From Sphaerochaetaceae bacterium (GTDB lineage: Bacteria > Spirochaetota > Spirochaetia > Sphaerochaetales > Sphaerochaetaceae): a stretch of 64,000 nt of DNA. Below, one piece after another: positions 1 through 64,000 of this stretch. The notes beneath the pieces were generated by a model that was given only the letters and a program-made list of their open reading frames with translations, was not told where the DNA came from and did not search any database. Every line of letters starts with the position of its first letter. Position 1 is the stretch's first letter. The position numbers and the translations under genes were made by a program. The stretch spans positions 1 to 64,000 of the forward strand of contig JAQQAR010000016.1 in NCBI GenBank assembly GCA_028532765.1, read 5' to 3'.

Positions 1-543
1 CTCGATTTGGCACGAATGCATTGTCTTAAGTGCTGCCTCATGGTTGCTGGGGGTTGTTCCAGCGCAACAACTTGCATCAACGAGGACAGGAATCTCTGGT
101 CTCATTGCCTTGATCAAGAGGGCATTGGAGACCACACAGATATCAGTGCATACGCCCACCAACTCCACTTCCGTGATTGTTTGGTCCTCTGCTATGTATG
201 TTGCAAGATCAACTGAGCCGAAAGTGGGTTTTTCAAAGCCCATTGCATCTTTCAGCGGCTCCTTGAGCTGATCTACCAGCTGATGTCCTTCTTCGCCCTT
301 GATGCAGTGAGGAACAGGAAGGTGTTTCCCTTCACTGGTTTCCAGATAGTCTGCCTCATGGGTGTCCAAGGTATAGGCGAGTGGCCCCTTGTGACCTGCC
401 ACTTTCGCGGCCACCTTATCAACCACCTCCTCTGCTTCAACAGTGCCGAGGCTTCCCGAGATGAAATCCTTTTGCATGTCGATTACGACAAGCAACCTTC
501 TAGAATGAGACTTTGAATAATCCTTCTTTGTTGCAGTAGGCAT
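1..543 (-). CDS. Cysteine hydrolase of the isochorismatase/nicotinamidase family (3' end cut by window edge)
   Basis: The reading frame is open from an ATG at 543 down to base 1 (181 codons), and probably only a few C-terminal residues are missing. The N-terminus reads RLLVVIDMQKDF, carrying the catalytic Asp of the family. GVCTDICVVSNALL carries the nucleophilic Cys, and CAGTTPSNHEAAL is the usual C-terminal block. A GGAG six bases before the ATG supports this start, which lies inside the preceding superoxide-reductase-like gene (44-base overlap), so the two are probably cotranscribed. Nicotinamidase is the closest familiar relative, which would make nicotinate for NAD salvage. The true substrate cannot be read from the sequence. 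Confidence 0.85.
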   Translation of the reverse strand, partial: MPTATKKDYSKSHSRRLLVVIDMQKDFISGSLGTVEAEEVVDKVAAKVAGHKGPLAYTLDTHEADYLETSEGKHLPVPHCIKGEEGHQLVDQLKEPLKDAMGFEKPTFGSVDLATYIAEDQTITEVELVGVCTDICVVSNALLIKAMRPEIPVLVDASCCAGTTPSNHEAALKTMHSCQIE

Positions 544-877
544 ATACATCTCCATGGTCAGTATCGGTGAATACCGCAGAGGCAGGAGTCCCCTTACGTA
601 TATCATGGCGCCGGGTATGGTGTTTTGTCACCAAGAATATGGTAGTTATCTGATGGTCATCACTCTGGGGATGCGGCTTGCTTCCCACTTTAACGTAGAG
701 TAAGTCACCCCTATGAGTGAGTACTATTTCATGGTTTGCATCTCTCTCGTCTGCGGTCCTTGGTTTCAGGAGTTGCATCTCGGTTTCACAGCAGTGCAAG
801 GAGTGCCCCTCGTCATATACCAAATCAACCATTGAATGGCAGATGGGGCAACGATAGAAGTGAAGCTTCTTTGCCAT
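500..877 (-). CDS. dfx: Desulfoferrodoxin/superoxide reductase-like protein with altered iron site
   Basis: The protein has 125 residues, the length of two-domain desulfoferrodoxins. The N-terminal desulforedoxin motif is intact (CPIC near residues 10-13 and CC near 29-30), giving a Cys4 rubredoxin-like iron site. The second domain keeps three histidine ligands (NHEIV, KPHPQ, DDHQI) and the cysteine in YCNKEGLF. The family motif there is CNxHG, so the fourth histidine is replaced by Glu, and the Glu-Lys pair before the first His is replaced by Ala-Asn. Canonical enzymes reduce superoxide to peroxide in anaerobes. Whether this one still does so is uncertain. It is cotranscribed with the overlapping cysteine hydrolase. 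Confidence 0.82.
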   Translation of the reverse strand: MAKKLHFYRCPICHSMVDLVYDEGHSLHCCETEMQLLKPRTADERDANHEIVLTHRGDLLYVKVGSKPHPQSDDHQITTIFLVTKHHTRRHDIRKGTPASAVFTDTDHGDVYAYCNKEGLFKVSF

Positions 878-953
878 AGACCCTCCTTTCTTCTAAAGGT
901 ACCAAGGTTCGATCAAAGAGGAAAGGGGAGGAGAGAAAAACATAACAGACTAT

Positions 954-980
954 TCATGGTCTCTAAACACTTTTCTCACA
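954..980 (+). promoter_or_regulatory. Candidate Pho box upstream of pstS
   Basis: Within the 150-base gap before pstS, TCATGG (954) and TCACAT (976) are 22 bases apart, two turns of the 11-base period of PhoB half-sites, with a weaker AAAC at 965 between them. A possible -10 (TATTAC) follows at once. The same TCAT/TCAC period is seen more clearly upstream of the phoR-type and phoB-type genes. This is inference from pattern only. Confidence 0.35.
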
Positions 981-1030
981 TATTACCTGTAGGGTGTGCT
1001 CAACAATGTTTCTAAAATATGGAGGAAACA

Positions 1031-2026
1031 ATGAAAAGATTGAGTATTATCGTCCTGATGGTTATCACCTTGGCTTCACTTGGTGCAGCAGGGAAAAGTG
1101 AATCAGAGAATGTTGCAACAAGTTCCTTTAGCTGGATTGAAGGCTCTGAAGTTGAAGGCCTTCCTGGGGTAAACCCACTGAAGGTCAGCGGGAATATCAT
1201 CACCGCTGGAAGTTCCACCGTCTATCCCCTTTCTGAGCGCATGGCTGAAAGGTTCAAGGAAGAAGGGTACAGTGGTGTTATCACCATTGACTCAATCGGA
1301 AGTGGTGCAGGCTTTGAACGCTTTACCGTATCCGGTGAGACTGACATCTCCAATGCAAGCCGTGGTATCAAGGCAAGCGAGATTGAGGATGCAAAGAAGA
1401 TTGGTAGAAACCCCATCGAGTTCAGAGTTGGAACCGATGCTCTTGCAGTGGTCGTAAGCAAGGAAAACACTTTCCTGAAGGATGCAACCATGGAAGAGCT
1501 TGGTAAAATTTTCAGCACTGCCAAGTTGTGGTCTGACATCAATCCTGCCTATCCTGCCGAGCCCATCCAGCGCTTTATCCCTGGAACCGACAGTGGTACC
1601 TTCGACTACTTCTCTGAAGAAGTGTTTGACAAGAATCCTGAACCAATGCTCTCTGCTAGTCACCTGCAGCTCAGTGAGGATGACAACATCCTGGTACAGG
1701 GTATCAAGGGCAGTCCCTATGCAATTGGGTTCTTCGGCTATGCATACTACAGTGAGAATGAAGACTCGCTCAACATTCTCAGTATCAACGGAATTGAAGC
1801 AAGCAAGGCGAATGTGGACAACAACTCCTATCCCTTGGCAAGACCTCTCTTCCTCTATAGTGATGCCGAGATCATGAAGAGCAAACCACAGGTTGCAGCT
1901 TTCCTGGACTTCTACCTCAGCTATGTCAATGAAGAGGTTGTAGGTGTAGGTTACTTCCCTGCCAATGAGGATGAGCTGAATAAGGCTCGCCAGGCTTGGT
2001 TGGATGCTACCCAGGGTGCCTACTAA
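1031..2026 (+). CDS. pstS: Phosphate ABC transporter, periplasmic phosphate-binding protein PstS
   Basis: This is the high-affinity phosphate-binding component (331 residues). Phosphate-binding loops are visible: AGSSTVYPLSERM near residue 55, SIGSGAGFERF near 90, and PGTDSGTFDYF near 185. The start at 1031 is preferred over an ATG at 1019 because GGAGG lies five bases before it and the product then starts with a clean signal peptide (MKRLSIIVLMVITLASLGAAG). There is no lipobox cysteine, so it is predicted to be a soluble or uncleaved periplasmic protein rather than a lipoprotein. It is first in pstSCAB-phoU and is followed by a stem-loop that may keep its mRNA more abundant than the permease mRNA. 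Confidence 0.95.
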   Translation: MKRLSIIVLMVITLASLGAAGKSESENVATSSFSWIEGSEVEGLPGVNPLKVSGNIITAGSSTVYPLSERMAERFKEEGYSGVITIDSIGSGAGFERFTVSGETDISNASRGIKASEIEDAKKIGRNPIEFRVGTDALAVVVSKENTFLKDATMEELGKIFSTAKLWSDINPAYPAEPIQRFIPGTDSGTFDYFSEEVFDKNPEPMLSASHLQLSEDDNILVQGIKGSPYAIGFFGYAYYSENEDSLNILSINGIEASKANVDNNSYPLARPLFLYSDAEIMKSKPQVAAFLDFYLSYVNEEVVGVGYFPANEDELNKARQAWLDATQGAY

Positions 2027-2043
2027 CACACCACGGTTCGAGG

Positions 2044-2070
2044 TTGGCCGCATCTGCTTGGTGCGGCCAA
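2044..2070 (+). other. Intercistronic stem-loop between pstS and pstC
   Basis: TTGGCCGCA (2044-2052) pairs perfectly with TGCGGCCAA (2062-2070) around a nine-base loop. No T-run follows, so a full terminator is unlikely. Hairpins after the binding-protein gene of ABC operons commonly stabilise the upstream message or partly terminate, giving more binding protein than permease. Confidence 0.6.
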
Positions 2071-2098
2071 TTCCCATAAAAAACTAGGATATACAAGT

Positions 2099-3019
2099 AT
2101 GACACAAAGGCATATCAACCATCCTTTTGGAAAGAAACGCAGGCTGCATGAACGGATTATTGAAACCATCCTGTTCCTGTTTGCACTGTTCTCCATCATG
2201 ATCACGGTTGGGATTGCGGTGATTCTCATTCGCGAGTCCTTTCTCTTTTTCTCTGACCCCGAAGTCACCTTGGTTGAATTTTTTACCGGGAAGACCTGGC
2301 AACCCATGATCGGGTTGTTTGGTTTTCTCCCCTTGCTGAATGCAACCATCATGACGAGTGTTATCGCCATGTTGTTCGCCATACCCCTTGGGCTGTTTGT
2401 GGCAATCTATCTGGCGGAGTATGCATCTGACAAGGTCAGAGCTAGACTCAAGCCGATTCTTGAGGTGTTGGCAGGGATTCCAACCATAGTATATGGCTAT
2501 TTTGCCCTTACCTTCATGACGCCATTGCTTCGCTCAATATTTGGTCAGGAGACAGTGGAGATTTACAATACGGCCAGTGCAGGATTGGTTATTGGGATTC
2601 TTGTACTTCCCATGATCGCCACCATGGCCGAGGATGCCATCTCAGCAGTCCCCCAGGAGTTACGCCTTGCAGGTCTTGCTCTTGGAGGGACCCCGATAGA
2701 GACCACATTCCGTGTTGTCCTTCCTGCCGCGTTAAGTGGGCTTAGTGCCACATTCCTGCTCGCTCTCTCCAGAGCTATTGGAGAGACCATGATCGTGGCC
2801 TTGGCAGCAGGGGCAGGGCCGAATATGACGTTCAATCCCTTTGAAGCTGCTGAAACCATCACGGGATACATTGTGAGGATCAGTGGAGGGGATGTCAGCT
2901 ACAACTCGGTTGATTACAACAGTATTTTTGCGCTTGGGTTGGTGTTGTTCATCATCACCTGTACGCTGAATCTTATCTCAAGAAAAGTCTCAAACCTTTT
3001 CTATCAGGAGTATGAATAA
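2099..3019 (+). CDS. pstC: Phosphate ABC transporter permease PstC
   Basis: This 306-residue membrane protein has about six hydrophobic segments, starting near residue 20 (ETILFLFALFSIMITVGIAV). The cytoplasmic EAA-type loop that contacts PstB is visible near residues 190-225 (LAGLALGGTPIETTFRVVLP). It forms the transmembrane channel with PstA. It overlaps pstA by eight bases, indicating translational coupling. A modest AGGA lies upstream of the start. Confidence 0.94.
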   Translation: MTQRHINHPFGKKRRLHERIIETILFLFALFSIMITVGIAVILIRESFLFFSDPEVTLVEFFTGKTWQPMIGLFGFLPLLNATIMTSVIAMLFAIPLGLFVAIYLAEYASDKVRARLKPILEVLAGIPTIVYGYFALTFMTPLLRSIFGQETVEIYNTASAGLVIGILVLPMIATMAEDAISAVPQELRLAGLALGGTPIETTFRVVLPAALSGLSATFLLALSRAIGETMIVALAAGAGPNMTFNPFEAAETITGYIVRISGGDVSYNSVDYNSIFALGLVLFIITCTLNLISRKVSNLFYQEYE

Positions 3020-4280
3020 TATGCAGACAGAATCGATGTTTGGCACCAAGGCAGAGAGCCTGCTCTTGATGCAGAAACGCGCTCGCTTATCGATATTCTG
3101 GAAAGTGATATTTATCTTCGCTACAACAGTCGCAGTCTTGTTTCTGCTGCTGTTGCTTGTATCGGTGATTGACTCCATTTTTGGGTATGCAGTCATCAGA
3201 AACGAGGTGAATATTTCAGAGTTGATCAGTGGGGCCTCGTCCTTGGATGAGTTCTCCCGGTCCCAAATGGAGGAGACTGCAAGGAACAACCTCTCCAGTG
3301 GGATACTGAGAAGGGTGGAGTATGAGAAGCCGATAGCAGAACGTTCCGATCGTGAGTTACGTGCCCTGATAGAGCAATATATCATAAAGCCATCGGTACT
3401 CAGGAGCTGGGGCCTTTGGGGCTCGATCACCAAACAGGATGAGATTGGTGCCTTTATGGCAAATCAGGAAGATTCGTATTTGATCTTTAAGAGCTGGATA
3501 ACCCCGGATTTTCTTACCAATGACCAAAGTGCCAATCCCCTCAATGCTGGTATTCGCACTGCACTTCTTGGTTCTCTCTGGATTATTGCCATCACCTTCT
3601 TGCTGGCTTTTCCAATCGGGGTGGGTTCAGCCATCTATCTGGAGGAGTATGCAGAGGATACAAAACTGAATCGTATGTTGCAGCTCAACATCTTCAATCT
3701 CAGTGCAGTACCTTCCATTATCTACGGCCTTTTGGGATTGGCCGTATTTGTAAGGGCCATGGAAGAGGTGACCAGTGGGGCATTTCTCAGTGCGGTTGCC
3801 GATACCACTGCTAATGGCAGGACTATTCTCAGTGGAGGACTTGCCTTGGGGTTGTTGGTACTCCCGATCATTATCATCAACACACAGGAAGCCCTCAAGG
3901 GTGTTCCCGACTCACTGAGGATGAGCAGCTACGGGGTGGGAGCAACAAAGTGGCAGACCATCTGGAGTCAGGTACTCCCTGTCAGTTTTGACAGGATCCT
4001 AACGGGAACGATTCTCGCGCTTTCCAGGGCGTTGGGAGAGACGGCACCTCTGGTGGTCATTGGTGCCTCAACGTTCATCAGCGTTGACCCTTCCAGTATC
4101 TTCTCGAAATTCACGACCTTGCCGATTCAAATCTACCAGTGGTCGGCTCGTCCCCAGGGTTCATACCGCAATATTGCAGCAGCAGCCATCATTGTCTTGT
4201 TGGTACTTCTGCTTGTGTTGAACAGCGGGGCGATCTATCTCAGAGACAAACTCGCCAAGAAAAAGAGGATGGCAGCATGA
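3012..4280 (+). CDS. pstA: Phosphate ABC transporter permease PstA with long N-terminal extracytoplasmic region
   Basis: At 422 residues this is about 130 longer than a minimal PstA. A first membrane segment (about residues 30-55) is followed by about 120 mainly polar residues before the permease core begins near residue 180 ([21 protein letters not shown]). The layout resembles PstA proteins carrying a DUF3333-type N-terminal region. The EAA loop lies near residues 300-335 ([18 protein letters not shown]). The start may be 3012 or the ATG at 3021. It overlaps pstB by four bases (ATGA). Confidence 0.92.
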
Positions 4281-5107
4281 AAGTAATGCAAGCAACAGAA
4301 GCAGAAAGTTTTGAGTTCCTAGGGAAAGCAGAACCAGATACAAAACAGGAGATCATAACCCTGGAGGACGTGAATATCCATTACGGCAATTTCCAAGCGG
4401 TAAAGGATGCTTCCCTTCCCATCTATGAGAAACAGGTTACTGCATTCATTGGACCTTCAGGGTGTGGGAAGAGTACCGTACTGAGAAGCATCAACCGAAT
4501 GAATGACATGATAAAGGGGGCAACGATTGATGGTAATGTACTGTTCCATGGCCACGATCTCTATGCGAAGGATGTTGACCCGGTTCTGATCAGAAGAAGC
4601 ATCGGCATGGTGTTCCAGAAACCCAATCCATTCCCCAAATCGATTTATGAGAATATTACCTGGGGAGCAAAAATCAATGGATTCAGAGGGGACTACGACG
4701 AACTGGTGGAGACCAGCCTGCAGAAGGCAGCTCTCTGGGATGAGGTCAAGGATAAGCTCAAGCAGAATGCCCTTCGACTCAGTGGAGGACAGCAGCAGCG
4801 TCTCTGTATTGCAAGGACCCTGGCTGTACAGCCTGAGGTTATCCTGATGGATGAACCGGCCTCAGCACTCGACCCTATCGCAACAGGTCGTATCGAGGAG
4901 CTGATCCTCGAACTGAAGAAATACTACACGATTGTCATTGTCACGCATAATATGGGTCAGGCATCACGTGTTTCAGACCATACCGCATTCTTCATGGTTG
5001 ATGTGAAGCGGACGGGCTATCTGGAGGAGTATGCTCCCACCGAGCAGCTGTTCCTCAACCCGGCACATAAAAAGACGGAAGAGTACATCTCCGGTAAATT
5101 CGGTTGA
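4277..5107 (+). CDS. pstB: Phosphate ABC transporter ATP-binding protein PstB
   Basis: The gene encodes 276 residues. The Walker A motif is GPSGCGKST, the ABC signature is LSGGQQQR, Walker B is [12 protein letters not shown], and the switch His is in VTHNMGQ. The start at 4277 forms an ATGA overlap with the pstA stop. A longer open frame reaches into pstA but has no domain content. Before the nucleotide-binding domain lie about 25 extra residues. It powers phosphate import and in other bacteria also takes part in signalling to PhoR through PhoU. Confidence 0.95.
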
Positions 5108-5122
5108 TCCTGGGAGGGAATC

Positions 5123-5800
5123 ATGGACCAAAATATCAGTAAACTTGATGAGAAGATGCAATTCTTCCAAGAAATGCTCATTCAAATGGTGAATAGGGTG
5201 GAGGAAGCAATCTACCAGGCACAATATGCGTTTCGGAACCACGATGTGGAGTTGGCCAAGAAAGTCATAGCCAACGACTGGTTCATCGACCAGCTGCAGG
5301 AGATGGTGGAGAATGATGCTGTGAGACTTCTGGTAAGTGAGACTCCTTATGGGCATTATATGCGTCATATCATTGCAGGGATCAAGATTGTATCCAGCTT
5401 GGAGAGAATGGGTGACCATGCTGCCCATATGGCAAAGATGGCAAGTAGTGAAGAGGAAGCAATGTTTATCCCGTTTGTAGAACGTATCAGCGAAATGGCA
5501 CTGCTCGGTGCTACCATGACCCGCAAGGTTGTTGAAGCCTTCATTGATGTGAAGGCAGAGAAGGCAATCGAGGTTGCATCCCTTGACGACAAGATGGATG
5601 CAGAGCGGGATGCCTTGAACGCTGATTTGTTTGCTCTCAGGCCAGAGACAGAGGCTGAGATGGAGCGTATCCTCAATCTCTTTTATCTGACAAAGGAGAT
5701 GGAACGGTATGGGGACCATGTTACTACCATATGCCGATGGATTGTCTACATGGACAAGGGTCAGAGGCCGAAGCTCAACGGACCAAAAAAGACTGAGTAG
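5123..5800 (+). CDS. phoU: Phosphate-signalling regulator PhoU
   Basis: The protein has 225 residues with the two three-helix-bundle repeats of PhoU. Each repeat carries the acidic metal-binding motif E-R-x-G/Y-D-H (LERMGDHAAHMAK near residue 95 and MERYGDHVTTICRW near 195). It begins 15 bases after pstB behind a GGGAGG ribosome-binding site. PhoU links Pst transport state to the sensor kinase, which here is the convergent neighbour. It ends the operon at a GC-rich hairpin. Confidence 0.95.
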   Translation: MDQNISKLDEKMQFFQEMLIQMVNRVEEAIYQAQYAFRNHDVELAKKVIANDWFIDQLQEMVENDAVRLLVSETPYGHYMRHIIAGIKIVSSLERMGDHAAHMAKMASSEEEAMFIPFVERISEMALLGATMTRKVVEAFIDVKAEKAIEVASLDDKMDAERDALNADLFALRPETEAEMERILNLFYLTKEMERYGDHVTTICRWIVYMDKGQRPKLNGPKKTE

Positions 5801-5816
5801 AAAACTCCAAAGCAGC

Positions 5817-5838
5817 ATCCTCCCCGAAAGGGGGGGAT
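5817..5838. terminator. Bidirectional terminator between phoU and the sensor kinase gene
   Basis: ATCCTCCCC (5817-5825) pairs with GGGGGGGAT (5830-5838), with one G-U pair, around a GAAA tetraloop. The hairpin sits between two convergent genes and is followed on the + strand by a T-rich stretch. Confidence 0.75.
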
Positions 5839-5843
5839 ATTCT

Positions 5844-7685
5844 TTAGTGTTTTTTGTAGAGCTCTTCGCTCCGTTTTTGCAGGTCCTTCAGGTTTCCACC
5901 CATCCTTGGGAGTGTGATGGTAAAGGTACTTCCTTTTCCCAGCTCACTCTCAAGCGAGAGTTTTCCCCCATGTACATTCACGATATGTTTCACAATGGAT
6001 AGGCCAAGGCCGGTTCCTCCCTGACTCCTGCTTCTTGCTGCATCAACCCGGTAGAATCGCTCGAAAATCCTGTCTTGGACAGCCTTGGGTATTCCAATAC
6101 CATGGTCCTTGACGCTGAAGACAATCTGGTCCTCACCAACAGTTGCCGAGAGATGAACCTTCGATCCTGCTTCAGAGTAATTCAATGCATTGATCACCAA
6201 GTTTGTCAAAGCCTGGGCAATTAGGTTTTCATTGACATAGAGCAGGAGATTATCTGGATTGTCCGAGGCGATGTGCAGGCTGCTGCCACGTTCCTCGTAT
6301 CGATAGGAACAAGCTTCTTCCGTTTCTCCTACAATCTGCTCCAGGGTGGTCCAGCTCATGGATGCCTTGTGCTGTTCTTGCTCAAGGCTGCTGAGCAATA
6401 ACAAATCCTCAACAAGTTGTCTCATTCTGTTTGCTTGCCTGCTGATGATCTTTGAGAAGTGGGAAATTTCCTCTGGATTCTGCGTCTCAGTGAGTGCTTC
6501 CGCAAATCCAGCAATTGAGGTAATGGGGGTTTTGAGTTCGTGGCTTACATTGGCCACAAAATCCTTGCGGATTTGCTCAAGACGTTTTAACTCTGTCATA
6601 TCATTTATGGAGAGTACCACTGAGTTGACGAATCCTTCAGATGATCGGACAGCACAGGTGACCATCCTCAGCTCCCGCACCTGTTGTTTTCCTGCAATTC
6701 GTGCAGTATGCCCAAAAAGATGTCCATACTGTTCGATGGTGAGTTCCCTCTCCTCTCCATCACGAAGTGTGGCATTACAGAGAGTACGCACTTCGTTGGA
6801 ACTGATAAGCTGGGAAAGATTCTTGTCAAGGACCGAGTCTCTCTGGTCAGTGAAGAGCAAGTGGGCCTCCCTGTTTGCTACCTTGATGTTCAGGTTCCGG
6901 TCGAGGAGAAGAATTCCTTCACTGAGGCTGTTGAGAATGGCTTCCACTTGGTTCTTGCCGAACTCAACCTGAGAAATCTTTTCCTGGATCTCTTGGGCCA
7001 TCTCTTCCATGGTATGGGCGAGTTCAGCGAGTTCCTGGGGGGATGAGAGATGGAGTCTTGCTTGGAGGTCGCCTGTTGCATATTTACGCGCAAGGCCCTT
7101 CAAACGGTCAAGTGGGCGGGTAATCATCGTGATGACGAAGAAGGTAAGGAGCAAGAAAAAGAGCACTAGAACACCAATGCCTCTGAAGAAGAGGCTTTGG
7201 TAGGTCTTCTGGTACCCAGAGAGTTGGTTGAGCGTCTTGGAGACTCTCAGTATGGCAATGGTGGGATGGTCTTCCAATGCTACTGCCCAGTAGAGGACGG
7301 GAAGGTTCTGGGTGCTGCTACGCCGTTCACTGGAAGCACTCCCGTTTCTCAATGCTGCTTGGACTTCCTCGCGATAGAGGTGATTGTTCAACGTCTCTGC
7401 AGCGTAGTCAGAGTCAAAGAGAACAACGCCCTCACGGTTGATGATGGTGATCCTGGTCGAAGTGGAAGCTGCATACGAGTCAAAATGTTCCGCCATCCAT
7501 GGCTCAGCTGAGTTCTTGGAGAGGGTTGCCAGATACTCTGCCTTGGCAGAGAGCTCTGCGTAGGTTGTTTCCCTGATGGTAGTGGCGAACGAGCGGTTTG
7601 CAATCCACATACTGCCAAAGAGTGAACACACCAGAACCAAAAAGGTAGTCAACGCCAAACGTGCACGAATGCTTTTGTATTGCAT
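5844..7685 (-). CDS. phoR: PhoR-type membrane sensor histidine kinase
   Basis: The protein has 613 residues. In order: a membrane segment near residues 8-28, an extracytoplasmic sensor region to about 160, a second membrane segment (about 165-190), a HAMP linker, a PAS-like region (about 245-365), a HisKA domain with the phospho-accepting His in VSHELKTP, and a HATPase domain with N box NLVINALNYS and glycine boxes DHGIGIP and GGTGLGLSI. The ATG at 7685 has GAGG six bases upstream and is preferred over a GTG at 7697. Its position beside phoU suggests phosphate sensing. The probable partner is the PhoB-type regulator at 13227-13907, which is not adjacent. Confidence 0.87.
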   Translation of the reverse strand: MQYKSIRARLALTTFLVLVCSLFGSMWIANRSFATTIRETTYAELSAKAEYLATLSKNSAEPWMAEHFDSYAASTSTRITIINREGVVLFDSDYAAETLNNHLYREEVQAALRNGSASSERRSSTQNLPVLYWAVALEDHPTIAILRVSKTLNQLSGYQKTYQSLFFRGIGVLVLFFLLLTFFVITMITRPLDRLKGLARKYATGDLQARLHLSSPQELAELAHTMEEMAQEIQEKISQVEFGKNQVEAILNSLSEGILLLDRNLNIKVANREAHLLFTDQRDSVLDKNLSQLISSNEVRTLCNATLRDGEERELTIEQYGHLFGHTARIAGKQQVRELRMVTCAVRSSEGFVNSVVLSINDMTELKRLEQIRKDFVANVSHELKTPITSIAGFAEALTETQNPEEISHFSKIISRQANRMRQLVEDLLLLSSLEQEQHKASMSWTTLEQIVGETEEACSYRYEERGSSLHIASDNPDNLLLYVNENLIAQALTNLVINALNYSEAGSKVHLSATVGEDQIVFSVKDHGIGIPKAVQDRIFERFYRVDAARSRSQGGTGLGLSIVKHIVNVHGGKLSLESELGKGSTFTITLPRMGGNLKDLQKRSEELYKKH

Positions 7686-7745
7686 AATTTTCCTCACTTG
7701 ATTCTACCAACGTTGGTTCAAGCAAGACAAGAGAAGCGTACGGTA

Positions 7746-7763
7746 TTCATACTTTCTTCACAT
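7746..7763. promoter_or_regulatory. Candidate Pho box between phoR and the FemAB gene
   Basis: On the + strand TTCATAC (7746) and TTCACAT (7757) form a direct repeat with an 11-base period, the spacing of PhoB half-sites. It lies in the divergent promoter region of the kinase and the FemAB-type gene. Its orientation would suit the + strand gene. PhoB dependence is inferred. Confidence 0.4.
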
Positions 7764-7831
7764 TTTTCCTCCCTTCCCCCTTTTTTCTTTCTGTGGTATG
7801 GTTTTCTTTGAATTATTATTAGGAGTTTGCA

Positions 7832-8905
7832 ATGAATCTCACGGTGCAGGAAAAAAATCCTGCTGGTCTCTATGATACCCCTCTGCTGCATCAATCGTAT
7901 TTCTGGTCTCAAGTGAAGGAGAGCCAAGGATACCACACCAAAGCATTTGACATAAAAACACCACTTTCTGAACTTAATGGGAAACCTGGCTCCTCCTATA
8001 TCCTGGATGACATCCTTGTCCAGTTGATACCGGTTAATCGGTACCAAAGCATCGGTTATGTACCCTATGGACCGGTTTTGAATCCTGATGAAGAGAGGAT
8101 GGGTCCCTTCCTGGAAGAGCTTTCGATGAACTTAAAAGAGAAGCTACCTTCCCATTGTCTTCTGCTTCGCTATGACCTTCCTTGGCAATCGATCTGGGAA
8201 GAGGATGATGTTTCTCTCTCCCTGCAGAATCTTAGACTCAACTGGGGGACAAACAACAAGCAACTAAGAAAAGCAGTCTCGAACCAGCTTCCCAGTGATA
8301 CCATGTTCGTGAATCTGCTGGGGAGTGAAGAGCAAATTCTCTCTCGCATGCATCACAAAACCCGTTACAATATTCATCTTGCGCAAAGAAAGGGAGTAGA
8401 AGTCCGCCAGGTTGGGAGAGATCACCTGGATACCTTCTACTCACTGTATGAGGAGACCTGTGAGAGAAACCGGATAACCTTGCACGATCGCTCATATTTT
8501 GATGCACTGTACAGCGCTGAAGATGAGGGAGCTGAAATTGTACTCCTGATGGCTTTCTTTGATGGACAGCCTCTCAGCGCCATGTTCCTCAGTCGTTCAG
8601 CGCGCCGGGCAACTTATCTCTATGGAGCCTCTTCCTCCAAGATGAGGAACTCCATGAGTACCTACGCCCTGCAGTGGCATGCGATTCTGTTGGCGAAGAG
8701 ATGGGGATGCACTGAGTATGACCTCTTCGGAGTCTCTCCTACGGGCGGAATAAACCACCCGATGAGTGGCCTCTATACCTTTAAGAAAGGGTTTGGCGGC
8801 ACCACCTTCCATAGGATGGGTTGCTGGGACTTTGCCTATGATGAGGAACAAGCCTCGCAGTTATTTGCCTATGAGATGGTAGGGGAAGGGTATCACCTGC
8901 GCTGA
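7832..8905 (+). CDS. FemAB/FmhB-type aminoacyltransferase (GNAT fold)
   Basis: The 357-residue protein resembles the FemAB family, which adds amino acids from aminoacyl-tRNA to peptidoglycan precursors. Visible family traits are an N-terminal ligand-binding half with aromatic residues (HQSYFWSQVK), a central SRMHHKTRYNIHLAQRKG block, and a C-terminal acyltransferase half with ATYLYGASS and DLFGVSP...GLYTFKKGFGG. The start is supported by TTAGGAG seven bases upstream. It is divergent from phoR and overlaps the next, convergent gene by 13 bases. The exact acceptor and amino acid cannot be assigned. Confidence 0.85.
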   Translation: MNLTVQEKNPAGLYDTPLLHQSYFWSQVKESQGYHTKAFDIKTPLSELNGKPGSSYILDDILVQLIPVNRYQSIGYVPYGPVLNPDEERMGPFLEELSMNLKEKLPSHCLLLRYDLPWQSIWEEDDVSLSLQNLRLNWGTNNKQLRKAVSNQLPSDTMFVNLLGSEEQILSRMHHKTRYNIHLAQRKGVEVRQVGRDHLDTFYSLYEETCERNRITLHDRSYFDALYSAEDEGAEIVLLMAFFDGQPLSAMFLSRSARRATYLYGASSSKMRNSMSTYALQWHAILLAKRWGCTEYDLFGVSPTGGINHPMSGLYTFKKGFGGTTFHRMGCWDFAYDEEQASQLFAYEMVGEGYHLR

Positions 8906-9861
8906 AACAGCAGGGTTGCCACACCTCCGCAGATCATCCCAATACTGCCGGCACGTTCATTGCTCAAATCGTAGCGCACCGTATGGTCTTGCATTTGCCC
9001 ATCCAGGAGCATCTTCTGTGCCTCTTTGATCGCCCTTGCCTCAATCTCTCCACCACCCACTGTCCCCATTAGGGTCCTGTCAACAAACAGGGCTAGTTGG
9101 AAACCGACTTCACACGGAGCTGATCCATGTTTTTCCACTACACGGACGAGAATATGAGGTTCGCCGGTTGCCTGACGGGCAAGCAATTGTTCGTCCAGCC
9201 TGACCGCTTGTTCTTTCTTGCGGTATTCGCTGATGACCTGCGCAAGAATGGAGAGGGCAATCTCCGAGGAAGTCACTGCCCCGATATCAAGCCCAATGGG
9301 AGCTTTCACAGAAGCAAGTTCTGCTTCACTGTAATTTGCATCGCGTAGTGCATCAAAGGTGTTTGCAACCTTTTTCTTGCTGCCGATCATGCCGATGTAG
9401 GAGTGGGGTAGGCGTAGTGTTTTCTCCAGGCAGAGCCTGTCAAAGGCATGCCCTCTGGTGGTGATGATGAAGTACGGTCTGATCCACCGTTGAGGCCTTT
9501 CCAGAACCTCTTCAAACGGAGCACAGAGACAGGTAGCCTGAGGAAATCGTTCTTGATTACAGAATTCTGGGCGATCATCGACGATTGTGACCCGTAAGGC
9601 AAGATCAATCGCAAGATGGTAGAGGTCGAGGGCAATATGACCACCGCCAAAGATGACCAGATGCACATCGCTGGAAAGACGCTCCCTGAGAAGACTGGGA
9701 TCATCCCAGTCATGCTCGCCTCTCTCTAAGCTGGCGATGACTTTCTTGTTCTGCAGGATTGCCTCATCCCCTGTGAAGGGACCCTGCAGGATAGTCCTTC
9801 TCTCTACGATATCATATTTCAATGCACTGAGTAGTTGTGAGTAATAGTGTTTCCTATCCAT
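8893..9861 (-). CDS. XdhC-family molybdenum hydroxylase maturation factor with swapped domain order
   Basis: The protein has 322 residues. The Rossmann (XdhC_C) domain comes first: VIFGGGHIALDLYHLA near residue 70, VDDRPEF, GMIGSKKKV, and APIGLDIGA. The XdhC/CoxI domain comes last: VVEKHGSAPCEVG near 235, GTVGGGEIEARAI near 262, and IGMICGG near the end. Canonical XdhC proteins have the reverse order. XdhC proteins insert the terminal sulfur or selenium ligand on the Mo cofactor and hand it to xanthine-dehydrogenase-like enzymes. The ATG at 9861 has AGGAGG before it. It probably works with the next two genes upstream on the same strand. Confidence 0.83.
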   Translation of the reverse strand: MDRKHYYSQLLSALKYDIVERRTILQGPFTGDEAILQNKKVIASLERGEHDWDDPSLLRERLSSDVHLVIFGGGHIALDLYHLAIDLALRVTIVDDRPEFCNQERFPQATCLCAPFEEVLERPQRWIRPYFIITTRGHAFDRLCLEKTLRLPHSYIGMIGSKKKVANTFDALRDANYSEAELASVKAPIGLDIGAVTSSEIALSILAQVISEYRKKEQAVRLDEQLLARQATGEPHILVRVVEKHGSAPCEVGFQLALFVDRTLMGTVGGGEIEARAIKEAQKMLLDGQMQDHTVRYDLSNERAGSIGMICGGVATLLFQRR

Positions 9862-10002
9862 GGTTCCTCCTGGCAAGGACAGTGTATTTACCCCATACTA
9901 ACGGATTGAAGGCAAAATATCCATTGAAGATAGCAAAGAATAATGGAAAGATTACCACACCTGACGCTATTCAGAGCCGGGAGTGGTCCCTCTTGTATCG
10001 CC

Positions 10003-11805
10003 TTATGCTCTGCTGAGGAATCCGTCTACTGCTTCCAGAACAGCACCTCCGATTGCCATGGCTTTTTCGCTTACCGTGGTATGGTCAGCATGCGCGCCAC
10101 GTGGGTCGATGTCAGCAATCTTGAAGTGCTCTGGAACTTCCAGTCCATTGTTCAGCAAGCCCCGGAGCTTCCCACTGATGGTTGCAACGACTTCCGCATC
10201 ACCAACCTTTGCGATTACCTCACCTTGCTTAACCAAATCACCAATCTGGTGATCACTGGAGAAGAGTCCAGCTGCAGGACTGTGCAATACTCGTTCTTTG
10301 CCATATCCAGCGATAACACCTGGGGTTCCGGTATTGGGCATTGCTGAACCTTCACTCAGGATCCTTGCAAGACTATGTCCCCTCATGGTCTCGATGACCA
10401 GATCACAATCCTGTTTTGCCACAAACCCAGGACCAAGGGCGATTACCAGTGGAGCGTCAGTGATCGTGGTGCCGATATTCTTCTTGGCCATGATGGCATC
10501 CACTACACAGACCGGTTTTATTCTCTTGATCTGTTCACCCTTCGGGTCTGCCAGGACGGGTATGATGCCTGCATCCATCTTTCCATATGCATCCTTCAGG
10601 TCATTGCAGCGGGATGCTTTCACTCCCTCTATGGTTATTGTATCGCTGTACATTGCCTGTGCGATGCTGACAGTTCTCCTGATAACCGTTGGCTGTTCAG
10701 TTTCCAGTACCACGACATAGTATCCTGCTCTGAAGAGACGGAGAATGACCCCCGTAGCCAGGTCGCCTCCACCTCGGACCACGATCATCTTGTTTGCCTT
10801 GTGCTTGAGGCTCTGCCCACTACGGTTGTTGAAAACCTTCATCACCTCACTCAGTACGGAGAGCGCAATCTCCTGAGGGGTTTCAGTGCCGATATCCAGT
10901 CCAATTGGACAGTGCAATCGCTTCAGATCATTCTGGTCAAGGGTGAGGGAAGCAAGCAACTTCTTTGCCTTGTGCCTGGAACCCAGCACCCCAAGGTAGG
11001 CAATGTTCCTCTTAAGGAGTAGTTTTGTGGTTTCAGGGCCAAAGGCATGGCTTGCAATAATACAAGCAGTATACTCATTGGTTTCAATATTGTTCAGTGC
11101 TTCAGCAAGGGTTGGGGCAACCTCACGTTTCTTTGAGAAGGTAAAGAGATCTTCCGTGGCAAAGTCTTCTCGTGTTTCAACCACCTGGGTGGGGATTCCT
11201 ACAAAGTGGGCAAGTTCCGCGATTGCCTGGTTTACATGCCCTCCACCGATCAAGAGGAGGTTGTGGTAGTTCACCGGGAGACTGAGATGACAGGTCCATG
11301 AGCCGGTTTCCACCAAGGTAGTACTTTTCTTGTTGAGTGCCTCTTGGGCGTAACTGAGGAATGTGGGATGCACATCCCCAATGGTAGCTCCTCCCTCACA
11401 GAGTCCGAGCAAAGCCACTGAGGGTTGCAATTGAAGACCAAAAACATGGTCAAGCTCATACGACTCCCAGCGCCTGAAATCGATGAAGGCTTTCCGCTCA
11501 ACATCAGTGGTACAGCGGAGGAGGAAAAGATAGACAACACCTACACTTACCTCGTCATCCATCTGGACTGTGAAGTGTATATGGCGGTGTGACTCATCAT
11601 TGCTGATCAGGTTGAGGGATTGGCTGAGTACATATGCCTCGAGTTCTCCTCCACCGACAGTCCCGGTAATCCGTCCTTTTGTGTCGATGACCATGGATCC
11701 TTGGTTCCTGCTTGTGGATCCTTCAGTCTTGATGATGGTTGCATATACAAAGTCCTCTTTGTGTTCACTCAAGTATGCTGCTGCTTCGAATACGGTATGC
11801 TTCAT
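10003..11805 (-). CDS. yqeB: XdhC-YqeB fusion, selenium-dependent molybdenum hydroxylase maturation protein
   Basis: The protein has 600 residues, two proteins in one. Residues 1-325 form a canonical XdhC: TIIKTEGSTSRNQGS and GTVGGGELEAYVL, then a Rossmann domain LLIGGGHVNQAIAELA and GLDIGTETPQEIA. Residues about 340-600 form a YqeB/EF2563-type protein: VVRGGGDLATGVILRL, VVDAIMAKKN, ALGPGF, and a C-terminal hydrophobic-loop block GEVIAKVGDAEVVA. In bacteria with selenium-dependent molybdenum hydroxylases, YqeB and YqeC occur with orphan selD. The start has an AGAAAGG ribosome-binding site and overlaps yqeC by four bases (ATGA). Confidence 0.86.
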   Translation of the reverse strand: MKHTVFEAAAYLSEHKEDFVYATIIKTEGSTSRNQGSMVIDTKGRITGTVGGGELEAYVLSQSLNLISNDESHRHIHFTVQMDDEVSVGVVYLFLLRCTTDVERKAFIDFRRWESYELDHVFGLQLQPSVALLGLCEGGATIGDVHPTFLSYAQEALNKKSTTLVETGSWTCHLSLPVNYHNLLLIGGGHVNQAIAELAHFVGIPTQVVETREDFATEDLFTFSKKREVAPTLAEALNNIETNEYTACIIASHAFGPETTKLLLKRNIAYLGVLGSRHKAKKLLASLTLDQNDLKRLHCPIGLDIGTETPQEIALSVLSEVMKVFNNRSGQSLKHKANKMIVVRGGGDLATGVILRLFRAGYYVVVLETEQPTVIRRTVSIAQAMYSDTITIEGVKASRCNDLKDAYGKMDAGIIPVLADPKGEQIKRIKPVCVVDAIMAKKNIGTTITDAPLVIALGPGFVAKQDCDLVIETMRGHSLARILSEGSAMPNTGTPGVIAGYGKERVLHSPAAGLFSSDHQIGDLVKQGEVIAKVGDAEVVATISGKLRGLLNNGLEVPEHFKIADIDPRGAHADHTTVSEKAMAIGGAVLEAVDGFLSRA

Positions 11806-12506
11806 GGTATTTTCCTTTCTATAAGAATATTTTCTTCGAGTGAACCGAAAAACAAAGGCAAATCTGGGAACGATCTTCGAATGTTCTCGATCTTGCTCCA
11901 GTCGGTTCTCTCTGCTTGGTTAAAAAGTATAGCGCGAACACCCTTCATGCCCTTCTGAATGCCTTCTGGATGGGTAAGCAAGAAGGAGTAGGTCTCTTCA
12001 TCGATAAGACGGTCAGGTAGGGCTTCACATCCGAAGCAGTGTTCACTGAGTCTCTTGCCGAAGACGGAAAAAGAAGCAATTGCCAAGGTAGCGGTAGTAA
12101 ATTCCGGTACCACTGGATCACGATCACAATGTAACTTCAGACCCATACCGCGAGCTCCATCTGCTTCCAACAAGAGTACATCATAGTGTTCTTTCAAACG
12201 TGCAAGGTCTTCGGTAGGCGGTGCTTCTGCCTTGATGGGCCCTCGTCTTGCGTAGAAAACCCGCTCACCCTTCTTGCATTGGTATGAGAACACATCCTCA
12301 TCCCAGAAGTAGCGGTCGCAGTAATAGTCCCTGTCTTCAGGGTAAAGTACTTTCGTAGTGGTGGAGACAAGAACCCGCTTCATCTCAGCTGCGTACGCAT
12401 TTGCAAGCTGTATCAAAGCAGTGGTTTTCCCCCCACTTCCCGTAATGCAGATACAGCTTTCACTACCTTGAAAGTGCTTCTGCAGGGATGTAATCAATGT
12501 CGCCAT
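11802..12506 (-). CDS. yqeC: Selenium-dependent hydroxylase accessory protein YqeC
   Basis: The gene encodes 234 residues. A P-loop ITGSGGKTTALIQLA lies near residue 20. VLVSTTTKVLYP, LLEADGARGMGLK near 115, and a Cys-containing FGCEALPDRLID block are typical of the YqeC family. It is the first gene of a minus-strand unit with the XdhC-YqeB fusion (four-base overlap) and the domain-swapped XdhC gene. The role is in maturation of the selenium-containing Mo cofactor, but the biochemical step is unknown. The ribosome-binding site is weak (GTGAAGT). Confidence 0.84.
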   Translation of the reverse strand: MATLITSLQKHFQGSESCICITGSGGKTTALIQLANAYAAEMKRVLVSTTTKVLYPEDRDYYCDRYFWDEDVFSYQCKKGERVFYARRGPIKAEAPPTEDLARLKEHYDVLLLEADGARGMGLKLHCDRDPVVPEFTTATLAIASFSVFGKRLSEHCFGCEALPDRLIDEETYSFLLTHPEGIQKGMKGVRAILFNQAERTDWSKIENIRRSFPDLPLFFGSLEENILIERKIP

Positions 12507-12600
12507 ACTTCACTGTAGCACCACAGGTGGATGACTTGCAACTATTGCGGTGATTTCTTTCTGCACTGGTATTGGCATCGTTCCCTGCTAGACTGGAGGA

Positions 12601-13221
12601 ATGAACAGAATTGAAACAGGGTTTGCAGGAGCTGATATCATTGGTAATCGTTATGTGCTCTGTGTCGTTGACCAGGAGGGAAAGAGCCCTCACTATGCAC
12701 GAGGGCGTGCTGACACATTGAAAGGTAGGGAGAAGTTCTTTGCCACCATTCCTCCTGGCACCCCGCTTATGATTGTGGAATCAGAGCTTGCGGTACTTTC
12801 ACTGCATCTCCTTGGTGAATCATTTGTGTTTATCCAGAAAGAGAAAGAAACCTATGCAGTTTGGGAGAAGGCTGGGATCAAGAGAGGGGAGAGGATGGCG
12901 AACTTTGCGGCAAAGCTTCTCCAATCGACTTCACAGCAGGCTCCCCTTTCAGAGAGGGAGCAACTGAAACTGCTGGAGATACAAGGAAGAGAGTTGGAGA
13001 GGATCCAGAGGATAACTGACGATAGCCTCTCCATCATAGAAAGGATCCAAGACGGGAGTGCAACCGATGCTGATATCTCCCAGGCATTCGAGAACGAGTA
13101 TGAGAGTAGGGTTGGTCACTTTATGGTGGAAGATGAGACAAGTGAAGATCCCTCACCATTTGCAGCAGATGACGAGAGCTTTTTGGCAGAACTCTACCGA
13201 TTACTGGATAAGATACCGTGA
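12601..13221 (+). CDS. Orphan protein, possible remnant of an IS110-like DEDD domain
   Basis: I do not recognise a named family. The 206-residue product has an RNase H-like start (GADIIGNRYVLCVVDQEGK), then a TLKGREKFF and MIVESEL pattern whose spacing recalls the N-terminal DEDD domain of IS110 transposases. The second half is helical and charged (QLKLLEIQGRELERIQRITD) with an acidic tail. No IS ends, second transposase domain or target duplication were seen. The GGAGG before the ATG is only one base away, unusually close. It is convergent with the phoB-type gene, five bases apart. Confidence 0.6.
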   Translation: MNRIETGFAGADIIGNRYVLCVVDQEGKSPHYARGRADTLKGREKFFATIPPGTPLMIVESELAVLSLHLLGESFVFIQKEKETYAVWEKAGIKRGERMANFAAKLLQSTSQQAPLSEREQLKLLEIQGRELERIQRITDDSLSIIERIQDGSATDADISQAFENEYESRVGHFMVEDETSEDPSPFAADDESFLAELYRLLDKIP

Positions 13222-13226
13222 GATGG

Positions 13227-13907
13227 TCAGTTCTTGTAGGTGTAGCCGATTCCCCAGATGGTTTTGATCTTGGTGCCGTATGATCCCAGTTTCTTTCTGA
13301 GCGTAGCAATCTGGACATCGATTGATCGGTCGGTCACCGGGTAATCGTCTCCCTTGACCTTGGTGATGATCTGATTCCTTGTGAAGACTTGTTCAGGGTT
13401 CGATGCCAGGAGATAGAGCAGGGCAAACTCTGTGGCAGTGAGTTCAATCTCTTGCCCATCGAGCATGCACTGATGTTTGTGTTGGTCCATGATAAGCCCA
13501 TCAGCTTCTACCATGAGGTGCTGTTGCTCCAGTTCCTGTGTCCTTCTCAGAACTGCCCTGATCTTGCTTGCAAGGACTTTTGCACTGAATGGCTTGCTCA
13601 GGTAGTCATCCGCCCCGAGCTCCAGGGCTGTAATGATATCACTCTCTTCCCCTCGAGCTGAGACCACAATGATGGGTACCGGGTTGTTCAGCTGATAGCG
13701 AACAGACTTGATGGTAGAGAGGCCATCGAGGACAGGCATCATGATATCGAGCACCATAAGATCAATGTGGTGACTCTTCAGTAAATCCAGAGCTTGTGCT
13801 CCATGTTCAGCTTCCAGGACCGTGTATCCTAGGGATGAGAGTGTGTATCTCTCCAGTTCCCGGATATCAACATCATCTTCAACAACCAAGATAGTTTCCA
13901 TAGCCAT
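13227..13907 (-). CDS. phoB: PhoB-type response regulator, OmpR family
   Basis: The 226-residue protein has a receiver domain with the acidic pair EDD at residues 10-12, phosphoacceptor Asp at about 54 (VLDIMMP) and Lys in YLSKPFSA near 104. A winged-helix DNA-binding domain follows (LTATEFALLYLLAS, and DRSIDVQIATLRKKL near 195). This is the domain layout of PhoB. The only sensor kinase in the window is the PhoR-type protein next to phoU, so pairing is likely but not proven. Tandem 11-base repeats lie upstream. Translation may start at Met1 or Met3; neither has a strong ribosome-binding site. Confidence 0.82.
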   Translation of the reverse strand: MAMETILVVEDDVDIRELERYTLSSLGYTVLEAEHGAQALDLLKSHHIDLMVLDIMMPVLDGLSTIKSVRYQLNNPVPIIVVSARGEESDIITALELGADDYLSKPFSAKVLASKIRAVLRRTQELEQQHLMVEADGLIMDQHKHQCMLDGQEIELTATEFALLYLLASNPEQVFTRNQIITKVKGDDYPVTDRSIDVQIATLRKKLGSYGTKIKTIWGIGYTYKN

Positions 13908-13950
13908 ACACTACTTGCATTGCATCTTGAAAGCAAGATTATCCAGGCAT

Positions 13951-13972
13951 TTTCATAGATTTCTCATAGATT
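13951..13972. promoter_or_regulatory. Tandem 11-bp repeat upstream of phoB (candidate Pho box)
   Basis: TTTCATAGATT (13951-13961) and TCTCATAGATT (13962-13972) match at 10 of 11 positions and abut exactly. This is the period of PhoB half-sites. They lie 44-65 bases before the phoB-type start, suggesting autoregulation, though they point away from the gene. Confidence 0.5.
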
Positions 13973-13985
13973 CCAAGGAGAAGAA

Positions 13986-14017
13986 AAACCACGCAAGGGT
14001 TATCCCAAGCGTGGTTT
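13986..14017 (-). terminator. Rho-independent terminator of ackA
   Basis: AAACCACGC pairs with GCGTGGTTT around a 14-base loop. Read on the minus strand the stem ends in GCGTGGTTTTTCTTC, a T-run just beyond the ackA stop at 14040. Confidence 0.8.
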
Positions 14018-14039
14018 GCAAAAGAACTGTTTTTTCTCT

Positions 14040-15377
14040 TTAGCGTGGCATTGCTAAAATGGTGGCCAACTCAGGATTCTTCTCGATGTTCTTCTGAAGA
14101 TCCTTCTCACGGCTCTTGTTCACATAGTTCTTGTCCTCGAAGGTGTAGTGGAAATTGGTATGAACATCATAGGTGCCGTTCATGAGAGCATAGGCATCCT
14201 CCGTCATGACCAACTCCTCATCGGTCGGAATCACCAGGATCTTTACCTTTGAATCATCAGTGTTGATCTCGAATTCGCCGTTTCTGCTGAAACAGACTTC
14301 ATTCTTGTGTTCATCAAGCACTGCCCCGATTGCTTCCAAGCCCTGACATGCGCCGAGACGAATATGTCGAGCCATCTCTCCGACACCTGCGGTGAATACG
14401 ATTGCATCCAGCTTATCACCAAAGAGGGTAGCATAGCCACCGATGTACTTGGCAATCCTGCGGGTTTCCATCTTGATGGCCAGAGCTGCTTTCTTGTCCC
14501 CTTCCAGACTTGCCTTGAGCACGTCTCTTCGATCGCTCTTTCCGCACAAGCCGATCAGCCCGCTTTTCTTGTTGAGAACCGTGTCCATCTCTTTTGCACT
14601 CATGCCGGTATTGTCCATCATGTAGGGAATGATGGCAGGATCGATATCTCCACTTCTGGAGCCCATGATCAATCCTTCAAGGGGGGTAAGGCCCATGGAA
14701 GTGTCAATGCAGACGCCGTTTTTTACTGCGCTGATGGATGCGCCGTTTCCGATATGGCAGACGATTACATTCGTATCTTCATTCTTCTTGCCCAACACGA
14801 CTGCTGCACGCTTTGCACAGTAGAGATGGCTGGTTCCATGGAAGCCATAGCGTCGTACATTGTAATCAGTGTACCACTCATAGGGAACGGCATACATGAA
14901 TGCTTCCTCAGGCATGGTCTGATGCCATGCAGTGTCGAGGATGATGGCCTGGGGAACGGAAGGCATTGCTTTCCTGGCTGCTTCAATGCCCATGATATTG
15001 GCAGGCATGTGTAGTGGGCCCAGGTGTGTGACCTTCTTTAGTTGTTCAATGACTTCATCGGTTACCAATGCAGACTGCTTGAACACCTCTCCACCATGCA
15101 GGACACGGTGACCAACAGCCCCAATATCAGCCAAGTCACTGATGACTCCATACTCATCATCAAGAAGCATCCTGATGATCAGCTCAATTGCCTCTTTGTG
15201 AGTAGGGGAAGAGAACTCTGCATTGTATTCCTCTTTGCCATTTGCCTTATGCTCAATGGTGGAATATTCCAGTCCGATGCGTTCCACGACGCCAACAGCA
15301 AGAATATCTTTGTTGACCCAGTCGTACACCTGGTACTTGGCAGACGAACTGCCACAGTTCAAGGTTAAAATTACCAT
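14040..15377 (-). CDS. ackA: Acetate kinase
   Basis: Acetate kinase makes ATP and acetate from acetyl phosphate, the last energy-yielding step of acetate fermentation. Family blocks are clear: [13 protein letters not shown] at the N-terminus, VGHRVLHGG near 90, [14 protein letters not shown] near 210, GSRSGDIDP, and FTAGVGEMA near 330. At 445 residues it is about 45 longer than usual. The extra part is a C-terminal charged tail beginning near [12 protein letters not shown]. No phosphate acetyltransferase gene is adjacent. It is monocistronic, ending at its own terminator. Confidence 0.95.
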
Positions 15378-15477
15378 GAATGACTCCTATTATTTCTCTA
15401 TAACACTCTGTTAATTGATTGCAAAAGATACCCATCTATTAAAACACTATTGGGCAGAATAATCAACATGAAGCGAA

Positions 15478-15498
15478 AAAAGAACCTTTAGTTCTTTT
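15478..15498 (-). terminator. Perfect 8-bp hairpin just before an exported-protein gene
   Basis: AAAAGAAC (15478-15485) pairs with GTTCTTTT (15491-15498) around CTTTA. On the minus strand it is followed by TTTTTTCGC, so it could stop antisense transcription from murB. On the + strand it ends six bases before the next start codon and could occlude translation initiation. Confidence 0.45.
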
Positions 15499-15504
15499 CC
15501 TCTT

Positions 15505-16554
15505 ATGAAGGTATTTCTTTGCCTGTGGTTTTGGACACTTCCCCTCTTTCTGCACGCACAAACGATAGTACAAGGTTCATTCAGTCCTCTGCAGGAAGCC
15601 ATGAACATTGAGTACCATAGTGAGGAAGAACGTGAAGATTTCCGCTTAAAGCTCTCTCTCTCCTCTTCTGAGCTGCAGATTGAACCATATATTTCCTACG
15701 AGGGAGAAGTCTGGAGCTTCAGCTATAAACCAAGGACTTTCCTGGAAAGGGTATGGTTCAGCAGTTCATGGGAAAAGCAAGACCTACGTCTCTCGTACCT
15801 GTACAGGGAAGAGAATAACAGGGCCTTCCAGATACAGGGAAAGCAAGGAGGATTGGCATACCAATTTGCAGAGGGACAATCTTCCATCCCATCGGTATAT
15901 ACGTGGAATGAACAACCAGGAAAAATCTATCTCTTCTGGGAAGCAGAGAGCCCCCATGTGGACCTCTCCCTTGTTGCCTCCTGGGCTGATGGAGAGCGCT
16001 TTTCTTTCTCCCCTGACATCACATTCTCACAGGGAGCCCTTTCATTCGATTGGAAGTTTGAGGGGACTTCCGAAAGGCAATCGCAATCTGTCGCTTTGCA
16101 AATGAAATGTCATGGCATACAGGCAGTGTGGGGAGGGGAGATACAAACAGGCCCCTCCCCGGTTTTTGGTGGACAGAGGCAAGAAATGGAACAATCTGTA
16201 CACTCCAAAATCAGCTATACATTGGGGTCGATTACCTTGGAGAGCAGTTTCGATAGTTGGGTGAAAACCAGAACATCTGGAGAGCAGAGCAGGAGGAGCA
16301 GCTACCAAGTATCAGGACAGTGGCTGGATTACAGAATAGATGTTGTCTGGGACAGTATTGATGGAATGTCATTACAGATGAAGGCAGAACAGGGAACACT
16401 AAACCTAAGTAGGGATGGCATTACCTTATCCCTGCTTCTTAAGAAGGGACCCCTGTCTCTCACCATCAAGAAAAATGTCAAGGAGCAGCTATCAGTCACC
16501 TACTCATTCCGCTTTACCATCGGCCAAGATAGTGGATCTCTTCTTGCAAGGTGA
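15505..16554 (+). CDS. Exported beta-strand-rich protein of unknown function
   Basis: Not recognised as a named family. The product of 349 residues begins with a signal peptide (MKVFLCLWFWTLPLFLHA, cleavage predicted before QT). The rest is dense in alternating polar/hydrophobic and aromatic residues (FRLKLSLSSSELQIEPYISY, WSFSYKPRTF, LSVTYSFRFTIG), typical of outer-membrane barrels or large beta-sandwiches. No purine-rich ribosome-binding site precedes the ATG, and a hairpin lies six bases upstream. It converges on murB with a 41-base overlap of coding ends. Confidence 0.75.
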   Translation: MKVFLCLWFWTLPLFLHAQTIVQGSFSPLQEAMNIEYHSEEEREDFRLKLSLSSSELQIEPYISYEGEVWSFSYKPRTFLERVWFSSSWEKQDLRLSYLYREENNRAFQIQGKQGGLAYQFAEGQSSIPSVYTWNEQPGKIYLFWEAESPHVDLSLVASWADGERFSFSPDITFSQGALSFDWKFEGTSERQSQSVALQMKCHGIQAVWGGEIQTGPSPVFGGQRQEMEQSVHSKISYTLGSITLESSFDSWVKTRTSGEQSRRSSYQVSGQWLDYRIDVVWDSIDGMSLQMKAEQGTLNLSRDGITLSLLLKKGPLSLTIKKNVKEQLSVTYSFRFTIGQDSGSLLAR

Positions 16555-17431
16555 TATGGAACTCACTCTGTACAGTGGCTCTGATGTACTCGATCAAGGC
16601 TCGTACATCTTCACTGGTGGCAGTTCTCTCACGATTGATGATGATGTTTGCATGGGTTGGGGATACGCTGGCTCCCCCGATGGTATGACCCTTGAGATTG
16701 CAGGCATCAATGAGGGCAGCAGCTTTCTTGCCTTCTGGGTTCTTGAATATTGACCCAAGACTTGGATAGTCATACAGACCCTTATGCTTACGATGCTTTT
16801 TAACCGTGTCCTTGCGTTTTCTCACCTCACTGGTTTGTGTGGTAGGCTTTAATCGGAATCCTGCTTCATAGATGATCAAATCATCCCTGCCGGTAAAAGG
16901 GGAGTGGCGATAGGAGAACTCATCCTGGTGGATTTGCATCCTATGAAGTTTCCCATCCAAGGTCATATAGTCGACATAGTAGAGCAGATCCCCTATCTGT
17001 ACACCGTTTGCCCCGCTGTTTCCATAGATAGCCCCCCCCACTGTGCCAGGGATACCACCGAGCATTTCCAGCCCTTCCAGTCCGTCTTCAATTGCCTGTG
17101 AGATGGCTTTGTCCAGAGGACAACCTGAGCGGACACAAAACATCTCCCCTTGTACATGCCTGCGGGCAAGGTGGCCAGTGAGGATAACGAGTCCTTCAAC
17201 ACCCTTGTCACTGATCAAGGTATTGGTTGCTCCCCCAAGAATTGAGAGGGGAAGATTGTTGTCCTTTGCATGGTTTATCAGGATTCTCAGTTCCTCGAAA
17301 TTGGTGGGATAGGCAGCCCATTGGGCATTTCCCCCACACTGAATACTACTGTGTGAAGCGAGTTCCAGATTCTCCATGAGCAGGTGGTCAAGGTTGATTT
17401 TTTCAATACTATTGCGTACATTGGTAGGCAT
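16514..17431 (-). CDS. murB: UDP-N-acetylenolpyruvoylglucosamine reductase MurB
   Basis: MurB reduces UDP-GlcNAc-enolpyruvate to UDP-MurNAc in peptidoglycan synthesis, using FAD and NADPH. FAD-binding elements are seen: ILGGATNTLISDKG near residue 62, and GGIPGTVGGAIYGNSGANG near 125. The catalytic Ser lies in YPSLGSIFKNP near 230. Length (305) is normal for the short MurB type. It diverges from cysS with a 51-base shared promoter region, and its 3' end overlaps the convergent exported-protein gene. Confidence 0.95.
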   Translation of the reverse strand: MPTNVRNSIEKINLDHLLMENLELASHSSIQCGGNAQWAAYPTNFEELRILINHAKDNNLPLSILGGATNTLISDKGVEGLVILTGHLARRHVQGEMFCVRSGCPLDKAISQAIEDGLEGLEMLGGIPGTVGGAIYGNSGANGVQIGDLLYYVDYMTLDGKLHRMQIHQDEFSYRHSPFTGRDDLIIYEAGFRLKPTTQTSEVRKRKDTVKKHRKHKGLYDYPSLGSIFKNPEGKKAAALIDACNLKGHTIGGASVSPTHANIIINRERTATSEDVRALIEYIRATVQSEFHITLQEEIHYLGRW

Positions 17432-17482
17432 GGAGACATCTTACCCCCTTTTTTTGGGGTGGGCAACCTAAAGGAGCTCTCA

Positions 17483-18898
17483 ATGCCTGTCTTTCTCTAT
17501 AATACCATGAGTCGTGGTTTGGAAGCATTTGAACCAATACACGATAAGGAAGTAGGTCTCTACTCATGTGGGCCTACCGTATATAACTATGCACATATCG
17601 GAAATCTGAGGACCTTCCTGTTTGAGGACCTGCTCAAGCGCACCCTGCTTGTCTCTGGTTTCAAGGTGAACCATGTCATGAATATCACAGACGTCGGGCA
17701 CTTGACCGGAGATGGGGATGAAGGTGAGGACAAGATTGAAAAGATGGCAAGCCAGACCCATAGGAGTGTCTGGGAGATTGCCCAGTTCTATACCGATGCA
17801 TTCTTCAAGGATTATGACTCCTTGAATATGATTCGACCCAGTGTAGTCTGCAAGGCAACAGACCATATCCAGCAGATGATCGATCTGATCAAGAGGCTGG
17901 AGGAGAGCGGGCATACCTATGTCAGTGGAGGCAATGTCTATTTCAGCATCGATTCAATTCCCGACTACGGTAAACTGGCTCGCCTCGATCTCGATTCCCT
18001 CAAGACCGCTGTTCGTGATGATGTAAGCAGTGATGACAACAAGAAAAATCCCAAGGATTTCGTTCTCTGGTTCACCAAGAGTAAACATGGGGAGCAGGCG
18101 ATGATGTGGGATTCCCCATGGGGAAAGGGCTTTCCCGGTTGGCATATTGAGTGCTCCGCGATGAGCATGCACTACCTGGGGGAGTCGTTTGACATCCATT
18201 GTGGTGGAATTGATGCAATTCCCGTTCATCACACCAATGAGATTGCACAGAGTGAGGCTGCAACCGGCAAGCAGTGGGTTAAGTACTGGATGCATGGTGA
18301 ATTCCTCCTGGATGAGACTGGGAAGATGAGCAAGAGCAAGGGGGAATTCCTTACCCTTGATTTGCTGAAGCGCAAGGGCTACGATGCAATGGATTACCGT
18401 TATTACTGTTTGGGTGGCCATTACCGCAGTCAGCTGAAGTTCAGCTTTGAAGCGCTCGATACTGCTCGTAAGGCTCGACGGAATGTAGTGGATCGTATCC
18501 AGGTTATGCTGAAGGACGGTGCCAAGGAAGTCTCCCTAAAGAGTGAAAAAGCTCTGCAATACAAAGAGACCTTTCTTGAACATTTGCAGCATGATCTGGG
18601 AAGTCCCAGAGGACTTGCTGACCTTTGGGGGGTATTGAAGGATGAGGAGTTGGACGGAGATGAGAAGTACTCCCTCATCATGTTCTTTGATCAGGTGTTC
18701 GGTCTTGATCTTGCATCTGTTGAGCTGCCGAAAGAAGAATCGTTTCCTCCTAAGGCTCTCGCACTGCTCGAGAAGAGGCTGCAAGCGAAGAAGGAAAAGA
18801 ACTGGCCGCTTGCTGATTCTCTGCGTTCCGAGCTGGATGCAATGGGCTACCTTGTCAAAGACACCCCAACGGGAAGTTCTTTGGAAAAAAAGATGTAA
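17483..18898 (+). CDS. cysS: Cysteinyl-tRNA synthetase
   Basis: This 471-residue class I synthetase has the HIGH-type motif HIGN near residue 38, and KMSKSKGEF near 275. The zinc ligands Cys (YSCGPT), Cys (IECSAMSMHY) and His (HTNEIAQSEA) are present. The start at 17483 is chosen because AAGGAG lies six bases before the ATG and the N-terminus then fits the family; a longer open frame extends upstream. It is followed 27 bases later by an ECF sigma factor gene on the same strand. Confidence 0.95.
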   Translation: MPVFLYNTMSRGLEAFEPIHDKEVGLYSCGPTVYNYAHIGNLRTFLFEDLLKRTLLVSGFKVNHVMNITDVGHLTGDGDEGEDKIEKMASQTHRSVWEIAQFYTDAFFKDYDSLNMIRPSVVCKATDHIQQMIDLIKRLEESGHTYVSGGNVYFSIDSIPDYGKLARLDLDSLKTAVRDDVSSDDNKKNPKDFVLWFTKSKHGEQAMMWDSPWGKGFPGWHIECSAMSMHYLGESFDIHCGGIDAIPVHHTNEIAQSEAATGKQWVKYWMHGEFLLDETGKMSKSKGEFLTLDLLKRKGYDAMDYRYYCLGGHYRSQLKFSFEALDTARKARRNVVDRIQVMLKDGAKEVSLKSEKALQYKETFLEHLQHDLGSPRGLADLWGVLKDEELDGDEKYSLIMFFDQVFGLDLASVELPKEESFPPKALALLEKRLQAKKEKNWPLADSLRSELDAMGYLVKDTPTGSSLEKKM

Positions 18899-18925
18899 CT
18901 TGGTTACTGGTGAGTTGTTAACGTT

Positions 18926-19444
18926 ATGGAAATACAAAGCAACGATGAGCGAGCCTTTCGGCAAGTATATGAGCAGGTATTCCCGATATTGATGCGTGTG
19001 GTTTATCACGTAACCAATAATCAGGACCTTGCAGAGGAGATTTGTCAGGAAGCTTTCATCCGGTTCTTTGACAAAGGCATGGAGTTCGCTACCCTCAATG
19101 ATGCCAAGTATTGGCTCATCAGGGTTTCGAAGAATCTTGCCATCAACCAAGTGAAGCGGAAAGCCCGCGAGATGAACATGGTGGATAAATTGAAAAAGTA
19201 TCCATCCACGGGGGCAAATCATTCCGATGGATCTCAGGTATTGATGGAGAAGGAGACCAGGAAACTTGTACAGGAAGCAATTGATCAGCTACCCGAAAAG
19301 TTCCGCCTAGTCATTGTGATGAAAGAGTACACCGATATGGACTACAAGCAGATCGCGCAGGTGTTGCATATTTCCGAAAGTAACGTGAAGGTACGAGTCT
19401 ATCGGGCAAGGAAGATGCTCGAGTCGATTCTCAGCCAGGAGTGA
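18926..19444 (+). CDS. ECF-type RNA polymerase sigma factor
   Basis: The protein has 172 residues with region 2 (DERAFRQVYEQVF...NNQDLAEEICQEAFIRFF, with the -10-reading helix WLIRVSKNLAINQVKR) and region 4 (LPEKFRLVIVMKEYTDMDYKQIA...SNVKVRVYRARKML, the -35-reading helix-turn-helix). It is paired with the zinc-finger anti-sigma gene five bases downstream, the standard arrangement for membrane-stress sigma factors. Its regulon is not evident from the window. The ribosome-binding site is weak, so translation may be coupled to cysS. Confidence 0.9.
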   Translation: MEIQSNDERAFRQVYEQVFPILMRVVYHVTNNQDLAEEICQEAFIRFFDKGMEFATLNDAKYWLIRVSKNLAINQVKRKAREMNMVDKLKKYPSTGANHSDGSQVLMEKETRKLVQEAIDQLPEKFRLVIVMKEYTDMDYKQIAQVLHISESNVKVRVYRARKMLESILSQE

Positions 19445-19449
19445 TGTGA

Positions 19450-19986
19450 ATGTGTGTCGATGACGAATTGTTGAATACCTATTTGGATGGCGAATTACAG
19501 GAGCCTTGGAGGACCCAGGTCCAGGAACACCTAGGCTATTGCAACGCGTGTCGCCAGAGACTTGAACAGCTTCGCGCCCTTCACCAGAAAGTTGCAGATG
19601 CTGTTCTGCCTGATTCAGAAATCTCTGCCCGGCAGGATCGAGTTCTCCAATATTTTGAGAAAACACGTTTTTCCTCCTCCAATAAAAAAATGCATATTTT
19701 TCGAAAGAAAATCCAGGTCAGGCTTGTACCTGCCTTGATTACCTCTGCGGCCGCCTTTGTTGTGGTATTCATCGGGGCATTTGTGCTCTTTGGGAACAGC
19801 TCCCAGCAGGGACAGGAAATCCTTCCTGGGGTTGCCTCCCAAATTGACAGTGCCCATATCCGGCAAGTGACCGAAGTACAGCAGCCTTCCCTCGATATGT
19901 TCAGTTTGGAACAGATTGTCCAGCATCTTGATGCAATGGGGTATGCAGTGAAGCTGGAAGTGAAGGCAGTCACTCCTCTCGAATAG
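19450..19986 (+). CDS. Membrane anti-sigma factor with zinc-finger (ZAS) domain
   Basis: The gene encodes 178 residues. Cys2, His27, Cys31 and Cys34 fit the ZAS pattern C-x24-H-x3-C-x2-C that binds zinc and the sigma factor. One membrane segment lies near residues 95-118 (ALITSAAAFVVVFIGAFVLF), followed by a short extracytoplasmic tail of about 60 residues, the likely sensing part. It should hold the upstream sigma factor inactive until signalled. An AGGAG overlapping the end of the sigma gene serves as its ribosome-binding site. Confidence 0.85.
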   Translation: MCVDDELLNTYLDGELQEPWRTQVQEHLGYCNACRQRLEQLRALHQKVADAVLPDSEISARQDRVLQYFEKTRFSSSNKKMHIFRKKIQVRLVPALITSAAAFVVVFIGAFVLFGNSSQQGQEILPGVASQIDSAHIRQVTEVQQPSLDMFSLEQIVQHLDAMGYAVKLEVKAVTPLE

Positions 19987-20010
19987 TATTCTGTTTTTCT
20001 TCTCATGCCG

Positions 20011-20038
20011 AAGGCTCTACATTCACTTGTAGAGCCTT
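20011..20038 (+). terminator. Terminator after the sigma/anti-sigma pair
   Basis: AAGGCTCTACA (20011-20021) pairs perfectly with TGTAGAGCCTT (20028-20038). CCCTATTTT follows. It separates the anti-sigma gene from valS, which starts 50 bases later. Confidence 0.7.
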
Positions 20039-20088
20039 CCCTATTTTGGTACTATGGGAAGACTCTTTTTACCTGTAGGAGGCATAAT

Positions 20089-22743
20089 GTGAAGGCTGTT
20101 GAGTTACCGAAGGCCTATGATCCAAAACAATTCGAGGATCGAATTTACCAGCAATGGCTGGAAGAAGGAAAGTTCAAACCTGCTGAGGGTAAGGAACCTC
20201 CATTTACTATCGTCATGCCTCCTCCCAATGTTACCGGGATACTGCACATGGGCCATGCCCTGAACAACTCCTTGCAGGATATCCTGACCCGTTACTACCG
20301 GATGAGTGGGAGAACAACCCTCTGGCTTCCTGGTACTGACCATGCAGGTATCGCCACACAACATGTGGTTGAACGCCAGCTTGCACAAGAGGGGTTGCGA
20401 CGTCAGGACTTGGGACGTGACAAGTTCCTGGAGAGGACATGGCAGGTAAAAGATAAGCATCATGACATCATCACCGATCAGTTGAAGAAGATTGGTTGCA
20501 GCTGTGACTGGGAGCATGAACGATTCACCATGGATGAAGGTCTGAGCCAGGCAGTTCGAGAGAGTTTTGTTACCCTCTATGAGCGTGGTTTGATCTACAA
20601 AGGTGAGTACCTGGTCAACTACTGCCCCAAGTGTGGTACGGCCCTCGCCGATGATGAGGTTGAGTACCAAGAGCTTGGTGGATTCCTCTACGACGTACGC
20701 TATCCCTATAGTGATGGAAGTGGTTATATTACCGTTGCTACCACAAGGCCGGAGACAATGTTCGGTGATGTGGCTGTTGCAGTGCATCCTGATGATGAAC
20801 GCTATACCCATCTTGTCGGTACGTTGATCGATCTTCCCCTCACCGACAAAAAGATCCCCATCATTGCAGACAGTTTTGTGGAAATGGGTTTCGGAACCGG
20901 AATGGTAAAGATTACCCCTGCACATGACCCCAATGACTGGCAGTGTGGTATGCGCCATGGGCTAGAAAAGGTCAATGTACTGAATCCTGATGGCACGCTC
21001 AACGAGAACTGCCCTGAGAAGTACCGTGGCATGAGTGCGGTCGATGCACGCTCCTTGGTGGTCGCTGATCTGAAGGAACAGGGATTCTTGGTCAAGGAAG
21101 TTGTCCACAACCATGATGTCGGCCACTGCTACCGTTGTCATACGGTCATTGAACCGTATCTTTCAAACCAGTGGTTCGTGAAGATGGAAGGGATGGCCAA
21201 GAAGGCATTGCAGGCTTGGAAGGATGAGAAGGTGGTCTTCTATCCCAAGCGCTGGGAGAATACCTACACCCACTGGCTGGAGAATATCCATGACTGGTGT
21301 ATCAGCCGACAGCTCTGGTGGGGACACCGCATTCCTGTGTGGGAGTGTCAGGATTGTCATGAGATCATTGTAAGCCGGGATGATCCCTCAACATGCCCCA
21401 AGTGTGGTTCCAAGAACCTCATCCAGGAGAGTGATGTACTCGATACTTGGTTCAGCTCCTGGCTCTGGCCTTTCAGTACGCTTGGCTGGCCCGAGAAGAG
21501 TGCCGACTTGAAGCAGTTCTTCCCCACAAGCACCTTGGTTACCGGATATGACATTATCTTCTTCTGGGTAAGCCGGATGATCATGGCCTCCCTAGAGTTT
21601 CTTGGTGAGGTTCCGTTCAAGGATATCTACATTACCGGATTGGTGCGTGACAAGCAGGGGAGGAAGATGAGCAAGAGCCTCGGCAATGGCATTGACCCCT
21701 TGGATGTTGTTTCCCAGTATGGTGCTGATGCCATGAAGTTCACGCTTGCCTACATGGCAACCCAAGGGCAGGACATTCTCATCGATATGGAAACCTTCAA
21801 GCTTGGGAGCCGTTTTGCCAACAAGGTCTGGAATGCAGCCCGTTTCCTCTTGATGAATCTTGAAGGGGTGGAACTGGGTGATATTGCCAAGGTTGAACTC
21901 AATACACTGGATAAGTGGATCTATAACCAACTCAACGAGGCTGTGGCGAAGATCAAGGTGGCAATGGAGAACTATAAGTTCAATGATGGAGCTCAGGCTG
22001 TCTATGATTTCTTCTGGAATGACTTCTGTGACTGGTATGTAGAGAGTGCCAAACGTGGTCTCTACAGTGAAAAGCCTGAGGAGAAACAGAGACAGGTGAC
22101 CATCTTGCTTGACTTGCTTGCTGAGTCCATGCGCTTGATGCACCCCTTTGCTTCGTTCATCAGTGAAGAGATTTACCAGAAGCTTCCCAATGTCGATGAT
22201 CAGTTGATCGAAAGCAAGTATCCCATCTTCCAGAAAGAACGGGAACATGCAGCTGAGGCTGCCCTTGTGCAGAGGATGCAGGAATCTGTTACCGCTCTCA
22301 GGGCGATGCGCTCTGAGTTGGGCATCCCTGTGGAGCGGAAGATCAGGGTAGTGGTGAAGTGTGACAAGGATTTCTTTGCCTCTGAGTTCTTCGCTGAACA
22401 GAAAGCATTGATGGCTACCTTTGCAGGGGCTTCCTCAATCGAGGTGGACAGCAATGATGCAGTCGATGTCAAAGGGGCGTTTCCTGTAGCAGGAACCGGC
22501 TATGAGATGTATGTATTTGTCAAGGAAGCAATCGATGTGGAAAAGGAGATTGCCCGCCTGGAAAGCGATCTGGACAAGCACGACAAGAACCTCTCCAAGG
22601 TGATGGCCAAACTCTCCAACGAGAAGTTCCTCCAGAACGCCAAGGAGGAAGCAATCGAGAAAGAGAAGGGCAAGAAAAGTGAGTTTGAGGAGAAGATTGA
22701 GAAAGGGAAGAAGCACTTAGCCCTTCTCAAGAGTTTCCTGTAA
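20089..22743 (+). CDS. valS: Valyl-tRNA synthetase
   Basis: This is a class I synthetase of 884 residues. It has the HIGH-type motif in PPPNVTGILHMGHAL near residue 50, an editing (CP1) domain with TTRPETMFGD, zinc-like CxxC pairs, KMSKSLGNGIDP near 525, and the C-terminal coiled-coil arm (EKEIARLESDLDKHDKNL). The start is a GTG at 20089 with AGGAGG six bases upstream; an ATG 84 bases earlier falls in the preceding terminator and is rejected. It is a single gene bounded by hairpins on both sides. Confidence 0.95.
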   Translation: MKAVELPKAYDPKQFEDRIYQQWLEEGKFKPAEGKEPPFTIVMPPPNVTGILHMGHALNNSLQDILTRYYRMSGRTTLWLPGTDHAGIATQHVVERQLAQEGLRRQDLGRDKFLERTWQVKDKHHDIITDQLKKIGCSCDWEHERFTMDEGLSQAVRESFVTLYERGLIYKGEYLVNYCPKCGTALADDEVEYQELGGFLYDVRYPYSDGSGYITVATTRPETMFGDVAVAVHPDDERYTHLVGTLIDLPLTDKKIPIIADSFVEMGFGTGMVKITPAHDPNDWQCGMRHGLEKVNVLNPDGTLNENCPEKYRGMSAVDARSLVVADLKEQGFLVKEVVHNHDVGHCYRCHTVIEPYLSNQWFVKMEGMAKKALQAWKDEKVVFYPKRWENTYTHWLENIHDWCISRQLWWGHRIPVWECQDCHEIIVSRDDPSTCPKCGSKNLIQESDVLDTWFSSWLWPFSTLGWPEKSADLKQFFPTSTLVTGYDIIFFWVSRMIMASLEFLGEVPFKDIYITGLVRDKQGRKMSKSLGNGIDPLDVVSQYGADAMKFTLAYMATQGQDILIDMETFKLGSRFANKVWNAARFLLMNLEGVELGDIAKVELNTLDKWIYNQLNEAVAKIKVAMENYKFNDGAQAVYDFFWNDFCDWYVESAKRGLYSEKPEEKQRQVTILLDLLAESMRLMHPFASFISEEIYQKLPNVDDQLIESKYPIFQKEREHAAEAALVQRMQESVTALRAMRSELGIPVERKIRVVVKCDKDFFASEFFAEQKALMATFAGASSIEVDSNDAVDVKGAFPVAGTGYEMYVFVKEAIDVEKEIARLESDLDKHDKNLSKVMAKLSNEKFLQNAKEEAIEKEKGKKSEFEEKIEKGKKHLALLKSFL

Positions 22744-22765
22744 CGGAACATCAAAATAATGTATC

Positions 22766-22802
22766 AATATTCCCCCTGGAAGCTTTTTTCAGGGGGAATA
22801 TT
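22766..22802 (+). terminator. Hairpin terminating valS
   Basis: AATATTCCCCCTG (22766-22778) pairs over 13 bases with CAGGGGGAATATT (22790-22802). It lies 22 bases after the valS stop. The downstream T-run is poor, so efficiency is uncertain. Confidence 0.65.
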
Positions 22803-22828
22803 CTATGCATTGGTCGGGACAAAGAAAT

Positions 22829-22849
22829 AGGCGCCCTGTTCGGGCGCCT
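22829..22849 (-). terminator. GC-rich hairpin ending the small basic protein gene
   Basis: AGGCGCCC (22829-22836) pairs with GGGCGCCT (22842-22849) around TGTTC. On the minus strand it is followed by ATTTCTTTG, and it lies 25 bases after the stop of the small gene. Confidence 0.65.
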
Positions 22850-22874
22850 GATAAAACGAGTAAGGATTTTTTTA

Positions 22875-23048
22875 TTATTCGCCTTTCTCTGCCTGAATTT
22901 CTTTTCTGCGCTCTTTGGCAAGCTTTGCAATTTCAGCCAGAGCCTTGCGAGCTCTTGCAGCCGATACCTTGACTCCCTTCTCGGTGAACTTCTGGTTTTC
23001 TGCCAGATAGGTCTCATACTGCGCAACAATCTGCTCGTGAATAGTCAT
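22875..23048 (-). CDS. Small basic protein resembling histone H1-like Hc1
   Basis: The protein has 57 residues and is rich in Lys, Arg and Ala. The segment AARARKALAEIAKLAKERRK resembles the ARKAL-ELxKLxKExRK core of Hc1-type histone-like proteins of Chlamydia and Bacteroidetes. This suggests nucleoid binding, inferred from one motif. The ATG at 23048 has GGAGG five bases upstream and is preferred over an ATG at 23060. It has its own terminator. Confidence 0.7.
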   Translation of the reverse strand: MTIHEQIVAQYETYLAENQKFTEKGVKVSAARARKALAEIAKLAKERRKEIQAEKGE

Positions 23049-23141
23049 GTATTCCTCCATGTGTCTAGGTTAATTCATTCTACCATGATTTCACCCTTTC
23101 GCAAGTAAAAAACCGGTATTTAGTGCTCTAAAACGCTATTT

Positions 23142-24281
23142 TTACGATATTTTTCGGCCTTTCCAATCAAATCCCCTCCCTGTGTGTACCAAAAAGAGTC
23201 CATGGAGGTACATCAGTACTACAGAGAACACGGTGACATGAGCCAAGAATGCTGAAGAAAATGAGAATTTGAAGAACCGAGCGTTGATAACCCATGCGGC
23301 TAGGAAGAGGAGCGTGCCTGCGAGGCTGGGCACGATGGTCATCAAGGATTCACCCGTGACTGCAAGATAAAGCGGGAGGAACGGCGAGAAGGCAAGAAGA
23401 AGCAAAACGAGGACAATCGCAAGTATGAGGATGGTACTGAGCCACCCTCGTTTGACCACTCCATTGATGGAACGCTCTAGTCCATGGAAGGCTTCCTTGA
23501 ATGAGGGGAACATCTCACAGGTAAGTGCTTCACTCATCGGAGCGAATAGCTGCTTCTCCCGCAATTTGACACAGCTGCGAGCAAGGAGGACGTCATCACA
23601 TATTTCACTCTTGATGTGTGAAAACCCTTCCATATGGTTGAGTGCGCTGCGCCTGAGAAACATATACTGCCCGATCGCCATGGCAAACATGGGAATCTGG
23701 AGTCGTTCCTGGAGCCTGAATGGTACATAGAGAGTAGGGTTGAACAGCATCGCGCTTACCAACAATTCCATACCTAGGTTTCTGGTAACCTGCTTGGGGT
23801 AGCCACTGAGCATAGAGGCGTTATGTCCCTTGAGCAGGGAGAGTCCATAGGAGACGGAATCTGGATTGTGTACCGTGTCAGCATCTGTAAAGAGAAGATA
23901 GTCACCTTTGCTCTCCTTGAAGAGTTGCTGCATCGCAAAGATCTTACCTCGCCAACCTTGCTTTAGGGGTTTTCCTGGTATAAGACGGACACGTTCATCC
24001 TCCAGGCAAAGTGTTCGTACCACGTTTGCAGTATCATCATCAGAGCCGTCATCAAGAATGAGAATCTCAAGATTCGTGTGGTTCTGCGCAAGCAGTGAAC
24101 GTACACAGGGTCCAATGGTATGCTCCTCATTCCTCGCAGGGATCAATACACTGACCAACTCATCGGAGCATTCCAATCGTATGGTATTCTGTAGGTCGGA
24201 TAGATATCGGATATTGGAGAGGGTAAGGATGAAAGCGTACAAACCCAAGATGCCGACTATAAGAGAGAGGATCAGACTCAT
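23142..24281 (-). CDS. Membrane-anchored family 2 glycosyltransferase (HpnB/CrtQ-like)
   Basis: The protein has 379 residues: an N-terminal membrane segment, a GT-A domain with VSVLIPARNEE near residue 43, LDDGSDDDT near 77, and the metal-binding FTDADTV near 131. EICDDVLLARS near 225 is the acceptor-side motif. Two or three membrane segments close the C-terminus (about 280-370). The overall plan resembles hopanoid- or carotenoid-associated glycosyltransferases, but no such biosynthetic genes lie nearby. Its start overlaps the upstream TPR-like gene by four bases, so the two are translationally coupled. Confidence 0.82.
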   Translation of the reverse strand: MSLILSLIVGILGLYAFILTLSNIRYLSDLQNTIRLECSDELVSVLIPARNEEHTIGPCVRSLLAQNHTNLEILILDDGSDDDTANVVRTLCLEDERVRLIPGKPLKQGWRGKIFAMQQLFKESKGDYLLFTDADTVHNPDSVSYGLSLLKGHNASMLSGYPKQVTRNLGMELLVSAMLFNPTLYVPFRLQERLQIPMFAMAIGQYMFLRRSALNHMEGFSHIKSEICDDVLLARSCVKLREKQLFAPMSEALTCEMFPSFKEAFHGLERSINGVVKRGWLSTILILAIVLVLLLLAFSPFLPLYLAVTGESLMTIVPSLAGTLLFLAAWVINARFFKFSFSSAFLAHVTVFSVVLMYLHGLFLVHTGRGFDWKGRKIS

Positions 24282-25030
24282 AGCCTCTCCTCTGTTTCCC
24301 TGATGTAATCATCAAGGGTAGGGTCGAATGCATAGATTGCCTTGGCAGCAGAAAAATATCCCAGTGCCTTGTCCCACTCTTCCCTGTCCATGCAGATTCG
24401 TCCTATGCCAACATATATACTGGAAAGGTCCCAACTGTTGAGCTGGGAAGGTCCTGCTTCAAGCAATGTAAGAAAAAGTGAGAGCGCCTCATCTTTATCA
24501 CCTCCTGCAAAGGATGGTGCGTAGAGAAGGCTGTTGGCTTTCATCAGTATGGCATATATCTGGTTGGGATACTGAGCATAGGCTTTCTTGATCTTGGAGT
24601 TGCTGCTGATACCTTTTGCAAGTCTTGATGGGTTGATAAGGTAATAGATGGAATCAATCTCAGCTTCCCCCATCAAGTGAAAAAATGAACCATCTGTAAG
24701 ACTTTTCAAAGAGGATTCAGCTTCCATGAGCAGTTCCTTTGCTCTCTCTGTATCCCTCTTCTCTATTTCGGTGTAGAGCCTAGCCAGCATTGTTGCGCTG
24801 CGGATGGCGATCACAGCCTGCTCCTCTTTCTGGAGAACCGGCTTTAGGACAAGCTGTTGTCGTACCACTTCACCCTGCATCGCATCTCCATCTCCTCTCA
24901 CTACATCCATAAATTGCACAAAAGGTGCATGGTCACCAAGAAAGCCGTAGTCATCATCGAGGGATGCTACAGCTGGTAGTGTGTGAGAGAGAAATAACAC
25001 GATACTTACAGTAATCCAGAGTCTCCGCAT
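24278..25030 (-). CDS. Exported TPR-like repeat protein
   Basis: The product has 250 residues. A signal peptide (MRRLWITVSIVLFLSHTLPAVA) is followed by mainly alpha-helical repeats. The C-terminal part (LNSWDLSSIYVGIGRICMDREEWDKALGYFSAAKAIYAFDP) reads as TPR helices. The ATG at 25030 lies four bases after the upstream U32-family gene's stop; a longer open frame reaches into that gene and is rejected. No enzymatic motif was seen. It may scaffold an envelope complex with the coupled glycosyltransferase. Confidence 0.75.
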   Translation of the reverse strand: MRRLWITVSIVLFLSHTLPAVASLDDDYGFLGDHAPFVQFMDVVRGDGDAMQGEVVRQQLVLKPVLQKEEQAVIAIRSATMLARLYTEIEKRDTERAKELLMEAESSLKSLTDGSFFHLMGEAEIDSIYYLINPSRLAKGISSNSKIKKAYAQYPNQIYAILMKANSLLYAPSFAGGDKDEALSLFLTLLEAGPSQLNSWDLSSIYVGIGRICMDREEWDKALGYFSAAKAIYAFDPTLDDYIRETEERL

Positions 25031-25034
25031 GTCT

Positions 25035-26318
25035 TTATTTAAGCATAGATTCCCGGCGGATGATATAACCTTTCTCAATCGGCTTGGTTGTTTTAATGTA
25101 CTGGATCTTGCCATGGTCAGCTTGCCCTACCGGTATATGGTCAGCATCAAGCAGGGTGAATCCTTCATCCTCAATCTTTGGTACATCCTTGGCGATATAC
25201 TCTATTTTCATGGTGTCCTTGATCTGGTTCTTCAGGTCCAATGTGTAGATACCTTCAGCTACCTTCTCACCGACAAACCCACAGAAGAGATAGTTTCTCT
25301 CATATCCTTTCTCTGTGCTCTTGTCGATTGACTCTCCCATGACAGGGTCTACCGGTCCATGACCAAAGAAAAATCCCGTGGAGTACTCACGGTGGCTGAT
25401 ATTGAACAGATCCTCACGGTATGCTCTCCAGCTCTCATCGCCGGTTTTTAGGCTATCGAGTGCTTTTCTATATGCCCTGGTTACCACAGCCACGTAGTAG
25501 CTGCTTTTCATCCGTCCCTCAATCTTCAAGGAATCCACACCGGCGTCAACGAGTTCTCCCAAGTGGTCGATCATACAAAGGTCCTTGCTGGAGAGTATGG
25601 TGGTATACCCATCCTGTTCAGAGATAGGGTAGTAGACACCACTTCGTTGTTCTTCTTCCAAGGCCAATGCTCCACTTTTCAGGACATCCTCGATTGCATC
25701 TGTGGTTGCCAGACGATAGTTCCACCTGCAGGTATGACTGCAGTCACCCTGGTTGGCGCTTCTGCCTGCAAGATGGCTGGAGAGCAGGCATCGGCCGGAG
25801 TAGGCCATGCACATAGCCCCATGGACAAAGACTTCCAGTTGTAGGTCAGGATTTGCATCCTTGATCCGTTTGATGTCATCTAGAGGTGTTTCCCTGCCCA
25901 ATATTACACGGGAGAATCCCATTTTTCGGTACATGGAGGCACTACTGGAATTGGTACAGCTGGCTTGGGTTGAGAGGTGAAGTTCAACATCATCACCCAG
26001 TGCATCCCGCAGGATGGGAACAAGTCCCAAGTCGCTGATAATGAAGGCGTCGAAGGGCCAGGACTTGATGATTCCCATCTGATCCTGCAATGAGGAGAGC
26101 TTCTGTTCATCGAAAATCATGTTCAGTGTGCCATACAAGCGTTTCCCGCTTGATTGTTTCAAACGGGAAACCTCCTGTAAGTCTTTTTCGGTAAAGTTCC
26201 TGGCATTGGCACGCAAGGAGAAGTCGCTCAGTCCCATGTATGCTGCATCAGCACCATATTCAAATGCAAGACGCAGCTTTTCAAGGTTTCCTGCAGGACT
26301 CAGTAACTCAACGCTCAC
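25035..26318 (-). CDS. trhP: U32-family protein, probable tRNA hydroxylation protein TrhP
   Basis: The protein has 427 residues. The N-terminus ELLSPAGNLEKLRLAFEYGADAAYMG and the family signature EVFVHGAMCMAYSGRC...NQGDCSHTCRW near residues 160-200 match the YegQ/TrhP branch of U32, which helps hydroxylate uridine 34 in tRNA. The four cysteines of the signature are intact, consistent with an iron-sulfur or metal site. Older annotation calls this family collagenase. It overlaps the upstream lon gene by 11 bases and is followed at once by the TPR-like gene. Confidence 0.83.
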   Translation of the reverse strand: MSVELLSPAGNLEKLRLAFEYGADAAYMGLSDFSLRANARNFTEKDLQEVSRLKQSSGKRLYGTLNMIFDEQKLSSLQDQMGIIKSWPFDAFIISDLGLVPILRDALGDDVELHLSTQASCTNSSSASMYRKMGFSRVILGRETPLDDIKRIKDANPDLQLEVFVHGAMCMAYSGRCLLSSHLAGRSANQGDCSHTCRWNYRLATTDAIEDVLKSGALALEEEQRSGVYYPISEQDGYTTILSSKDLCMIDHLGELVDAGVDSLKIEGRMKSSYYVAVVTRAYRKALDSLKTGDESWRAYREDLFNISHREYSTGFFFGHGPVDPVMGESIDKSTEKGYERNYLFCGFVGEKVAEGIYTLDLKNQIKDTMKIEYIAKDVPKIEDEGFTLLDADHIPVGQADHGKIQYIKTTKPIEKGYIIRRESMLK

Positions 26319-28770
26319 GCAATGCCTCCCTCACAGCAAGGGCTACTGCCTTGCTGATCGTCTCTGCATCGTTGGTGCTTGAGGGCATGAGTATTGGCTG
26401 CATCGCTTCTCGCTTTTCATCTTCAGGGAAAGCGATTGCCAGCACTTCTTCAATACTTCCTACAAGATGGAAATTGACACCTTTGGTCACCTGTTCATCC
26501 AGTTTGTCCAGATCACGCTTGTTGAACTGTGGGATGATGATGTCCTTGATCTTGTTCCGTCTTGCAGCAAGGACCTTCTCCTTCAATCCACCGATCGGCA
26601 TGACTTTTCCCTTCAGGCACAGTTCACCGGTCATGGCCAAATCAGGGGCTATGACTTGGTTTGTCACCAAGGAGTAGAGCGCAACAGTCATGGTAATACC
26701 AGCCGATGGCCCATCCTTTGGCGTGGCTCCTTCAGGTACATGAAGATGGATTGAGTTGTGCTCAAACCAGCTTGGATCGATCTTTCGCTCCAAGGCATGG
26801 GCTTTCACCCAGGTATAAGCAAGACTGACCGATTCCTGCATGACTTCCCCAAGCTGGCCGGTGAGTTTGATCTCTCCCTTGCCAGGGGTGTTCTGTGCTT
26901 CGATGATCAGGGTATCTCCACCCATACTTGTCCAAGCGAGGCCGATAGCCATTCCTGGTCGGTCTGCCTTGAGTATTTCATCCTCAACAAAGATAGGCTG
27001 GCCAAGCAGCTCATACAACAATTTCTCGTTTATGGTCACGGGGAGCTTCTCTTCAGGATTCTCCGTGAGCATGAGTGCAACCTTGCGGTTGATCTTATGC
27101 AGGGACTTCTCGAAGTTTCTGACCCCAGCCTCTCGTGCATACTCATCAGCTATCTTTCTGAGAATCTTGGCTGGATAGCGAATCTCACTCTTGCTCAGAC
27201 CGTGTTTCTCCAAGGATTTGGGTACCAGGTACTTCTTTCCTATGGCCAGTTTCTCCTCACTGGTGTATCCAGCAAGCTGGATGATTTCCATACGGTCTAG
27301 CAGGGGACGGGGTATCGTCTCCAGGGTATTGGCTGTAACAATGAACAGTACTTCACTGACATCGAAGGGAATATCCAGGTAGGTGTCCCTGAATGCAGTA
27401 TTCTGCTCCGGGTCAAGCACCTCAAGCAGTGCACTTGCAGGATCACCCTGGTAAGATACACCCATCTTGTCGATCTCATCGATCAAGAAAACCGGGTTCT
27501 TGCTCTTGGTGATTCTCAGGCCTTGGATAATCTTACCGGGCATGGCACCGATATACGTTCTTCGGTGTCCCTTAATCTCACTCTCGTCATTCATGCCACC
27601 AACTGAGAAACGGAAGTACTCCTTTTTCAGTGATCTGGCGATGGAAACGCCCACACTGGTCTTACCGACACCTGGAGGGCCGACAAGACAGATAATTGAA
27701 CCCTTGGTGTCCTGTTTTTTCTTTCGTACTGCGAGGAACTCAAGGATACGGTCCTTTACGTCCTTCATGCCGTAGTGGTCACGCTCAAGGATTTTCCTGG
27801 CACTTTCAATGCTGAAGTTCTCAGGTTTTGGTTCCTTCCAGGGAAGGTCACTGATAATCTCGAGGTAGGTCCTGGTAAGGGAATACTCGGGACTGGACGG
27901 ATCCATTCCCTCAAGTCTACCCATCTCACGGTCAACGGTCTCCTTCGCCTCTTCTGATAGGGGAAGATTCTTGAATTTTGTCTTCAAGCGGTTGATCAGA
28001 TCGGTCTTGGGGTTTGTGGAGAGTCCCAGTTCCTGCTGGATGGACTTCAGCTCCTCGCGGAGGAAATAATCCCGTTGGTTCTTCTCGATCTTCTGGTTCA
28101 CCCTGGCCTGGATCTTGGCCTGGACCTGGGCGATGTTTTGTTCGTTCTTGATAAATACCAAGACTTTTTCGATACGTCGCCGTACCACCAGGGTTTCGAG
28201 AATTTCCTGTTGTTGTTTCCTTTCTACATTCAGGATACTGGCAATGAAATCCGCCAATTTTCCTGGATGGTCAATATTGACCATATTTAGACGCATCTCT
28301 TCACTGAAGAGTTGGTTGTTCTTGGTCAGCTGTTTCATTTCCGTGAGCAAGAGACGAGTCCATGCGCGGAGCTCTTCCTGCTCATCTTCGATATCCTCAA
28401 GGTACTGAACCTCTGCGACCAAATAGGGGCCACTGGGGTAGTACTGTTTGGTCTCAAAACGCTTCAGCGTTGAGATGAAGATACTGATTCCTCCATCGGG
28501 AAGTTTGATTTTCTTAACGATTTTGGCAACTGTCCCTATCGTATAGAGATTTTTCTCTGAGTACTCCTCTTCGTCATTGTCTTCTTTGACAAGCAGAAGT
28601 CCAAGGAAGCCACCGTGCTTGATAGCCTGGTTGACGATTTCGACATCTTGGTTGTCTGTGATCATCAACGGGGTGAATAGTCCTGGGAAAACCGGATTTC
28701 CAGTAACCGGGAGTATAAATAGATTATTGGGAAGCAGTTGCTCAATCGGCATCAGTTCCTGTTCAGACAT
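26308..28770 (-). CDS. lon: ATP-dependent protease Lon (LonA type)
   Basis: The protein has 820 residues: an N-terminal LON substrate-binding domain, a helical linker, an AAA+ domain with Walker A GPPGVGKTS near residue 360 and Walker B FLIDEIDKM, and a protease domain with the catalytic Ser in PKDGPSAG near 690 and Lys in GGLKEKVLAA near 733. It degrades damaged and regulatory proteins. The ATG at 28770 has GGAGG upstream (GGAGGCGCT) and is preferred over an upstream in-frame start. Confidence 0.95.
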   Translation of the reverse strand: MSEQELMPIEQLLPNNLFILPVTGNPVFPGLFTPLMITDNQDVEIVNQAIKHGGFLGLLLVKEDNDEEEYSEKNLYTIGTVAKIVKKIKLPDGGISIFISTLKRFETKQYYPSGPYLVAEVQYLEDIEDEQEELRAWTRLLLTEMKQLTKNNQLFSEEMRLNMVNIDHPGKLADFIASILNVERKQQQEILETLVVRRRIEKVLVFIKNEQNIAQVQAKIQARVNQKIEKNQRDYFLREELKSIQQELGLSTNPKTDLINRLKTKFKNLPLSEEAKETVDREMGRLEGMDPSSPEYSLTRTYLEIISDLPWKEPKPENFSIESARKILERDHYGMKDVKDRILEFLAVRKKKQDTKGSIICLVGPPGVGKTSVGVSIARSLKKEYFRFSVGGMNDESEIKGHRRTYIGAMPGKIIQGLRITKSKNPVFLIDEIDKMGVSYQGDPASALLEVLDPEQNTAFRDTYLDIPFDVSEVLFIVTANTLETIPRPLLDRMEIIQLAGYTSEEKLAIGKKYLVPKSLEKHGLSKSEIRYPAKILRKIADEYAREAGVRNFEKSLHKINRKVALMLTENPEEKLPVTINEKLLYELLGQPIFVEDEILKADRPGMAIGLAWTSMGGDTLIIEAQNTPGKGEIKLTGQLGEVMQESVSLAYTWVKAHALERKIDPSWFEHNSIHLHVPEGATPKDGPSAGITMTVALYSLVTNQVIAPDLAMTGELCLKGKVMPIGGLKEKVLAARRNKIKDIIIPQFNKRDLDKLDEQVTKGVNFHLVGSIEEVLAIAFPEDEKREAMQPILMPSSTNDAETISKAVALAVREALRER

Positions 28771-28857
28771 AGCGCCTCCAATATTACAAATACGTTCAGA
28801 CAAGTGTGCAACTCGTCTGAACCAAAGGTACTCAATCTTTTTCCCAAAGGAAAGTCA

Positions 28858-29499
28858 CTACTTCTGTTTTGCCATCCATTTTACCCCAAGATAACAGAGA
28901 GGGGTGTCGATAAGGGCAAAGAGCACTTTAAAGAGCCAATAGGGGATGATTAGGGAGAATACATAGGCGGCCGTAAACTTGGGTGTGAGCTGGTAGAAGG
29001 CGATAAACATAAAAATAACTGTATCAATGAACTGGCTGGTCATCGTACTGAGATTGTTCCTGAGCCAAAGCATCTTTCCCTTATTCAATTTCTTGAATTG
29101 CAGGAATATTGAGATATCGATTGTTTGGCTGATGGCAAAGCTGATAAGGCTTGCCAGGCTCATACGCATGCTCATGCCAAATATCTGTTGGTACTGAGTC
29201 TGTAGGTCCCATGTCTCATGTGGTTTGATCTGAACAAACAAACCTGTCACCACAAACAGGATAACCAGCATAATAATGGAGTACTTTACGAAGATTGAGG
29301 CATGTTGGTGACCTTTTACCTCTCCTACAATATCTGTAACCAAGAAGAGCACAGGCATGAAAAAGATTCCTACCGATACCCTTACACCAAAGAGGCTGAT
29401 AATCTTGCTTCCAACGGTATTAACCACGATCATTCCTGTGATGTACAGGGCGAAGAGAAAGAACTCTTTTTTGTCCAATGCTGTTGTCTGTGTTTCCAT
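28858..29499 (-). CDS. yhhQ: Queuosine precursor transporter YhhQ (VUT/DUF165 family)
   Basis: This 213-residue membrane protein has about six hydrophobic segments. Family features include FALYITGMIVVNTVGSKI near residue 15, VTDIVGEVKG near 55, and RNNLSTMTSQFIDTVIF near 145. It is known for importing preQ0/preQ1 for queuosine tRNA modification. The ATG at 29499 has GAGGAA upstream and removes a spurious extension of about 50 residues. No preQ1 riboswitch was recognised before it, and no queuosine enzymes are in the window. Confidence 0.85.
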   Translation of the reverse strand: METQTTALDKKEFFLFALYITGMIVVNTVGSKIISLFGVRVSVGIFFMPVLFLVTDIVGEVKGHQHASIFVKYSIIMLVILFVVTGLFVQIKPHETWDLQTQYQQIFGMSMRMSLASLISFAISQTIDISIFLQFKKLNKGKMLWLRNNLSTMTSQFIDTVIFMFIAFYQLTPKFTAAYVFSLIIPYWLFKVLFALIDTPLCYLGVKWMAKQK

Positions 29500-29574
29500 G
29501 GGTTCCTCACTTAACTTTGCGCAAGTGTATCTGAAAGATTGGATATGGGTCAAATGCTCTTCTGATATATTGCA

Positions 29575-29602
29575 TTGTGATTCAGCGTAATTTTTGTTAT
29601 AC
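29575..29602 (+). promoter_or_regulatory. Possible promoter of the SDR gene
   Basis: TTGTGA (29575) and TTATAC (29597) are 16 bases apart, 25 bases before the SDR start. A weak sigma-70-type match. Confidence 0.35.
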
Positions 29603-29626
29603 AGAGATAAAAAGGGAGAAAATACA

Positions 29627-30367
29627 ATGCGTTTGACAAATAAAGCCGTTCTGATCACTGGGGGTACGAGAGGAATAGGGAAGGCAATGACATATCGGTT
29701 TGCCGCAGAAGGTGCAAGAATTGCTCTGCTTGTACGTAGAGATGTAGATGAATTCGTACAGGAATTACAATCCTTGGGTTATTCAGTAATAGCCATTAAA
29801 ACCGATATCACAGATTATGATCAGGTAAATCAGGCGATTAATTCCGTGATTGAAAAGTTTGGTACAATAGATATTCTGGTGAATAACGCTGCAACAATTG
29901 CCCGTGGTAGTGTACTTGAGATGACTATGGAACAATGGAAAGAGGTCATGGATGTGAATCTGAATGCGGCGTTTTATTGCTGCAAAGCGATTATTCCACA
30001 TTTTATTGAGAATGGGAAAGGAAATATCATCAATATGTCCTCAGTTGCAGCAAAATGTGGTGATATCACAGCTGCTCCTGTCTATGGAACTTCAAAAGGA
30101 GCCCTCACTACCTTGACTAGATCCTTAGCTCGTCAATTGGCTTGTCATGCTATCCGTGTAAATGCTATTGCTCCTCATGCAATAGTAACAGAAATGAGCG
30201 GACAATGGTCGGAGGAAAAGCGTAAACAAGTAGTTTCTTCGATACCTATGGGAAGAATGGGGAGTGTTGATGAGGTTGCCATGACGGCACTTTTTCTCGC
30301 AACTGATGAAGCTCCTTTTATCACTGGGGAGACAATTAACATCAATGGTGGTTATCTCATGGATTAA
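29627..30367 (+). CDS. Short-chain dehydrogenase/reductase (classical SDR)
   Basis: The gene encodes 246 residues. The cofactor motif is GGTRGIGKA near residue 13, followed by NNAA near 88, the catalytic Ser in NMSSVAA, and Tyr-x3-Lys in VYGTSKGA near 153. The C-terminal ETININGG is usual for the FabG/glucose-dehydrogenase-like group. The ATG at 29627 has GGGAG upstream. It is the only + strand gene of the AT-rich catabolic island and converges on it, so it may oxidise a sugar-derived hydroxyl in that pathway. The substrate is unknown. Confidence 0.88.
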   Translation: MRLTNKAVLITGGTRGIGKAMTYRFAAEGARIALLVRRDVDEFVQELQSLGYSVIAIKTDITDYDQVNQAINSVIEKFGTIDILVNNAATIARGSVLEMTMEQWKEVMDVNLNAAFYCCKAIIPHFIENGKGNIINMSSVAAKCGDITAAPVYGTSKGALTTLTRSLARQLACHAIRVNAIAPHAIVTEMSGQWSEEKRKQVVSSIPMGRMGSVDEVAMTALFLATDEAPFITGETININGGYLMD

Positions 30368-30373
30368 TTAGTC

Positions 30374-30400
30374 TATGAGCTAGAATTGCTCTAGCTCATA
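30374..30400. terminator. Hairpin between convergent SDR and PIG-L genes
   Basis: TATGAGCTAGA pairs with TCTAGCTCATA over 11 bases around ATTGC. It sits just past the SDR stop and 17 bases past the PIG-L stop. There is no strong T-run on either side. Confidence 0.6.
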
Positions 30401-30416
30401 AAGAGAACTCATTTTC

Positions 30417-31157
30417 CTATTTTCTTTCTGAAATTGGTAATTGTGTACCTACATATGGAGAGAATCGTTTGAATCCTTCGGCGTATTCTATGTCAAGTTT
30501 GGTCCATACTCTAGCTTGAAATGCTCTATGACGCGCAAAATGAATATAAAAATCCTTTAGCTGGGGTTGGCATGCAAACTGTTTAATTGCTTCAATTTTA
30601 TCTTCGTGTACGCTGCTCACATCAATATAAAAATCTGGAGAAAATTGATTGAATTCACTCATAGGGACTGTTGGTTCGAAGAAATAAATATTGGGATAGT
30701 ATTGTGCTTTTGTATCTGGTAAGGCACCAAGTTGAGACGCACTGTTGCATGCCATAACTACTGCGTTTCCGGTTATAGCATGGTCTGGATTGGTTGGGTC
30801 ATTTGTAAAGTGAGTGAAGATGATTTCAGGTCTTATTTCCAGAACACGAGAGATTAAGAATCGAGTACGCGTTGCATCAATAGTTAGCGGGTAGTCATCC
30901 CAATCAAGAAATTCAATCGTTGCACCAATTTTTTTGGCAGCCTCAGTTGATTCTTGTTTCCGAATAGATGCACATTCTTCATACGTACCAGTTGGAATTG
31001 TCTTCCAATACCCTGCAGACTCGCCATGGGTACCGCACGTTAAAGCGATGATGTGTATTGAATAACCCATATTTGCATATGTGATTAATGTTCCGCCAGC
31101 TCTTGTACAATAATCTGCAGCGTGTGCACTAACAACGAGAATATCTTTTTGGCCCAT
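30417..31157 (-). CDS. PIG-L/LmbE-family hydrolase resembling 4-oxalomesaconate hydratase GalB
   Basis: The product has 246 residues. The metal-binding start is ILVVSAHAADYCTRAGG, where PIG-L deacetylases usually have PHPDD. The AHxAD variant with CGTHGESAGYW resembles GalB, a hydratase of gallate breakdown. THFTNDPTNPDHAITG near residue 115 gives the second His-x-x-His-like metal block. It lies 33 bases below a hairpin that may end the main operon. It may deacetylate an amino sugar or hydrate a keto acid in the same pathway; neither can be chosen from sequence alone. Confidence 0.72.
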   Translation of the reverse strand: MGQKDILVVSAHAADYCTRAGGTLITYANMGYSIHIIALTCGTHGESAGYWKTIPTGTYEECASIRKQESTEAAKKIGATIEFLDWDDYPLTIDATRTRFLISRVLEIRPEIIFTHFTNDPTNPDHAITGNAVVMACNSASQLGALPDTKAQYYPNIYFFEPTVPMSEFNQFSPDFYIDVSSVHEDKIEAIKQFACQPQLKDFYIHFARHRAFQARVWTKLDIEYAEGFKRFSPYVGTQLPISERK

Positions 31158-31189
31158 ACTAATTGCTCCATACAGTGAAAGAATAAAAT

Positions 31190-31209
31190 GGGCTGCAAAC
31201 CTGTAGCCC
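31190..31209 (-). terminator. Terminator or attenuator after the epimerase gene
   Basis: GGGCTGCA (31190-31197) pairs with TGTAGCCC (31202-31209), with one G-U pair. Read on the minus strand it is followed by CATTTTATTC. It lies 21 bases after the epimerase stop, separating the PIG-L gene from the rest of the operon. Confidence 0.6.
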
Positions 31210-31230
31210 GAACAACATTTACTATTGGTC

Positions 31231-31884
31231 CTATATCGTTCTCATCCAAGAGATGAGTTTGGTATAGTCTGTCTCCTCCTGGTCAAACAAAATGAGACGA
31301 CCAAGAACATATCCTTCGACTCCTTTTGCGCTTAATCTACTCATATTATGCTTGTCAACGCCACCGTCGATAACAATTGGGAATCCCCATGGCTCACGTT
31401 CTTTTACTGCTTGCTCTATTTTATCTTCAAGCCAAGGCAAAAAGAGTTGGCCGCAAAAACCCGGATTAACAGTCATCAGCATAAGATAATCAATGAGAGG
31501 GTATAAAGCTTTGATTGATTCAAGTGAAGTGCCTGGATTAATCACAACTCCTGCTTTCTTCCCAAGATCCTTGATCCTTTGCAGGGTAAGGGCGGGCTGT
31601 GGGTCAGCTTCTGGGTGAATGTATATGATATCTATTCCCGTGTCGGCCATGAGTTGAATATATCGAATGGGATCTTTTACCATCATATGCACATCAAGAA
31701 GCTTTTTTGTATGGCGTCTAACCACAGCCATTTCTGCAAGACTCATTCCGAAATTTGGTACAAAATCGCCATCCATTAAGTCAAGATGGAAAATGTCTAC
31801 TCCAGCTTTATCAAGACGGAGTACTTCTTCCTTAAGATTTTCTGTGTCCAAATTCATGATAGAAGGGCAGAGTAGTTTTTCCAT
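31231..31884 (-). CDS. Ribulose-phosphate/allulose-phosphate 3-epimerase family protein
   Basis: This TIM-barrel protein has 217 residues. Metal ligands are all present: His and Asp in FHLDLMDGDFVPN near residue 33, His in DVHMMV near 66, and Asp in VIDGGVD near 173. The loop MTVNPGFCGQLFLPWL is closer to D-allulose-6-phosphate 3-epimerase (AlsE) than to housekeeping Rpe. It would epimerise a ketose phosphate at C3. It lies nine bases after the DapA-family gene in the island operon. Confidence 0.82.
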   Translation of the reverse strand: MEKLLCPSIMNLDTENLKEEVLRLDKAGVDIFHLDLMDGDFVPNFGMSLAEMAVVRRHTKKLLDVHMMVKDPIRYIQLMADTGIDIIYIHPEADPQPALTLQRIKDLGKKAGVVINPGTSLESIKALYPLIDYLMLMTVNPGFCGQLFLPWLEDKIEQAVKEREPWGFPIVIDGGVDKHNMSRLSAKGVEGYVLGRLILFDQEETDYTKLISWMRTI

Positions 31885-31893
31885 AAATGCCTC

Positions 31894-32790
31894 CTATGCC
31901 AGCAGTCCGGCATCTGCCAAGATGTTTTTAAGAACGACTTTGTTTTCTTGGTTCATAGGTCCTACAGGAGCAAAACAAGGGCCAGCATCAATTCCTTGCA
32001 GTTCAAGACTTTCTTTTAGGATAGTAGGGTACGATCCTAGACTGAAAGCCATTCGAATTGGAGCGATTTTATATTGAGCCTCCAGAGAACCTTCAATGTC
32101 TCCAGCCACATACTTATCATAGATATCTGCCATCAGTCTTGGGGCAATATTTGCACAAGCTGTAATTGCACCATGACCACCGTATGCAAGACATGCATGG
32201 ATAAGCGTATCCCTTCCACTAAGAACAGAGAATTGATCTTTATTCTCACGGGTGTTACGGATATATTCACTCGTAAGGGTAAAATCACCGCTGCTATCCT
32301 TAATTCCTACAATATTTGAAATTTCGGATAACTTTGTGGCAGTTTCAACTGCAATATTGACATTTGTCTTTCCAACATTGTTATAGAGCAACATGGGAAG
32401 ATTTGTGGAAGAAGCTATACTCGCGTAGTGATTATAGAGTTCTCCTTGCGTTACACTTACAAACATAGGTGTTAATACACTAATTGCATCAGCTTTCACT
32501 TCTTCAGCCATTTGCGCATATTCAACGGCTTCTTTTGTGGTAATCCCATTTACTCCTGCATATACAGGTACTCTACCTCTAGCCTCATCTATACAAATTT
32601 GGAATGCTTCTTTTCTCTGTTCAGGAGAGAAGCCATAAAACTCGCCAGATGTACCTACAACGAACAAGCCATGCACGCCACCGTCGATAAGATAGCTTAC
32701 TAAACGTCTTAATCCTTTCTCGTTGACTTGTAGTGTGTCAGTCAACGGTGTAATCATAGCGGCAATGATTCCATTTGCCTTAAAACTCAT
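31894..32790 (-). CDS. DapA/NanA-family aldolase or dehydratase (class I Schiff-base lyase)
   Basis: This TIM-barrel enzyme has 298 residues. The Schiff-base Lys is in IVGIKDSSGD near residue 165. The Tyr is in LLYNNVGKT near 138, a variant of the usual YNxPxRT. GTSGEFYGFS near 47 is the carboxylate-binding loop. This family includes dihydrodipicolinate synthase, N-acetylneuraminate lyase and 2-keto-3-deoxy sugar-acid aldolases. In this context with a TRAP transporter, cleavage or dehydration of a sugar acid is likelier than lysine synthesis. Confidence 0.83.
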   Translation of the reverse strand: MSFKANGIIAAMITPLTDTLQVNEKGLRRLVSYLIDGGVHGLFVVGTSGEFYGFSPEQRKEAFQICIDEARGRVPVYAGVNGITTKEAVEYAQMAEEVKADAISVLTPMFVSVTQGELYNHYASIASSTNLPMLLYNNVGKTNVNIAVETATKLSEISNIVGIKDSSGDFTLTSEYIRNTRENKDQFSVLSGRDTLIHACLAYGGHGAITACANIAPRLMADIYDKYVAGDIEGSLEAQYKIAPIRMAFSLGSYPTILKESLELQGIDAGPCFAPVGPMNQENKVVLKNILADAGLLA

Positions 32791-32811
32791 ATGAAACTCC
32801 TTCTCCGTGGT

Positions 32812-33765
32812 TTATTGTAAGAATTCTTTATTTTTTGCAGATTCATATTCTTTGAATAAAGAGGTGCCCTTTATCCTATGGATAAGATCCAACTCATCTT
32901 CACTCATTGAGAGGTTATCCAATATTGAGACAGAGTCTTCGAGGTGAGAGACTTTCCCCGTACCGTATACTATTGTTGTCACTTCATCAAATGAGAATAC
33001 CCATTTCATTGCTGCATGAGCAAGAAGCGTTTTATCATCAATATTAGCTTCTTTTGCCATTTCGAAAAGGGCTCCCTTCATAAAAGCCTCTCGTGCGACC
33101 ACACCCATGTTTGCCTTTGCTGCCTCTTTAAGAACCTGTTTTGTTGCTTGATGATCGGCAAAATTAAAATTGATATAGACTACGTCAAAGGATCCTGTTG
33201 CTATCTGCTTTAAATATGTGCTTTCGCCACTGAATGTATCAGCACATGCATAACGAATAAGCCCTTCTTTTTTCAGCTGTGATACGTTGTAAGAAATTTT
33301 CTGCAAATATTCATTATCGCTCTCAAGAGCACTCTTCATAAATGCAAGATTAAAAAAATCAATTGTGTCTCTTTGCAAGAGCTTGAGGATTCTCTCTGCT
33401 TCAGCTTTCAAGGTTGCGTAATCTGCCATCTTCTTGTTGTTTTCATCATATGTATAGCAAAAACCTTCTGGACGTGTTTGGATGTACACAGGAAAGGGTG
33501 GTGGCAGCTCTTGTAAATTACGGCCTAAAGCTTCCTTTTCTGAATCGTGTGTCACGTCATAGAAATTAATACCTAAATCATATGCAGATGAAAGGATTTT
33601 CTTGCGATTCTCGCCTCCAAACCCTGGAAAGATATACCCAGGTGTAATTGCTTTTTCAAAATCTTCATTGAATCCTCTGGATTTATGGTTTGGAAGATAT
33701 TCATGACCTCCCATTGAGATCATGGAAATGTCTATTCCTGTATTTCCTAGTGGTTTATATTTCAT
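32812..33765 (-). CDS. Aldo/keto reductase-like protein lacking the usual catalytic tetrad
   Basis: The 317-residue AKR-fold protein starts MKYKPLGNTGIDISMISMGG. The usual tetrad Asp-Tyr-Lys-His is mostly gone. The Asp survives in NFYDVTHDSEKEALG, but the following Tyr is absent; the Lys block reads VYIQTRPEG, and the His block reads DFFNLAFMK. The C-terminal cofactor-binding segment TTIVYGTGKVSHLEDSV is retained. It may bind NADP without classical reductase chemistry, or catalyse another reaction. It lies between the TRAP permease gene and the DapA-family gene, with gaps of about 22 bases. Confidence 0.8.
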   Translation of the reverse strand: MKYKPLGNTGIDISMISMGGHEYLPNHKSRGFNEDFEKAITPGYIFPGFGGENRKKILSSAYDLGINFYDVTHDSEKEALGRNLQELPPPFPVYIQTRPEGFCYTYDENNKKMADYATLKAEAERILKLLQRDTIDFFNLAFMKSALESDNEYLQKISYNVSQLKKEGLIRYACADTFSGESTYLKQIATGSFDVVYINFNFADHQATKQVLKEAAKANMGVVAREAFMKGALFEMAKEANIDDKTLLAHAAMKWVFSFDEVTTIVYGTGKVSHLEDSVSILDNLSMSEDELDLIHRIKGTSLFKEYESAKNKEFLQ

Positions 33766-33788
33766 ATTTTTGCTCCTCTAATAATGCT

Positions 33789-35072
33789 TTATGTGCCATA
33801 TACTAAGTTGGGTAAGAAAAGAATAACATCCGGAATTGCTAGAAGAAGGATCCCAACAAGAATAACTACAATAAAGAACGGGATACTTTCTTTCATATAT
33901 TCAGACATTTTTACATCTAATATTCCGTTGACAATATACATTGCTATTCCTACAGGAGGGGTCAGGATGCCCATTGTTACAATTATGCTGGTGATGACTC
34001 CAAAAAGAACAGGATCAATGCCGATTGTACGAACGATTGGCATCAAGATGGGAGTAAGCAAGAGAATAACTATTGAGCCATCCATAAACATACCAAAAAT
34101 CACGTACAATACAAAAACAATTCCCATGACCACGAACTGACTGGAAGTAAAACTGGTTATGAAAGTTGTTAGTTTTTGTGGGATCTGATCCATTGGTATC
34201 CCGTATGCAAAGATTGCACTCATGGATATCATAAACATGATTGCCCCGATATCGCGAATTGCTTCCTTCAAGGTTTCTATCAGCGATGCAAGTGTCATTT
34301 CCTTATACACGAAAAAGCCAATGATTATTGCGTAAACACAAGCAAATGCACCGACTTCAGAAGGTGTAAATAGGCCAAGTCTAAGGCTACCGATCAGAAC
34401 GATTGGAAAAATCAGAGCCCAAATAGTCTCTTTCAATGATGAAGCGATTTCTTTGAGTGACGCGCGTTTCTCACGAGCACGAGGAAATTTCCGTATTCTG
34501 GCAGTAATTGCAACTGTGAGCATCATAGCTGACATCATGATTATTCCGCTCATAATACCAGCAGTAAACAGACGTCCAATAGATACTTCTCCTACTGTCC
34601 CGTAGAGAATCATACCAACCCCTGGAGGAATAGTGGAAGTAATCAGACTGGTAAAACCAATGACAACTGCAGTATATCCACGTGGATATTTCTGTGAGAG
34701 CATCTCAGGCCCTAGAATACGTGCTTCCATAGCAGCGTCTGCATTGGAGGATCCAGAACATCCACCCATGAATGTACTGAGAACAACACTTACCTGGGCC
34801 ATGCCTCCACGCATATGTCCGGCAACCTGCATGGAAAGTTTGATGAGTCTGCTGGTAATACCGCTACTATTCATGAGGCTTCCAGCAAATATGAAAAGTG
34901 GAACTGCTAATAGAGTAACACTTTGCGTCTGGGAAATTGGCAATTGAACGATGGTAGCGAAGGGGAGTTCTGGATGCTGGAAGAAATAAAATAGACCAGC
35001 AATGCCGAGAGAAAACCCAACAGGTACCCCTACGATTAAGAAAAACAAGAATATTATCAGTACCAAAATCAT
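33789..35072 (-). CDS. TRAP transporter large permease (DctM family)
   Basis: The protein has 427 residues with about 12 hydrophobic segments and family motifs such as FLIVGVPVGFSLGIAGL near the N-terminus, GGCSGSSNADAAMEARIL near 110, and PPGVGMILYG near 150. It forms the sodium-driven channel of a TRAP system with the small permease 11 bases upstream and the binding protein two genes upstream. The imported compound is probably an organic or sugar acid fed to the downstream enzymes. Confidence 0.92.
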   Translation of the reverse strand: MILVLIIFLFFLIVGVPVGFSLGIAGLFYFFQHPELPFATIVQLPISQTQSVTLLAVPLFIFAGSLMNSSGITSRLIKLSMQVAGHMRGGMAQVSVVLSTFMGGCSGSSNADAAMEARILGPEMLSQKYPRGYTAVVIGFTSLITSTIPPGVGMILYGTVGEVSIGRLFTAGIMSGIIMMSAMMLTVAITARIRKFPRAREKRASLKEIASSLKETIWALIFPIVLIGSLRLGLFTPSEVGAFACVYAIIIGFFVYKEMTLASLIETLKEAIRDIGAIMFMISMSAIFAYGIPMDQIPQKLTTFITSFTSSQFVVMGIVFVLYVIFGMFMDGSIVILLLTPILMPIVRTIGIDPVLFGVITSIIVTMGILTPPVGIAMYIVNGILDVKMSEYMKESIPFFIVVILVGILLLAIPDVILFLPNLVYGT

Positions 35073-35083
35073 GGTTTCCTCAC

Positions 35084-35593
35084 TTATTGTTTTTCATTCT
35101 GTACGCTTTGCGCAACAGATGAATTCTCTCTTACGAGTGCTTTCATTTTTAAGACGGTCGTGATTATCATGAAAAAACAAGGTATGGGAATACTCAATGT
35201 TGCCCATGTGTAACTCATAAAAGGAATTCCTTGGAATGTCCGATTCCTGGATGAATAGGCAAGTTTAAATCCATAATAGACCATGAGAATGAGAAAAATG
35301 AGAATCAGTGAGTAGATGAAAAGCTTTAAAACCTTTTGGGCTTTTGGGCTAAGTTTTTGTTGAAAGATCTCAACATTAACCATTTTATCATCTCTCAAAG
35401 CTGTGTCTGCACCTACATAGACAGACCAAGTAAACATCAGTAATGCTACGTCCAATCCCCAGTTGATGGGAAATCCAATAGTCCTTAAAATTGCAGCCAA
35501 TGTGAGCATGAAGACAGTCGAAATAAGTAAGACTGCCCCGAAAGCAAGCTCAATTGCACAAAATTTTTCGTATGCCTTTGCTAAGCGTTTCAT
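35084..35593 (-). CDS. TRAP transporter small permease (DctQ family)
   Basis: This 169-residue protein has four hydrophobic segments. The DctQ hallmark FPINWGLDVALLMFTWSVYVGADTALRDDK lies around residues 40-70. The ATG at 35593 has GAGAGGAA upstream and removes a spurious 21-residue extension. It pairs with the large permease 11 bases downstream. A stem-loop separates it from the binding-protein gene. Confidence 0.9.
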   Translation of the reverse strand: MKRLAKAYEKFCAIELAFGAVLLISTVFMLTLAAILRTIGFPINWGLDVALLMFTWSVYVGADTALRDDKMVNVEIFQQKLSPKAQKVLKLFIYSLILIFLILMVYYGFKLAYSSRNRTFQGIPFMSYTWATLSIPIPCFFMIITTVLKMKALVRENSSVAQSVQNEKQ

Positions 35594-35618
35594 TATGTTC
35601 CTCTCAACTTGGTATATA

Positions 35619-35647
35619 GGCCTGCAACCACATATGGATTGCAGGCC
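35619..35647 (-). other. Intercistronic stem-loop after the TRAP binding-protein gene
   Basis: GGCCTGCAA (35619-35627) pairs perfectly with TTGCAGGCC (35639-35647), with extra CCA/TGG pairing inside. It lies just below the binding-protein stop and before the small permease start, without a T-run. It probably raises binding-protein mRNA over permease mRNA, like the pstS-pstC hairpin. Confidence 0.6.
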
Positions 35648-35665
35648 AAGATACACGAGCGTTAC

Positions 35666-36667
35666 TTATTTCCCGAGTTCAGCGTAGACAGCTGCTTTTG
35701 CTTCTGCCAAACCAAGAGATTCATATGCTTTTTCTCCAGATTCGATGAAAGCTTCAACATCAAGATCACTATGAGGGATATAGGTCATGCCCTGATCAAT
35801 CATGAACTGGCGGTCTGCCTCAGCATTCTGAAGAAGAATGTTGGATGCATCCAAACCAGCATTATTACATTCCTCAATCAAGATTGCTTGATAGTCAGCA
35901 GGCAACTTGTTGAACCAAGCAGAACTAACAACCATGACATTGAGCTGGAAGATATGCTGAGTTTCGACAATATAGTCAGCCACTTCGTATACTTTCAGCT
36001 GTTTTGCAGCGGCATAAGGAAGTTCACAACCATCCACAACCTTGGTCTGGATGCCGTTGTACAACTCACCATAAGCGAGTGCAACAGCCTTGCTTCCCAA
36101 CGAGTTAACAGTAGCCAGCCATGCTGGTGCATTAGCTGTACGAATCAAACTGTTACGAAGTTCGGAAGGGCTCTTTCCTGGCTTATTGGTGAATACGTTT
36201 CTAAATCCCTGAACCCAAGCATAAGAAACAACTTTAATCTGGTGTTTTTCCTCAAGTTCATTTACCCAACCCTGAATTACTTTAGAGTCAAGAAGTTGTT
36301 CGACATCATCAATGCCAGAGAGGAAGAACGGCATGTACAGAATTCCCCATTCCTTTACATAGTTGCCAAGACGAGCGGGGTCAGTCTGCCAACCAACATT
36401 TGAGCCAAGCCTGATCTGTTCAAGAACATCTTCTTCTACACCAAGTTGAGCGCTGGGGTAGACTTCAATCTTGAGCTTGCCGTCAGTTCTTTCAGAGACA
36501 GCTTTTGCCCATTCGAGATACTGTTTGTGAAAAGTATCTTCGGGTGTCAATACGTGGCCAAATCTCAGTAAATATTCTTGGTCACCCTTTTGCTCTGCTG
36601 CACCCTGTGCCATGATAGGCATGAGTAATGCAACCAACATAATTCCAATTAGCAATCGTTTCTTCAT
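35666..36667 (-). CDS. TRAP transporter substrate-binding protein (DctP family)
   Basis: The gene encodes 333 residues with a signal peptide (MKKRLLIGIMLVALLMPIMA, followed by QGAAEQ). DctP features include RFGHVLTPEDTFHK near 36, PSAQLG near 76, and an Arg in GFRNVFTNKPGKSP near 160, the position that commonly binds a substrate carboxylate. This supports an acidic substrate. The usual TRAP order is kept, with the binding protein first. The upstream GntR gene is separated by a short hairpin. Confidence 0.92.
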   Translation of the reverse strand: MKKRLLIGIMLVALLMPIMAQGAAEQKGDQEYLLRFGHVLTPEDTFHKQYLEWAKAVSERTDGKLKIEVYPSAQLGVEEDVLEQIRLGSNVGWQTDPARLGNYVKEWGILYMPFFLSGIDDVEQLLDSKVIQGWVNELEEKHQIKVVSYAWVQGFRNVFTNKPGKSPSELRNSLIRTANAPAWLATVNSLGSKAVALAYGELYNGIQTKVVDGCELPYAAAKQLKVYEVADYIVETQHIFQLNVMVVSSAWFNKLPADYQAILIEECNNAGLDASNILLQNAEADRQFMIDQGMTYIPHSDLDVEAFIESGEKAYESLGLAEAKAAVYAELGK

Positions 36668-36692
36668 AATGATTCCTCCACTTGTATTTACT

Positions 36693-36709
36693 GAACCTTT
36701 ACAAGGTTC
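36693..36709 (-). other. Small hairpin between the GntR gene and the TRAP operon
   Basis: GAACCTT (36693-36699) pairs with AAGGTTC (36703-36709) around three bases. It could attenuate or process the transcript between the regulator gene and the binding-protein gene. Confidence 0.45.
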
Positions 36710-36723
36710 GTTGAGACAAATTC

Positions 36724-37374
36724 CTAGTTATAGGTGGTCAAAGCCGAAACATAATTATCTGCAAGCGCCTTGCACGTTTCATTAAGGTGAGCATCCATTA
36801 GCGCCTCACAGCGAGCTGCGTCTTTCTTCTCAAGTGCATCCAATATTTCAAGGTGAGCTATCCTGGAATGCTCCTCAATAGTTGGTTGATGCTTGGTAAG
36901 ATTTCGGGTCAGCTTCATTAATGCAGATAGTTTTGAAGAAAATTCCTTTAGGTATCTATTGTCTGCGAGCTCGATGAGAAGCCCATGAACCTGATCACCT
37001 AAGTCAGTTGCTTTTAAACCACCGTCTTGTCTGATGTCTAGGTCTAGAAGTTTATTTCGTAGATCTTCAATTCGTTTGGGGATATCTTTTCGGCTGGAGT
37101 AACATGCAAAACGAGCACAAGAACCTTCAATTGAACGACGAGCATTAAAGATTTCAACAACATCTTGAAATGAAAATTCTCGGATTTGGTAGCCTCTATT
37201 ATTCTGTACCTCAAGCAACCCAAGCATTACCAATCTATTCATTATTTCTCTGATTGGGGTCCTTGAAAATCCGTAAGTCTGTACCAAATCACGTTCAACC
37301 AGCCATGTTCCTGGTAGAAACTCTTCGTTTAGAATGCGGCGTTGAATATCTTCAAAGACTTCTTCCTTAGTCAT
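36724..37374 (-). CDS. GntR-family transcriptional regulator (FadR/FCD subfamily)
   Basis: The regulator has 216 residues: a winged helix (LVERDLVQTYGFSRTPIREIMNRLVMLGLLEV, residues about 25-55), then an all-helical FCD domain whose metal/ligand His residues include DQVHGLLIEL and SRIAHLEILDAL. FCD regulators usually respond to sugar acids, keto acids or related catabolic substrates. Its position at the head of the TRAP/enzyme operon makes it the likely local regulator. The ATG at 37374 follows GGTGG and removes an 19-residue upstream extension. Confidence 0.88.
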   Translation of the reverse strand: MTKEEVFEDIQRRILNEEFLPGTWLVERDLVQTYGFSRTPIREIMNRLVMLGLLEVQNNRGYQIREFSFQDVVEIFNARRSIEGSCARFACYSSRKDIPKRIEDLRNKLLDLDIRQDGGLKATDLGDQVHGLLIELADNRYLKEFSSKLSALMKLTRNLTKHQPTIEEHSRIAHLEILDALEKKDAARCEALMDAHLNETCKALADNYVSALTTYN

Positions 37375-37399
37375 CGGTAATCCACCTTTTGTATCCCAT

Positions 37400-37420
37400 T
37401 GGTATACCACTAGAATACCA
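37400..37420. promoter_or_regulatory. Candidate GntR operator
   Basis: TGGTATACCA (37400-37409) is a perfect palindrome, and TGGTAT (37400) with ATACCA (37415-37420) forms a second inverted pair. They lie 26-46 bases before the GntR start, a place suited to autorepression. FCD regulators often bind short TGGTNNNACCA-like sites. Confidence 0.45.
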
Positions 37421-37518
37421 TGAATATACATGCTGTCAATAAATTTCTTACATTTTTTGATATGTGTTAAATATCAGATGATTGTGTCTCATTAAAATTC
37501 AAAAAAGGTTGATAAATA

Positions 37519-37538
37519 ATTTGTTGCAATTTGTTGCA
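37519..37538 (+). repeat. Exact tandem 10-bp repeat over the carbamate kinase promoter
   Basis: ATTTGTTGCA occurs twice back to back (37519-37528 and 37529-37538), overlapping the -35 region of the proposed promoter. It may be an activator or repressor site. Confidence 0.7.
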
Positions 37539-37551
37539 GTCATGCTATGAT
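37524..37551 (+). promoter_or_regulatory. Probable promoter of the carbamate kinase gene
   Basis: TTGCAA (37524-37529) and TATGAT (37546-37551) are separated by 16 bases, 43 bases before the start codon. Confidence 0.5.
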
Positions 37552-37594
37552 TAGGATTGAACGTTAGTTCTGCATTAGTAAGGAAGGATTGAAT

Positions 37595-38539
37595 ATGGAT
37601 AGTAAATTAATTGTCATTGCCATCGGGGGAAACTCCCTGATCGAAGACCCCAAGCATGTTACCGTCTCTGCCCAGTATGAGGCAGCGCGGAAAACTGCTG
37701 CTCATATTGCAAAATTGGTTAAGGCAGGCCATCGTGTTGTCATAGCACACGGAAATGGGCCACAGGTAGGTTATATCCTGCTTCGTGCTGAATTCTCCCG
37801 CTCCATCTTGCACACTGTTCCCCTGGATAGCTGTGTAGCAGATACGCAGGGAGCGATCGGGTATCAATTACAGATGGCATTGAAGAATGAGTTCAATCGC
37901 ATTCAGCTCAATCCCCAGGTCGCCACTGTAGTTACCCAGGTAGAGGTATCTGATGACGATCCGTCATTCCAGAAACCCTCCAAGCCGATCGGTTCCTTCA
38001 TGAGTAAGGAAGATGCACAATACCATATGGATAAGGATGGATGGGTCTGCACAGAAGATGCAGGTCGTGGGTATAGACGTGTTGTTGCAAGCCCCAAGCC
38101 AAAAGCCATCGTGGAAATCGATACGATTCGAACCATGCTGGAGAACCGCATCATAGTTATCGCTGGCGGCGGTGGTGGTATCCCTGTTGTTCGAGATGAA
38201 GAGGGGTATCTTACTGGTCGTGAGGCAGTCATCGACAAGGATTTGGCAGCAGCCCTGATGGCCAAGGAATTGAAGGCTGATCTGTTTGTCATCTCTACTG
38301 CTGTTGAGAAAGTGTGTTTGAACTTTGGAAAACCTGACCAGAAGACACTCGATAGCATTACCGTAGAGGAAGCAGAGCAGTACATCAGTGAAGGCCATTT
38401 TGCTCCAGGAAGCATGCTTCCGAAGGTGCAGGCAATTGTTGACTTTGTACGTTCCACCGGTAATGAAGGGCTCATCACAGACCCTGAGCATCTCTATGGT
38501 GCCCTCTATGAGGGTAAGGGAACCAAGATTGTCAGGTAA
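37595..38539 (+). CDS. arcC: Carbamate kinase
   Basis: The gene encodes 314 residues. Amino-acid-kinase motifs are VIAIGGNSLIEDPKH at the start, VIAHGNGPQVGY near 50, AGRGYRRVVASPKPK near 155, IAGGGGGIPVV near 190, and VIDKDLAAALMA near 213. It interconverts carbamoyl phosphate and ADP with carbamate and ATP, usually yielding ATP from arginine, citrulline, allantoin or purine breakdown. No deiminase or carbamoyltransferase gene is adjacent. The ATG at 37595 has AAGGAAGG upstream. Confidence 0.93.
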   Translation: MDSKLIVIAIGGNSLIEDPKHVTVSAQYEAARKTAAHIAKLVKAGHRVVIAHGNGPQVGYILLRAEFSRSILHTVPLDSCVADTQGAIGYQLQMALKNEFNRIQLNPQVATVVTQVEVSDDDPSFQKPSKPIGSFMSKEDAQYHMDKDGWVCTEDAGRGYRRVVASPKPKAIVEIDTIRTMLENRIIVIAGGGGGIPVVRDEEGYLTGREAVIDKDLAAALMAKELKADLFVISTAVEKVCLNFGKPDQKTLDSITVEEAEQYISEGHFAPGSMLPKVQAIVDFVRSTGNEGLITDPEHLYGALYEGKGTKIVR

Positions 38540-39080
38540 AAAGCCCTATTTCAAGGACCGCCGCAGTGCTGTAATCAGCATTGCGGTTGTTGTATTTCTT
38601 CTGGTTCTCGCAGTATTGGGAATTGACAGCAACAATGTCAGGCGATTGGGAGGGTATGAGAGACAAGCCTCCCTTTCCAGAGAGACGGTGGAAATGCAGA
38701 TTTCTGAGCGTTTTCAGTATGCTGCAACACTTGCCTCGCTGATCGAGAACCAACATACCCTGCAACATGTGGTATCTGCCTTTGAGACAGCTGATACAGT
38801 CGAGAGACAGAGCGAGCTGTACCGTGAATTGGAGGATGTGCTGGCCGTATTGCAGAAGGAACTCTATGCTCATCCCTCATACAATCTGTATGGACCCTAT
38901 TTTGAGAAGATGTACGAGATCGAAAAGCAATTGGTTGATTCGATTGCAGAATATAATCTGCATGCAGATTACTTCAACAGGCAAATCAAGGCATTCCCCG
39001 CCAACCTGGTTGCGAAGAGGAATAATCTTGTGGAACTACCTTTTTATACGGTTTCGTCTGCCCTGAAAAGTCGACCCTGA
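38508..39080 (+). CDS. LemA-like single-pass membrane protein
   Basis: The protein has 190 residues from the ATG at 38508, or about seven fewer from a TTG at 38529; both overlap the carbamate kinase gene. One membrane segment lies near residues 20-40 (ISIAVVVFLLVLAVLGI). The extracytoplasmic part is helical, and EYNLHADYFNRQIKAFPANLVAKRN resembles the YN-x-FPxNLxA ending of LemA proteins. Its own function is unknown. Its 3' end overlaps the convergent DUF4105 gene by 45 bases. Confidence 0.7.
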   Translation: MRVREPRLSGKKPYFKDRRSAVISIAVVVFLLVLAVLGIDSNNVRRLGGYERQASLSRETVEMQISERFQYAATLASLIENQHTLQHVVSAFETADTVERQSELYRELEDVLAVLQKELYAHPSYNLYGPYFEKMYEIEKQLVDSIAEYNLHADYFNRQIKAFPANLVAKRNNLVELPFYTVSSALKSRP

Positions 39081-40310
39081 ATAGAAGGCTGGTAGTAATA
39101 AAAGGATGATTCTCAGATTATCCTGCACGAAGAGTCCGGGAAGGATGAGCCTTCCCAGCAAGAGAATCACCATAACCAAGACCGAAAAGGAGAGTATCCT
39201 TGAGGTCTCTTTTTTTTGAAAAAGCAGGGTGAAAGCGGGTATGAAAAGCAGTGGATTGACAAAGATGATGTTCAGGTTGTAGTAGGTCATGTCCATATCA
39301 GAGAAACTCATCATGAAGAGCAACAATGAGCCCAAGACTGCCAAGACCAGTAGTATAAGTGATAATAGTAATCCTTTTAGTCTGGGATGCTTTCTTCCGG
39401 TCGCCAAGAGAAACACCCCCATGACAAGTCCGCTGAGCCCATATGCCCAGTCATAGGTAACTGGTTCTTCCGGTACGGTGAATCTCACTCCAAGCTCTTT
39501 CGTGTCCTGCAGGATATCCTCAGATTTGGCAAGCTTCGTACCATCGCTGTAGGTGAAGTCAAGCACCGACTGATGGAGTGCCTCGGGCAGGTACATCTCA
39601 TCGTAGCGATTCAATCTCTTATCAATATTCTTACCTTGCAAGAAATCGAGGGCCCAAAAGATCAAAGGGCTATGGATCATATTCTGCATTGCTGAATTTC
39701 TCAGCGTGGTTCCTGCTGATTCACTCTCGGCCCACCGCTGGAATTCTCCCCCGGTTGCTGCATTGATGATGTCACGGATACGAGTGGAACAGTTATCATC
39801 ATAAAAATGGTACAAATAGGTTGAATATTCACTCAGGATGTTTTTCTGTAAGAAGGAGATAAGGGCAAACTTTGCCTCCTTGGGGAAGGAGAGTTCAATC
39901 AGCTTGACATCTCTAATCTCATCAATCGCGTCCTGGATTCTCCAGGTAGCTTCGCTTGCCACAACGTAGTAGTACATTCTCCCCATCGCAAAGTTGAGGT
40001 AGAAGTGTGGTTGGTCAGGATCAAAGATACCCCAATCATACATGACCTTTCCCCCTGAAGGCTGTGATATGACCAGTGCACTATGCCCGAACCATGCGTA
40101 CAAGGGGTCACCGGGGCCAATGGTGAGTAAGTGGATCTTTGTCTGGTCGATCCACGCTTCCTGGTTTGGTGCAAGTTCACGGGAAAAATCGACAACAGAC
40201 AACTCTTTGACGCTGTCAAAGGGTTGCTCGATTTCTCGTGGGTGAATGCTCAGAGCCATGATCGGGGAGAGCAACACCAGGAGCATGAGGATGAGGATGA
40301 TTCGTTTCAC
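39036..40310 (-). CDS. DUF4105-family membrane protein with exported N-terminal domain
   Basis: The 424-residue protein starts at a GTG (40310) that begins a signal peptide (KRIILILMLLVLLSPIMALS). The N-terminal half carries the DUF4105 pattern: LTIGPGDPLYAWFGHSALVI, YDWGIFDPDQPHFYLNFAMG, and YHFYDDNCSTRIRDII, with conserved His, Asp and Cys that suggest a papain-like fold. The C-terminal half has about five membrane segments. Function is unknown. An upstream open frame runs antisense through recO's start and is rejected. No clear ribosome-binding site was seen. Confidence 0.75.
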   Translation of the reverse strand: MKRIILILMLLVLLSPIMALSIHPREIEQPFDSVKELSVVDFSRELAPNQEAWIDQTKIHLLTIGPGDPLYAWFGHSALVISQPSGGKVMYDWGIFDPDQPHFYLNFAMGRMYYYVVASEATWRIQDAIDEIRDVKLIELSFPKEAKFALISFLQKNILSEYSTYLYHFYDDNCSTRIRDIINAATGGEFQRWAESESAGTTLRNSAMQNMIHSPLIFWALDFLQGKNIDKRLNRYDEMYLPEALHQSVLDFTYSDGTKLAKSEDILQDTKELGVRFTVPEEPVTYDWAYGLSGLVMGVFLLATGRKHPRLKGLLLSLILLVLAVLGSLLLFMMSFSDMDMTYYNLNIIFVNPLLFIPAFTLLFQKKETSRILSFSVLVMVILLLGRLILPGLFVQDNLRIILLLLPAFYSGSTFQGRRNRIKR

Positions 40311-40394
40311 TCGACAAATATAGCACAGAGTGACCGCTCTTCCAACCAGTTGATTTTTTACCTTGTTCAATCTACTCTTGGCGGTGGAGGGTCC

Positions 40395-41150
40395 ATGGAG
40401 CGTAACGTATCGTCTTTGGCCATCGTATTGCATAGTCAACGGTACGGCCAACTGAACAGGCGGCTGAAGTTGCTCACGGTGGACTTTGGCATTATCGATG
40501 TGTTGAGTTATGGAGCCCAAAAGTCTCTCAAGTCGGTCAAGGCTGAAGTTTTTACCGATGGGCAGTTCTTTTTGTACTACAATCCAGTCAAGAAGGATTA
40601 TACACTCAAGGATGTTACGGTGCTTGCTACCCATGATGAACTCAGGGAGTCCTTGCATCCGACCTATGCAGCCCTGTTTTTCTGTGAACTGCTTCTTCAG
40701 GTGCATGGCGGGGAAAGCACCGATGAATATCGATTACTGTCCCAGGCACTGGACCATCTGAGCAGTATGCCAGAGAAGACCGACCTGGTCATCATCCAGT
40801 TTGTGCATCAGTTGAGTGACCTGGTTGGGTTGCGTACAGACTATTCTCGATGTCCTCTCTGTGATCGACCCTATGGGAGGGACGAGATGGTGAGCTTTTC
40901 CTCGACCCTGCTTGCCCACTGCTGTGAAGCATGTGCCAGCCTCGATGCAGATCTCTTACTCCCTCCTGGAGCCCGCAGGTATCTTGAGGTGACATCCTCC
41001 ATGGACTTCGAGCAGAGTCTTCAGGTTCCTCTCAGCGCTGCTGCCACACTGAGGATCAAGCGGTATCTTTTGCGATACGCGCAGATGATAGGCCAGCGGA
41101 TGCTCAAAACTCTCTCTTCTCCCATTTTGTGGGAGGCGACGAGTCTGTAA
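40395..41150 (+). CDS. recO: DNA repair protein RecO
   Basis: RecO (251 residues) loads RecA onto SSB-coated DNA in the RecFOR pathway. An N-terminal OB-fold (SLAIVLHSQRYGQLNRRLKLLT) precedes a helical domain and a zinc site CPLC near 155 with CCEAC near 178. The start at 40395 has GGAGGG four bases upstream. It lies directly before recJ, a functional partner in the same repair pathway. Confidence 0.85.
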   Translation: MERNVSSLAIVLHSQRYGQLNRRLKLLTVDFGIIDVLSYGAQKSLKSVKAEVFTDGQFFLYYNPVKKDYTLKDVTVLATHDELRESLHPTYAALFFCELLLQVHGGESTDEYRLLSQALDHLSSMPEKTDLVIIQFVHQLSDLVGLRTDYSRCPLCDRPYGRDEMVSFSSTLLAHCCEACASLDADLLLPPGARRYLEVTSSMDFEQSLQVPLSAAATLRIKRYLLRYAQMIGQRMLKTLSSPILWEATSL

Positions 41151-41181
41151 ATGTGTATACTTATGTGAAAGGTTGTTATAT

Positions 41182-43314
41182 ATGGTTTGGAAAAAATCTC
41201 CCGTATCGTCCCAGGACATCCGCCGTCTGCATGAACAGTACGGCTTGGATGTCATCAGTTCCTCAATACTTGCAAGAAGAGGCTTAACCAGTCGAGAACA
41301 GATCAAATTTTATCTGGAGAGCGAGCTCTCCTATCTCCATAACCCGTTCCTTTTTGATGATATGGAAGAAGTGGTTGACCGCATCAATCAAGCAGTCACA
41401 GAAGGGGAGAAGGTCTGTGTATTCGGGGACCGTGATGTAGACGGTATTACGAGTACTGCCTTGTTGGTACAGGAACTGCGATCCTTGTCACTGGAAGTCA
41501 GCTATAAGCTTCCTGATGGTGATGAGCCGTATGGGCTTACCATGGAGGGAGTCGACCTGGTTGCGGCCCAGAATGTTACCCTGATCATCACGGTTGACTG
41601 TGGAATCTCGAACTTTGATGAGATTGCCTATGCACACAGCCTTGGCATCGATACGATTGTCCTTGATCACCACATCAGTGGAGACAGCTTGCCCCCTGCA
41701 TTGGCCATCATCGACCCAAAGGTGCCCGGATGCGGGTACCCTTTCGAACATCTTGCCGGATGCGGAGTTGTGGCCAAGGTGATTTGGGCACTGAGATTCA
41801 GTAAAACGGATTTCTATCGGGAGGAGTGCATCCTGCTGCATGCACAACCCGGTCATGATACGGTTATTATACAGGCTATGAGGATTGAGAACCTTTTGGT
41901 TGTTGATCGTGTCATCGAGGAGATAAACCCAGGTCTTATCGATGTAAGCAAGAGCAAGGCACTGGAGTTTCTCTCTGCAGGGCTTCCAATCCTGGTGGTT
42001 GATGCAGCCGCTGAGCTTGCCCAATTGCGGCAAGCTTTCGGCAAGAAGATCGATATTCATCTTGTTGATATGCGAAGCGAAATGGAAGCGGTCCTCCCCG
42101 TGGTGAAGGGGAAGGGCTTATTTGCCCTATCCAATATCAGCAGGGCAGTACGCTATTCCCCCCATGGGAAGGATGAGCTACAGGTCCTGTATACCTTGTT
42201 CATTGCCTATTGCATGAAGCGGTATCCTTCCCTCGATGCTGAGTATGAATCAGTGCTTGATCTGGTTGCCATTGGTACGGTTGCTGACTTGATGCCAATG
42301 GAAAACGAGAACCGAATCCTGGTAAAACGCGGACTCAAGGTGCTTGCGAAAGGGCGCAGGCAGAGTCTGCTTCCACTATTCTCGATGCAGAACCTGATGG
42401 GAAAACAGCTCTCAACCAGTGATATCTCCTGGCAGATCAGTCCAGTCATCAATGCCTCCGGGCGTATGGGAAAACCGACGGTAGCCTTGGAAATGTTGCT
42501 CGCAGGGGATTTGTATGAGGCAGAGTCCCTTGCAGGGGAGTTGATCAAACTGAACAAGGAACGGCAGAAGCTCGGGGAAGATGCGTGGGACCGGATGAAG
42601 GAAAGTGCCCAAGACAGCTTTGAAGAATCGGGAAGCAAGCTTGTTGTTGTAGAGGATAGTACGCTCTCTCGGGGAATTACCGGTTTGATGGCAAGCCGAT
42701 TGCTGAGACAGTACAACGCTCCTGCCATCGTTCTTGCAACTGTGGATGAGAGCAGAGTCTCTGCTTCCATGAGAAGCCCTGTGCATTTTGATGCAAGGGA
42801 GTTCCTCTCTCGTTTCAGTGATCTCTTCCTTGACTTCGGTGGGCATACCTGTGCCGGTGGGTTTTCAATGGATGTTGAACACCTTGCTGAATTCAAGAAG
42901 CGTGTTGCTGATGAGATAGATACGATGGATTGCATGGTTGATGATGCAGAGGATGAGCTTGTCATCGATGTAACGCTTCCTGATACCTATATGACCCCTG
43001 GTATTATCAAGGTGGTGGAGTTCTTTGAGCCCTACGGGGAGAAGAACCCTCCACTGGTGTTGATGATGGAAGGAGCCCAGATCGAAGATATCCAGTTCAT
43101 GAACAACAAAGGGGGCAGTGTCCAACATGTCAAATTGACCATTGCCTTCGGTCAGTATAAGTGGCCGGCGTTGTTCTGGCGTGCGGGAGATCGTGTAGGT
43201 ACGGATTTTGACAAGGGAGACCGAGTCAATGTGGCGTTTCGATTGGGAAGGAATTATTTCCGCAACCAGGAAAGCCTGCAACTGACCATCATGGACCTCA
43301 AGAGAGCTGAATAA
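41182..43314 (+). CDS. recJ: Single-stranded-DNA exonuclease RecJ with a large insertion
   Basis: The protein has 710 residues, longer than typical RecJ. DHH-family motifs are FGDRDVDG at 81-88, TVDCGISN at 137-144, and LDHH at 161-164. DHHA1 carries DFGGHTCAGGFSM, and an OB-type C-terminal domain follows. Between AGCGVVAKVIWAL and LDLVAIGTVADLMPM, normally nearly adjacent, lie about 150 extra residues (206-355). RecJ degrades 5' ends of single-stranded DNA in RecFOR recombination and repair. The ATG at 41182 is chosen over a TTG at 41173. Confidence 0.92.
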   Translation: MVWKKSPVSSQDIRRLHEQYGLDVISSSILARRGLTSREQIKFYLESELSYLHNPFLFDDMEEVVDRINQAVTEGEKVCVFGDRDVDGITSTALLVQELRSLSLEVSYKLPDGDEPYGLTMEGVDLVAAQNVTLIITVDCGISNFDEIAYAHSLGIDTIVLDHHISGDSLPPALAIIDPKVPGCGYPFEHLAGCGVVAKVIWALRFSKTDFYREECILLHAQPGHDTVIIQAMRIENLLVVDRVIEEINPGLIDVSKSKALEFLSAGLPILVVDAAAELAQLRQAFGKKIDIHLVDMRSEMEAVLPVVKGKGLFALSNISRAVRYSPHGKDELQVLYTLFIAYCMKRYPSLDAEYESVLDLVAIGTVADLMPMENENRILVKRGLKVLAKGRRQSLLPLFSMQNLMGKQLSTSDISWQISPVINASGRMGKPTVALEMLLAGDLYEAESLAGELIKLNKERQKLGEDAWDRMKESAQDSFEESGSKLVVVEDSTLSRGITGLMASRLLRQYNAPAIVLATVDESRVSASMRSPVHFDAREFLSRFSDLFLDFGGHTCAGGFSMDVEHLAEFKKRVADEIDTMDCMVDDAEDELVIDVTLPDTYMTPGIIKVVEFFEPYGEKNPPLVLMMEGAQIEDIQFMNNKGGSVQHVKLTIAFGQYKWPALFWRAGDRVGTDFDKGDRVNVAFRLGRNYFRNQESLQLTIMDLKRAE

Positions 43315-43328
43315 TCTCTTGGGTGTAC

Positions 43329-43356
43329 TTGACATGCAGTGAGAATTTATTGCAAT
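43329..43356 (+). promoter_or_regulatory. Possible promoter of rpsU
   Basis: A perfect TTGACA (43329-43334) is followed 16 bases later by TGCAAT (43351-43356), 52 bases before the rpsU start. The -10 is weak. Confidence 0.45.
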
Positions 43357-43408
43357 CTACTACTCGTCAAGTTGAACCCAGTAATAGGGAAGGGGGGTGA
43401 TTTTATAT

Positions 43409-43618
43409 ATGGCATTTGTAAAAGTAGATGACAATGAACCTCTTGAGAAGTCTATCAAGCGTTTTAAGCGCATGGTTGAGAAAGAGGGGATTATCCGCGA
43501 ATGGAAAAAGCGGGAGTACTTTGAGAAGCCCTCCACCATCCTCAACAGGAAGAAGAAAGCGCTTGCACGCAAGCAGATGAAGAAGGTGCGGAAACTGCAC
43601 GGCTCAAAGAACTACTAA
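43409..43618 (+). CDS. rpsU: 30S ribosomal protein S21
   Basis: This 69-residue, highly basic protein begins [20 protein letters not shown], with the [13 protein letters not shown] core and Lys/Arg-rich C-terminus of bacterial S21. S21 helps 16S rRNA engage messages at initiation. The ATG at 43409 follows a long G-rich Shine-Dalgarno (GGGGGGTGA) and is preferred over an upstream in-frame start. It has its own promoter and a terminator. Confidence 0.95.
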
Positions 43619-43624
43619 AACATC

Positions 43625-43652
43625 AAACCGTCGGCTCAGCCGGCGGTTTTGC
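43625..43652 (+). terminator. Rho-independent terminator of rpsU
   Basis: AAACCGTCGGC pairs with GCCGGCGGTTT (one T-G pair) around TCA, followed by a T-run, six bases after the rpsU stop. Confidence 0.88.
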
Positions 43653-43694
43653 TATAAGATTACCATCTTAAAAGAAACTCTGTATCAATTAAAC

Positions 43695-43742
43695 AATTCC
43701 CTTAATTCTTCCTATTCGGAAAGATTTAAAGGGAATTTTTCT
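43695..43742 (+). terminator. Second terminator-like hairpin in the rpsU-serA gap
   Basis: AATTCCCTT (43695-43703) pairs with AAGGGAATT (43729-43737), followed by TTTTTC. The 25-base loop has some inner pairing. It lies upstream of the serA promoter, so it is more likely a tandem terminator for rpsU than a serA attenuator. Confidence 0.6.
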
Positions 43743-43769
43743 TTATCCGTCAAAATTTGTAAAATAAAT

Positions 43770-43799
43770 TAGACAAAAAGGTGTTTTCTAGTGTACAAT
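43770..43799 (+). promoter_or_regulatory. Promoter of the serA-serC-lrp operon with a structured leader
   Basis: TAGACA (43770-43775) and TACAAT (43794-43799) are 18 bases apart. They predict a transcript start near 43806 and a leader of about 64 bases. The leader contains a small GGGG/CCC hairpin region (about 43818-43833) and ends in AGAGGAAA before the start codon. No known riboswitch class was recognised. Confidence 0.65.
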
Positions 43800-43869
43800 T
43801 CCCTCTGTAGAAGGTCACGGGGAGACGCAACCCTGAAAACACGCAATTTATAGAGAGGAAATTACAACT

Positions 43870-44754
43870 ATGCTAATTCTCATTTCTGACGCCTTTGATG
43901 ATGTGCTGGCAGGAAAACTGACCGCATTCGGAGAGGTCACCACAGACAAGAGTCGCCTTGGAGAGGCGAGTGTTGTTCTGGTACGGAGCAAGACCAAATG
44001 TACCAAGGACTATATCGATCAGGCACCTAACCTGAAGGTAATCATCCGCGGAGGTGTTGGTATCGACAACATCGACAAGGCATATGCAGAGAGTAAAGGC
44101 ATTGTGGTTCGCAATACCCCTAAATCATCAGCAATCGCAGTAGCCGAGCTGGCTTTCGCTCTTATGCTCAGTACCCCGTGTAATCTGGTAACCTATCATA
44201 ACGGGATGAAGAGTGGGCAGTGGCTCAAGAATATGAAGAGAACTGAACTCTACGGAAAGACGCTCTGCCTCTTTGGCATTGGGAATATTGCTCGCAAAGT
44301 AGCTGAGCGTGCAAAAGCATTTGGCATGAACGTGGTAGCGTATGATAAATATGTGAAGACCAGTGATGCTGCCGATATGAAAGAGACTCCCGAAGAAGCG
44401 GTGAAGGATGCTGACTATATCTCCTTGCACCTTCCCCTTACTGATGAGACCCAGTGCATGGTCGGCAAAAAACTGATTTCCCATTGTTCCAAGAAGCCAG
44501 TCATCATCAATACAGGACGTGCTCGTTGTGTCCAGGAAGATGAGATGGTATCGATGCTTGAAGATGGATCGGTCAGCTGGTACTGCACTGATGTCTGGCC
44601 AACAGATCCTCCTTCCGAGGATTATCCCATTCTTAAGGCAGAGCGTGTAACGCTTACCCCGCATGTAGGGGCAAATAGTGTGGAGAATCTTGCACGTATC
44701 GGTGATGAAGCCTATGAAATTCTCGAAGGATTGAAGAAGGAAGGAGTAATCTGA
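43870..44754 (+). CDS. serA: D-3-phosphoglycerate dehydrogenase, short form without ACT domain
   Basis: The protein has 294 residues. The substrate Arg lies in IIRGGVGIDNID near 60. The Rossmann motif is LFGIGNIARKVAERA, with the last Gly changed to Ala. The catalytic His is in TPHVGANSVENL near 265. It makes the first step of serine synthesis with serC immediately downstream (one-base overlap). Lacking the ACT/ASB regulatory domains, it should not be inhibited by serine in the usual way. Control may come from the Lrp-type gene in the same operon. Confidence 0.92.
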   Translation: MLILISDAFDDVLAGKLTAFGEVTTDKSRLGEASVVLVRSKTKCTKDYIDQAPNLKVIIRGGVGIDNIDKAYAESKGIVVRNTPKSSAIAVAELAFALMLSTPCNLVTYHNGMKSGQWLKNMKRTELYGKTLCLFGIGNIARKVAERAKAFGMNVVAYDKYVKTSDAADMKETPEEAVKDADYISLHLPLTDETQCMVGKKLISHCSKKPVIINTGRARCVQEDEMVSMLEDGSVSWYCTDVWPTDPPSEDYPILKAERVTLTPHVGANSVENLARIGDEAYEILEGLKKEGVI

Positions 44755-45836
44755 TGGAACGGAAGAAAAATTATTTTGCAGGTCCCTCGGTAATGCCGGT
44801 AGAGGTACTGGAGAAACTCAAGGAAGATATGGTTGACTTCAAGGGACAAGGGTTGTCCATGATCGAGGCCAGTCACCGTGGCGGCATGTTTGAAGAGATG
44901 TATGACCAGTGTCTTGGTCTCTTCAGGGAGTTGCTGGGTATCAGCGATGAGTATGATGTCTATTTCCTTGGTGGTGGAGCAACCTTGCAGTTCACCATGA
45001 TCCCTATGAACTTCCTGCGCCCTGGTACTGTTGCTGATTATATCCGAAGCGGTACCTGGTCAAACAAGGCTGCAGATGATGCTGAGAAACTGGGGAAGGT
45101 CAACTACTACTATGATGGAAAGGCGAACAGCTATTCCAGCCTTCCCGACCCCAAGACCGTCAAGCCAAGCAAGGATTCCAGTTACCTCTATCTCTGTTCC
45201 AATGAGACAATCGGGGGTATTGAATGGCAGGACTTCCCGGATACCGGCTCCGTTCCCTTGATCGGTGACATGTCCAGTGATATCTTCAGCCGTCCCATTC
45301 CAGTGGATAAGTTCTCCATGATCTATGGTGGGGTACAGAAGAATCTTGGACCTGCAGGTGCAACCTTTGTAATTATGAGGAAGTCCCTGCTTGAGAAGCA
45401 GAACTCCAATCTTACCGCATATATGGACTACAAGCTGCATAGCAAGAACAAGGGGTTGTACAATACTCCTCCCGTATTCTCCATCTGGGCAGTGAAGCTG
45501 GTCCTTGAGTGGATCAAGGCAAATGGTGGAACTGAAGGTATGTTGAAGCGTGCCCAGGAGAAGAGCAGTATCATCTATGATACCATCGACAACTCCTCCT
45601 TCTTCCGTAGCCCTGTTGATGCTGCATATCGTTCCAGGATGAATATTGTATTCCGCCTTCCCAGTGAAGAGCTGGAAGCAAAGTTTATCGAGGAGTCAAA
45701 GAAGGCTGACATGCTTGGTCTCAAGGGACACCGTTCAGTTGGTGGACTGAGGGCAAGTATTTACAATGCACTCCCTGTTGAAGATGTTGAGGCACTTGCT
45801 CAGTTCATGAAGGAATTCGAAAGGAAAAACGGGTGA
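44754..45836 (+). CDS. serC: Phosphoserine aminotransferase
   Basis: The protein has 360 residues and is a PLP enzyme of fold type I. KNYFAGPSVMPVEVLEKL is the usual start, ASHRGGMFEEM and GGGATLQFTMIPMN follow, and the Schiff-base Lys is in MIYGGVQKNLGPAG near 192. The C-terminus GLKGHRSVGGLRASIYNA matches the family. It converts 3-phosphohydroxypyruvate to phosphoserine. Its start overlaps the serA stop by one base, and the Lrp gene follows four bases after its stop. Confidence 0.94.
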   Translation: MERKKNYFAGPSVMPVEVLEKLKEDMVDFKGQGLSMIEASHRGGMFEEMYDQCLGLFRELLGISDEYDVYFLGGGATLQFTMIPMNFLRPGTVADYIRSGTWSNKAADDAEKLGKVNYYYDGKANSYSSLPDPKTVKPSKDSSYLYLCSNETIGGIEWQDFPDTGSVPLIGDMSSDIFSRPIPVDKFSMIYGGVQKNLGPAGATFVIMRKSLLEKQNSNLTAYMDYKLHSKNKGLYNTPPVFSIWAVKLVLEWIKANGGTEGMLKRAQEKSSIIYDTIDNSSFFRSPVDAAYRSRMNIVFRLPSEELEAKFIEESKKADMLGLKGHRSVGGLRASIYNALPVEDVEALAQFMKEFERKNG

Positions 45837-45840
45837 TAGC

Positions 45841-46296
45841 ATGAAAGTGAAAATGGATGAAACGAACAAAGCGATAATCCGACAGTTGCGTGATGGCAGA
45901 AAGCCTTTCAGTGCTATTGCTGAAGAGCTGAGCATCACGGAAAATACCGTTCGCGCCCGCGTCAATAAGTTGATTGAGGAGGGTGTGCTGGAGATTTCCG
46001 GACTGGTGAATCCGGAAGTAATACCTGGATTGCAGGTGGTCATGATGGGGGTAAAGCTAAAAACCCTTGATCTGGAGAGGAAAGCCAAAGAATTTTCCAG
46101 CCTCCGGGGGATTATCTCTGCTTCAGTGGTTACCGGTCGCTATGATCTGATCGTCCATTTGGTTCTGAGTGAGGAAGAGGGGTTGAGTCTCCTGGATTTC
46201 TTCAAGACAGAACTTGATAAGATTTCCGAGATTTCTGAAGTGGAAACCTTTGTGGTCTATCAATCACATAATCTGAGAATTCCTTATATTCTCTAG
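45841..46296 (+). CDS. Lrp/AsnC-family transcriptional regulator
   Basis: The gene encodes 151 residues. The helix-turn-helix is KPFSAIAEELSITENTVRARVNKLIEEG (about residues 20-48). The RAM/effector domain follows (GVKLKTLDLERKAKEFSS, and VTGRYDLIVHLVL near 100). Lrp-type proteins respond to amino acids. Cotranscription with serA-serC suggests feedback control of serine synthesis, compensating for the missing ACT domain in SerA. This link is inference from context. Confidence 0.88.
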   Translation: MKVKMDETNKAIIRQLRDGRKPFSAIAEELSITENTVRARVNKLIEEGVLEISGLVNPEVIPGLQVVMMGVKLKTLDLERKAKEFSSLRGIISASVVTGRYDLIVHLVLSEEEGLSLLDFFKTELDKISEISEVETFVVYQSHNLRIPYIL

Positions 46297-46317
46297 TTCC
46301 TGTATTGCATAACACGA

Positions 46318-46343
46318 TTAGGGTGCCTGAAAAGGCACCCTAA
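46318..46343 (+). terminator. Terminator of the serA-serC-lrp operon
   Basis: TTAGGGTGCCT (46318-46328) pairs with AGGCACCCTAA (46333-46343) around GAAA, 21 bases after the regulator's stop. Confidence 0.75.
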
Positions 46344-46479
46344 ACTATATCTGGAACCTCTTCTGTGGTTGTTGATAAAAGCAGTTGCAGGTTGTAGAGA
46401 AACCCTTTCTTTCATGGTATACTACCTCATGCTGTGTCAAAGACACGAATGATACTTACCAGTTGAGGAGAGAAATAGT

Positions 46480-47472
46480 ATGGCAGACCTGTCTACATCA
46501 TATCTTGGATTGCAATTAAAAAACCCCTTGATCGCAGGGAGTAGTCCCCTTACATCATCATTGGATAACCTGAAACGTTGTGAAGATGCAGGATTATCTG
46601 CTGTGGTACTGAAATCCATCTTTGAAGAACAGATTGAATTGGACAGTGAGTCAGCTGTGGATGAGTCAGATGCCTATCTCACTCACGCAGATGCCTATGG
46701 ATTCATGAAACATGCAAGCATGGAACAGCAAATCGATGCATACCTGTCCTTGCTCGAGGATGCCAAACAGGCGTTGGATATTCCCGTTATTGCCAGTATT
46801 AACTGCAAGCAGAATGGTAGCTGGATTGAATATGCAAAACGCTTTGTAGCCTGCGGTGCTGATGCAATCGAGTTGAACCACTACGTGGTGGCGGCAGATG
46901 TTGAGGTGGAAGGAGCAACCCTTGAGAAGGAGTATCTCTCCCTCGTAAAGAGTGCCAGAAAGCAGCTCAAGCTTCCCATCAGTCTGAAAATGGGGCCAGC
47001 TTTCTCTTCTTTGGCAAATATGCTCAGACGGTTTGACGAACTCTCCATTGATGGAGTGGTGCTGTTCAACCGTTTCTATAGCCCTGATATTGATATCAAC
47101 AAACTTGCTTTGGTTCCTGCACAGATGATAAGCAGCAAGGATGAATACGCCTTAAGTCTTCGTTGGACTGCACTGATGAGTGATGAAATCCGTTATGATA
47201 TTTGTGCTGCTACCGGTATTCACAGTGGAAGCACTGTGGTAAAGCAGTTGCTTGCCGGAGCGAAGGCCGTCCAGTTGTGCTCCGTTTTGCTTAAGCAAGG
47301 ACTCTCTTCTGTATCAAAGATTGAGAAGGAGCTCTCCGACTGGATGGATTCACACGCATACTCCAGTATCTCTGACTTCAATGGCAAGTTGGCCCAGGAA
47401 AGGATGGCTGACCCAGCTAAATGGGAACGAGTCCAGTACATGAAGTCAATTCTGGAAGCTCAAAAGGGTTGA
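46480..47472 (+). CDS. Dihydroorotate dehydrogenase-like flavoprotein
   Basis: This TIM-barrel protein has 330 residues and resembles family 1 dihydroorotate dehydrogenases and their uncharacterised relatives: STSYLGLQLKNPLIAGSSPLT at the start, ASINCKQNGSWIEYAK near 110, and SLKMGPAFSSL near 165. The FMN-phosphate region reads AATGIHSGSTVVKQLLAGAKAVQLCSVLL. No pyrimidine genes are nearby, so a role outside pyrimidine synthesis is possible. A -10-like TATACT lies at 46418. The ATG follows TTGAGGAG. The acyltransferase gene begins three bases after its stop. Confidence 0.82.
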   Translation: MADLSTSYLGLQLKNPLIAGSSPLTSSLDNLKRCEDAGLSAVVLKSIFEEQIELDSESAVDESDAYLTHADAYGFMKHASMEQQIDAYLSLLEDAKQALDIPVIASINCKQNGSWIEYAKRFVACGADAIELNHYVVAADVEVEGATLEKEYLSLVKSARKQLKLPISLKMGPAFSSLANMLRRFDELSIDGVVLFNRFYSPDIDINKLALVPAQMISSKDEYALSLRWTALMSDEIRYDICAATGIHSGSTVVKQLLAGAKAVQLCSVLLKQGLSSVSKIEKELSDWMDSHAYSSISDFNGKLAQERMADPAKWERVQYMKSILEAQKG

Positions 47473-47475
47473 ACC

Positions 47476-48612
47476 ATGAATATTGAACAATATAAAGACA
47501 TAGCCCCCTATAGGGGGTCGGATGTTCGTGAAGCAATTGAACGTGTCCTAAAGGATAAGGATGCGCTTCTGAAGATTCTCTCCTCGCTCGGACCTGTTGA
47601 AACAGAAGCGGAACGGCAACAGGTAGAGGCCTACGCCAAATACATAGTATCTCAACTGGAAACAGTGACGAGCTATGATGAGTTCCAGGAGCGCATAACC
47701 GCTGGGGTGTTTCTGCCTGCCATTATCGACAAGAGCGTTGATACCTTCTCATTTGATGGAATGCAGCAGATTGAGAATGATAAAGCGTACCTGTTTATGA
47801 GCAATCACCGTGATATCGTACTCGATTGTGCCCTGATTGACCTTGCACTCTATAAAGGTGGAAAGATGTTCTGTGAGATGGCAATCGGGGATAATCTGCT
47901 GACCAACCAGTTTGTGACCGATCTATTCAAGCTTAATGGTGGGGTGACCGTTAAACGTACACTTCCCATGCGGGAGAAATATCTGGAATCAATCAGACTG
48001 AGTGCCTATTTTGTTGAGTTGATCACCGAAGAGAACAAATCCATCTGGGTTGCCCAGAAGAGTGGGAGGGCAAAGGATGGCATAGATGTAACTACACCTG
48101 CAATCATCAAAATGCTGCATCTTTCCCAGAAGAAAAAGGGAGTCTCTTTTTCCCAGGTGGTGAACAGTTGTCGAATCGTTCCTGTGGCAGTGAGCTACGA
48201 GTATGATCCCTGCGATTTGATCAAGGCAGGGGAGGAAGTTACACGTCTCGCGAAGGGTGAGCAAGCGAAGAAGCGCTATGAGGACCTGATTTCCATCTCC
48301 CGCGGCCTGAAAGGGTATAAGGGGAATATCCACATTGCCTTCGGTACTCCCCTGGAAGGGGATTGGGAGAATTCCGACCAGGTAGCCCAAGAGGTTGACC
48401 GGCAGATCCATACCCTCTACAAGCTCTGGCCCACCAATCTGTTTGCCTATGACTACCTGCATAACAGCACACAGTTCCAGGACTCCTATCGGGATTTTGA
48501 CAGCGAAGCTTTCCTCTACCGCTTCAAGGGTACTCGTGAGGAGGTACGGCAATTTGCGCTCAACACCTATGCGAATCCAGTTGCATCATACTTGGCTGCA
48601 CAAGAAAAGTAG
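47476..48612 (+). CDS. Glycerol-3-phosphate/1-acylglycerol-3-phosphate acyltransferase-like protein
   Basis: The protein has 378 residues and carries the PlsB/PlsC-type motifs: block I SNHRDIVLDCALID (the NHx4D box) near residue 110, and block III-like VAQKSGRAKDG near 195, followed by IVPVAVSYEY. It should transfer an acyl group in phospholipid or lipid synthesis. The N-terminal 80 residues are helical and unassigned. It is probably cotranscribed with the dehydrogenase-like gene before it and the lipoprotein gene that overlaps its end. Confidence 0.82.
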   Translation: MNIEQYKDIAPYRGSDVREAIERVLKDKDALLKILSSLGPVETEAERQQVEAYAKYIVSQLETVTSYDEFQERITAGVFLPAIIDKSVDTFSFDGMQQIENDKAYLFMSNHRDIVLDCALIDLALYKGGKMFCEMAIGDNLLTNQFVTDLFKLNGGVTVKRTLPMREKYLESIRLSAYFVELITEENKSIWVAQKSGRAKDGIDVTTPAIIKMLHLSQKKKGVSFSQVVNSCRIVPVAVSYEYDPCDLIKAGEEVTRLAKGEQAKKRYEDLISISRGLKGYKGNIHIAFGTPLEGDWENSDQVAQEVDRQIHTLYKLWPTNLFAYDYLHNSTQFQDSYRDFDSEAFLYRFKGTREEVRQFALNTYANPVASYLAAQEK

Positions 48613-49198
48613 TGTTTTTCTGCTTCTTCTTTGTATCCTTCTTCTTGCTTCCTGCAGGAAGGAGGAGATTGTCGTAGTCAATCTGGAACATGAGAAGTCC
48701 CTTGTATTCGATCTTGAAACAGGCCTGAGTAGTGAACACTTATCTCTCTCTTTCGATCTCCTGGGAGAGGAGAGACCTGTTCAGGTACGCCTCTCCTCAT
48801 CAAACGAGGTCTCAAGCTGGATTATCGATATCAGAGGGGAAAGGACCTCCCCAGATACTGCCCAGTACCGAGTTGGGCCTCTTACCATGGGAGAAGGAAT
48901 ACCGTTTTCTCCTGGAGTGTATGAGGTCAACATCATCAATGAGGATGGAATCATACGAAGCGAACAAATCGAACTTTCTCCTTCACTGATGGATAAAATT
49001 CCAGGGGAAATACCTCACTACGATGAGGAATCAGGTACATTGTCCGCGATCCCTGTTCCCAGTCAACTTACCCGGTATGATGAGACAGGTAGGTTTCTCT
49101 CGACGCTTTCCTTGGACGAGGATTCCTATACCATGAGAGAAGAGGATTTCTCCTTGGCCATCATCACCGACAACATTACCTATCTTGTGCAACGTTAG
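48569..49198 (+). CDS. Lipoprotein of unknown function
   Basis: The product has 209 residues. A lipobox LLLASC ends the signal sequence (KSSVFLLLLCILLLASC), predicting lipid attachment. The mature part is beta-rich and acidic (SLSFDLLGEERPVQVRLSS, FSPGVYEVNIINEDG), suggesting an Ig-like or beta-sandwich fold. The ATG at 48569 gives about 16 residues before the hydrophobic core; starts at TTG 48581 or further on are possible. It overlaps the acyltransferase gene by 44 bases and the convergent mutL by four. Confidence 0.7.
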   Translation: MRIQLHHTWLHKKSSVFLLLLCILLLASCRKEEIVVVNLEHEKSLVFDLETGLSSEHLSLSFDLLGEERPVQVRLSSSNEVSSWIIDIRGERTSPDTAQYRVGPLTMGEGIPFSPGVYEVNIINEDGIIRSEQIELSPSLMDKIPGEIPHYDEESGTLSAIPVPSQLTRYDETGRFLSTLSLDEDSYTMREEDFSLAIITDNITYLVQR

Positions 49199-50967
49199 GT
49201 ACGCTGGACAGCCTTCATCAACTCATCCTTGTGGAGCCTGATGACAAAGGTTCTGCCATGCGGACAGGTGGGTTCAGCGAGAGCAAACACCTTTTCAAGT
49301 AGTGAAATGGCCATCATCCGGTCTATTGTGTCCCCTGCCTTGATCGCTGCATGGCATGCAACAATGGCATAGAGTCCTTTCTCGACCTCTTCACTCTCCC
49401 CACTCATCGTCTGTATGAACGAGACCAACTGTTTTTCTACCGAGCGGTAGATTGCTGGGATTGCATGGATTTCCCAGAGGAGGTCATCACTGCGGACCAG
49501 CTTGATTCCCAAATTCAGGTATACATCCAGATTCCCCTGCAGGTAGTTGTCAACATCACGTTCAACCTCAAAGGAGAGGGGAATCATCAGGGACTGTACT
49601 TCTTTCTTTGCCCGTACCTCATCAAAAAGGATCCTCTCATGCGCTGCATGCTGGTCTACAAGGTAAAGATCATTCTCCTTCTCTGCAACCAGAAAGAGGT
49701 TGAAGGCCTGTCCGAGGTAGGTGAATTGTTTCTGTTCAGCCTGCATATCCCAGATATTCTCAGTTTCTGTGGCACGGGTTGTCTGCATTCCGTCTGATTG
49801 TAGGATCTCTTTCGCTTTCTGGAACCACTCAGGGTCGATGGGCTTTCTTGCCTCTCCCTGATATCTGCTGCTTCTCTCATGGCTGGATGCATCCACAGCC
49901 CTCTGGTGGGTATAGGTTGCCTTGGGAGTGAGGAGGGGAGTCTGTTCGTCCTGTATCTCTTTTGCAACAATCCGCGGTATGGTGCGACGGACTTGGCTGG
50001 AGATCATTCCCACTACCTGGTGATGAATCTCTGCTTTGTTTCTAAGCTTCACCTCCCGCTTGGTTGGATGGATATTGAAATCGACCAACGTAGGGTCGAC
50101 ATCAATGAAAAGATAACAGTAGGGAAAGGCTCCTCCGTGCAGCATCTCTCCGTATCCATAGGTAACTGCCTGTACGAGGGCAAACTCCTCCACAGGTCTA
50201 TTGTTCACAAAGATCTTGATATGGGAACGATCACTTCTATAGAGCGCCGGAGAAGAACAGACTGCATAGAGGTTGAAGCGACCTGCGCTGTCATACAGTT
50301 CAATCATCTCGGAGGGAACGATATTCTGGCTGATAGCCAGGACATCCAGAACGCGTTGTTTCTTGTTTGTGGCAGGGAGATCGACGCGGACCTTTCCATC
50401 AGTGATGAACCGAAATGATCGTTCGGGAAAGGCAAGAGCCTTCTCCTGTAGGACGTAGCGGCACATGGTTGCTTCTGTTGAAGGTCTTTTCAGAAACTGA
50501 CGCCTGGCAGGAAGTTCCTTGAACAAGCCCTCAACACTTACCGTTGTTCCTTCTCTGGGTCCACCGGGTTGTACCTCACCTTTTATTCCATTATCCACGG
50601 TAATCTGAAAAGCATCCTGTCCTTGGTAGCTGCTGGCAATAGTGACGGTGGATACTGCGGCAATGCTGTATAATGCTTCTCCTCGGAAACCCATGCTCTT
50701 GATATGATACAGATCTTCAAGATCATGAACCTTGCTGGTGGCATGGCTCTCACAGAGCAAAGGTAGGTCATCCTTTGCAATGCCCTCTCCATCATCGATC
50801 AATTTGATCGACTCAAGGCCCCCATCGGTGACACTGGCTACCAGTTGCTTGGCCCCTGCATCCAGTGCATTGTCGAGCAATTCACGAATGACTGAGGCTG
50901 GTCTATCAATAACCTCGCCTGCAGCAATACGCTGCGCTACAAGCGGATCGAGCTTTTGTATTCTCAT
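49195..50967 (-). CDS. mutL: DNA mismatch repair protein MutL
   Basis: The protein has 590 residues. The GHKL ATPase motifs are RELLDNALDAGAK near residue 28, DDGEGI near 57, and SMGFRGEALYSIA near 89. The C-terminal dimerisation domain carries the endonuclease motif DQHAAHERILFDE near 437, plus ACHAAIKAGD and CPHGRTF, so it is predicted to be a nicking MutL of the type found where no Dam/MutH exists. MutS is not in the window. It begins 45 bases downstream of an unrelated outer-membrane-type gene on the same strand. Confidence 0.95.
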   Translation of the reverse strand: MRIQKLDPLVAQRIAAGEVIDRPASVIRELLDNALDAGAKQLVASVTDGGLESIKLIDDGEGIAKDDLPLLCESHATSKVHDLEDLYHIKSMGFRGEALYSIAAVSTVTIASSYQGQDAFQITVDNGIKGEVQPGGPREGTTVSVEGLFKELPARRQFLKRPSTEATMCRYVLQEKALAFPERSFRFITDGKVRVDLPATNKKQRVLDVLAISQNIVPSEMIELYDSAGRFNLYAVCSSPALYRSDRSHIKIFVNNRPVEEFALVQAVTYGYGEMLHGGAFPYCYLFIDVDPTLVDFNIHPTKREVKLRNKAEIHHQVVGMISSQVRRTIPRIVAKEIQDEQTPLLTPKATYTHQRAVDASSHERSSRYQGEARKPIDPEWFQKAKEILQSDGMQTTRATETENIWDMQAEQKQFTYLGQAFNLFLVAEKENDLYLVDQHAAHERILFDEVRAKKEVQSLMIPLSFEVERDVDNYLQGNLDVYLNLGIKLVRSDDLLWEIHAIPAIYRSVEKQLVSFIQTMSGESEEVEKGLYAIVACHAAIKAGDTIDRMMAISLLEKVFALAEPTCPHGRTFVIRLHKDELMKAVQRT

Positions 50968-51011
50968 AGCATGACTCTACCATAGAAGGGATAAAAGGGC
51001 AAAACCTCTCT

Positions 51012-53489
51012 CTAGAACTGTTTATCTAGATTCAGTGAAACTCGTGCGCTGACCACTGGATTTGTGTAGCTTGTTACCTGGGCAGGGTATTGGGCTTTCA
51101 GCTGCAGTGTGAATGGATCGAAGGCATACTGAAGAGAGAGGAAACTTGTGCTGTAAGGGCTCCTCAGCAAGGAGAGAGCATCTTCATTTCCTGCAAATAC
51201 CTCAGAAAGGTTGCTTATGATACCCAGCTGTGCAAACCCAAGACCGACCTGAAGCCGTTCTTTGGTATAGGAGAGTGAGAACTGACTATAGTCTGCTTGA
51301 TGGGCAGCGGAAACAGGAGAAGTAAGATTGGCAAAAGCAAAGCTGGAACTGAACGGGAGGTTGAACAACAGTCTGGCTTGCCAGACCTTCCCCTGTATTC
51401 GTACATCACCCAATACCTCAACTGCTGCTGAATAACTCGTGTCGAGGAATGAAGCAAACTCATTGGCGATGAGGGGGTGGTTCTCACCCTTGGTGAGCGA
51501 GACCAGTATTTTCGAGAAGAACTGATTCTTCTTCAGCGAGAATCCTGTTCCGACAAGGTAATTGGGGAATATCGAGCCAACAGAGGTATCTATGAAGGAG
51601 TCGGTATCCAAGGTAGGGTAGGCAGGTAGGTATCCGCTTGCATGCAAGAGGAACTTGAACTCAGTGGTTCTTGAGTCAACCACGGGAAACCCAAGGCCAA
51701 GGAATGGATAGGTATTGATGCTCCAGGTAGGACTGTTGTCAATCACAGCAAGGCCGCCAAGTGCTACGGACATGCGATAGCCACTTTTTGGAGTAAATCG
51801 GAGCAAGGATGAACCAAACTGACGCTCATTATCGGAAAGTGAACCAAAGTAGAGATCATCGAATGTGGTTACCAGGGTAACCGGACCCAAGCTAAGTTGG
51901 TTCAAAACTGCCAGATTCTGGTCAGATATGAGTGACGGTGCATACAAACTGGTCAATTCCGTGGTTATCGGGAATTTTCGATCCAGCGTCAAATAGAAGG
52001 TACTGCTGCTGTAACCGATCCTCAACTTGTCAATGAATGAGAATGCATAGGCTGCCATCTCCAGGCGGGAAGTGGGAACAGGATATGCCGTATTGGTATA
52101 TGTGGAGAAATCCTCAGTCTCGATATTGCCCTGCAATCTGATGCTGAACAAGCCTTTCTCGAAGTAGGGCTTGAGGAATAATTGATGGTGCAAGGAATCT
52201 GCATTGCTTCCATCAAAGGTAAAGCGATAACCGAACTCCACCCCAAAGGATCCCGTTACTCTCGCTTCTTCTGCAGAAAATGCCAAGGTTGGCCGGGTAG
52301 CCTCTGATGGAGAGGCAAGGGTGATTTCTTCCTCTACTGGCTCCACCACAGCTTCTTCCTCATCAGCAACAGTGGTAGCCTCGGTCTCTGGTACTTCAAT
52401 TTCTTCGACTGTCTCAACATCTACCACTTCCTCTACGAGCGGTATCTCGATGGTGACAGGCTCCTCATCCTTGGTCTCTGTTACCACCACAATTTCCTCT
52501 GCTTCAACCGCTGCTTGGAGTGAGGAAGGGGATGGGGGAACCTGTACGGTTTGAGATACGTTGGAAAAGGTGGGAATTCCTGGTGTCATGGGGCGGATGG
52601 TGATCTTGATCCTGTCCTTGGGAGGGGGAAGGATGATATTGCTGAACTGGCTTACTCGCTCTGGTATCTTGACCGGTTCCACTTCAACCTGCAGGCTTTG
52701 CAAGCGTTGTGGGATGAATTCTGAAGTTTTGGCAACAGCAATACTGGAAGGCTTGTCAGCCAAAGCCGTAATCGACACACCTTCCACAGGCGGAGGGGTG
52801 AGCGCAATTTTTTCCACGTTGGCCATAGGAGCACGTGGGGTGGTGGGGGCAGTGATCTTATCACTGAGCTCCTGCATGATCTGTTTTGCCAGCATCATGT
52901 CAGGATAGGTTGCATAGGTAAGATAGTATCCTGTCTCGATAAACTTCAGTCGAGCCATTCTTTCCTGCATGAAAAGCTTTTCAAATGTATTGACTTCCCG
53001 TTTTGCCCCAGTAAGGGCATTGTAGGACTCGACTCTGCCGGTGAAGGTGGTGACACTCTCTTCATCTTCTGTGGTGATGACCAGCATTTCCCCATCTCCG
53101 TGCAGGGTGAAACGTGAAACAGGAGTAGTGACCGTGAGAAATCCATCTTCCATGTCGTAGGTATTGAAGGTTGCTTTACCGCTGACCAAATAGAGGTCGG
53201 GATTGTTGCCAGCCAGGTCACCGGTAACCAATAGTGAATCTTCGAACACATTGATGGTGCCCCGGGGGGTCACGAGAAGAATGGGTGTATCAGGATTATG
53301 GATAATCCAACCTTCTGCAATGTTTTGCGCTTGTTCACTGGTTGCATCAAGTCGATTTCCCTGGCTGTCGTAGACATGCAGGGCGGCGATGTCACCATCA
53401 CCGATGAATACCTCATCCTCTGCAAAGAGGGTAGTACCACCTATAAGGATCAGCAGAAGCAGAACAATATATTTCACCAATCGTTTCAT
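51012..53489 (-). CDS. Exported FecR-like domain joined to a probable outer-membrane beta-barrel
   Basis: The gene encodes 825 residues. After a signal peptide (MKRLVKYIVLLLLILIGGTTLFA) comes a FecR-like region, residues about 25-190: ILLVTPRGTINVFEDSLLVTG, LYLVSGKATFNTYDMEDG, and VESYNALTGAKREV. A low-complexity linker follows, about 220-410, rich in Pro and then in Glu/Val (EEIVVVTETKDEEP). The last about 400 residues are amphipathic beta-strands (GSFGVEFGYRFTFDG), ending in VVSARVSLNLDKQF with a terminal Phe as in barrel proteins. The ATG at 53489 follows GGGAG. It is coupled to the barrel-like gene 19 bases upstream. Confidence 0.72.
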   Translation of the reverse strand: MKRLVKYIVLLLLILIGGTTLFAEDEVFIGDGDIAALHVYDSQGNRLDATSEQAQNIAEGWIIHNPDTPILLVTPRGTINVFEDSLLVTGDLAGNNPDLYLVSGKATFNTYDMEDGFLTVTTPVSRFTLHGDGEMLVITTEDEESVTTFTGRVESYNALTGAKREVNTFEKLFMQERMARLKFIETGYYLTYATYPDMMLAKQIMQELSDKITAPTTPRAPMANVEKIALTPPPVEGVSITALADKPSSIAVAKTSEFIPQRLQSLQVEVEPVKIPERVSQFSNIILPPPKDRIKITIRPMTPGIPTFSNVSQTVQVPPSPSSLQAAVEAEEIVVVTETKDEEPVTIEIPLVEEVVDVETVEEIEVPETEATTVADEEEAVVEPVEEEITLASPSEATRPTLAFSAEEARVTGSFGVEFGYRFTFDGSNADSLHHQLFLKPYFEKGLFSIRLQGNIETEDFSTYTNTAYPVPTSRLEMAAYAFSFIDKLRIGYSSSTFYLTLDRKFPITTELTSLYAPSLISDQNLAVLNQLSLGPVTLVTTFDDLYFGSLSDNERQFGSSLLRFTPKSGYRMSVALGGLAVIDNSPTWSINTYPFLGLGFPVVDSRTTEFKFLLHASGYLPAYPTLDTDSFIDTSVGSIFPNYLVGTGFSLKKNQFFSKILVSLTKGENHPLIANEFASFLDTSYSAAVEVLGDVRIQGKVWQARLLFNLPFSSSFAFANLTSPVSAAHQADYSQFSLSYTKERLQVGLGFAQLGIISNLSEVFAGNEDALSLLRSPYSTSFLSLQYAFDPFTLQLKAQYPAQVTSYTNPVVSARVSLNLDKQF

Positions 53490-53508
53490 AGAAACTCCCA
53501 TCATGACA

Positions 53509-55008
53509 TTACAGGATTGATATCTTCACAAGCGTGTCCAGCGAGTATGTAGGTTCAGCATTTTCATCAAAGTGTGCACGTAGTCCGATATCAAATGAAT
53601 AAGGCTTTACCTTGATGACTGTTGTGGAGGAAAGCACCACATTACGCAGTGTTTTCAAGCCCTCAAAGAAACCCTCCCCTGTACTTGTAGGATAAAGCTT
53701 TTCATATTGCAAGTCCAGTGAAACGATATACATAAAGGGTTTATCGATCCTTGCATTTGCAATAAAACTATAGTCGTGGAAGTCATTATCTGTCAGATTG
53801 CTCTCCATGTGTGCACTCAGGTAGAGACCTTGGCGAGTAAAATTCAATCCCAGTGTGCCGTCAAAATGCAGGGTACCAAGCTCAAGACGGAGTTTCTCGG
53901 TCTCGTCACTCTCTCTCGTCTCGAAATCTGAAGAGTAGTAGTTGGTGTAATAGCTCCCAAACGTAGGAATGGTCAAGCTGGTATTGAACACAAAGAAGCT
54001 TCTCGTATGTCCCCAGAGCCCGTAGCGAAGTGCTGAGCCAAACTGTTTGTTCTGTACGTCGGGAAGCTGAAGCAAGACATCGCTAAATACATGAAGATTC
54101 AGGAAATCGCGTTCATATATCGGGAGGGAAAAATCGAGGGAAATCATTTCCCTGCCAAAAGGTTCTTCGTCCTCTCCCTGTCTTGGACTGCTTGCATGAG
54201 AGAGCCCTACCTCAAGATCTGAGAACAAGGAGAGGTGAGGATACTCATACAATGGGCGTGCATAAATTCTCCATGCACGCAATGTGGGTTCATACAAGTC
54301 ATTGGTAACAAATTCAAAACCAGCGTTGGGTATACCCAGCAGGTTTCCATCTAGCATGATATCAAGTCCGGGCTGACTCTCACGGTATCCTACACTATAG
54401 TCGAAATAGCTGTTCAACAACGCACCATCACCTAGGGTTATTCCCATCAGCTTCCCGTAACGGATATACAGGGAATCATATCGCTGTCCCCACTGGATTG
54501 AGCGGATGAATGAACCGTAGTGCTTTGCCACCCTAAGCGCATAATCCTCAAAGATTTCATCCACTTCCCTCTCAGGCAACTCCCACGGGGAGAAATCGAG
54601 CATGAGGCCGAATGGGTCAAACGTTGCCTTTCCCTGGATTTTCAAGTCAAGTTGGAATGATAGGTTCCCAAGGGCGAAATCCGGTTTATAAGCAATGCTG
54701 AAGGAACCATCTGAGGAGGCCATACCTTCCAATAGACTGTCAGAGGTGCTTGGCAGGTAGGGGGTTTCAGTCAGTGTACTATCAGGGGAGGGTTGATCGA
54801 GGTCTGGGGACGTGTCTGGTTCAAGCGATCCTTCTGGATTGCTTGGACTCTCCTCAGATTGTGGGCTTGGCTCCTCAGATACCGTTGTGTCGTCCATTAG
54901 TTGCACTTGCTCGGAGGAAGAATCCATATCCTCAGCGGAAAGTGGCAGGAAGACGGTCAGCAGCACCAAAAAGAAGAGCAAGCAGGCACGATAATGCATC
55001 CTTTGCAT
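53509..55008 (-). CDS. Exported outer-membrane-type beta-rich protein with acidic Ser/Pro linker
   Basis: The product has 499 residues. Signal peptide: YRACLLFFLVLLTVFLPLSA. Residues about 25-85 form a disordered Ser/Pro/Glu/Asp-rich linker (EEPSPQSEESPSNPEGS). The remainder is predicted amphipathic beta-strand, rich in aromatic residues (LSFQLDLKIQGKATFDPFG, FSFDIGLRAHFDENAE-type strands). The start at 55008 has GGAGG four bases upstream. It is the first gene of a pair with the FecR-barrel gene. Likely an outer-membrane channel or surface protein of unknown role. Confidence 0.72.
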   Translation of the reverse strand: MQRMHYRACLLFFLVLLTVFLPLSAEDMDSSSEQVQLMDDTTVSEEPSPQSEESPSNPEGSLEPDTSPDLDQPSPDSTLTETPYLPSTSDSLLEGMASSDGSFSIAYKPDFALGNLSFQLDLKIQGKATFDPFGLMLDFSPWELPEREVDEIFEDYALRVAKHYGSFIRSIQWGQRYDSLYIRYGKLMGITLGDGALLNSYFDYSVGYRESQPGLDIMLDGNLLGIPNAGFEFVTNDLYEPTLRAWRIYARPLYEYPHLSLFSDLEVGLSHASSPRQGEDEEPFGREMISLDFSLPIYERDFLNLHVFSDVLLQLPDVQNKQFGSALRYGLWGHTRSFFVFNTSLTIPTFGSYYTNYYSSDFETRESDETEKLRLELGTLHFDGTLGLNFTRQGLYLSAHMESNLTDNDFHDYSFIANARIDKPFMYIVSLDLQYEKLYPTSTGEGFFEGLKTLRNVVLSSTTVIKVKPYSFDIGLRAHFDENAEPTYSLDTLVKISIL

Positions 55009-55075
55009 CCCTCCTCCCTCTCTACAATCATCACACAAACCTGTCATGGTTGTAAACAGGCTGGGCGCGACCAAG

Positions 55076-55825
55076 TTACATTCTTGGCTCGTAGTGGTGT
55101 GCTTTGTAAATATGCTCCCTGCTGAGTTTGTCCAGGTGTGACAACTCCTTGACAATAGGCTTGATGCGGGAACGGATATTCGTCTGGTCATAGGGGCACA
55201 CGGGTTTAACCACAGGAAGGTCATACGCTTCTGCCAGTCTCTTGGTAACTGACTCGTGAATCTCTATCATGGGACGAATTACATTGATTTTTCCATCAAA
55301 GAAGGGTTGTACCGGCTGCATCGTAGAGAAGCGACCCCTAAGGCAGAGATTCATCAGGCTGGTTTCCACCAGATCATCCAGGTGGTGTCCCATGGCGACC
55401 AGATTCATGCCCTCTTCCTCACATCGGGTAAAAAGGATTCTTCTTCTGTTTCTGGAACAGAGATAGCAGTTGAACTCACCTTTGAATGATTCTGGGAATT
55501 GATGTTCATCAACAATCTTGAAATCATACCCAAGGTCGGTAAAAAAGGTGGTAAGCAAGGCTCGATACTCTTCTGGAATCGGGTGTTCGATCCAGTTGAT
55601 CATAAGAGCCTTGAGTTCATAATTGATGGGTAGCCACTTTCTCCTGATGGAGAGGGCAAGGGCAAGGGCAAGACTGTCCTTGCCTCCGCTGGCGGAGAGC
55701 AGAACGGTATCATTCTCGCGAATCATCGAGTAGGTGTTTATGGCTTTTCCGGTATGCTTGATAAAACGCATAACCCAGGGGGGGATATTCCCCTCCAGGA
55801 GTGTTCTATAGGATAATTTTTCCAT
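55076..55825 (-). CDS. ttcA: tRNA 2-thiocytidine synthetase TtcA-like ATPase
   Basis: The protein has 249 residues. The PP-loop is LLSASGGKDSLALAL near residue 42. The iron-sulfur-binding Cys pair is in NCYLCSRNRRR near 120, with a further Cys in PVCPYDQTNIR near 210. MGHHLDDLVETSLMNL is a family block. It would thiolate cytidine 32 of tRNA. The ATG at 55825 lies four bases past the stop of the upstream HD-domain gene, and a TTG at 55852 is less likely. Confidence 0.85.
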   Translation of the reverse strand: MEKLSYRTLLEGNIPPWVMRFIKHTGKAINTYSMIRENDTVLLSASGGKDSLALALALSIRRKWLPINYELKALMINWIEHPIPEEYRALLTTFFTDLGYDFKIVDEHQFPESFKGEFNCYLCSRNRRRILFTRCEEEGMNLVAMGHHLDDLVETSLMNLCLRGRFSTMQPVQPFFDGKINVIRPMIEIHESVTKRLAEAYDLPVVKPVCPYDQTNIRSRIKPIVKELSHLDKLSREHIYKAHHYEPRM

Positions 55826-55829
55826 GTAA

Positions 55830-57077
55830 TCAGAACTCCAATGCTCTTCCAAGTGCTTCTGGAGAGATAGTGTGTGGTGTGAAGATTCTGAATTTTCTCA
55901 GGCTTTTTGTAAAGACCCTACCAATATCATAGGAAAAAAGGTAATCAACCTCACCAAATGTGCTGACGGAACCGTTCTCATGGAGAATGGGTAGGTCTGC
56001 CTCAAAGCTGATCGGCTCTGGAATATCTACGATAACCTCACTTGGATCACATCCAAGCTTGTTCGCTATACGTTCCTCGAAGGAGAGACGTGAGAAGAGA
56101 TCCTTGTTCTTTGTCTCCAATACACCCTCTTCTTCATAGGGTTTCTCGAATGTCGCCGTATACAGCTGGTTGTCACGCACCAAGGAGAAGAGATTGCTGT
56201 AGGTGAACTGTTTCAGCTGTGGAAGCGAAAAGAACTGTTCATCATCCAATCCATAAAGATCTTCTGCCTGCAGTGATCCATCAGACAAGGATGCCAATAC
56301 TGCCTTCTTGATCATAGCAGTCGCACTTCGGGTCGTGGTATGCCAATATACGTTTCGGTACATCAGGTACTTGCTGAACAAGAGGTGCTCCACCGATCCC
56401 AGTGCTTCCTCCTGCAATGCCATCCTGCCCCCGGCAACAACCAGTCTGTCAACAATGTAGGATACATCCTGGGTACCATAGGGTACCCCACAGAAGAAGG
56501 CATCACGGTTTAGGTAATCGAGCTTGTCTGGGTCGAGTGTTCCAGAGAGAATACTGCGATAGAGGAGAATCTCTTCATCTGAGGTCTCTTGGTGCTCATC
56601 TATGATTGATCCAACACGCTCCGCATCCAGCCCAGCCATCTCAATGGCTTTATGCAGGGCTGCATCCTCACGTATCATCGTACAGGCAATTGCTTCATGG
56701 CTGGTGAGTGGGAGTTCTTTCAGAGAGTGGGCGAATGGGAAATGCCCAATGTCATGCAGTAGGCATGCACAGAGAAAGGTAAGCGCCCCCTCTTCGGTTA
56801 TAGGCAGCTCTTTATTCTGGCCGAAGAGGCTCTGGAGGATTGAAAAACCGATGTGATAGACGCCCAGGCTATGGTCAAGACGGGTATGCACAGCCCCTGG
56901 ATAGAGGTGGAAGGTAGGGCCGAGTTGCTTGATCCTCCCAAGTTTCTGTACAGTGGGGGTCAATAGGATGGACTTGAAGGCCCTGGAGAGCTTGATGTCC
57001 TTCCATAAAGGGTCTCGAATTGTTGTTTCGCTTTGGCGGTAAAGAGACGCGAGCAACTGTGTATTGCGGTATTGCAT
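55830..57077 (-). CDS. HD-domain phosphohydrolase (SAMHD1/dNTPase-like)
   Basis: The gene encodes 415 residues. The HD motif residues are spread in the order typical of dNTPase-like enzymes: QLGPTFHLYPGAVHTRLDHSLGV (His near 60, and His-Asp), LLHDIGHFPFAHSLK near 110, and LDPDKLDYLNRD near 185. Such proteins cut dNTPs or related nucleotides, but the substrate is not fixed by these motifs. The ATG at 57077 gives the family-like N-terminus MQYRNTQLLA. It is the first gene of the run leading to ttcA. Confidence 0.85.
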   Translation of the reverse strand: MQYRNTQLLASLYRQSETTIRDPLWKDIKLSRAFKSILLTPTVQKLGRIKQLGPTFHLYPGAVHTRLDHSLGVYHIGFSILQSLFGQNKELPITEEGALTFLCACLLHDIGHFPFAHSLKELPLTSHEAIACTMIREDAALHKAIEMAGLDAERVGSIIDEHQETSDEEILLYRSILSGTLDPDKLDYLNRDAFFCGVPYGTQDVSYIVDRLVVAGGRMALQEEALGSVEHLLFSKYLMYRNVYWHTTTRSATAMIKKAVLASLSDGSLQAEDLYGLDDEQFFSLPQLKQFTYSNLFSLVRDNQLYTATFEKPYEEEGVLETKNKDLFSRLSFEERIANKLGCDPSEVIVDIPEPISFEADLPILHENGSVSTFGEVDYLFSYDIGRVFTKSLRKFRIFTPHTISPEALGRALEF

Positions 57078-57178
57078 ATCGAGAGTGTAAAGCAGTGTTT
57101 GCCTTGATGTAAAGTACAAGATTATGGTAGAGCGATGGACTATTCATCGGGTACACTGACAAAAAGGGAGGAATGTAC

Positions 57179-58393
57179 ATGCATCAATACCTGATAGTCG
57201 CTGATGATTTCACTGGAGCAAATGACAGTGGACTGCAACTAAGACGGAAGGGGCTCTCTACCCATGTAACGATTGGGAAATACACCCGGAATGAAAAACC
57301 CATCGAGGCACTTGTGTTGGACACAGAATCCCGGAACATAGATGAAAAGGAAGCCTCAGTTCTGGTTCGCTCAACCCTGGAAGGGGTGGATGCTGAATCC
57401 TTTTCCATTGTCATGAAAAAAATTGATTCCACGCTTCGGGGAAATCTCTGTGCTGAGGTCATGGAGGTTGCTGCATTCTGTGCTGCAGAGTTGGTCATAG
57501 TATCTCCTGCATTTCCTGATCAGGGAAGAACGGTGGAGGGCGGAAGATTGTTGGTCCATGGCAAACCTTTACTGGAGACAGAACATGGCAAGGATCCCCG
57601 AAAGCCGGTAGAAGAAGATAATCTACTCAAGCTCTTCTCCAAAGGGCAGAGTCTATATACCGTAGTTCACCAAGAGGCGGGTGCTGCGTTCCCTGCTCTG
57701 GAGGGGAAGACGATGCTTGTATGTGATGCCCGCACACAGGACGACCTTTTCCGCCTTGTCAGGCTGGCAAGAAAACGAGAAGAGAAAGTCCTGTATGTGG
57801 GAAGTGCTGGTTTGGCTGATGCGCTCTGTAATGTGCAATATCCTTCCCGTGGAGTACTGGGTATGGTTGCAAGTCTCAGCGAAGTAACTCGCAACCAAGT
57901 AAGGTATGCCAAGGAACATGGGATTTTTACCGAAGTTGTTGAGGTGGAGTCTCTCCTTGGGGAAGTAGACCCTTATCCGATCATCAAACGGGTCAGGGAA
58001 GCCATCTCCCAAAGCAAGCCAGCCCTTGTCGTGGTTTCCTCAGTCCTTGATGAATCTGCATTCAGTCGTTCCTTGGAGGAAGGTGCACAACGCGGACTTT
58101 CCTCTGATGCGGTTGCAGCAACAATAAGGGACTCCTTCAGCCTTCTGGGAAAGGCCTTGGTAGAGCAGTGTGAGATCTCTGGCTTGTTCCTCACTGGTGG
58201 GGACACCGCCTTCGGCCTTTTGGAGGCTCTGGGAATTCATGAGGTGGAAATAATCAGGGAAGTACAGGGAGGTATCCCCCTCCTTGAAGTACCCAGTGGA
58301 GGGTATGCATCAATGAGAATTGTCACAAAAGCGGGTGCTTTCGGAAATGATCAAGCAATTGCGCATAGCTTGCGGGTTTTGCAAGAACGGTAG
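57179..58393 (+). CDS. Four-carbon acid sugar kinase (DUF1537; D-threonate/D-erythronate kinase type)
   Basis: The protein has 404 residues. The substrate-binding N-terminal block is LIVADDFTGANDSG, followed by KKIDSTLRGN near 83 and VSPAFPDQGRT near 110. The ATP-binding C-terminal half has LFLTGGDTAFGLLEALG near 335, and RIVTKAGAFG near 382. Family members phosphorylate D-threonate, D-erythronate or similar acids at O4. It sits 12 bases before a pdxA-type gene, the known partner. The ATG at 57179 has GGAGG seven bases upstream, better placed than an ATG at 57173. Confidence 0.88.
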   Translation: MHQYLIVADDFTGANDSGLQLRRKGLSTHVTIGKYTRNEKPIEALVLDTESRNIDEKEASVLVRSTLEGVDAESFSIVMKKIDSTLRGNLCAEVMEVAAFCAAELVIVSPAFPDQGRTVEGGRLLVHGKPLLETEHGKDPRKPVEEDNLLKLFSKGQSLYTVVHQEAGAAFPALEGKTMLVCDARTQDDLFRLVRLARKREEKVLYVGSAGLADALCNVQYPSRGVLGMVASLSEVTRNQVRYAKEHGIFTEVVEVESLLGEVDPYPIIKRVREAISQSKPALVVVSSVLDESAFSRSLEEGAQRGLSSDAVAATIRDSFSLLGKALVEQCEISGLFLTGGDTAFGLLEALGIHEVEIIREVQGGIPLLEVPSGGYASMRIVTKAGAFGNDQAIAHSLRVLQER

Positions 58394-58405
58394 AAGGAGA
58401 ACGTG

Positions 58406-59377
58406 ATGAAAGATAAAAAATTTGGAATTACACTTGGAGATCCCTGTGGCATTGGTCCTGAGATCACCCTCAAGGCATTGCATGCAAGGAAGGAGTACCA
58501 GAGGAGTGCTCTCCTGTTTGGGACCCGTTCGCTGTTGGAGTATTACAACTCGCTGCTTGGGTATGAGATGAGGTTCAACTCAATCAAGAAGATGGATGAT
58601 TGGGATGACTCTGCGATCAATATATATGATCCACATCCGGTAGACATCTCCCAGATTGAGGTTGGGGTAGTAACCTCCCTTGGTGGTACCATCGCCTTTG
58701 AAAGTGTACGATCGGCGATCGAATTTGCCTTACGAAAGGATATCTCCTCAGTGGTTACCGCTCCGCTCAACAAGGAAGCGCTCCACCTGGCTGGTTTTCC
58801 CTACGCCGGTCATACCGAGATCTTCGGTGCGTTCACCAAAGGGGAGCGGTATGCAATGCTGCTATACAGCGAGAAACTGAAGGTAATCCACGTCTCAACC
58901 CATGTTTCCTTGCGGAATGCCTGTGACCTTTGCAAGAAAAAAAGAGTACTTGAAGTCATTCATCTGGCCCATGAGACACTGACAAAGATTGGCTATGACA
59001 ATCCAAGGATTGCCGTTGCTGGATTGAATCCACACGCAGGGGAGAATGGCATTTTTGGTGATGAGGAGATCAAGGAAATCATTCCAGCAATCCAGGAAGC
59101 AAAAGCTGAAGGTCTGCAAGTCAGTGGTCCAATCCCTCCTGATACGGTTTTCCTGAAAGCATTACAGGGTTCCTGGGATATCGTGGTGGCCATGTATCAC
59201 GATCAAGGGCATATCCCCCTGAAGATGCTCAGTTTCGAGAACGGGGTGAACATTACCGTTGGTTTGGACGTCATCAGAACCTCTGTTGACCACGGTACCG
59301 CGTTCGATATTGCCGGAAAGCTGATTGCAAGTGAGAGAAGCCTGCTCGAGGCAATTGAGATCGGGGAGAGGCTCTAG
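58406..59377 (+). CDS. pdxA: PdxA2-type 4-phospho-D-threonate/erythronate dehydrogenase
   Basis: The protein has 323 residues of the PdxA family: ITLGDPCGIGPEI near residue 8, VVTAPLNKEAL near 112, and metal-binding His residues in YAGHTEIFGAF, MYHDQGHIPLKM and SVDHGTAFDIAG. The vitamin B6 enzyme oxidises 4-phosphohydroxythreonine. Paralogues beside DUF1537 kinases oxidise 4-phospho-D-threonate or -erythronate, with decarboxylation to dihydroxyacetone phosphate, and that is the likelier role here. Start 58406 follows AAGGAG. A terminator follows. Confidence 0.88.
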   Translation: MKDKKFGITLGDPCGIGPEITLKALHARKEYQRSALLFGTRSLLEYYNSLLGYEMRFNSIKKMDDWDDSAINIYDPHPVDISQIEVGVVTSLGGTIAFESVRSAIEFALRKDISSVVTAPLNKEALHLAGFPYAGHTEIFGAFTKGERYAMLLYSEKLKVIHVSTHVSLRNACDLCKKKRVLEVIHLAHETLTKIGYDNPRIAVAGLNPHAGENGIFGDEEIKEIIPAIQEAKAEGLQVSGPIPPDTVFLKALQGSWDIVVAMYHDQGHIPLKMLSFENGVNITVGLDVIRTSVDHGTAFDIAGKLIASERSLLEAIEIGERL

Positions 59378-59385
59378 AAGCAAGG

Positions 59386-59410
59386 AAAGAGGAGGCAACG
59401 CCTCCTCTTT
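59386..59410. terminator. Bidirectional terminator between pdxA and larA
   Basis: AAAGAGGAGGC (59386-59396) pairs perfectly with GCCTCCTCTTT (59400-59410). T-rich sequence flanks it on both strands, between two convergent genes. Confidence 0.85.
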
Positions 59411-59439
59411 CTCTTACAATCCAACAACTGTCTCGAACA

Positions 59440-60789
59440 TTACTCCACGTAGGGGATGGCATAAGGGCCATCGCTTAGATAGAGAACCTTGAGGTCCTTT
59501 CTTTGCTCTCTCTTCTCAATCTGCTCAATGACTCTCTTGATCACTTCGCTGTAGTCAGTGCTCTGGGTAAGTAAGGAGGCATCAATTCCTGGAAGGCCGC
59601 TGTTGTTCTCTCCTACAATCTGAGGAGCATAATAATAGTAGTGGTCCAAAGGAATCTTCTCGAATACCGAAGCCCACTTCTGTACCTGCCACTGGTCTGG
59701 CATGAACGGCCAATCCTTGCTGTGCAGGAGGGTTACCAGTTCCTCTGCGCTGGTAAGCGCCAGGATGCTGAGTACAGTCTTGTACATCACCGAACCCACG
59801 ACATCTTTCTTGTCTGTGAAGTTGGAGATGCTGATCAGGTATCCATCCTTCTTCATTGCGCCGATTGCAGCAAAGGCTGCCTTCGCACTCTGATAGTGGT
59901 TGATACCGACAAACCCACCATGGGTAATGACGATATCGGCCTCTTCCCTGATGGGTATCTTTGCATATCCCTTGACCATCTCAAAGGCTTCCTGATGGGC
60001 TGCCTCCAGGTCACCAGCAAATACCCCGGTGATATTGAAAGCATGGTCCAGGGTAACATTGATGATAAAATCAACCCCAGCCATCTTCGCAAAAGCGAGG
60101 GATTCCTCATGAACTGGATTGCCATCGAGGAGCAAGTCGCAGCTGTTCTTATGACCCATGAGGTCCGCACCGTGGAAGAGGAAGGTGCCATGTTCACTGA
60201 TCAGACCAGGGCATACAGACTTTCGTCCCCCACTGACACCTGCCATGAAGTGGCTTTCGACCAATCCAGTGAGGATCTTCAGGTCAGCTTCTACATAGAG
60301 GCTGTTGATCTTTACTTCACTTCCACGATCAGTCTTTCCGAGGTAGGTGAGGTTGTCATCCTCTTTGCAATCGTGGTTGATAATGGAAATCCCATGCTCG
60401 AATACCCAGGGATCGATAATGCGCTCAATCTCATCATCGGTCATCGGGCGGTGGGTACCTGTAGCAATGAGTACTGTAAGATTCTCCCTCTTATAACCGG
60501 TTTCAAGCAGTACCTCGAGCAGGGGTACCAAGATATTTCCCTCTCCTTTGTAGGGGACGGGCCGGGTATTGTCAGAGATGACAATTACCGCCTTTGCCTG
60601 TGGGTTTGCATCAAGCTTGGCTTTGGCAATACTCTGGAAACTGTCAGATGCAATGGGATTGGCCAGTGCCTCAGAAACCGCCTGTTTTGGGTCACTGAGT
60701 GCCTTTGGTGCCTTCATTGCATACACTGTGGTATGTTCGGGAAGTTCTAGTTTCTTTCCTTGGCTGTCTATTGGGTTATGTACCAGCAT
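59440..60789 (-). CDS. larA: LarA-family nickel-dependent racemase/epimerase
   Basis: The gene encodes 449 residues. LarA signatures are VISDNTRPVPYKGEG near residue 72 (Asp and Arg of the active site), IATGTHRPMTDDE near 108 (His), INHDCKED near 140, and VESHFMAGVSGGRKSVCPG near 175 (His and the SGG loop). The family uses the nickel-pincer cofactor to racemise lactate or epimerise other 2-hydroxy acids. Facing a threonate/erythronate module, C2 epimerisation of a four-carbon sugar acid is plausible. Start 60789 follows AAAGGAG. LarB, LarC and LarE genes are not in the window. Confidence 0.85.
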   Translation of the reverse strand: MLVHNPIDSQGKKLELPEHTTVYAMKAPKALSDPKQAVSEALANPIASDSFQSIAKAKLDANPQAKAVIVISDNTRPVPYKGEGNILVPLLEVLLETGYKRENLTVLIATGTHRPMTDDEIERIIDPWVFEHGISIINHDCKEDDNLTYLGKTDRGSEVKINSLYVEADLKILTGLVESHFMAGVSGGRKSVCPGLISEHGTFLFHGADLMGHKNSCDLLLDGNPVHEESLAFAKMAGVDFIINVTLDHAFNITGVFAGDLEAAHQEAFEMVKGYAKIPIREEADIVITHGGFVGINHYQSAKAAFAAIGAMKKDGYLISISNFTDKKDVVGSVMYKTVLSILALTSAEELVTLLHSKDWPFMPDQWQVQKWASVFEKIPLDHYYYYAPQIVGENNSGLPGIDASLLTQSTDYSEVIKRVIEQIEKREQRKDLKVLYLSDGPYAIPYVE

Positions 60790-60806
60790 GGTTGACTCCT
60801 TTAGCA

Positions 60807-60836
60807 AAGAAAGACGAGCGTTTGCCCGTCTTTCTT
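60807..60836 (-). other. Hairpin between kdgT and larA
   Basis: AAGAAAGACG (60807-60816) pairs perfectly with CGTCTTTCTT (60827-60836). It lies 18 bases before the larA start and after the kdgT stop, with only a short T-run. It may act as an attenuator or an mRNA processing site in a kdgT-larA transcript. Confidence 0.55.
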
Positions 60837-60867
60837 GATAATTGTATACAAAACGTGCACACTCAGC

Positions 60868-61899
60868 TTATAACTGTTGGCCTTTTGCGTCAACCGCAGG
60901 TTCAGCGCTTGTGGTAGGATGCTCGTTTACAAGTCCCCGCTTCAAATCCCACCTGTAGAAGAAATCGACCAGGAATGGAACCAGCAAGGCAGTAACGATG
61001 ATAGAAGCAGCTACCTGAACGGTTGCCTTGTCTGCAAATGGGGCCCAAGCTGGGTCTACCAATGCAATGGCAGCCGGGGTGGCAATTGAGTTACCGGCAG
61101 AGGTACCGACAGCAGCACCGACGGCAGCAGTTCTTCTTGACTTCTTGGGAACCAACCACTTGAAGATGAAGTAGGAAGGAACACCGGTGATGATAAGGGT
61201 CATCAGACCAAGGACGATACCAGGAAGACCGGCTTCGATGATCGTCTGAAGACTCAGTCCCGCACCGAGAGGGAAGGCGAAGGTGAAGATTGCAATAAAC
61301 ATACCGGGCTTGAGGAACTCCCTGATTCTCTCATCAAGGTTACCAAGAATCATACCAACGATGATGGGAACAATGACTGCTACAAGACTCATGAGAGGAA
61401 TGTTTGCAACTCCGGCAACACCCATGAAAGCCATTTCGAAGAAAGGTCCATCATTGGAGGAGATGACGGCGATTGCACCAACATCGGACTCATCACCATA
61501 CTTGGAAGCAAGTGCTGTGTAGAGTCCACCATTACTGTTGGACATGGCACTGATCATGGCGAGCGGTGTGACACCGAGGAATGCAGCTTCAGGACCAGCA
61601 AGTTTTGCGAAGATAACGCCGAAACTTACACCGAAGAGAACCTTGCTGAAATTGAGGACCACTCCTTTATAGAGTGACATACCAGCAGTTCTGAACTGAA
61701 TCTGTGCTCCACTGCAGAAAAAGAGCAATGCGATCAAGGTAAGTGCGCCTGACTTGAAGAATGCTGTGGTAAAACTACCGATCATCAATGCTTCAGGAAA
61801 GAATGTATTGGTCAATACACCGAGTACCAAAGGTACTACCATCAATCCACCAGGAATCTTGTTGATCGTCTCGAGAATTGGAACTTTTCCCATCTTCAT
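60868..61899 (-). CDS. kdgT: 2-keto-3-deoxygluconate permease family transporter (KdgT)
   Basis: This 343-residue membrane protein has about ten hydrophobic segments. Family blocks include NKIPGGLMVVPLVLGVLTNTF near 12, SMSNSNGGLYTAL near 118, SSNDGPFFEMAFMG near 145, and VGAAVGTSAGNSIATPAAI near 265. KdgT-type symporters import sugar acids. With larA downstream and the four-carbon acid kinase/dehydrogenase pair facing it, its substrate may be threonate or erythronate rather than 2-keto-3-deoxygluconate. A GGAGACTC ribosome-binding site precedes the ATG. Confidence 0.9.
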   Translation of the reverse strand: MKMGKVPILETINKIPGGLMVVPLVLGVLTNTFFPEALMIGSFTTAFFKSGALTLIALLFFCSGAQIQFRTAGMSLYKGVVLNFSKVLFGVSFGVIFAKLAGPEAAFLGVTPLAMISAMSNSNGGLYTALASKYGDESDVGAIAVISSNDGPFFEMAFMGVAGVANIPLMSLVAVIVPIIVGMILGNLDERIREFLKPGMFIAIFTFAFPLGAGLSLQTIIEAGLPGIVLGLMTLIITGVPSYFIFKWLVPKKSRRTAAVGAAVGTSAGNSIATPAAIALVDPAWAPFADKATVQVAASIIVTALLVPFLVDFFYRWDLKRGLVNEHPTTSAEPAVDAKGQQL

Positions 61900-62021
61900 G
61901 TTGTGAGTCTCCTTTTTTCTGTTTTGATTGCAAACTTGTTACACCTTATCATAGATGTCCAAAAAGTCCAGAAAAAAGAAAATCCTTTGACATTGTAAAA
62001 GAAATGCATCATATAAAAAGT

Positions 62022-62462
62022 ATGAAAGAATGCATTTCTCTCCTGATCATAGTAATGTTCTGTGTGGTTCCCCTTTTTGCAAATGAAACCTTGCCGTTTC
62101 CTGAGGCGTATGGAGCGCAGCTTCCTAGCGATGCTTCGATTGGACAGATTGTCAGTGGCGAGGAAGGTAGTGCAGAAGCAATTACCAGGCAAGCATTGAT
62201 GAACTCCTATGGGCCAGGATGGCTTGAGGAGTATGTCAGTGAGGTGCTGAGAAAGGCATTCACCAATACCTATGACCAACAGTTGGCTTCTCTGTTGCCA
62301 GCAAAGCAAGTGCAGGTAGGTAGGGCAGTGGTTCGATCAGACTTGTATGAGGTTCCGTTCTGTGTACATGAGCCAGACTACCAGTGGGGTACCATGGTCT
62401 GGAATCGTAGTGAAGATGAAAGGTGGGTGTTGCTTGCTATCCAGATAGAATCATCACTCTGA
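62022..62462 (+). CDS. Small exported protein of unknown function
   Basis: The product has 146 residues. A signal peptide (MKECISLLIIVMFCVVPLFA) precedes a mixed alpha/beta mature domain with SAEAITRQALMNSYGPGWLEEYV and a C-terminal beta part ending in MVWNRSEDERWVLLAIQIESSL. No family was recognised. No ribosome-binding site lies before the ATG. TTGACA (61987) with TATAAA (62012) would place transcription at or just after the start codon, so either the message is leaderless or the start is elsewhere. It overlaps the convergent lipoprotein gene by nine bases. Confidence 0.62.
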   Translation: MKECISLLIIVMFCVVPLFANETLPFPEAYGAQLPSDASIGQIVSGEEGSAEAITRQALMNSYGPGWLEEYVSEVLRKAFTNTYDQQLASLLPAKQVQVGRAVVRSDLYEVPFCVHEPDYQWGTMVWNRSEDERWVLLAIQIESSL

Positions 62463-62804
62463 ATCAGGTTCAAGATCCTGCTTCCTGATCACCAGGACAT
62501 ACGAATCGGAAGCCTCCACAGAAAAGGACTGGTATTGTGACTCTTTTGCGCGAAGATATTGCATCAGTACCGCGGGATCCACATCCAGATCTTCTAGATT
62601 GATGACAATGGCTTTCTGTTGGGGTTTGATGGTAATCTGGACATCTTCCATTTCCGTCCCATCAAGGAGAGGCCCTTCCCAGTGTTCTTCATCAGGGTTT
62701 ATGGCAGGGGTCTTGCTGTAGACACCACAACTGGATACCAGTGCAATGGTACCCAAAAGCAAAAAGATGACTACAAACTGTACTAGGCGAGAGCGCAGCC
62801 TCAT
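62454..62804 (-). CDS. Small lipoprotein of unknown function
   Basis: The gene encodes 116 residues. The signal sequence ends in a lipobox (LGTIALVSSC before GVYSKTP), predicting a membrane-anchored lipoprotein. The mature part is acidic, with VQITIKPQQKAIVINLEDLDVDP and SFSVEASDSYVLVIRKQ suggesting a small beta-domain. The ATG at 62804 has GGAGGGG upstream (GGAGGGGTTCA); a longer open frame is rejected. It is divergent from the esterase gene. Confidence 0.75.
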   Translation of the reverse strand: MRLRSRLVQFVVIFLLLGTIALVSSCGVYSKTPAINPDEEHWEGPLLDGTEMEDVQITIKPQQKAIVINLEDLDVDPAVLMQYLRAKESQYQSFSVEASDSYVLVIRKQDLEPDSE

Positions 62805-62930
62805 TGAACCCCTCCAAACAGACTCAGTGTATCCATAATGATAACAAAGGAGAAGAGGAAAGATTACAAAAGAAATCGAATGGAAACATTTCCTCAAATA
62901 GGGTAGAGTACCTCCCAAGAAGGAGTGTTT

Positions 62931-63689
62931 ATGGCATTACTCGATATCTCCCTTTTTTCCGATACCCTCCAGCTGGATGTTTCTCTCACGGTCATCTATC
63001 CCCAGCGATGTGACCGCTCACCTGATATTCCTGGCGGTCCCTATAAAGTGCTCTACCTGCTGCATGGGATAAAGCAGAATGAACAGAGTTATGTGCGAAA
63101 TTCGGCAATTGAACGGTATGTGAGAAATCTTCCCTTGGTGGTTGTGATGCCATCGGTTGGAAGAAGCTTCTACACCGACCAGGAACGTGGCTACCCCTAT
63201 TTTACCTTCCTGAGTGAAGAACTTCCTCGGTTCCTCTCCTCTGTTTTTACCGTCAGTACCAAACGCGAGGATACCTTTATCGCAGGACTGTCGATGGGAG
63301 GATATGGGGCATTCAAGGCCGCTCTCACGCGTCCCGACCTATACAGCAGGGCTGCAAGCATGAGCGGTGCCTTGGACCTGGTGGCGCTGGCCAATACGCT
63401 TGGGGACTCAGTAAAGATTTTCCCACATGAGTGGGAGAATACCTTTGGCTCCTATGAAGTTAAAGACAGTGAACATGACCTGATGGCATTGTCTCGAAAG
63501 GAACTCTCTCCCAAGCCGTCATTCTATGTGACCTGTGGTGATGAGGATGCCCTGTTGCAGGATAACCTGCGATTTGTTGAGACATTGCAAGAGACCCATG
63601 ACGTTATCTATGACCAGCACCCGGGAGGGCATACCTGGAAGTTCTGGGACAAGGCACTGAAACGTGTGCTGAGGTGGCTGCCTCTCTGA
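62931..63689 (+). CDS. Esterase of the S-formylglutathione hydrolase/esterase D family
   Basis: This alpha/beta hydrolase has 252 residues. The oxyanion region is VLYLLHGIKQNEQSY near 40. The nucleophilic Ser is in IAGLSMGGYGAFKA near 120, the Asp in TCGDEDALL near 202, and the His in HPGGHTWKFW near 233. Members cleave short acyl esters, including acetylated sugars and feruloyl esters. It is intracellular, as no signal peptide is seen. The ATG at 62931 has AAGGAG five bases upstream and is preferred over a GTG at 62925. It ends at the stop of the next, convergent gene. Confidence 0.88.
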   Translation: MALLDISLFSDTLQLDVSLTVIYPQRCDRSPDIPGGPYKVLYLLHGIKQNEQSYVRNSAIERYVRNLPLVVVMPSVGRSFYTDQERGYPYFTFLSEELPRFLSSVFTVSTKREDTFIAGLSMGGYGAFKAALTRPDLYSRAASMSGALDLVALANTLGDSVKIFPHEWENTFGSYEVKDSEHDLMALSRKELSPKPSFYVTCGDEDALLQDNLRFVETLQETHDVIYDQHPGGHTWKFWDKALKRVLRWLPL

Positions 63690-64000
63690 TTAGGCTTTCT
63701 GGCCTGCAATGGCAAATGGTGTCTGATAGTCCACCCACCTGTCATCGAGTGTAAATACGATATCGGTGTCACAGAAGTTTGAATAGGAGTACATCGCCTT
63801 GATCATCTCCAGGCGGATTGCATCAAGCTGCTTTACCGGTCGCTCCTCAGAGAGGTAGACATAGATGACAACCATCAAGGAACGTCCCCGCTTCAATGCA
63901 TAGACCTCTGCCTTTCGGAAGGCATATTTTTTCACGAAGCGGTTGGTGATTTTCTCCAGTGTTGCCTGTACCGAGATGGTAGGAGCTGCCCCCAAGAGTT
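63690..64000 (-). CDS. C-terminal part of a CDF-like cation efflux protein (cut by window end)
   Basis: The frame stays open to base 64000, so the N-terminal part lies outside. The visible 103 residues read LGAAPTISVQATLEKI, then a soluble alpha/beta domain (FRKAEVYALKRGRSLMVVIYVYL, LDAIRLEMIKAMYSYS, TDIVFTLDDRWVDYQ). This layout resembles the cytoplasmic dimerisation domain of cation diffusion facilitators that export zinc, iron or manganese. No membrane segment is within the window, so the assignment is tentative. Its stop abuts the esterase stop. Confidence 0.55.
   Translation of the reverse strand, partial: LLGAAPTISVQATLEKITNRFVKKYAFRKAEVYALKRGRSLMVVIYVYLSEERPVKQLDAIRLEMIKAMYSYSNFCDTDIVFTLDDRWVDYQTPFAIAGQKA

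Follow-up and report, generated by a model that had tools for sequence, protein, structure and literature searches.

Nine genes in the window (the whole 64-kb stretch of DNA analysed here) form one cassette that would import an acidic compound and probably split it to pyruvate. On our best reading, these sequences suggest a new version of sugar-acid catabolism linked to a TRAP transporter, in which a non-canonical AKR-fold enzyme takes part. We put a probability of roughly 55% on the full proposal: an accessory catabolic operon, repressed by an FCD regulator, through which an imported acidic compound (a sugar acid being likeliest) is degraded by the sequence of steps set out below.

Extent, composition and origin of the cassette

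The cassette is 7962 bp long (29556–37517), lies between yhhQ and arcC, and is either present or absent; its exact junctions were read by comparison with the empty site, which is only 25–30 bp long in eight genomes of the same genus. It comprises eight minus-strand genes, encoding a GntR/FCD regulator, DctP, DctQ, DctM, an AKR-fold protein, and DapA-family, Rpe-family and PIG-L proteins, plus a facing gene for a short-chain dehydrogenase (SDR). All nine match Pfam models above cut-off. The sequence-only reading of this DNA had named the same eight genes and facing SDR; the block that it placed at 29594–37431 is the same one, with limits now at 29556–37517 and the SDR start at 29627. Its interpretation is supported in part: the view of a coherent import-and-degradation set, unassigned in the papers searched, stands. 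The two conditions that it named as refuting came out, on the whole, in its favour: the composition of the block differs from its surroundings, and no characterised pathway with this gene set was found. The search for a described pathway or family matching the AKR-fold protein or the gene set covered published open-access papers, and its negative outcome is weak evidence.

Within this spirochaete genus the distribution is patchy, some species having the cassette and others not, and this precise presence or absence at a single site is that of a genomic island. No integrase or transposase was found among the genes of 29556–37517. The core, from the GntR gene through DctPQM and the AKR-fold gene to the DapA-family gene, occupies one locus in eight same-genus genomes, and in three genomes of sister species (G091, G092 and G095) it sits at the same junctions as in the window.

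The G+C content of the block is 40.5%, compared with 48.35% over all other parts of the window; 7.8-kb segments elsewhere average 48.5% (s.d. 0.5%). The line counts on which that reading relied are exact (19/60 and 21/60 in the block, 35/60 in valS), the two low lines lying below the block mean. Third-position G+C is 0.28–0.40 in the block genes, compared with 0.49–0.58 in lon, pepU32, arcC and recO. The drop of eight points, the low third positions and the clean presence or absence at a defined site would all fit a simple story of recent horizontal transfer, the donor being distant and AT-rich. However, the cassette proteins have diverged from those of the sister species about as much as the flanking arcC and yhhQ products, and G091, G092 and G095 share the junctions while the third-position G+C of their core is close to that of the flanks. 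Because divergence tracks the flanking genes and the sister copies have ordinary G+C, we consider such an import improbable; judged from these comparisons, the cassette appears not to be simply a recent foreign arrival. Thus 'compositionally foreign', as the block had been called, is true locally but not of its sister copies.

Regulation and uptake

A sigma-70-type promoter (37412–37439, minus strand), with a -35 box TTGACA (37439–37434), a 16-bp spacer and a -10 box TATTCT (37417–37412), is conserved in every orthologue aligned. Just downstream of the -10 box is a palindrome, TGGTATACCA (37400–37409), which has a single exact copy in the 64-kb window. It is conserved in six same-genus orthologues and at locus L042 outside the genus, and similar sites precede the GntR gene at L039/L043 and L047; on this conservation we predict it to be an FCD operator conserved across genera. 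The regulator itself (36724–37374, minus strand) matches PF00392 and PF07729. Its start had been placed at 37431, which is probably too long, because the ATG used there, further upstream, is on the far side of the promoter and operator; 37374 fits the alignment with orthologues.

The three genes of a TRAP transporter are adjacent on the minus strand: the solute-binding protein DctP (35666–36667; PF03480, and NF037995 above cut-off), the small permease DctQ (35084–35656; PF04290), whose true start is probably further in than 35656, and the large permease DctM (33789–35072; PF06808, and TIGR00786 above cut-off). Acids are frequent substrates of TRAP systems. The closest solved structure to DctP is 2hpg, which we take to be TM0322, and no ligand for 2hpg was found in the open-access literature, where the single paper mentioning it deals with a different protein. 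Hexuronate and gulonate operons are also TRAP-linked and controlled by FCD-type regulators (UxuR/ExuR type), and they share with the cassette an FCD regulator with an operator of the TGGTATACCA kind, TRAP uptake and an oxidoreductase. However, the cassette has no uronate isomerase, mannonate or altronate dehydratase, KDG kinase or KDPG aldolase.

The AKR-fold protein and its neighbourhoods

The AKR-fold protein (317 aa; 32812–33765, minus strand; PF00248) has a confidently predicted AF2 structure (pLDDT 95.4), and the best Foldseek matches of this model in the PDB are all AKRs, with a TM score of about 0.7 and 19% identity. It has the (alpha/beta)8 fold of a canonical AKR but not the Asp-Tyr-Lys-His tetrad: Asp is kept (D70), Tyr is deleted, Lys is replaced by R98 and His by A141. 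The earlier description of the protein as tetrad-less is therefore right for three residues and wrong for the Asp. AKR14A1/YghZ and related AKRs resemble it in fold and in the retained Asp, and its partly kept C-terminal cofactor pattern, G-x5-H/Q-L-x2-D/N, can be aligned to the YghZ cofactor segment. In contrast to AKR14A1/YghZ, the family has a shorter loop where Tyr is deleted, Arg for Lys, Ala, Pro or Gly for His, and new invariant residues (GGHE, SR.FNE, TRP, N139 and RE...K). Having lost three of its four catalytic residues, the protein is unlikely to follow standard AKR reduction chemistry.

A species-wide scan found the family at 27 loci in several phyla, and the following counts use the 25 loci outside the genus. 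A search of a plasmid collection with the AKR-fold proteins of the window and of locus L058 returned no relatives at E 1e-20. A transporter membrane gene directly precedes the AKR-fold gene at 12 of the 25 loci, and it encodes DctM (four loci, including L042, L043 and L048), an ABC permease (six) or an MFS permease (two). These widely varying transporter types could reflect different substrates. A pyruvate-type aldolase of the DapA, HpaI or RraA family is present in 13 of the 25 fetched flanks; for comparison, the 3.16 Mb of the present genome contain 8 + 1 + 2 matches to the three families, or about 0.07 per 19 kb. In Bordetella the transporter operon has the AKR-fold gene and an RraA gene only, and homologues of RraA that carry the metal motif probably act as pyruvate aldolases (PMC5065237). 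No aldolase was found within reach at several loci (L055, L056, L057 and L059). From the transporter adjacency and the nearby aldolases, the AKR-fold protein is likely to be the first enzyme acting on an imported acid whose degradation ends in aldol cleavage.

Co-occurrence of AKR-fold, DapA, epimerase-type and PIG-L genes, for which the sequence-only reading had proposed a search, extends across phyla (L042, L043, L045, L047 and L048), and PIG-L plus an Rpe-type gene recur jointly with the AKR-fold gene at L043, L047 and L048. Whether the AKR-fold protein takes the place of the usual dehydratase in all clusters was also considered, and this idea is weakened by enolase-family dehydratases at L058, L060 and L062 and an IlvD/Edd protein at L046. 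Since the Rhizobium and Bosea clusters have an enolase-family dehydratase of their own, the AKR-fold protein need not be a dehydratase there. Behind the AKR-fold gene, one exported-looking protein, which matches neither Pfam nor NCBIfam, is common to L049, L050 and L052; the ORF in that position at L058 is unrelated to it, and a common partner was rejected.

Accompanying enzymes and the proposed route

The DapA-family class I aldolase/lyase (31894–32790, minus strand; PF00701, 250.7 bits) shares with KDG aldolase, N-acetylneuraminate lyase, KdgD and HTPA synthase a full-length family match and the Schiff-base lysine (NIVGIK motif), but the carboxylate-binding Arg of HTPA synthase (DHDPS) is Lys. 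No equivalog model scores it above cut-off, TIGR00674 for HTPA synthase included (203.9, cut-off 206.15), and a better DapA is encoded elsewhere in the genome (contig C24).

One rival, an aldarate route to which we give a low chance, has the AKR-fold protein or its partners make a 2-keto-3-deoxy-hexarate. Members of all three downstream families handle such compounds (KdgD in the DapA family, GarL in the HpaI family, FlDet in the RraA family), acids are often taken up by TRAP systems, and the HpaI-family protein at L048 scores best, below the curated cut-off, against 2-dehydro-3-deoxyglucarate aldolase. FlDet, an RraA-family 2-keto-3-deoxy-hexarate dehydratase/decarboxylase, provides the precedent (PMC8563752). 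However, KdgD models give the DapA-family protein of the window only 122–138 bits, compared with 204 for dapA, and the cassette has no aldarate dehydratase.

The PIG-L-fold protein (30417–31157, minus strand; PF02585) is by far closest among solved structures to 4-oxalomesaconate hydratase, GalB (5cgz, E 6.5e-37; next, 5.5e-8), with which it shares the fold and the H-x-A-D, GES and DH motifs. A lower pathway for an aromatic-derived tricarboxylic acid would make use of this likeness: the PIG-L protein would hydrate a substrate of the GalB type and the DapA-family enzyme would cleave what results, in parallel with GalB and CHA aldolase in the breakdown of gallate. We regard it as unlikely: the genome has a complete set elsewhere (contig C66), with TRAP-TAXI, a hydrolase, a GalB-like protein and, above cut-off, 4-oxalomesaconate tautomerase and CHA aldolase; the island protein is just 33% identical to that GalB-like protein; the cassette contains neither the tautomerase nor the CHA aldolase; and PIG-L is not in the core of G091 and G092.

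The PIG-L family consists mostly of deacetylases and the DapA family includes NanA, so that an amino-sugar acid, the alternative named in the sequence-only reading, might lose its N-acetyl group to PIG-L and be cleaved as by N-acetylneuraminate lyase. This is the least probable of the three routes. All aligned island-type PIG-L proteins have H-A-A-D, with Ala for the first Asp of the deacetylase motif HPDD, and a deacetylase was rejected because this catalytic Asp is missing; NanA models score the DapA-family protein far below cut-off; and the cassette has no aminotransferase, kinase or deaminase. By its motifs, the PIG-L protein is best described as a GalB-like hydratase paralogue without the deacetylase base.

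The ribulose-phosphate 3-epimerase family protein (31231–31884, minus strand; PF00834) is the second copy in the genome, with a better housekeeping Rpe on contig C8. It scores 191.5 against the equivalog TIGR01163 (cut-off 212.6) and passes the broader subfamily NF004076. Like ribulose-phosphate and D-allulose-6-phosphate 3-epimerases it retains the metal-binding His/Asp and the NPGF-x-GQ loop, but Arg replaces the phosphate-loop Ser; it is only 30–32% identical to the Rpe-type genes beside AKR-fold genes in other phyla. Neither the epimerase gene nor the PIG-L gene is present in G091 or G092, or at the corresponding place in G095, and on this distribution we class both as non-core. The block contains no kinase, as had been pointed out; this absence, then called odd, matters less because these two genes are not core, and the epimerase carries Arg where the housekeeping Rpe has the phosphate-loop Ser. 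The adjoining arcC was rejected as the missing kinase, being outside the cassette and present in all 26 genus genomes searched, cassette-bearing or not. The SDR (246 aa; 29627–30367, plus strand; PF13561/PF00106) faces the operon, and G091, G092 and G095 each have an orthologue of it in the same position.

The sequences themselves show which genes are there, where the cassette begins and ends, that the operator is conserved, that the AKR-fold protein has lost catalytic residues and that the genes co-occur in several phyla. For the sugar-acid operon that we favour, we infer the substrate class, order of steps and AKR-fold chemistry as follows. DctPQM, judged by family, would import the acid, and the AKR-fold protein, encoded directly behind the permease, would take it first. 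Our best guess for that step is a redox-neutral isomerisation or dehydration to a 2-oxo or 2-oxo-3-deoxy acid. The SDR would oxidise or reduce one hydroxyl or keto position, and the DapA-family enzyme would release pyruvate and an aldehyde from a 4-hydroxy-2-oxo acid by cleavage or, alternatively, handle a 2-oxo-3-deoxy acid in dehydratase mode. The epimerase and GalB-like hydratase may be an optional module that lets more substrates enter the route, the one by setting a stereocentre and the other by adding water to an unsaturated oxo acid ahead of the cleavage step. The GntR protein would sit on TGGTATACCA, where its own operon starts, and be released as substrate or an intermediate builds up. 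More tentatively, and at clearly less than even odds, the AKR-fold protein may be the founder of a family with new non-reductase chemistry, for example the dehydration or isomerisation of a sugar acid, by which an undescribed route from import to pyruvate begins; this route would be patchy in several phyla, with interchangeable transporters and aldolases.

Such a route is easily overlooked, because family profiles simply call the protein an 'aldo/keto reductase'. A family that has the fold of AKRs and lacks their machinery, found repeatedly beside uptake systems and C-C cleaving enzymes, is a handle on an unknown catabolic route, and its chemistry could be tested with few proteins: the AKR-fold protein, DapA-family enzyme and SDR (the minimal set of the genus), or the AKR-fold protein and RraA of Bordetella. 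Its context in many unrelated bacteria suggests an undescribed mode of sugar-acid use.

Composition of the cassette and its insertion site

The source genome (G000) is a spirochaete genome of 3.16 Mb in 93 contigs, with the window on contig C16. All nine cassette genes proposed by the sequence-only reading (SDR, PIG-L, Rpe-type epimerase, DapA-family, AKR-fold, DctM, DctQ, DctP and GntR/FCD) were found, each matching its family strongly. Its G+C line counts were exact on recount, and the block is AT-rich as it had claimed (40.5% G+C compared with 48.35% in the remainder of the window), a shift of around fifteen standard deviations of similar-size windows. Eight genomes of the same genus (G115, G108, G093, G109, G101, G100, G096 and G104) share the flanking sequence between yhhQ and arcC, but have only 25–30 bp in place of the 7962 bp (29556–37517) of G000. 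The left junction comes after ...GGGTCAAAT, and the right junction before ...TTGTTGCAATTTGTTGCA.

The flanks of G115 are nearer to those of G000 than are the flanks of G114 or G113, yet its site is empty. At the left junction of this empty site (locus L067, around 2538–2552) lies a palindrome, TGGGTCAAATACCCA, possibly a yhhQ operator, that is broken by the cassette in G000. In G113 (L034, 4944–6855) the SDR gene is truncated, its first 154 codons being swapped for around 1.9 kb of other sequence, and the remaining cassette is intact.

The operon lies between the same landmarks, yhhQ and arcC, in G091, G092 and G095. In G095, a sugar ABC transporter and an Rpe-type epimerase from another subfamily lie between arcC and the operon (L038, 5892–10700), and in G107 the site holds 2.3 kb of different content (L072, 2039–4332) with ORFs of 396 and 113 aa; the site thus seems to be a hot spot that takes up cassettes.

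History and regulation of the operon

A core of GntR, DctPQM, AKR-fold, DapA-family and SDR genes is present in G091, G092 and G095; the epimerase and PIG-L are missing from G091 and G092. In G007, which belongs to another genus, the DctPQM and AKR genes are accompanied by PIG-L and a different gene of Rpe type, and the contig ends there. From these gene contents, the epimerase and PIG-L are an optional module.

The block had been said to look compositionally foreign, a description that holds for its AT-richness and otherwise needs qualification. The AT-rich version is found in one clade (G000, G110, G113 and G114), whereas the orthologues in G091, G092 and G095 have third-position G+C contents of 0.57–0.75, matching their own flanks. 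Protein identities of G000 to G091 and G095, respectively, are 82 and 75% for the AKR-fold protein, 86 and 84% for DctP, and 81 and 76% for the DapA-family protein, a divergence similar to that of the flanking arcC (88 and 81%) and yhhQ (81 and 68%) products. Thus, the operon has belonged to the genus for about as long as its neighbours, or is mobile only between close relatives; replacement by a copy from an AT-rich relative is possible for the one AT-rich clade.

Upstream of the GntR gene, TTGACA-16 bp-TATTCT is followed by a palindrome, TGGTATACCA; promoter and palindrome are kept in six orthologues from the genus as well as in L042, which is of another lineage, and L039/L043 and L047 have related sites ahead of GntR. 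The palindrome is immediately downstream of the −10 box, a placement that fits a repressor. From the location of these elements, the GntR start assigned earlier (37431) is probably too early, and 37374 is likelier.

PIG-L and epimerase

The cassette PIG-L has HAAD in place of the deacetylase motif HPDD, lacking the first Asp, and its nearest solved structure is the hydratase GalB. It is 33% identical to a GalB-like protein on contig C66 of G000, where a separate complete set (L089, C66:5000–20000; 2537–9594) comprises, in a row, TAXI-TRAP, amidohydrolase, GalB-like PIG-L, GntR, 4-oxalomesaconate tautomerase and CHA aldolase; the tautomerase and the aldolase score above their curated cut-offs. 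Judged from its genes, the C66 set is a lower protocatechuate/gallate-type pathway in a spirochaete, possibly with 2-pyrone-4,6-dicarboxylate uptake. A fitting role for the cassette PIG-L would be that of a hydratase supplying the aldolase with a 4-hydroxy-2-oxo acid.

The epimerase retains its metal ligands. Because Arg replaces the phosphate-loop Ser of housekeeping Rpe, its substrate may be unphosphorylated, which eases the puzzle of the missing kinase but does not prove it away.

The AKR-fold family

The family is rare, being present in 3 of 393 spirochaete genomes (E ≤ 1e-60), all of the genus of G000. A scan of 84,980 species gave 27 loci, an undercount because short patterns miss members and records very near the window were excluded; the lineages are Planctomycetota, Flavobacteriaceae, Alicyclobacillus, Marasmitruncus, Atribacteria, Deltaproteobacteria, Desulfobacterales, Rhodospirillales, Rhizobium, Bosea, Bordetella, Gemmatimonadetes and Poribacteria.

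Among the 25 loci outside the genus (L042–L066), which are partly non-independent (close pairs L045/L047, L060/L062 and L063/L064), 12 have a transporter membrane subunit gene directly before the AKR-fold gene: DctM (L042, L043, L048, L065), ABC permease (L049, L050, L053, L063, L064, L066) or MFS (L046, L051). Pyruvate-type aldolases occur in the retrieved flanks of 13, from the DapA (L042, L045, L047, L049), HpaI (L048, L049, L051) and RraA (L046, L058, L060, L062, L063, L064, L066) families; the background in G000 is 11 matches to these three families in 3.16 Mb. The Bordetella locus L063 reads binding protein, two permeases, AKR-fold protein, RraA and MalK, with only two enzymes. Dehydrogenases are frequent partners (SDR in the window and L056; D-2-hydroxyacid dehydrogenase in L048, L058 and L062). 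Directly behind the AKR-fold gene, three ABC-type clusters of different lineages encode proteins of one family that look exported and match nothing in Pfam or NCBIfam (L049, 9878–11140; L050, 9963–10946; L052, 9960–10979). From the neighbours, we infer that an imported acid is acted on first by the AKR-fold protein, with cleavage to pyruvate as the last step of the route.

The protein matches PF00248 weakly (65 bits). Its structure is predicted, at high confidence, to be an AKR barrel (pLDDT 95.4), and its best Foldseek matches are all AKRs (TM around 0.7, 19% identity). The tetrad columns could be located by aligning the protein with ordinary AKRs from the same order: Asp70 is retained, Tyr is deleted together with its loop, Arg98 stands in place of Lys, and Ala141 in place of His (Pro or Gly in relatives). 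Invariant residues among 28 sequences, with identity down to 41%, include G19, G20, H21, E22, S29, R30, F32, N33, E34, D70, D74, E76, R98, N139, D176, R225, E226 and K230. This pattern points to an active enzyme with an altered site rather than a decaying one, and the AKR-fold family is of more interest than the island itself.
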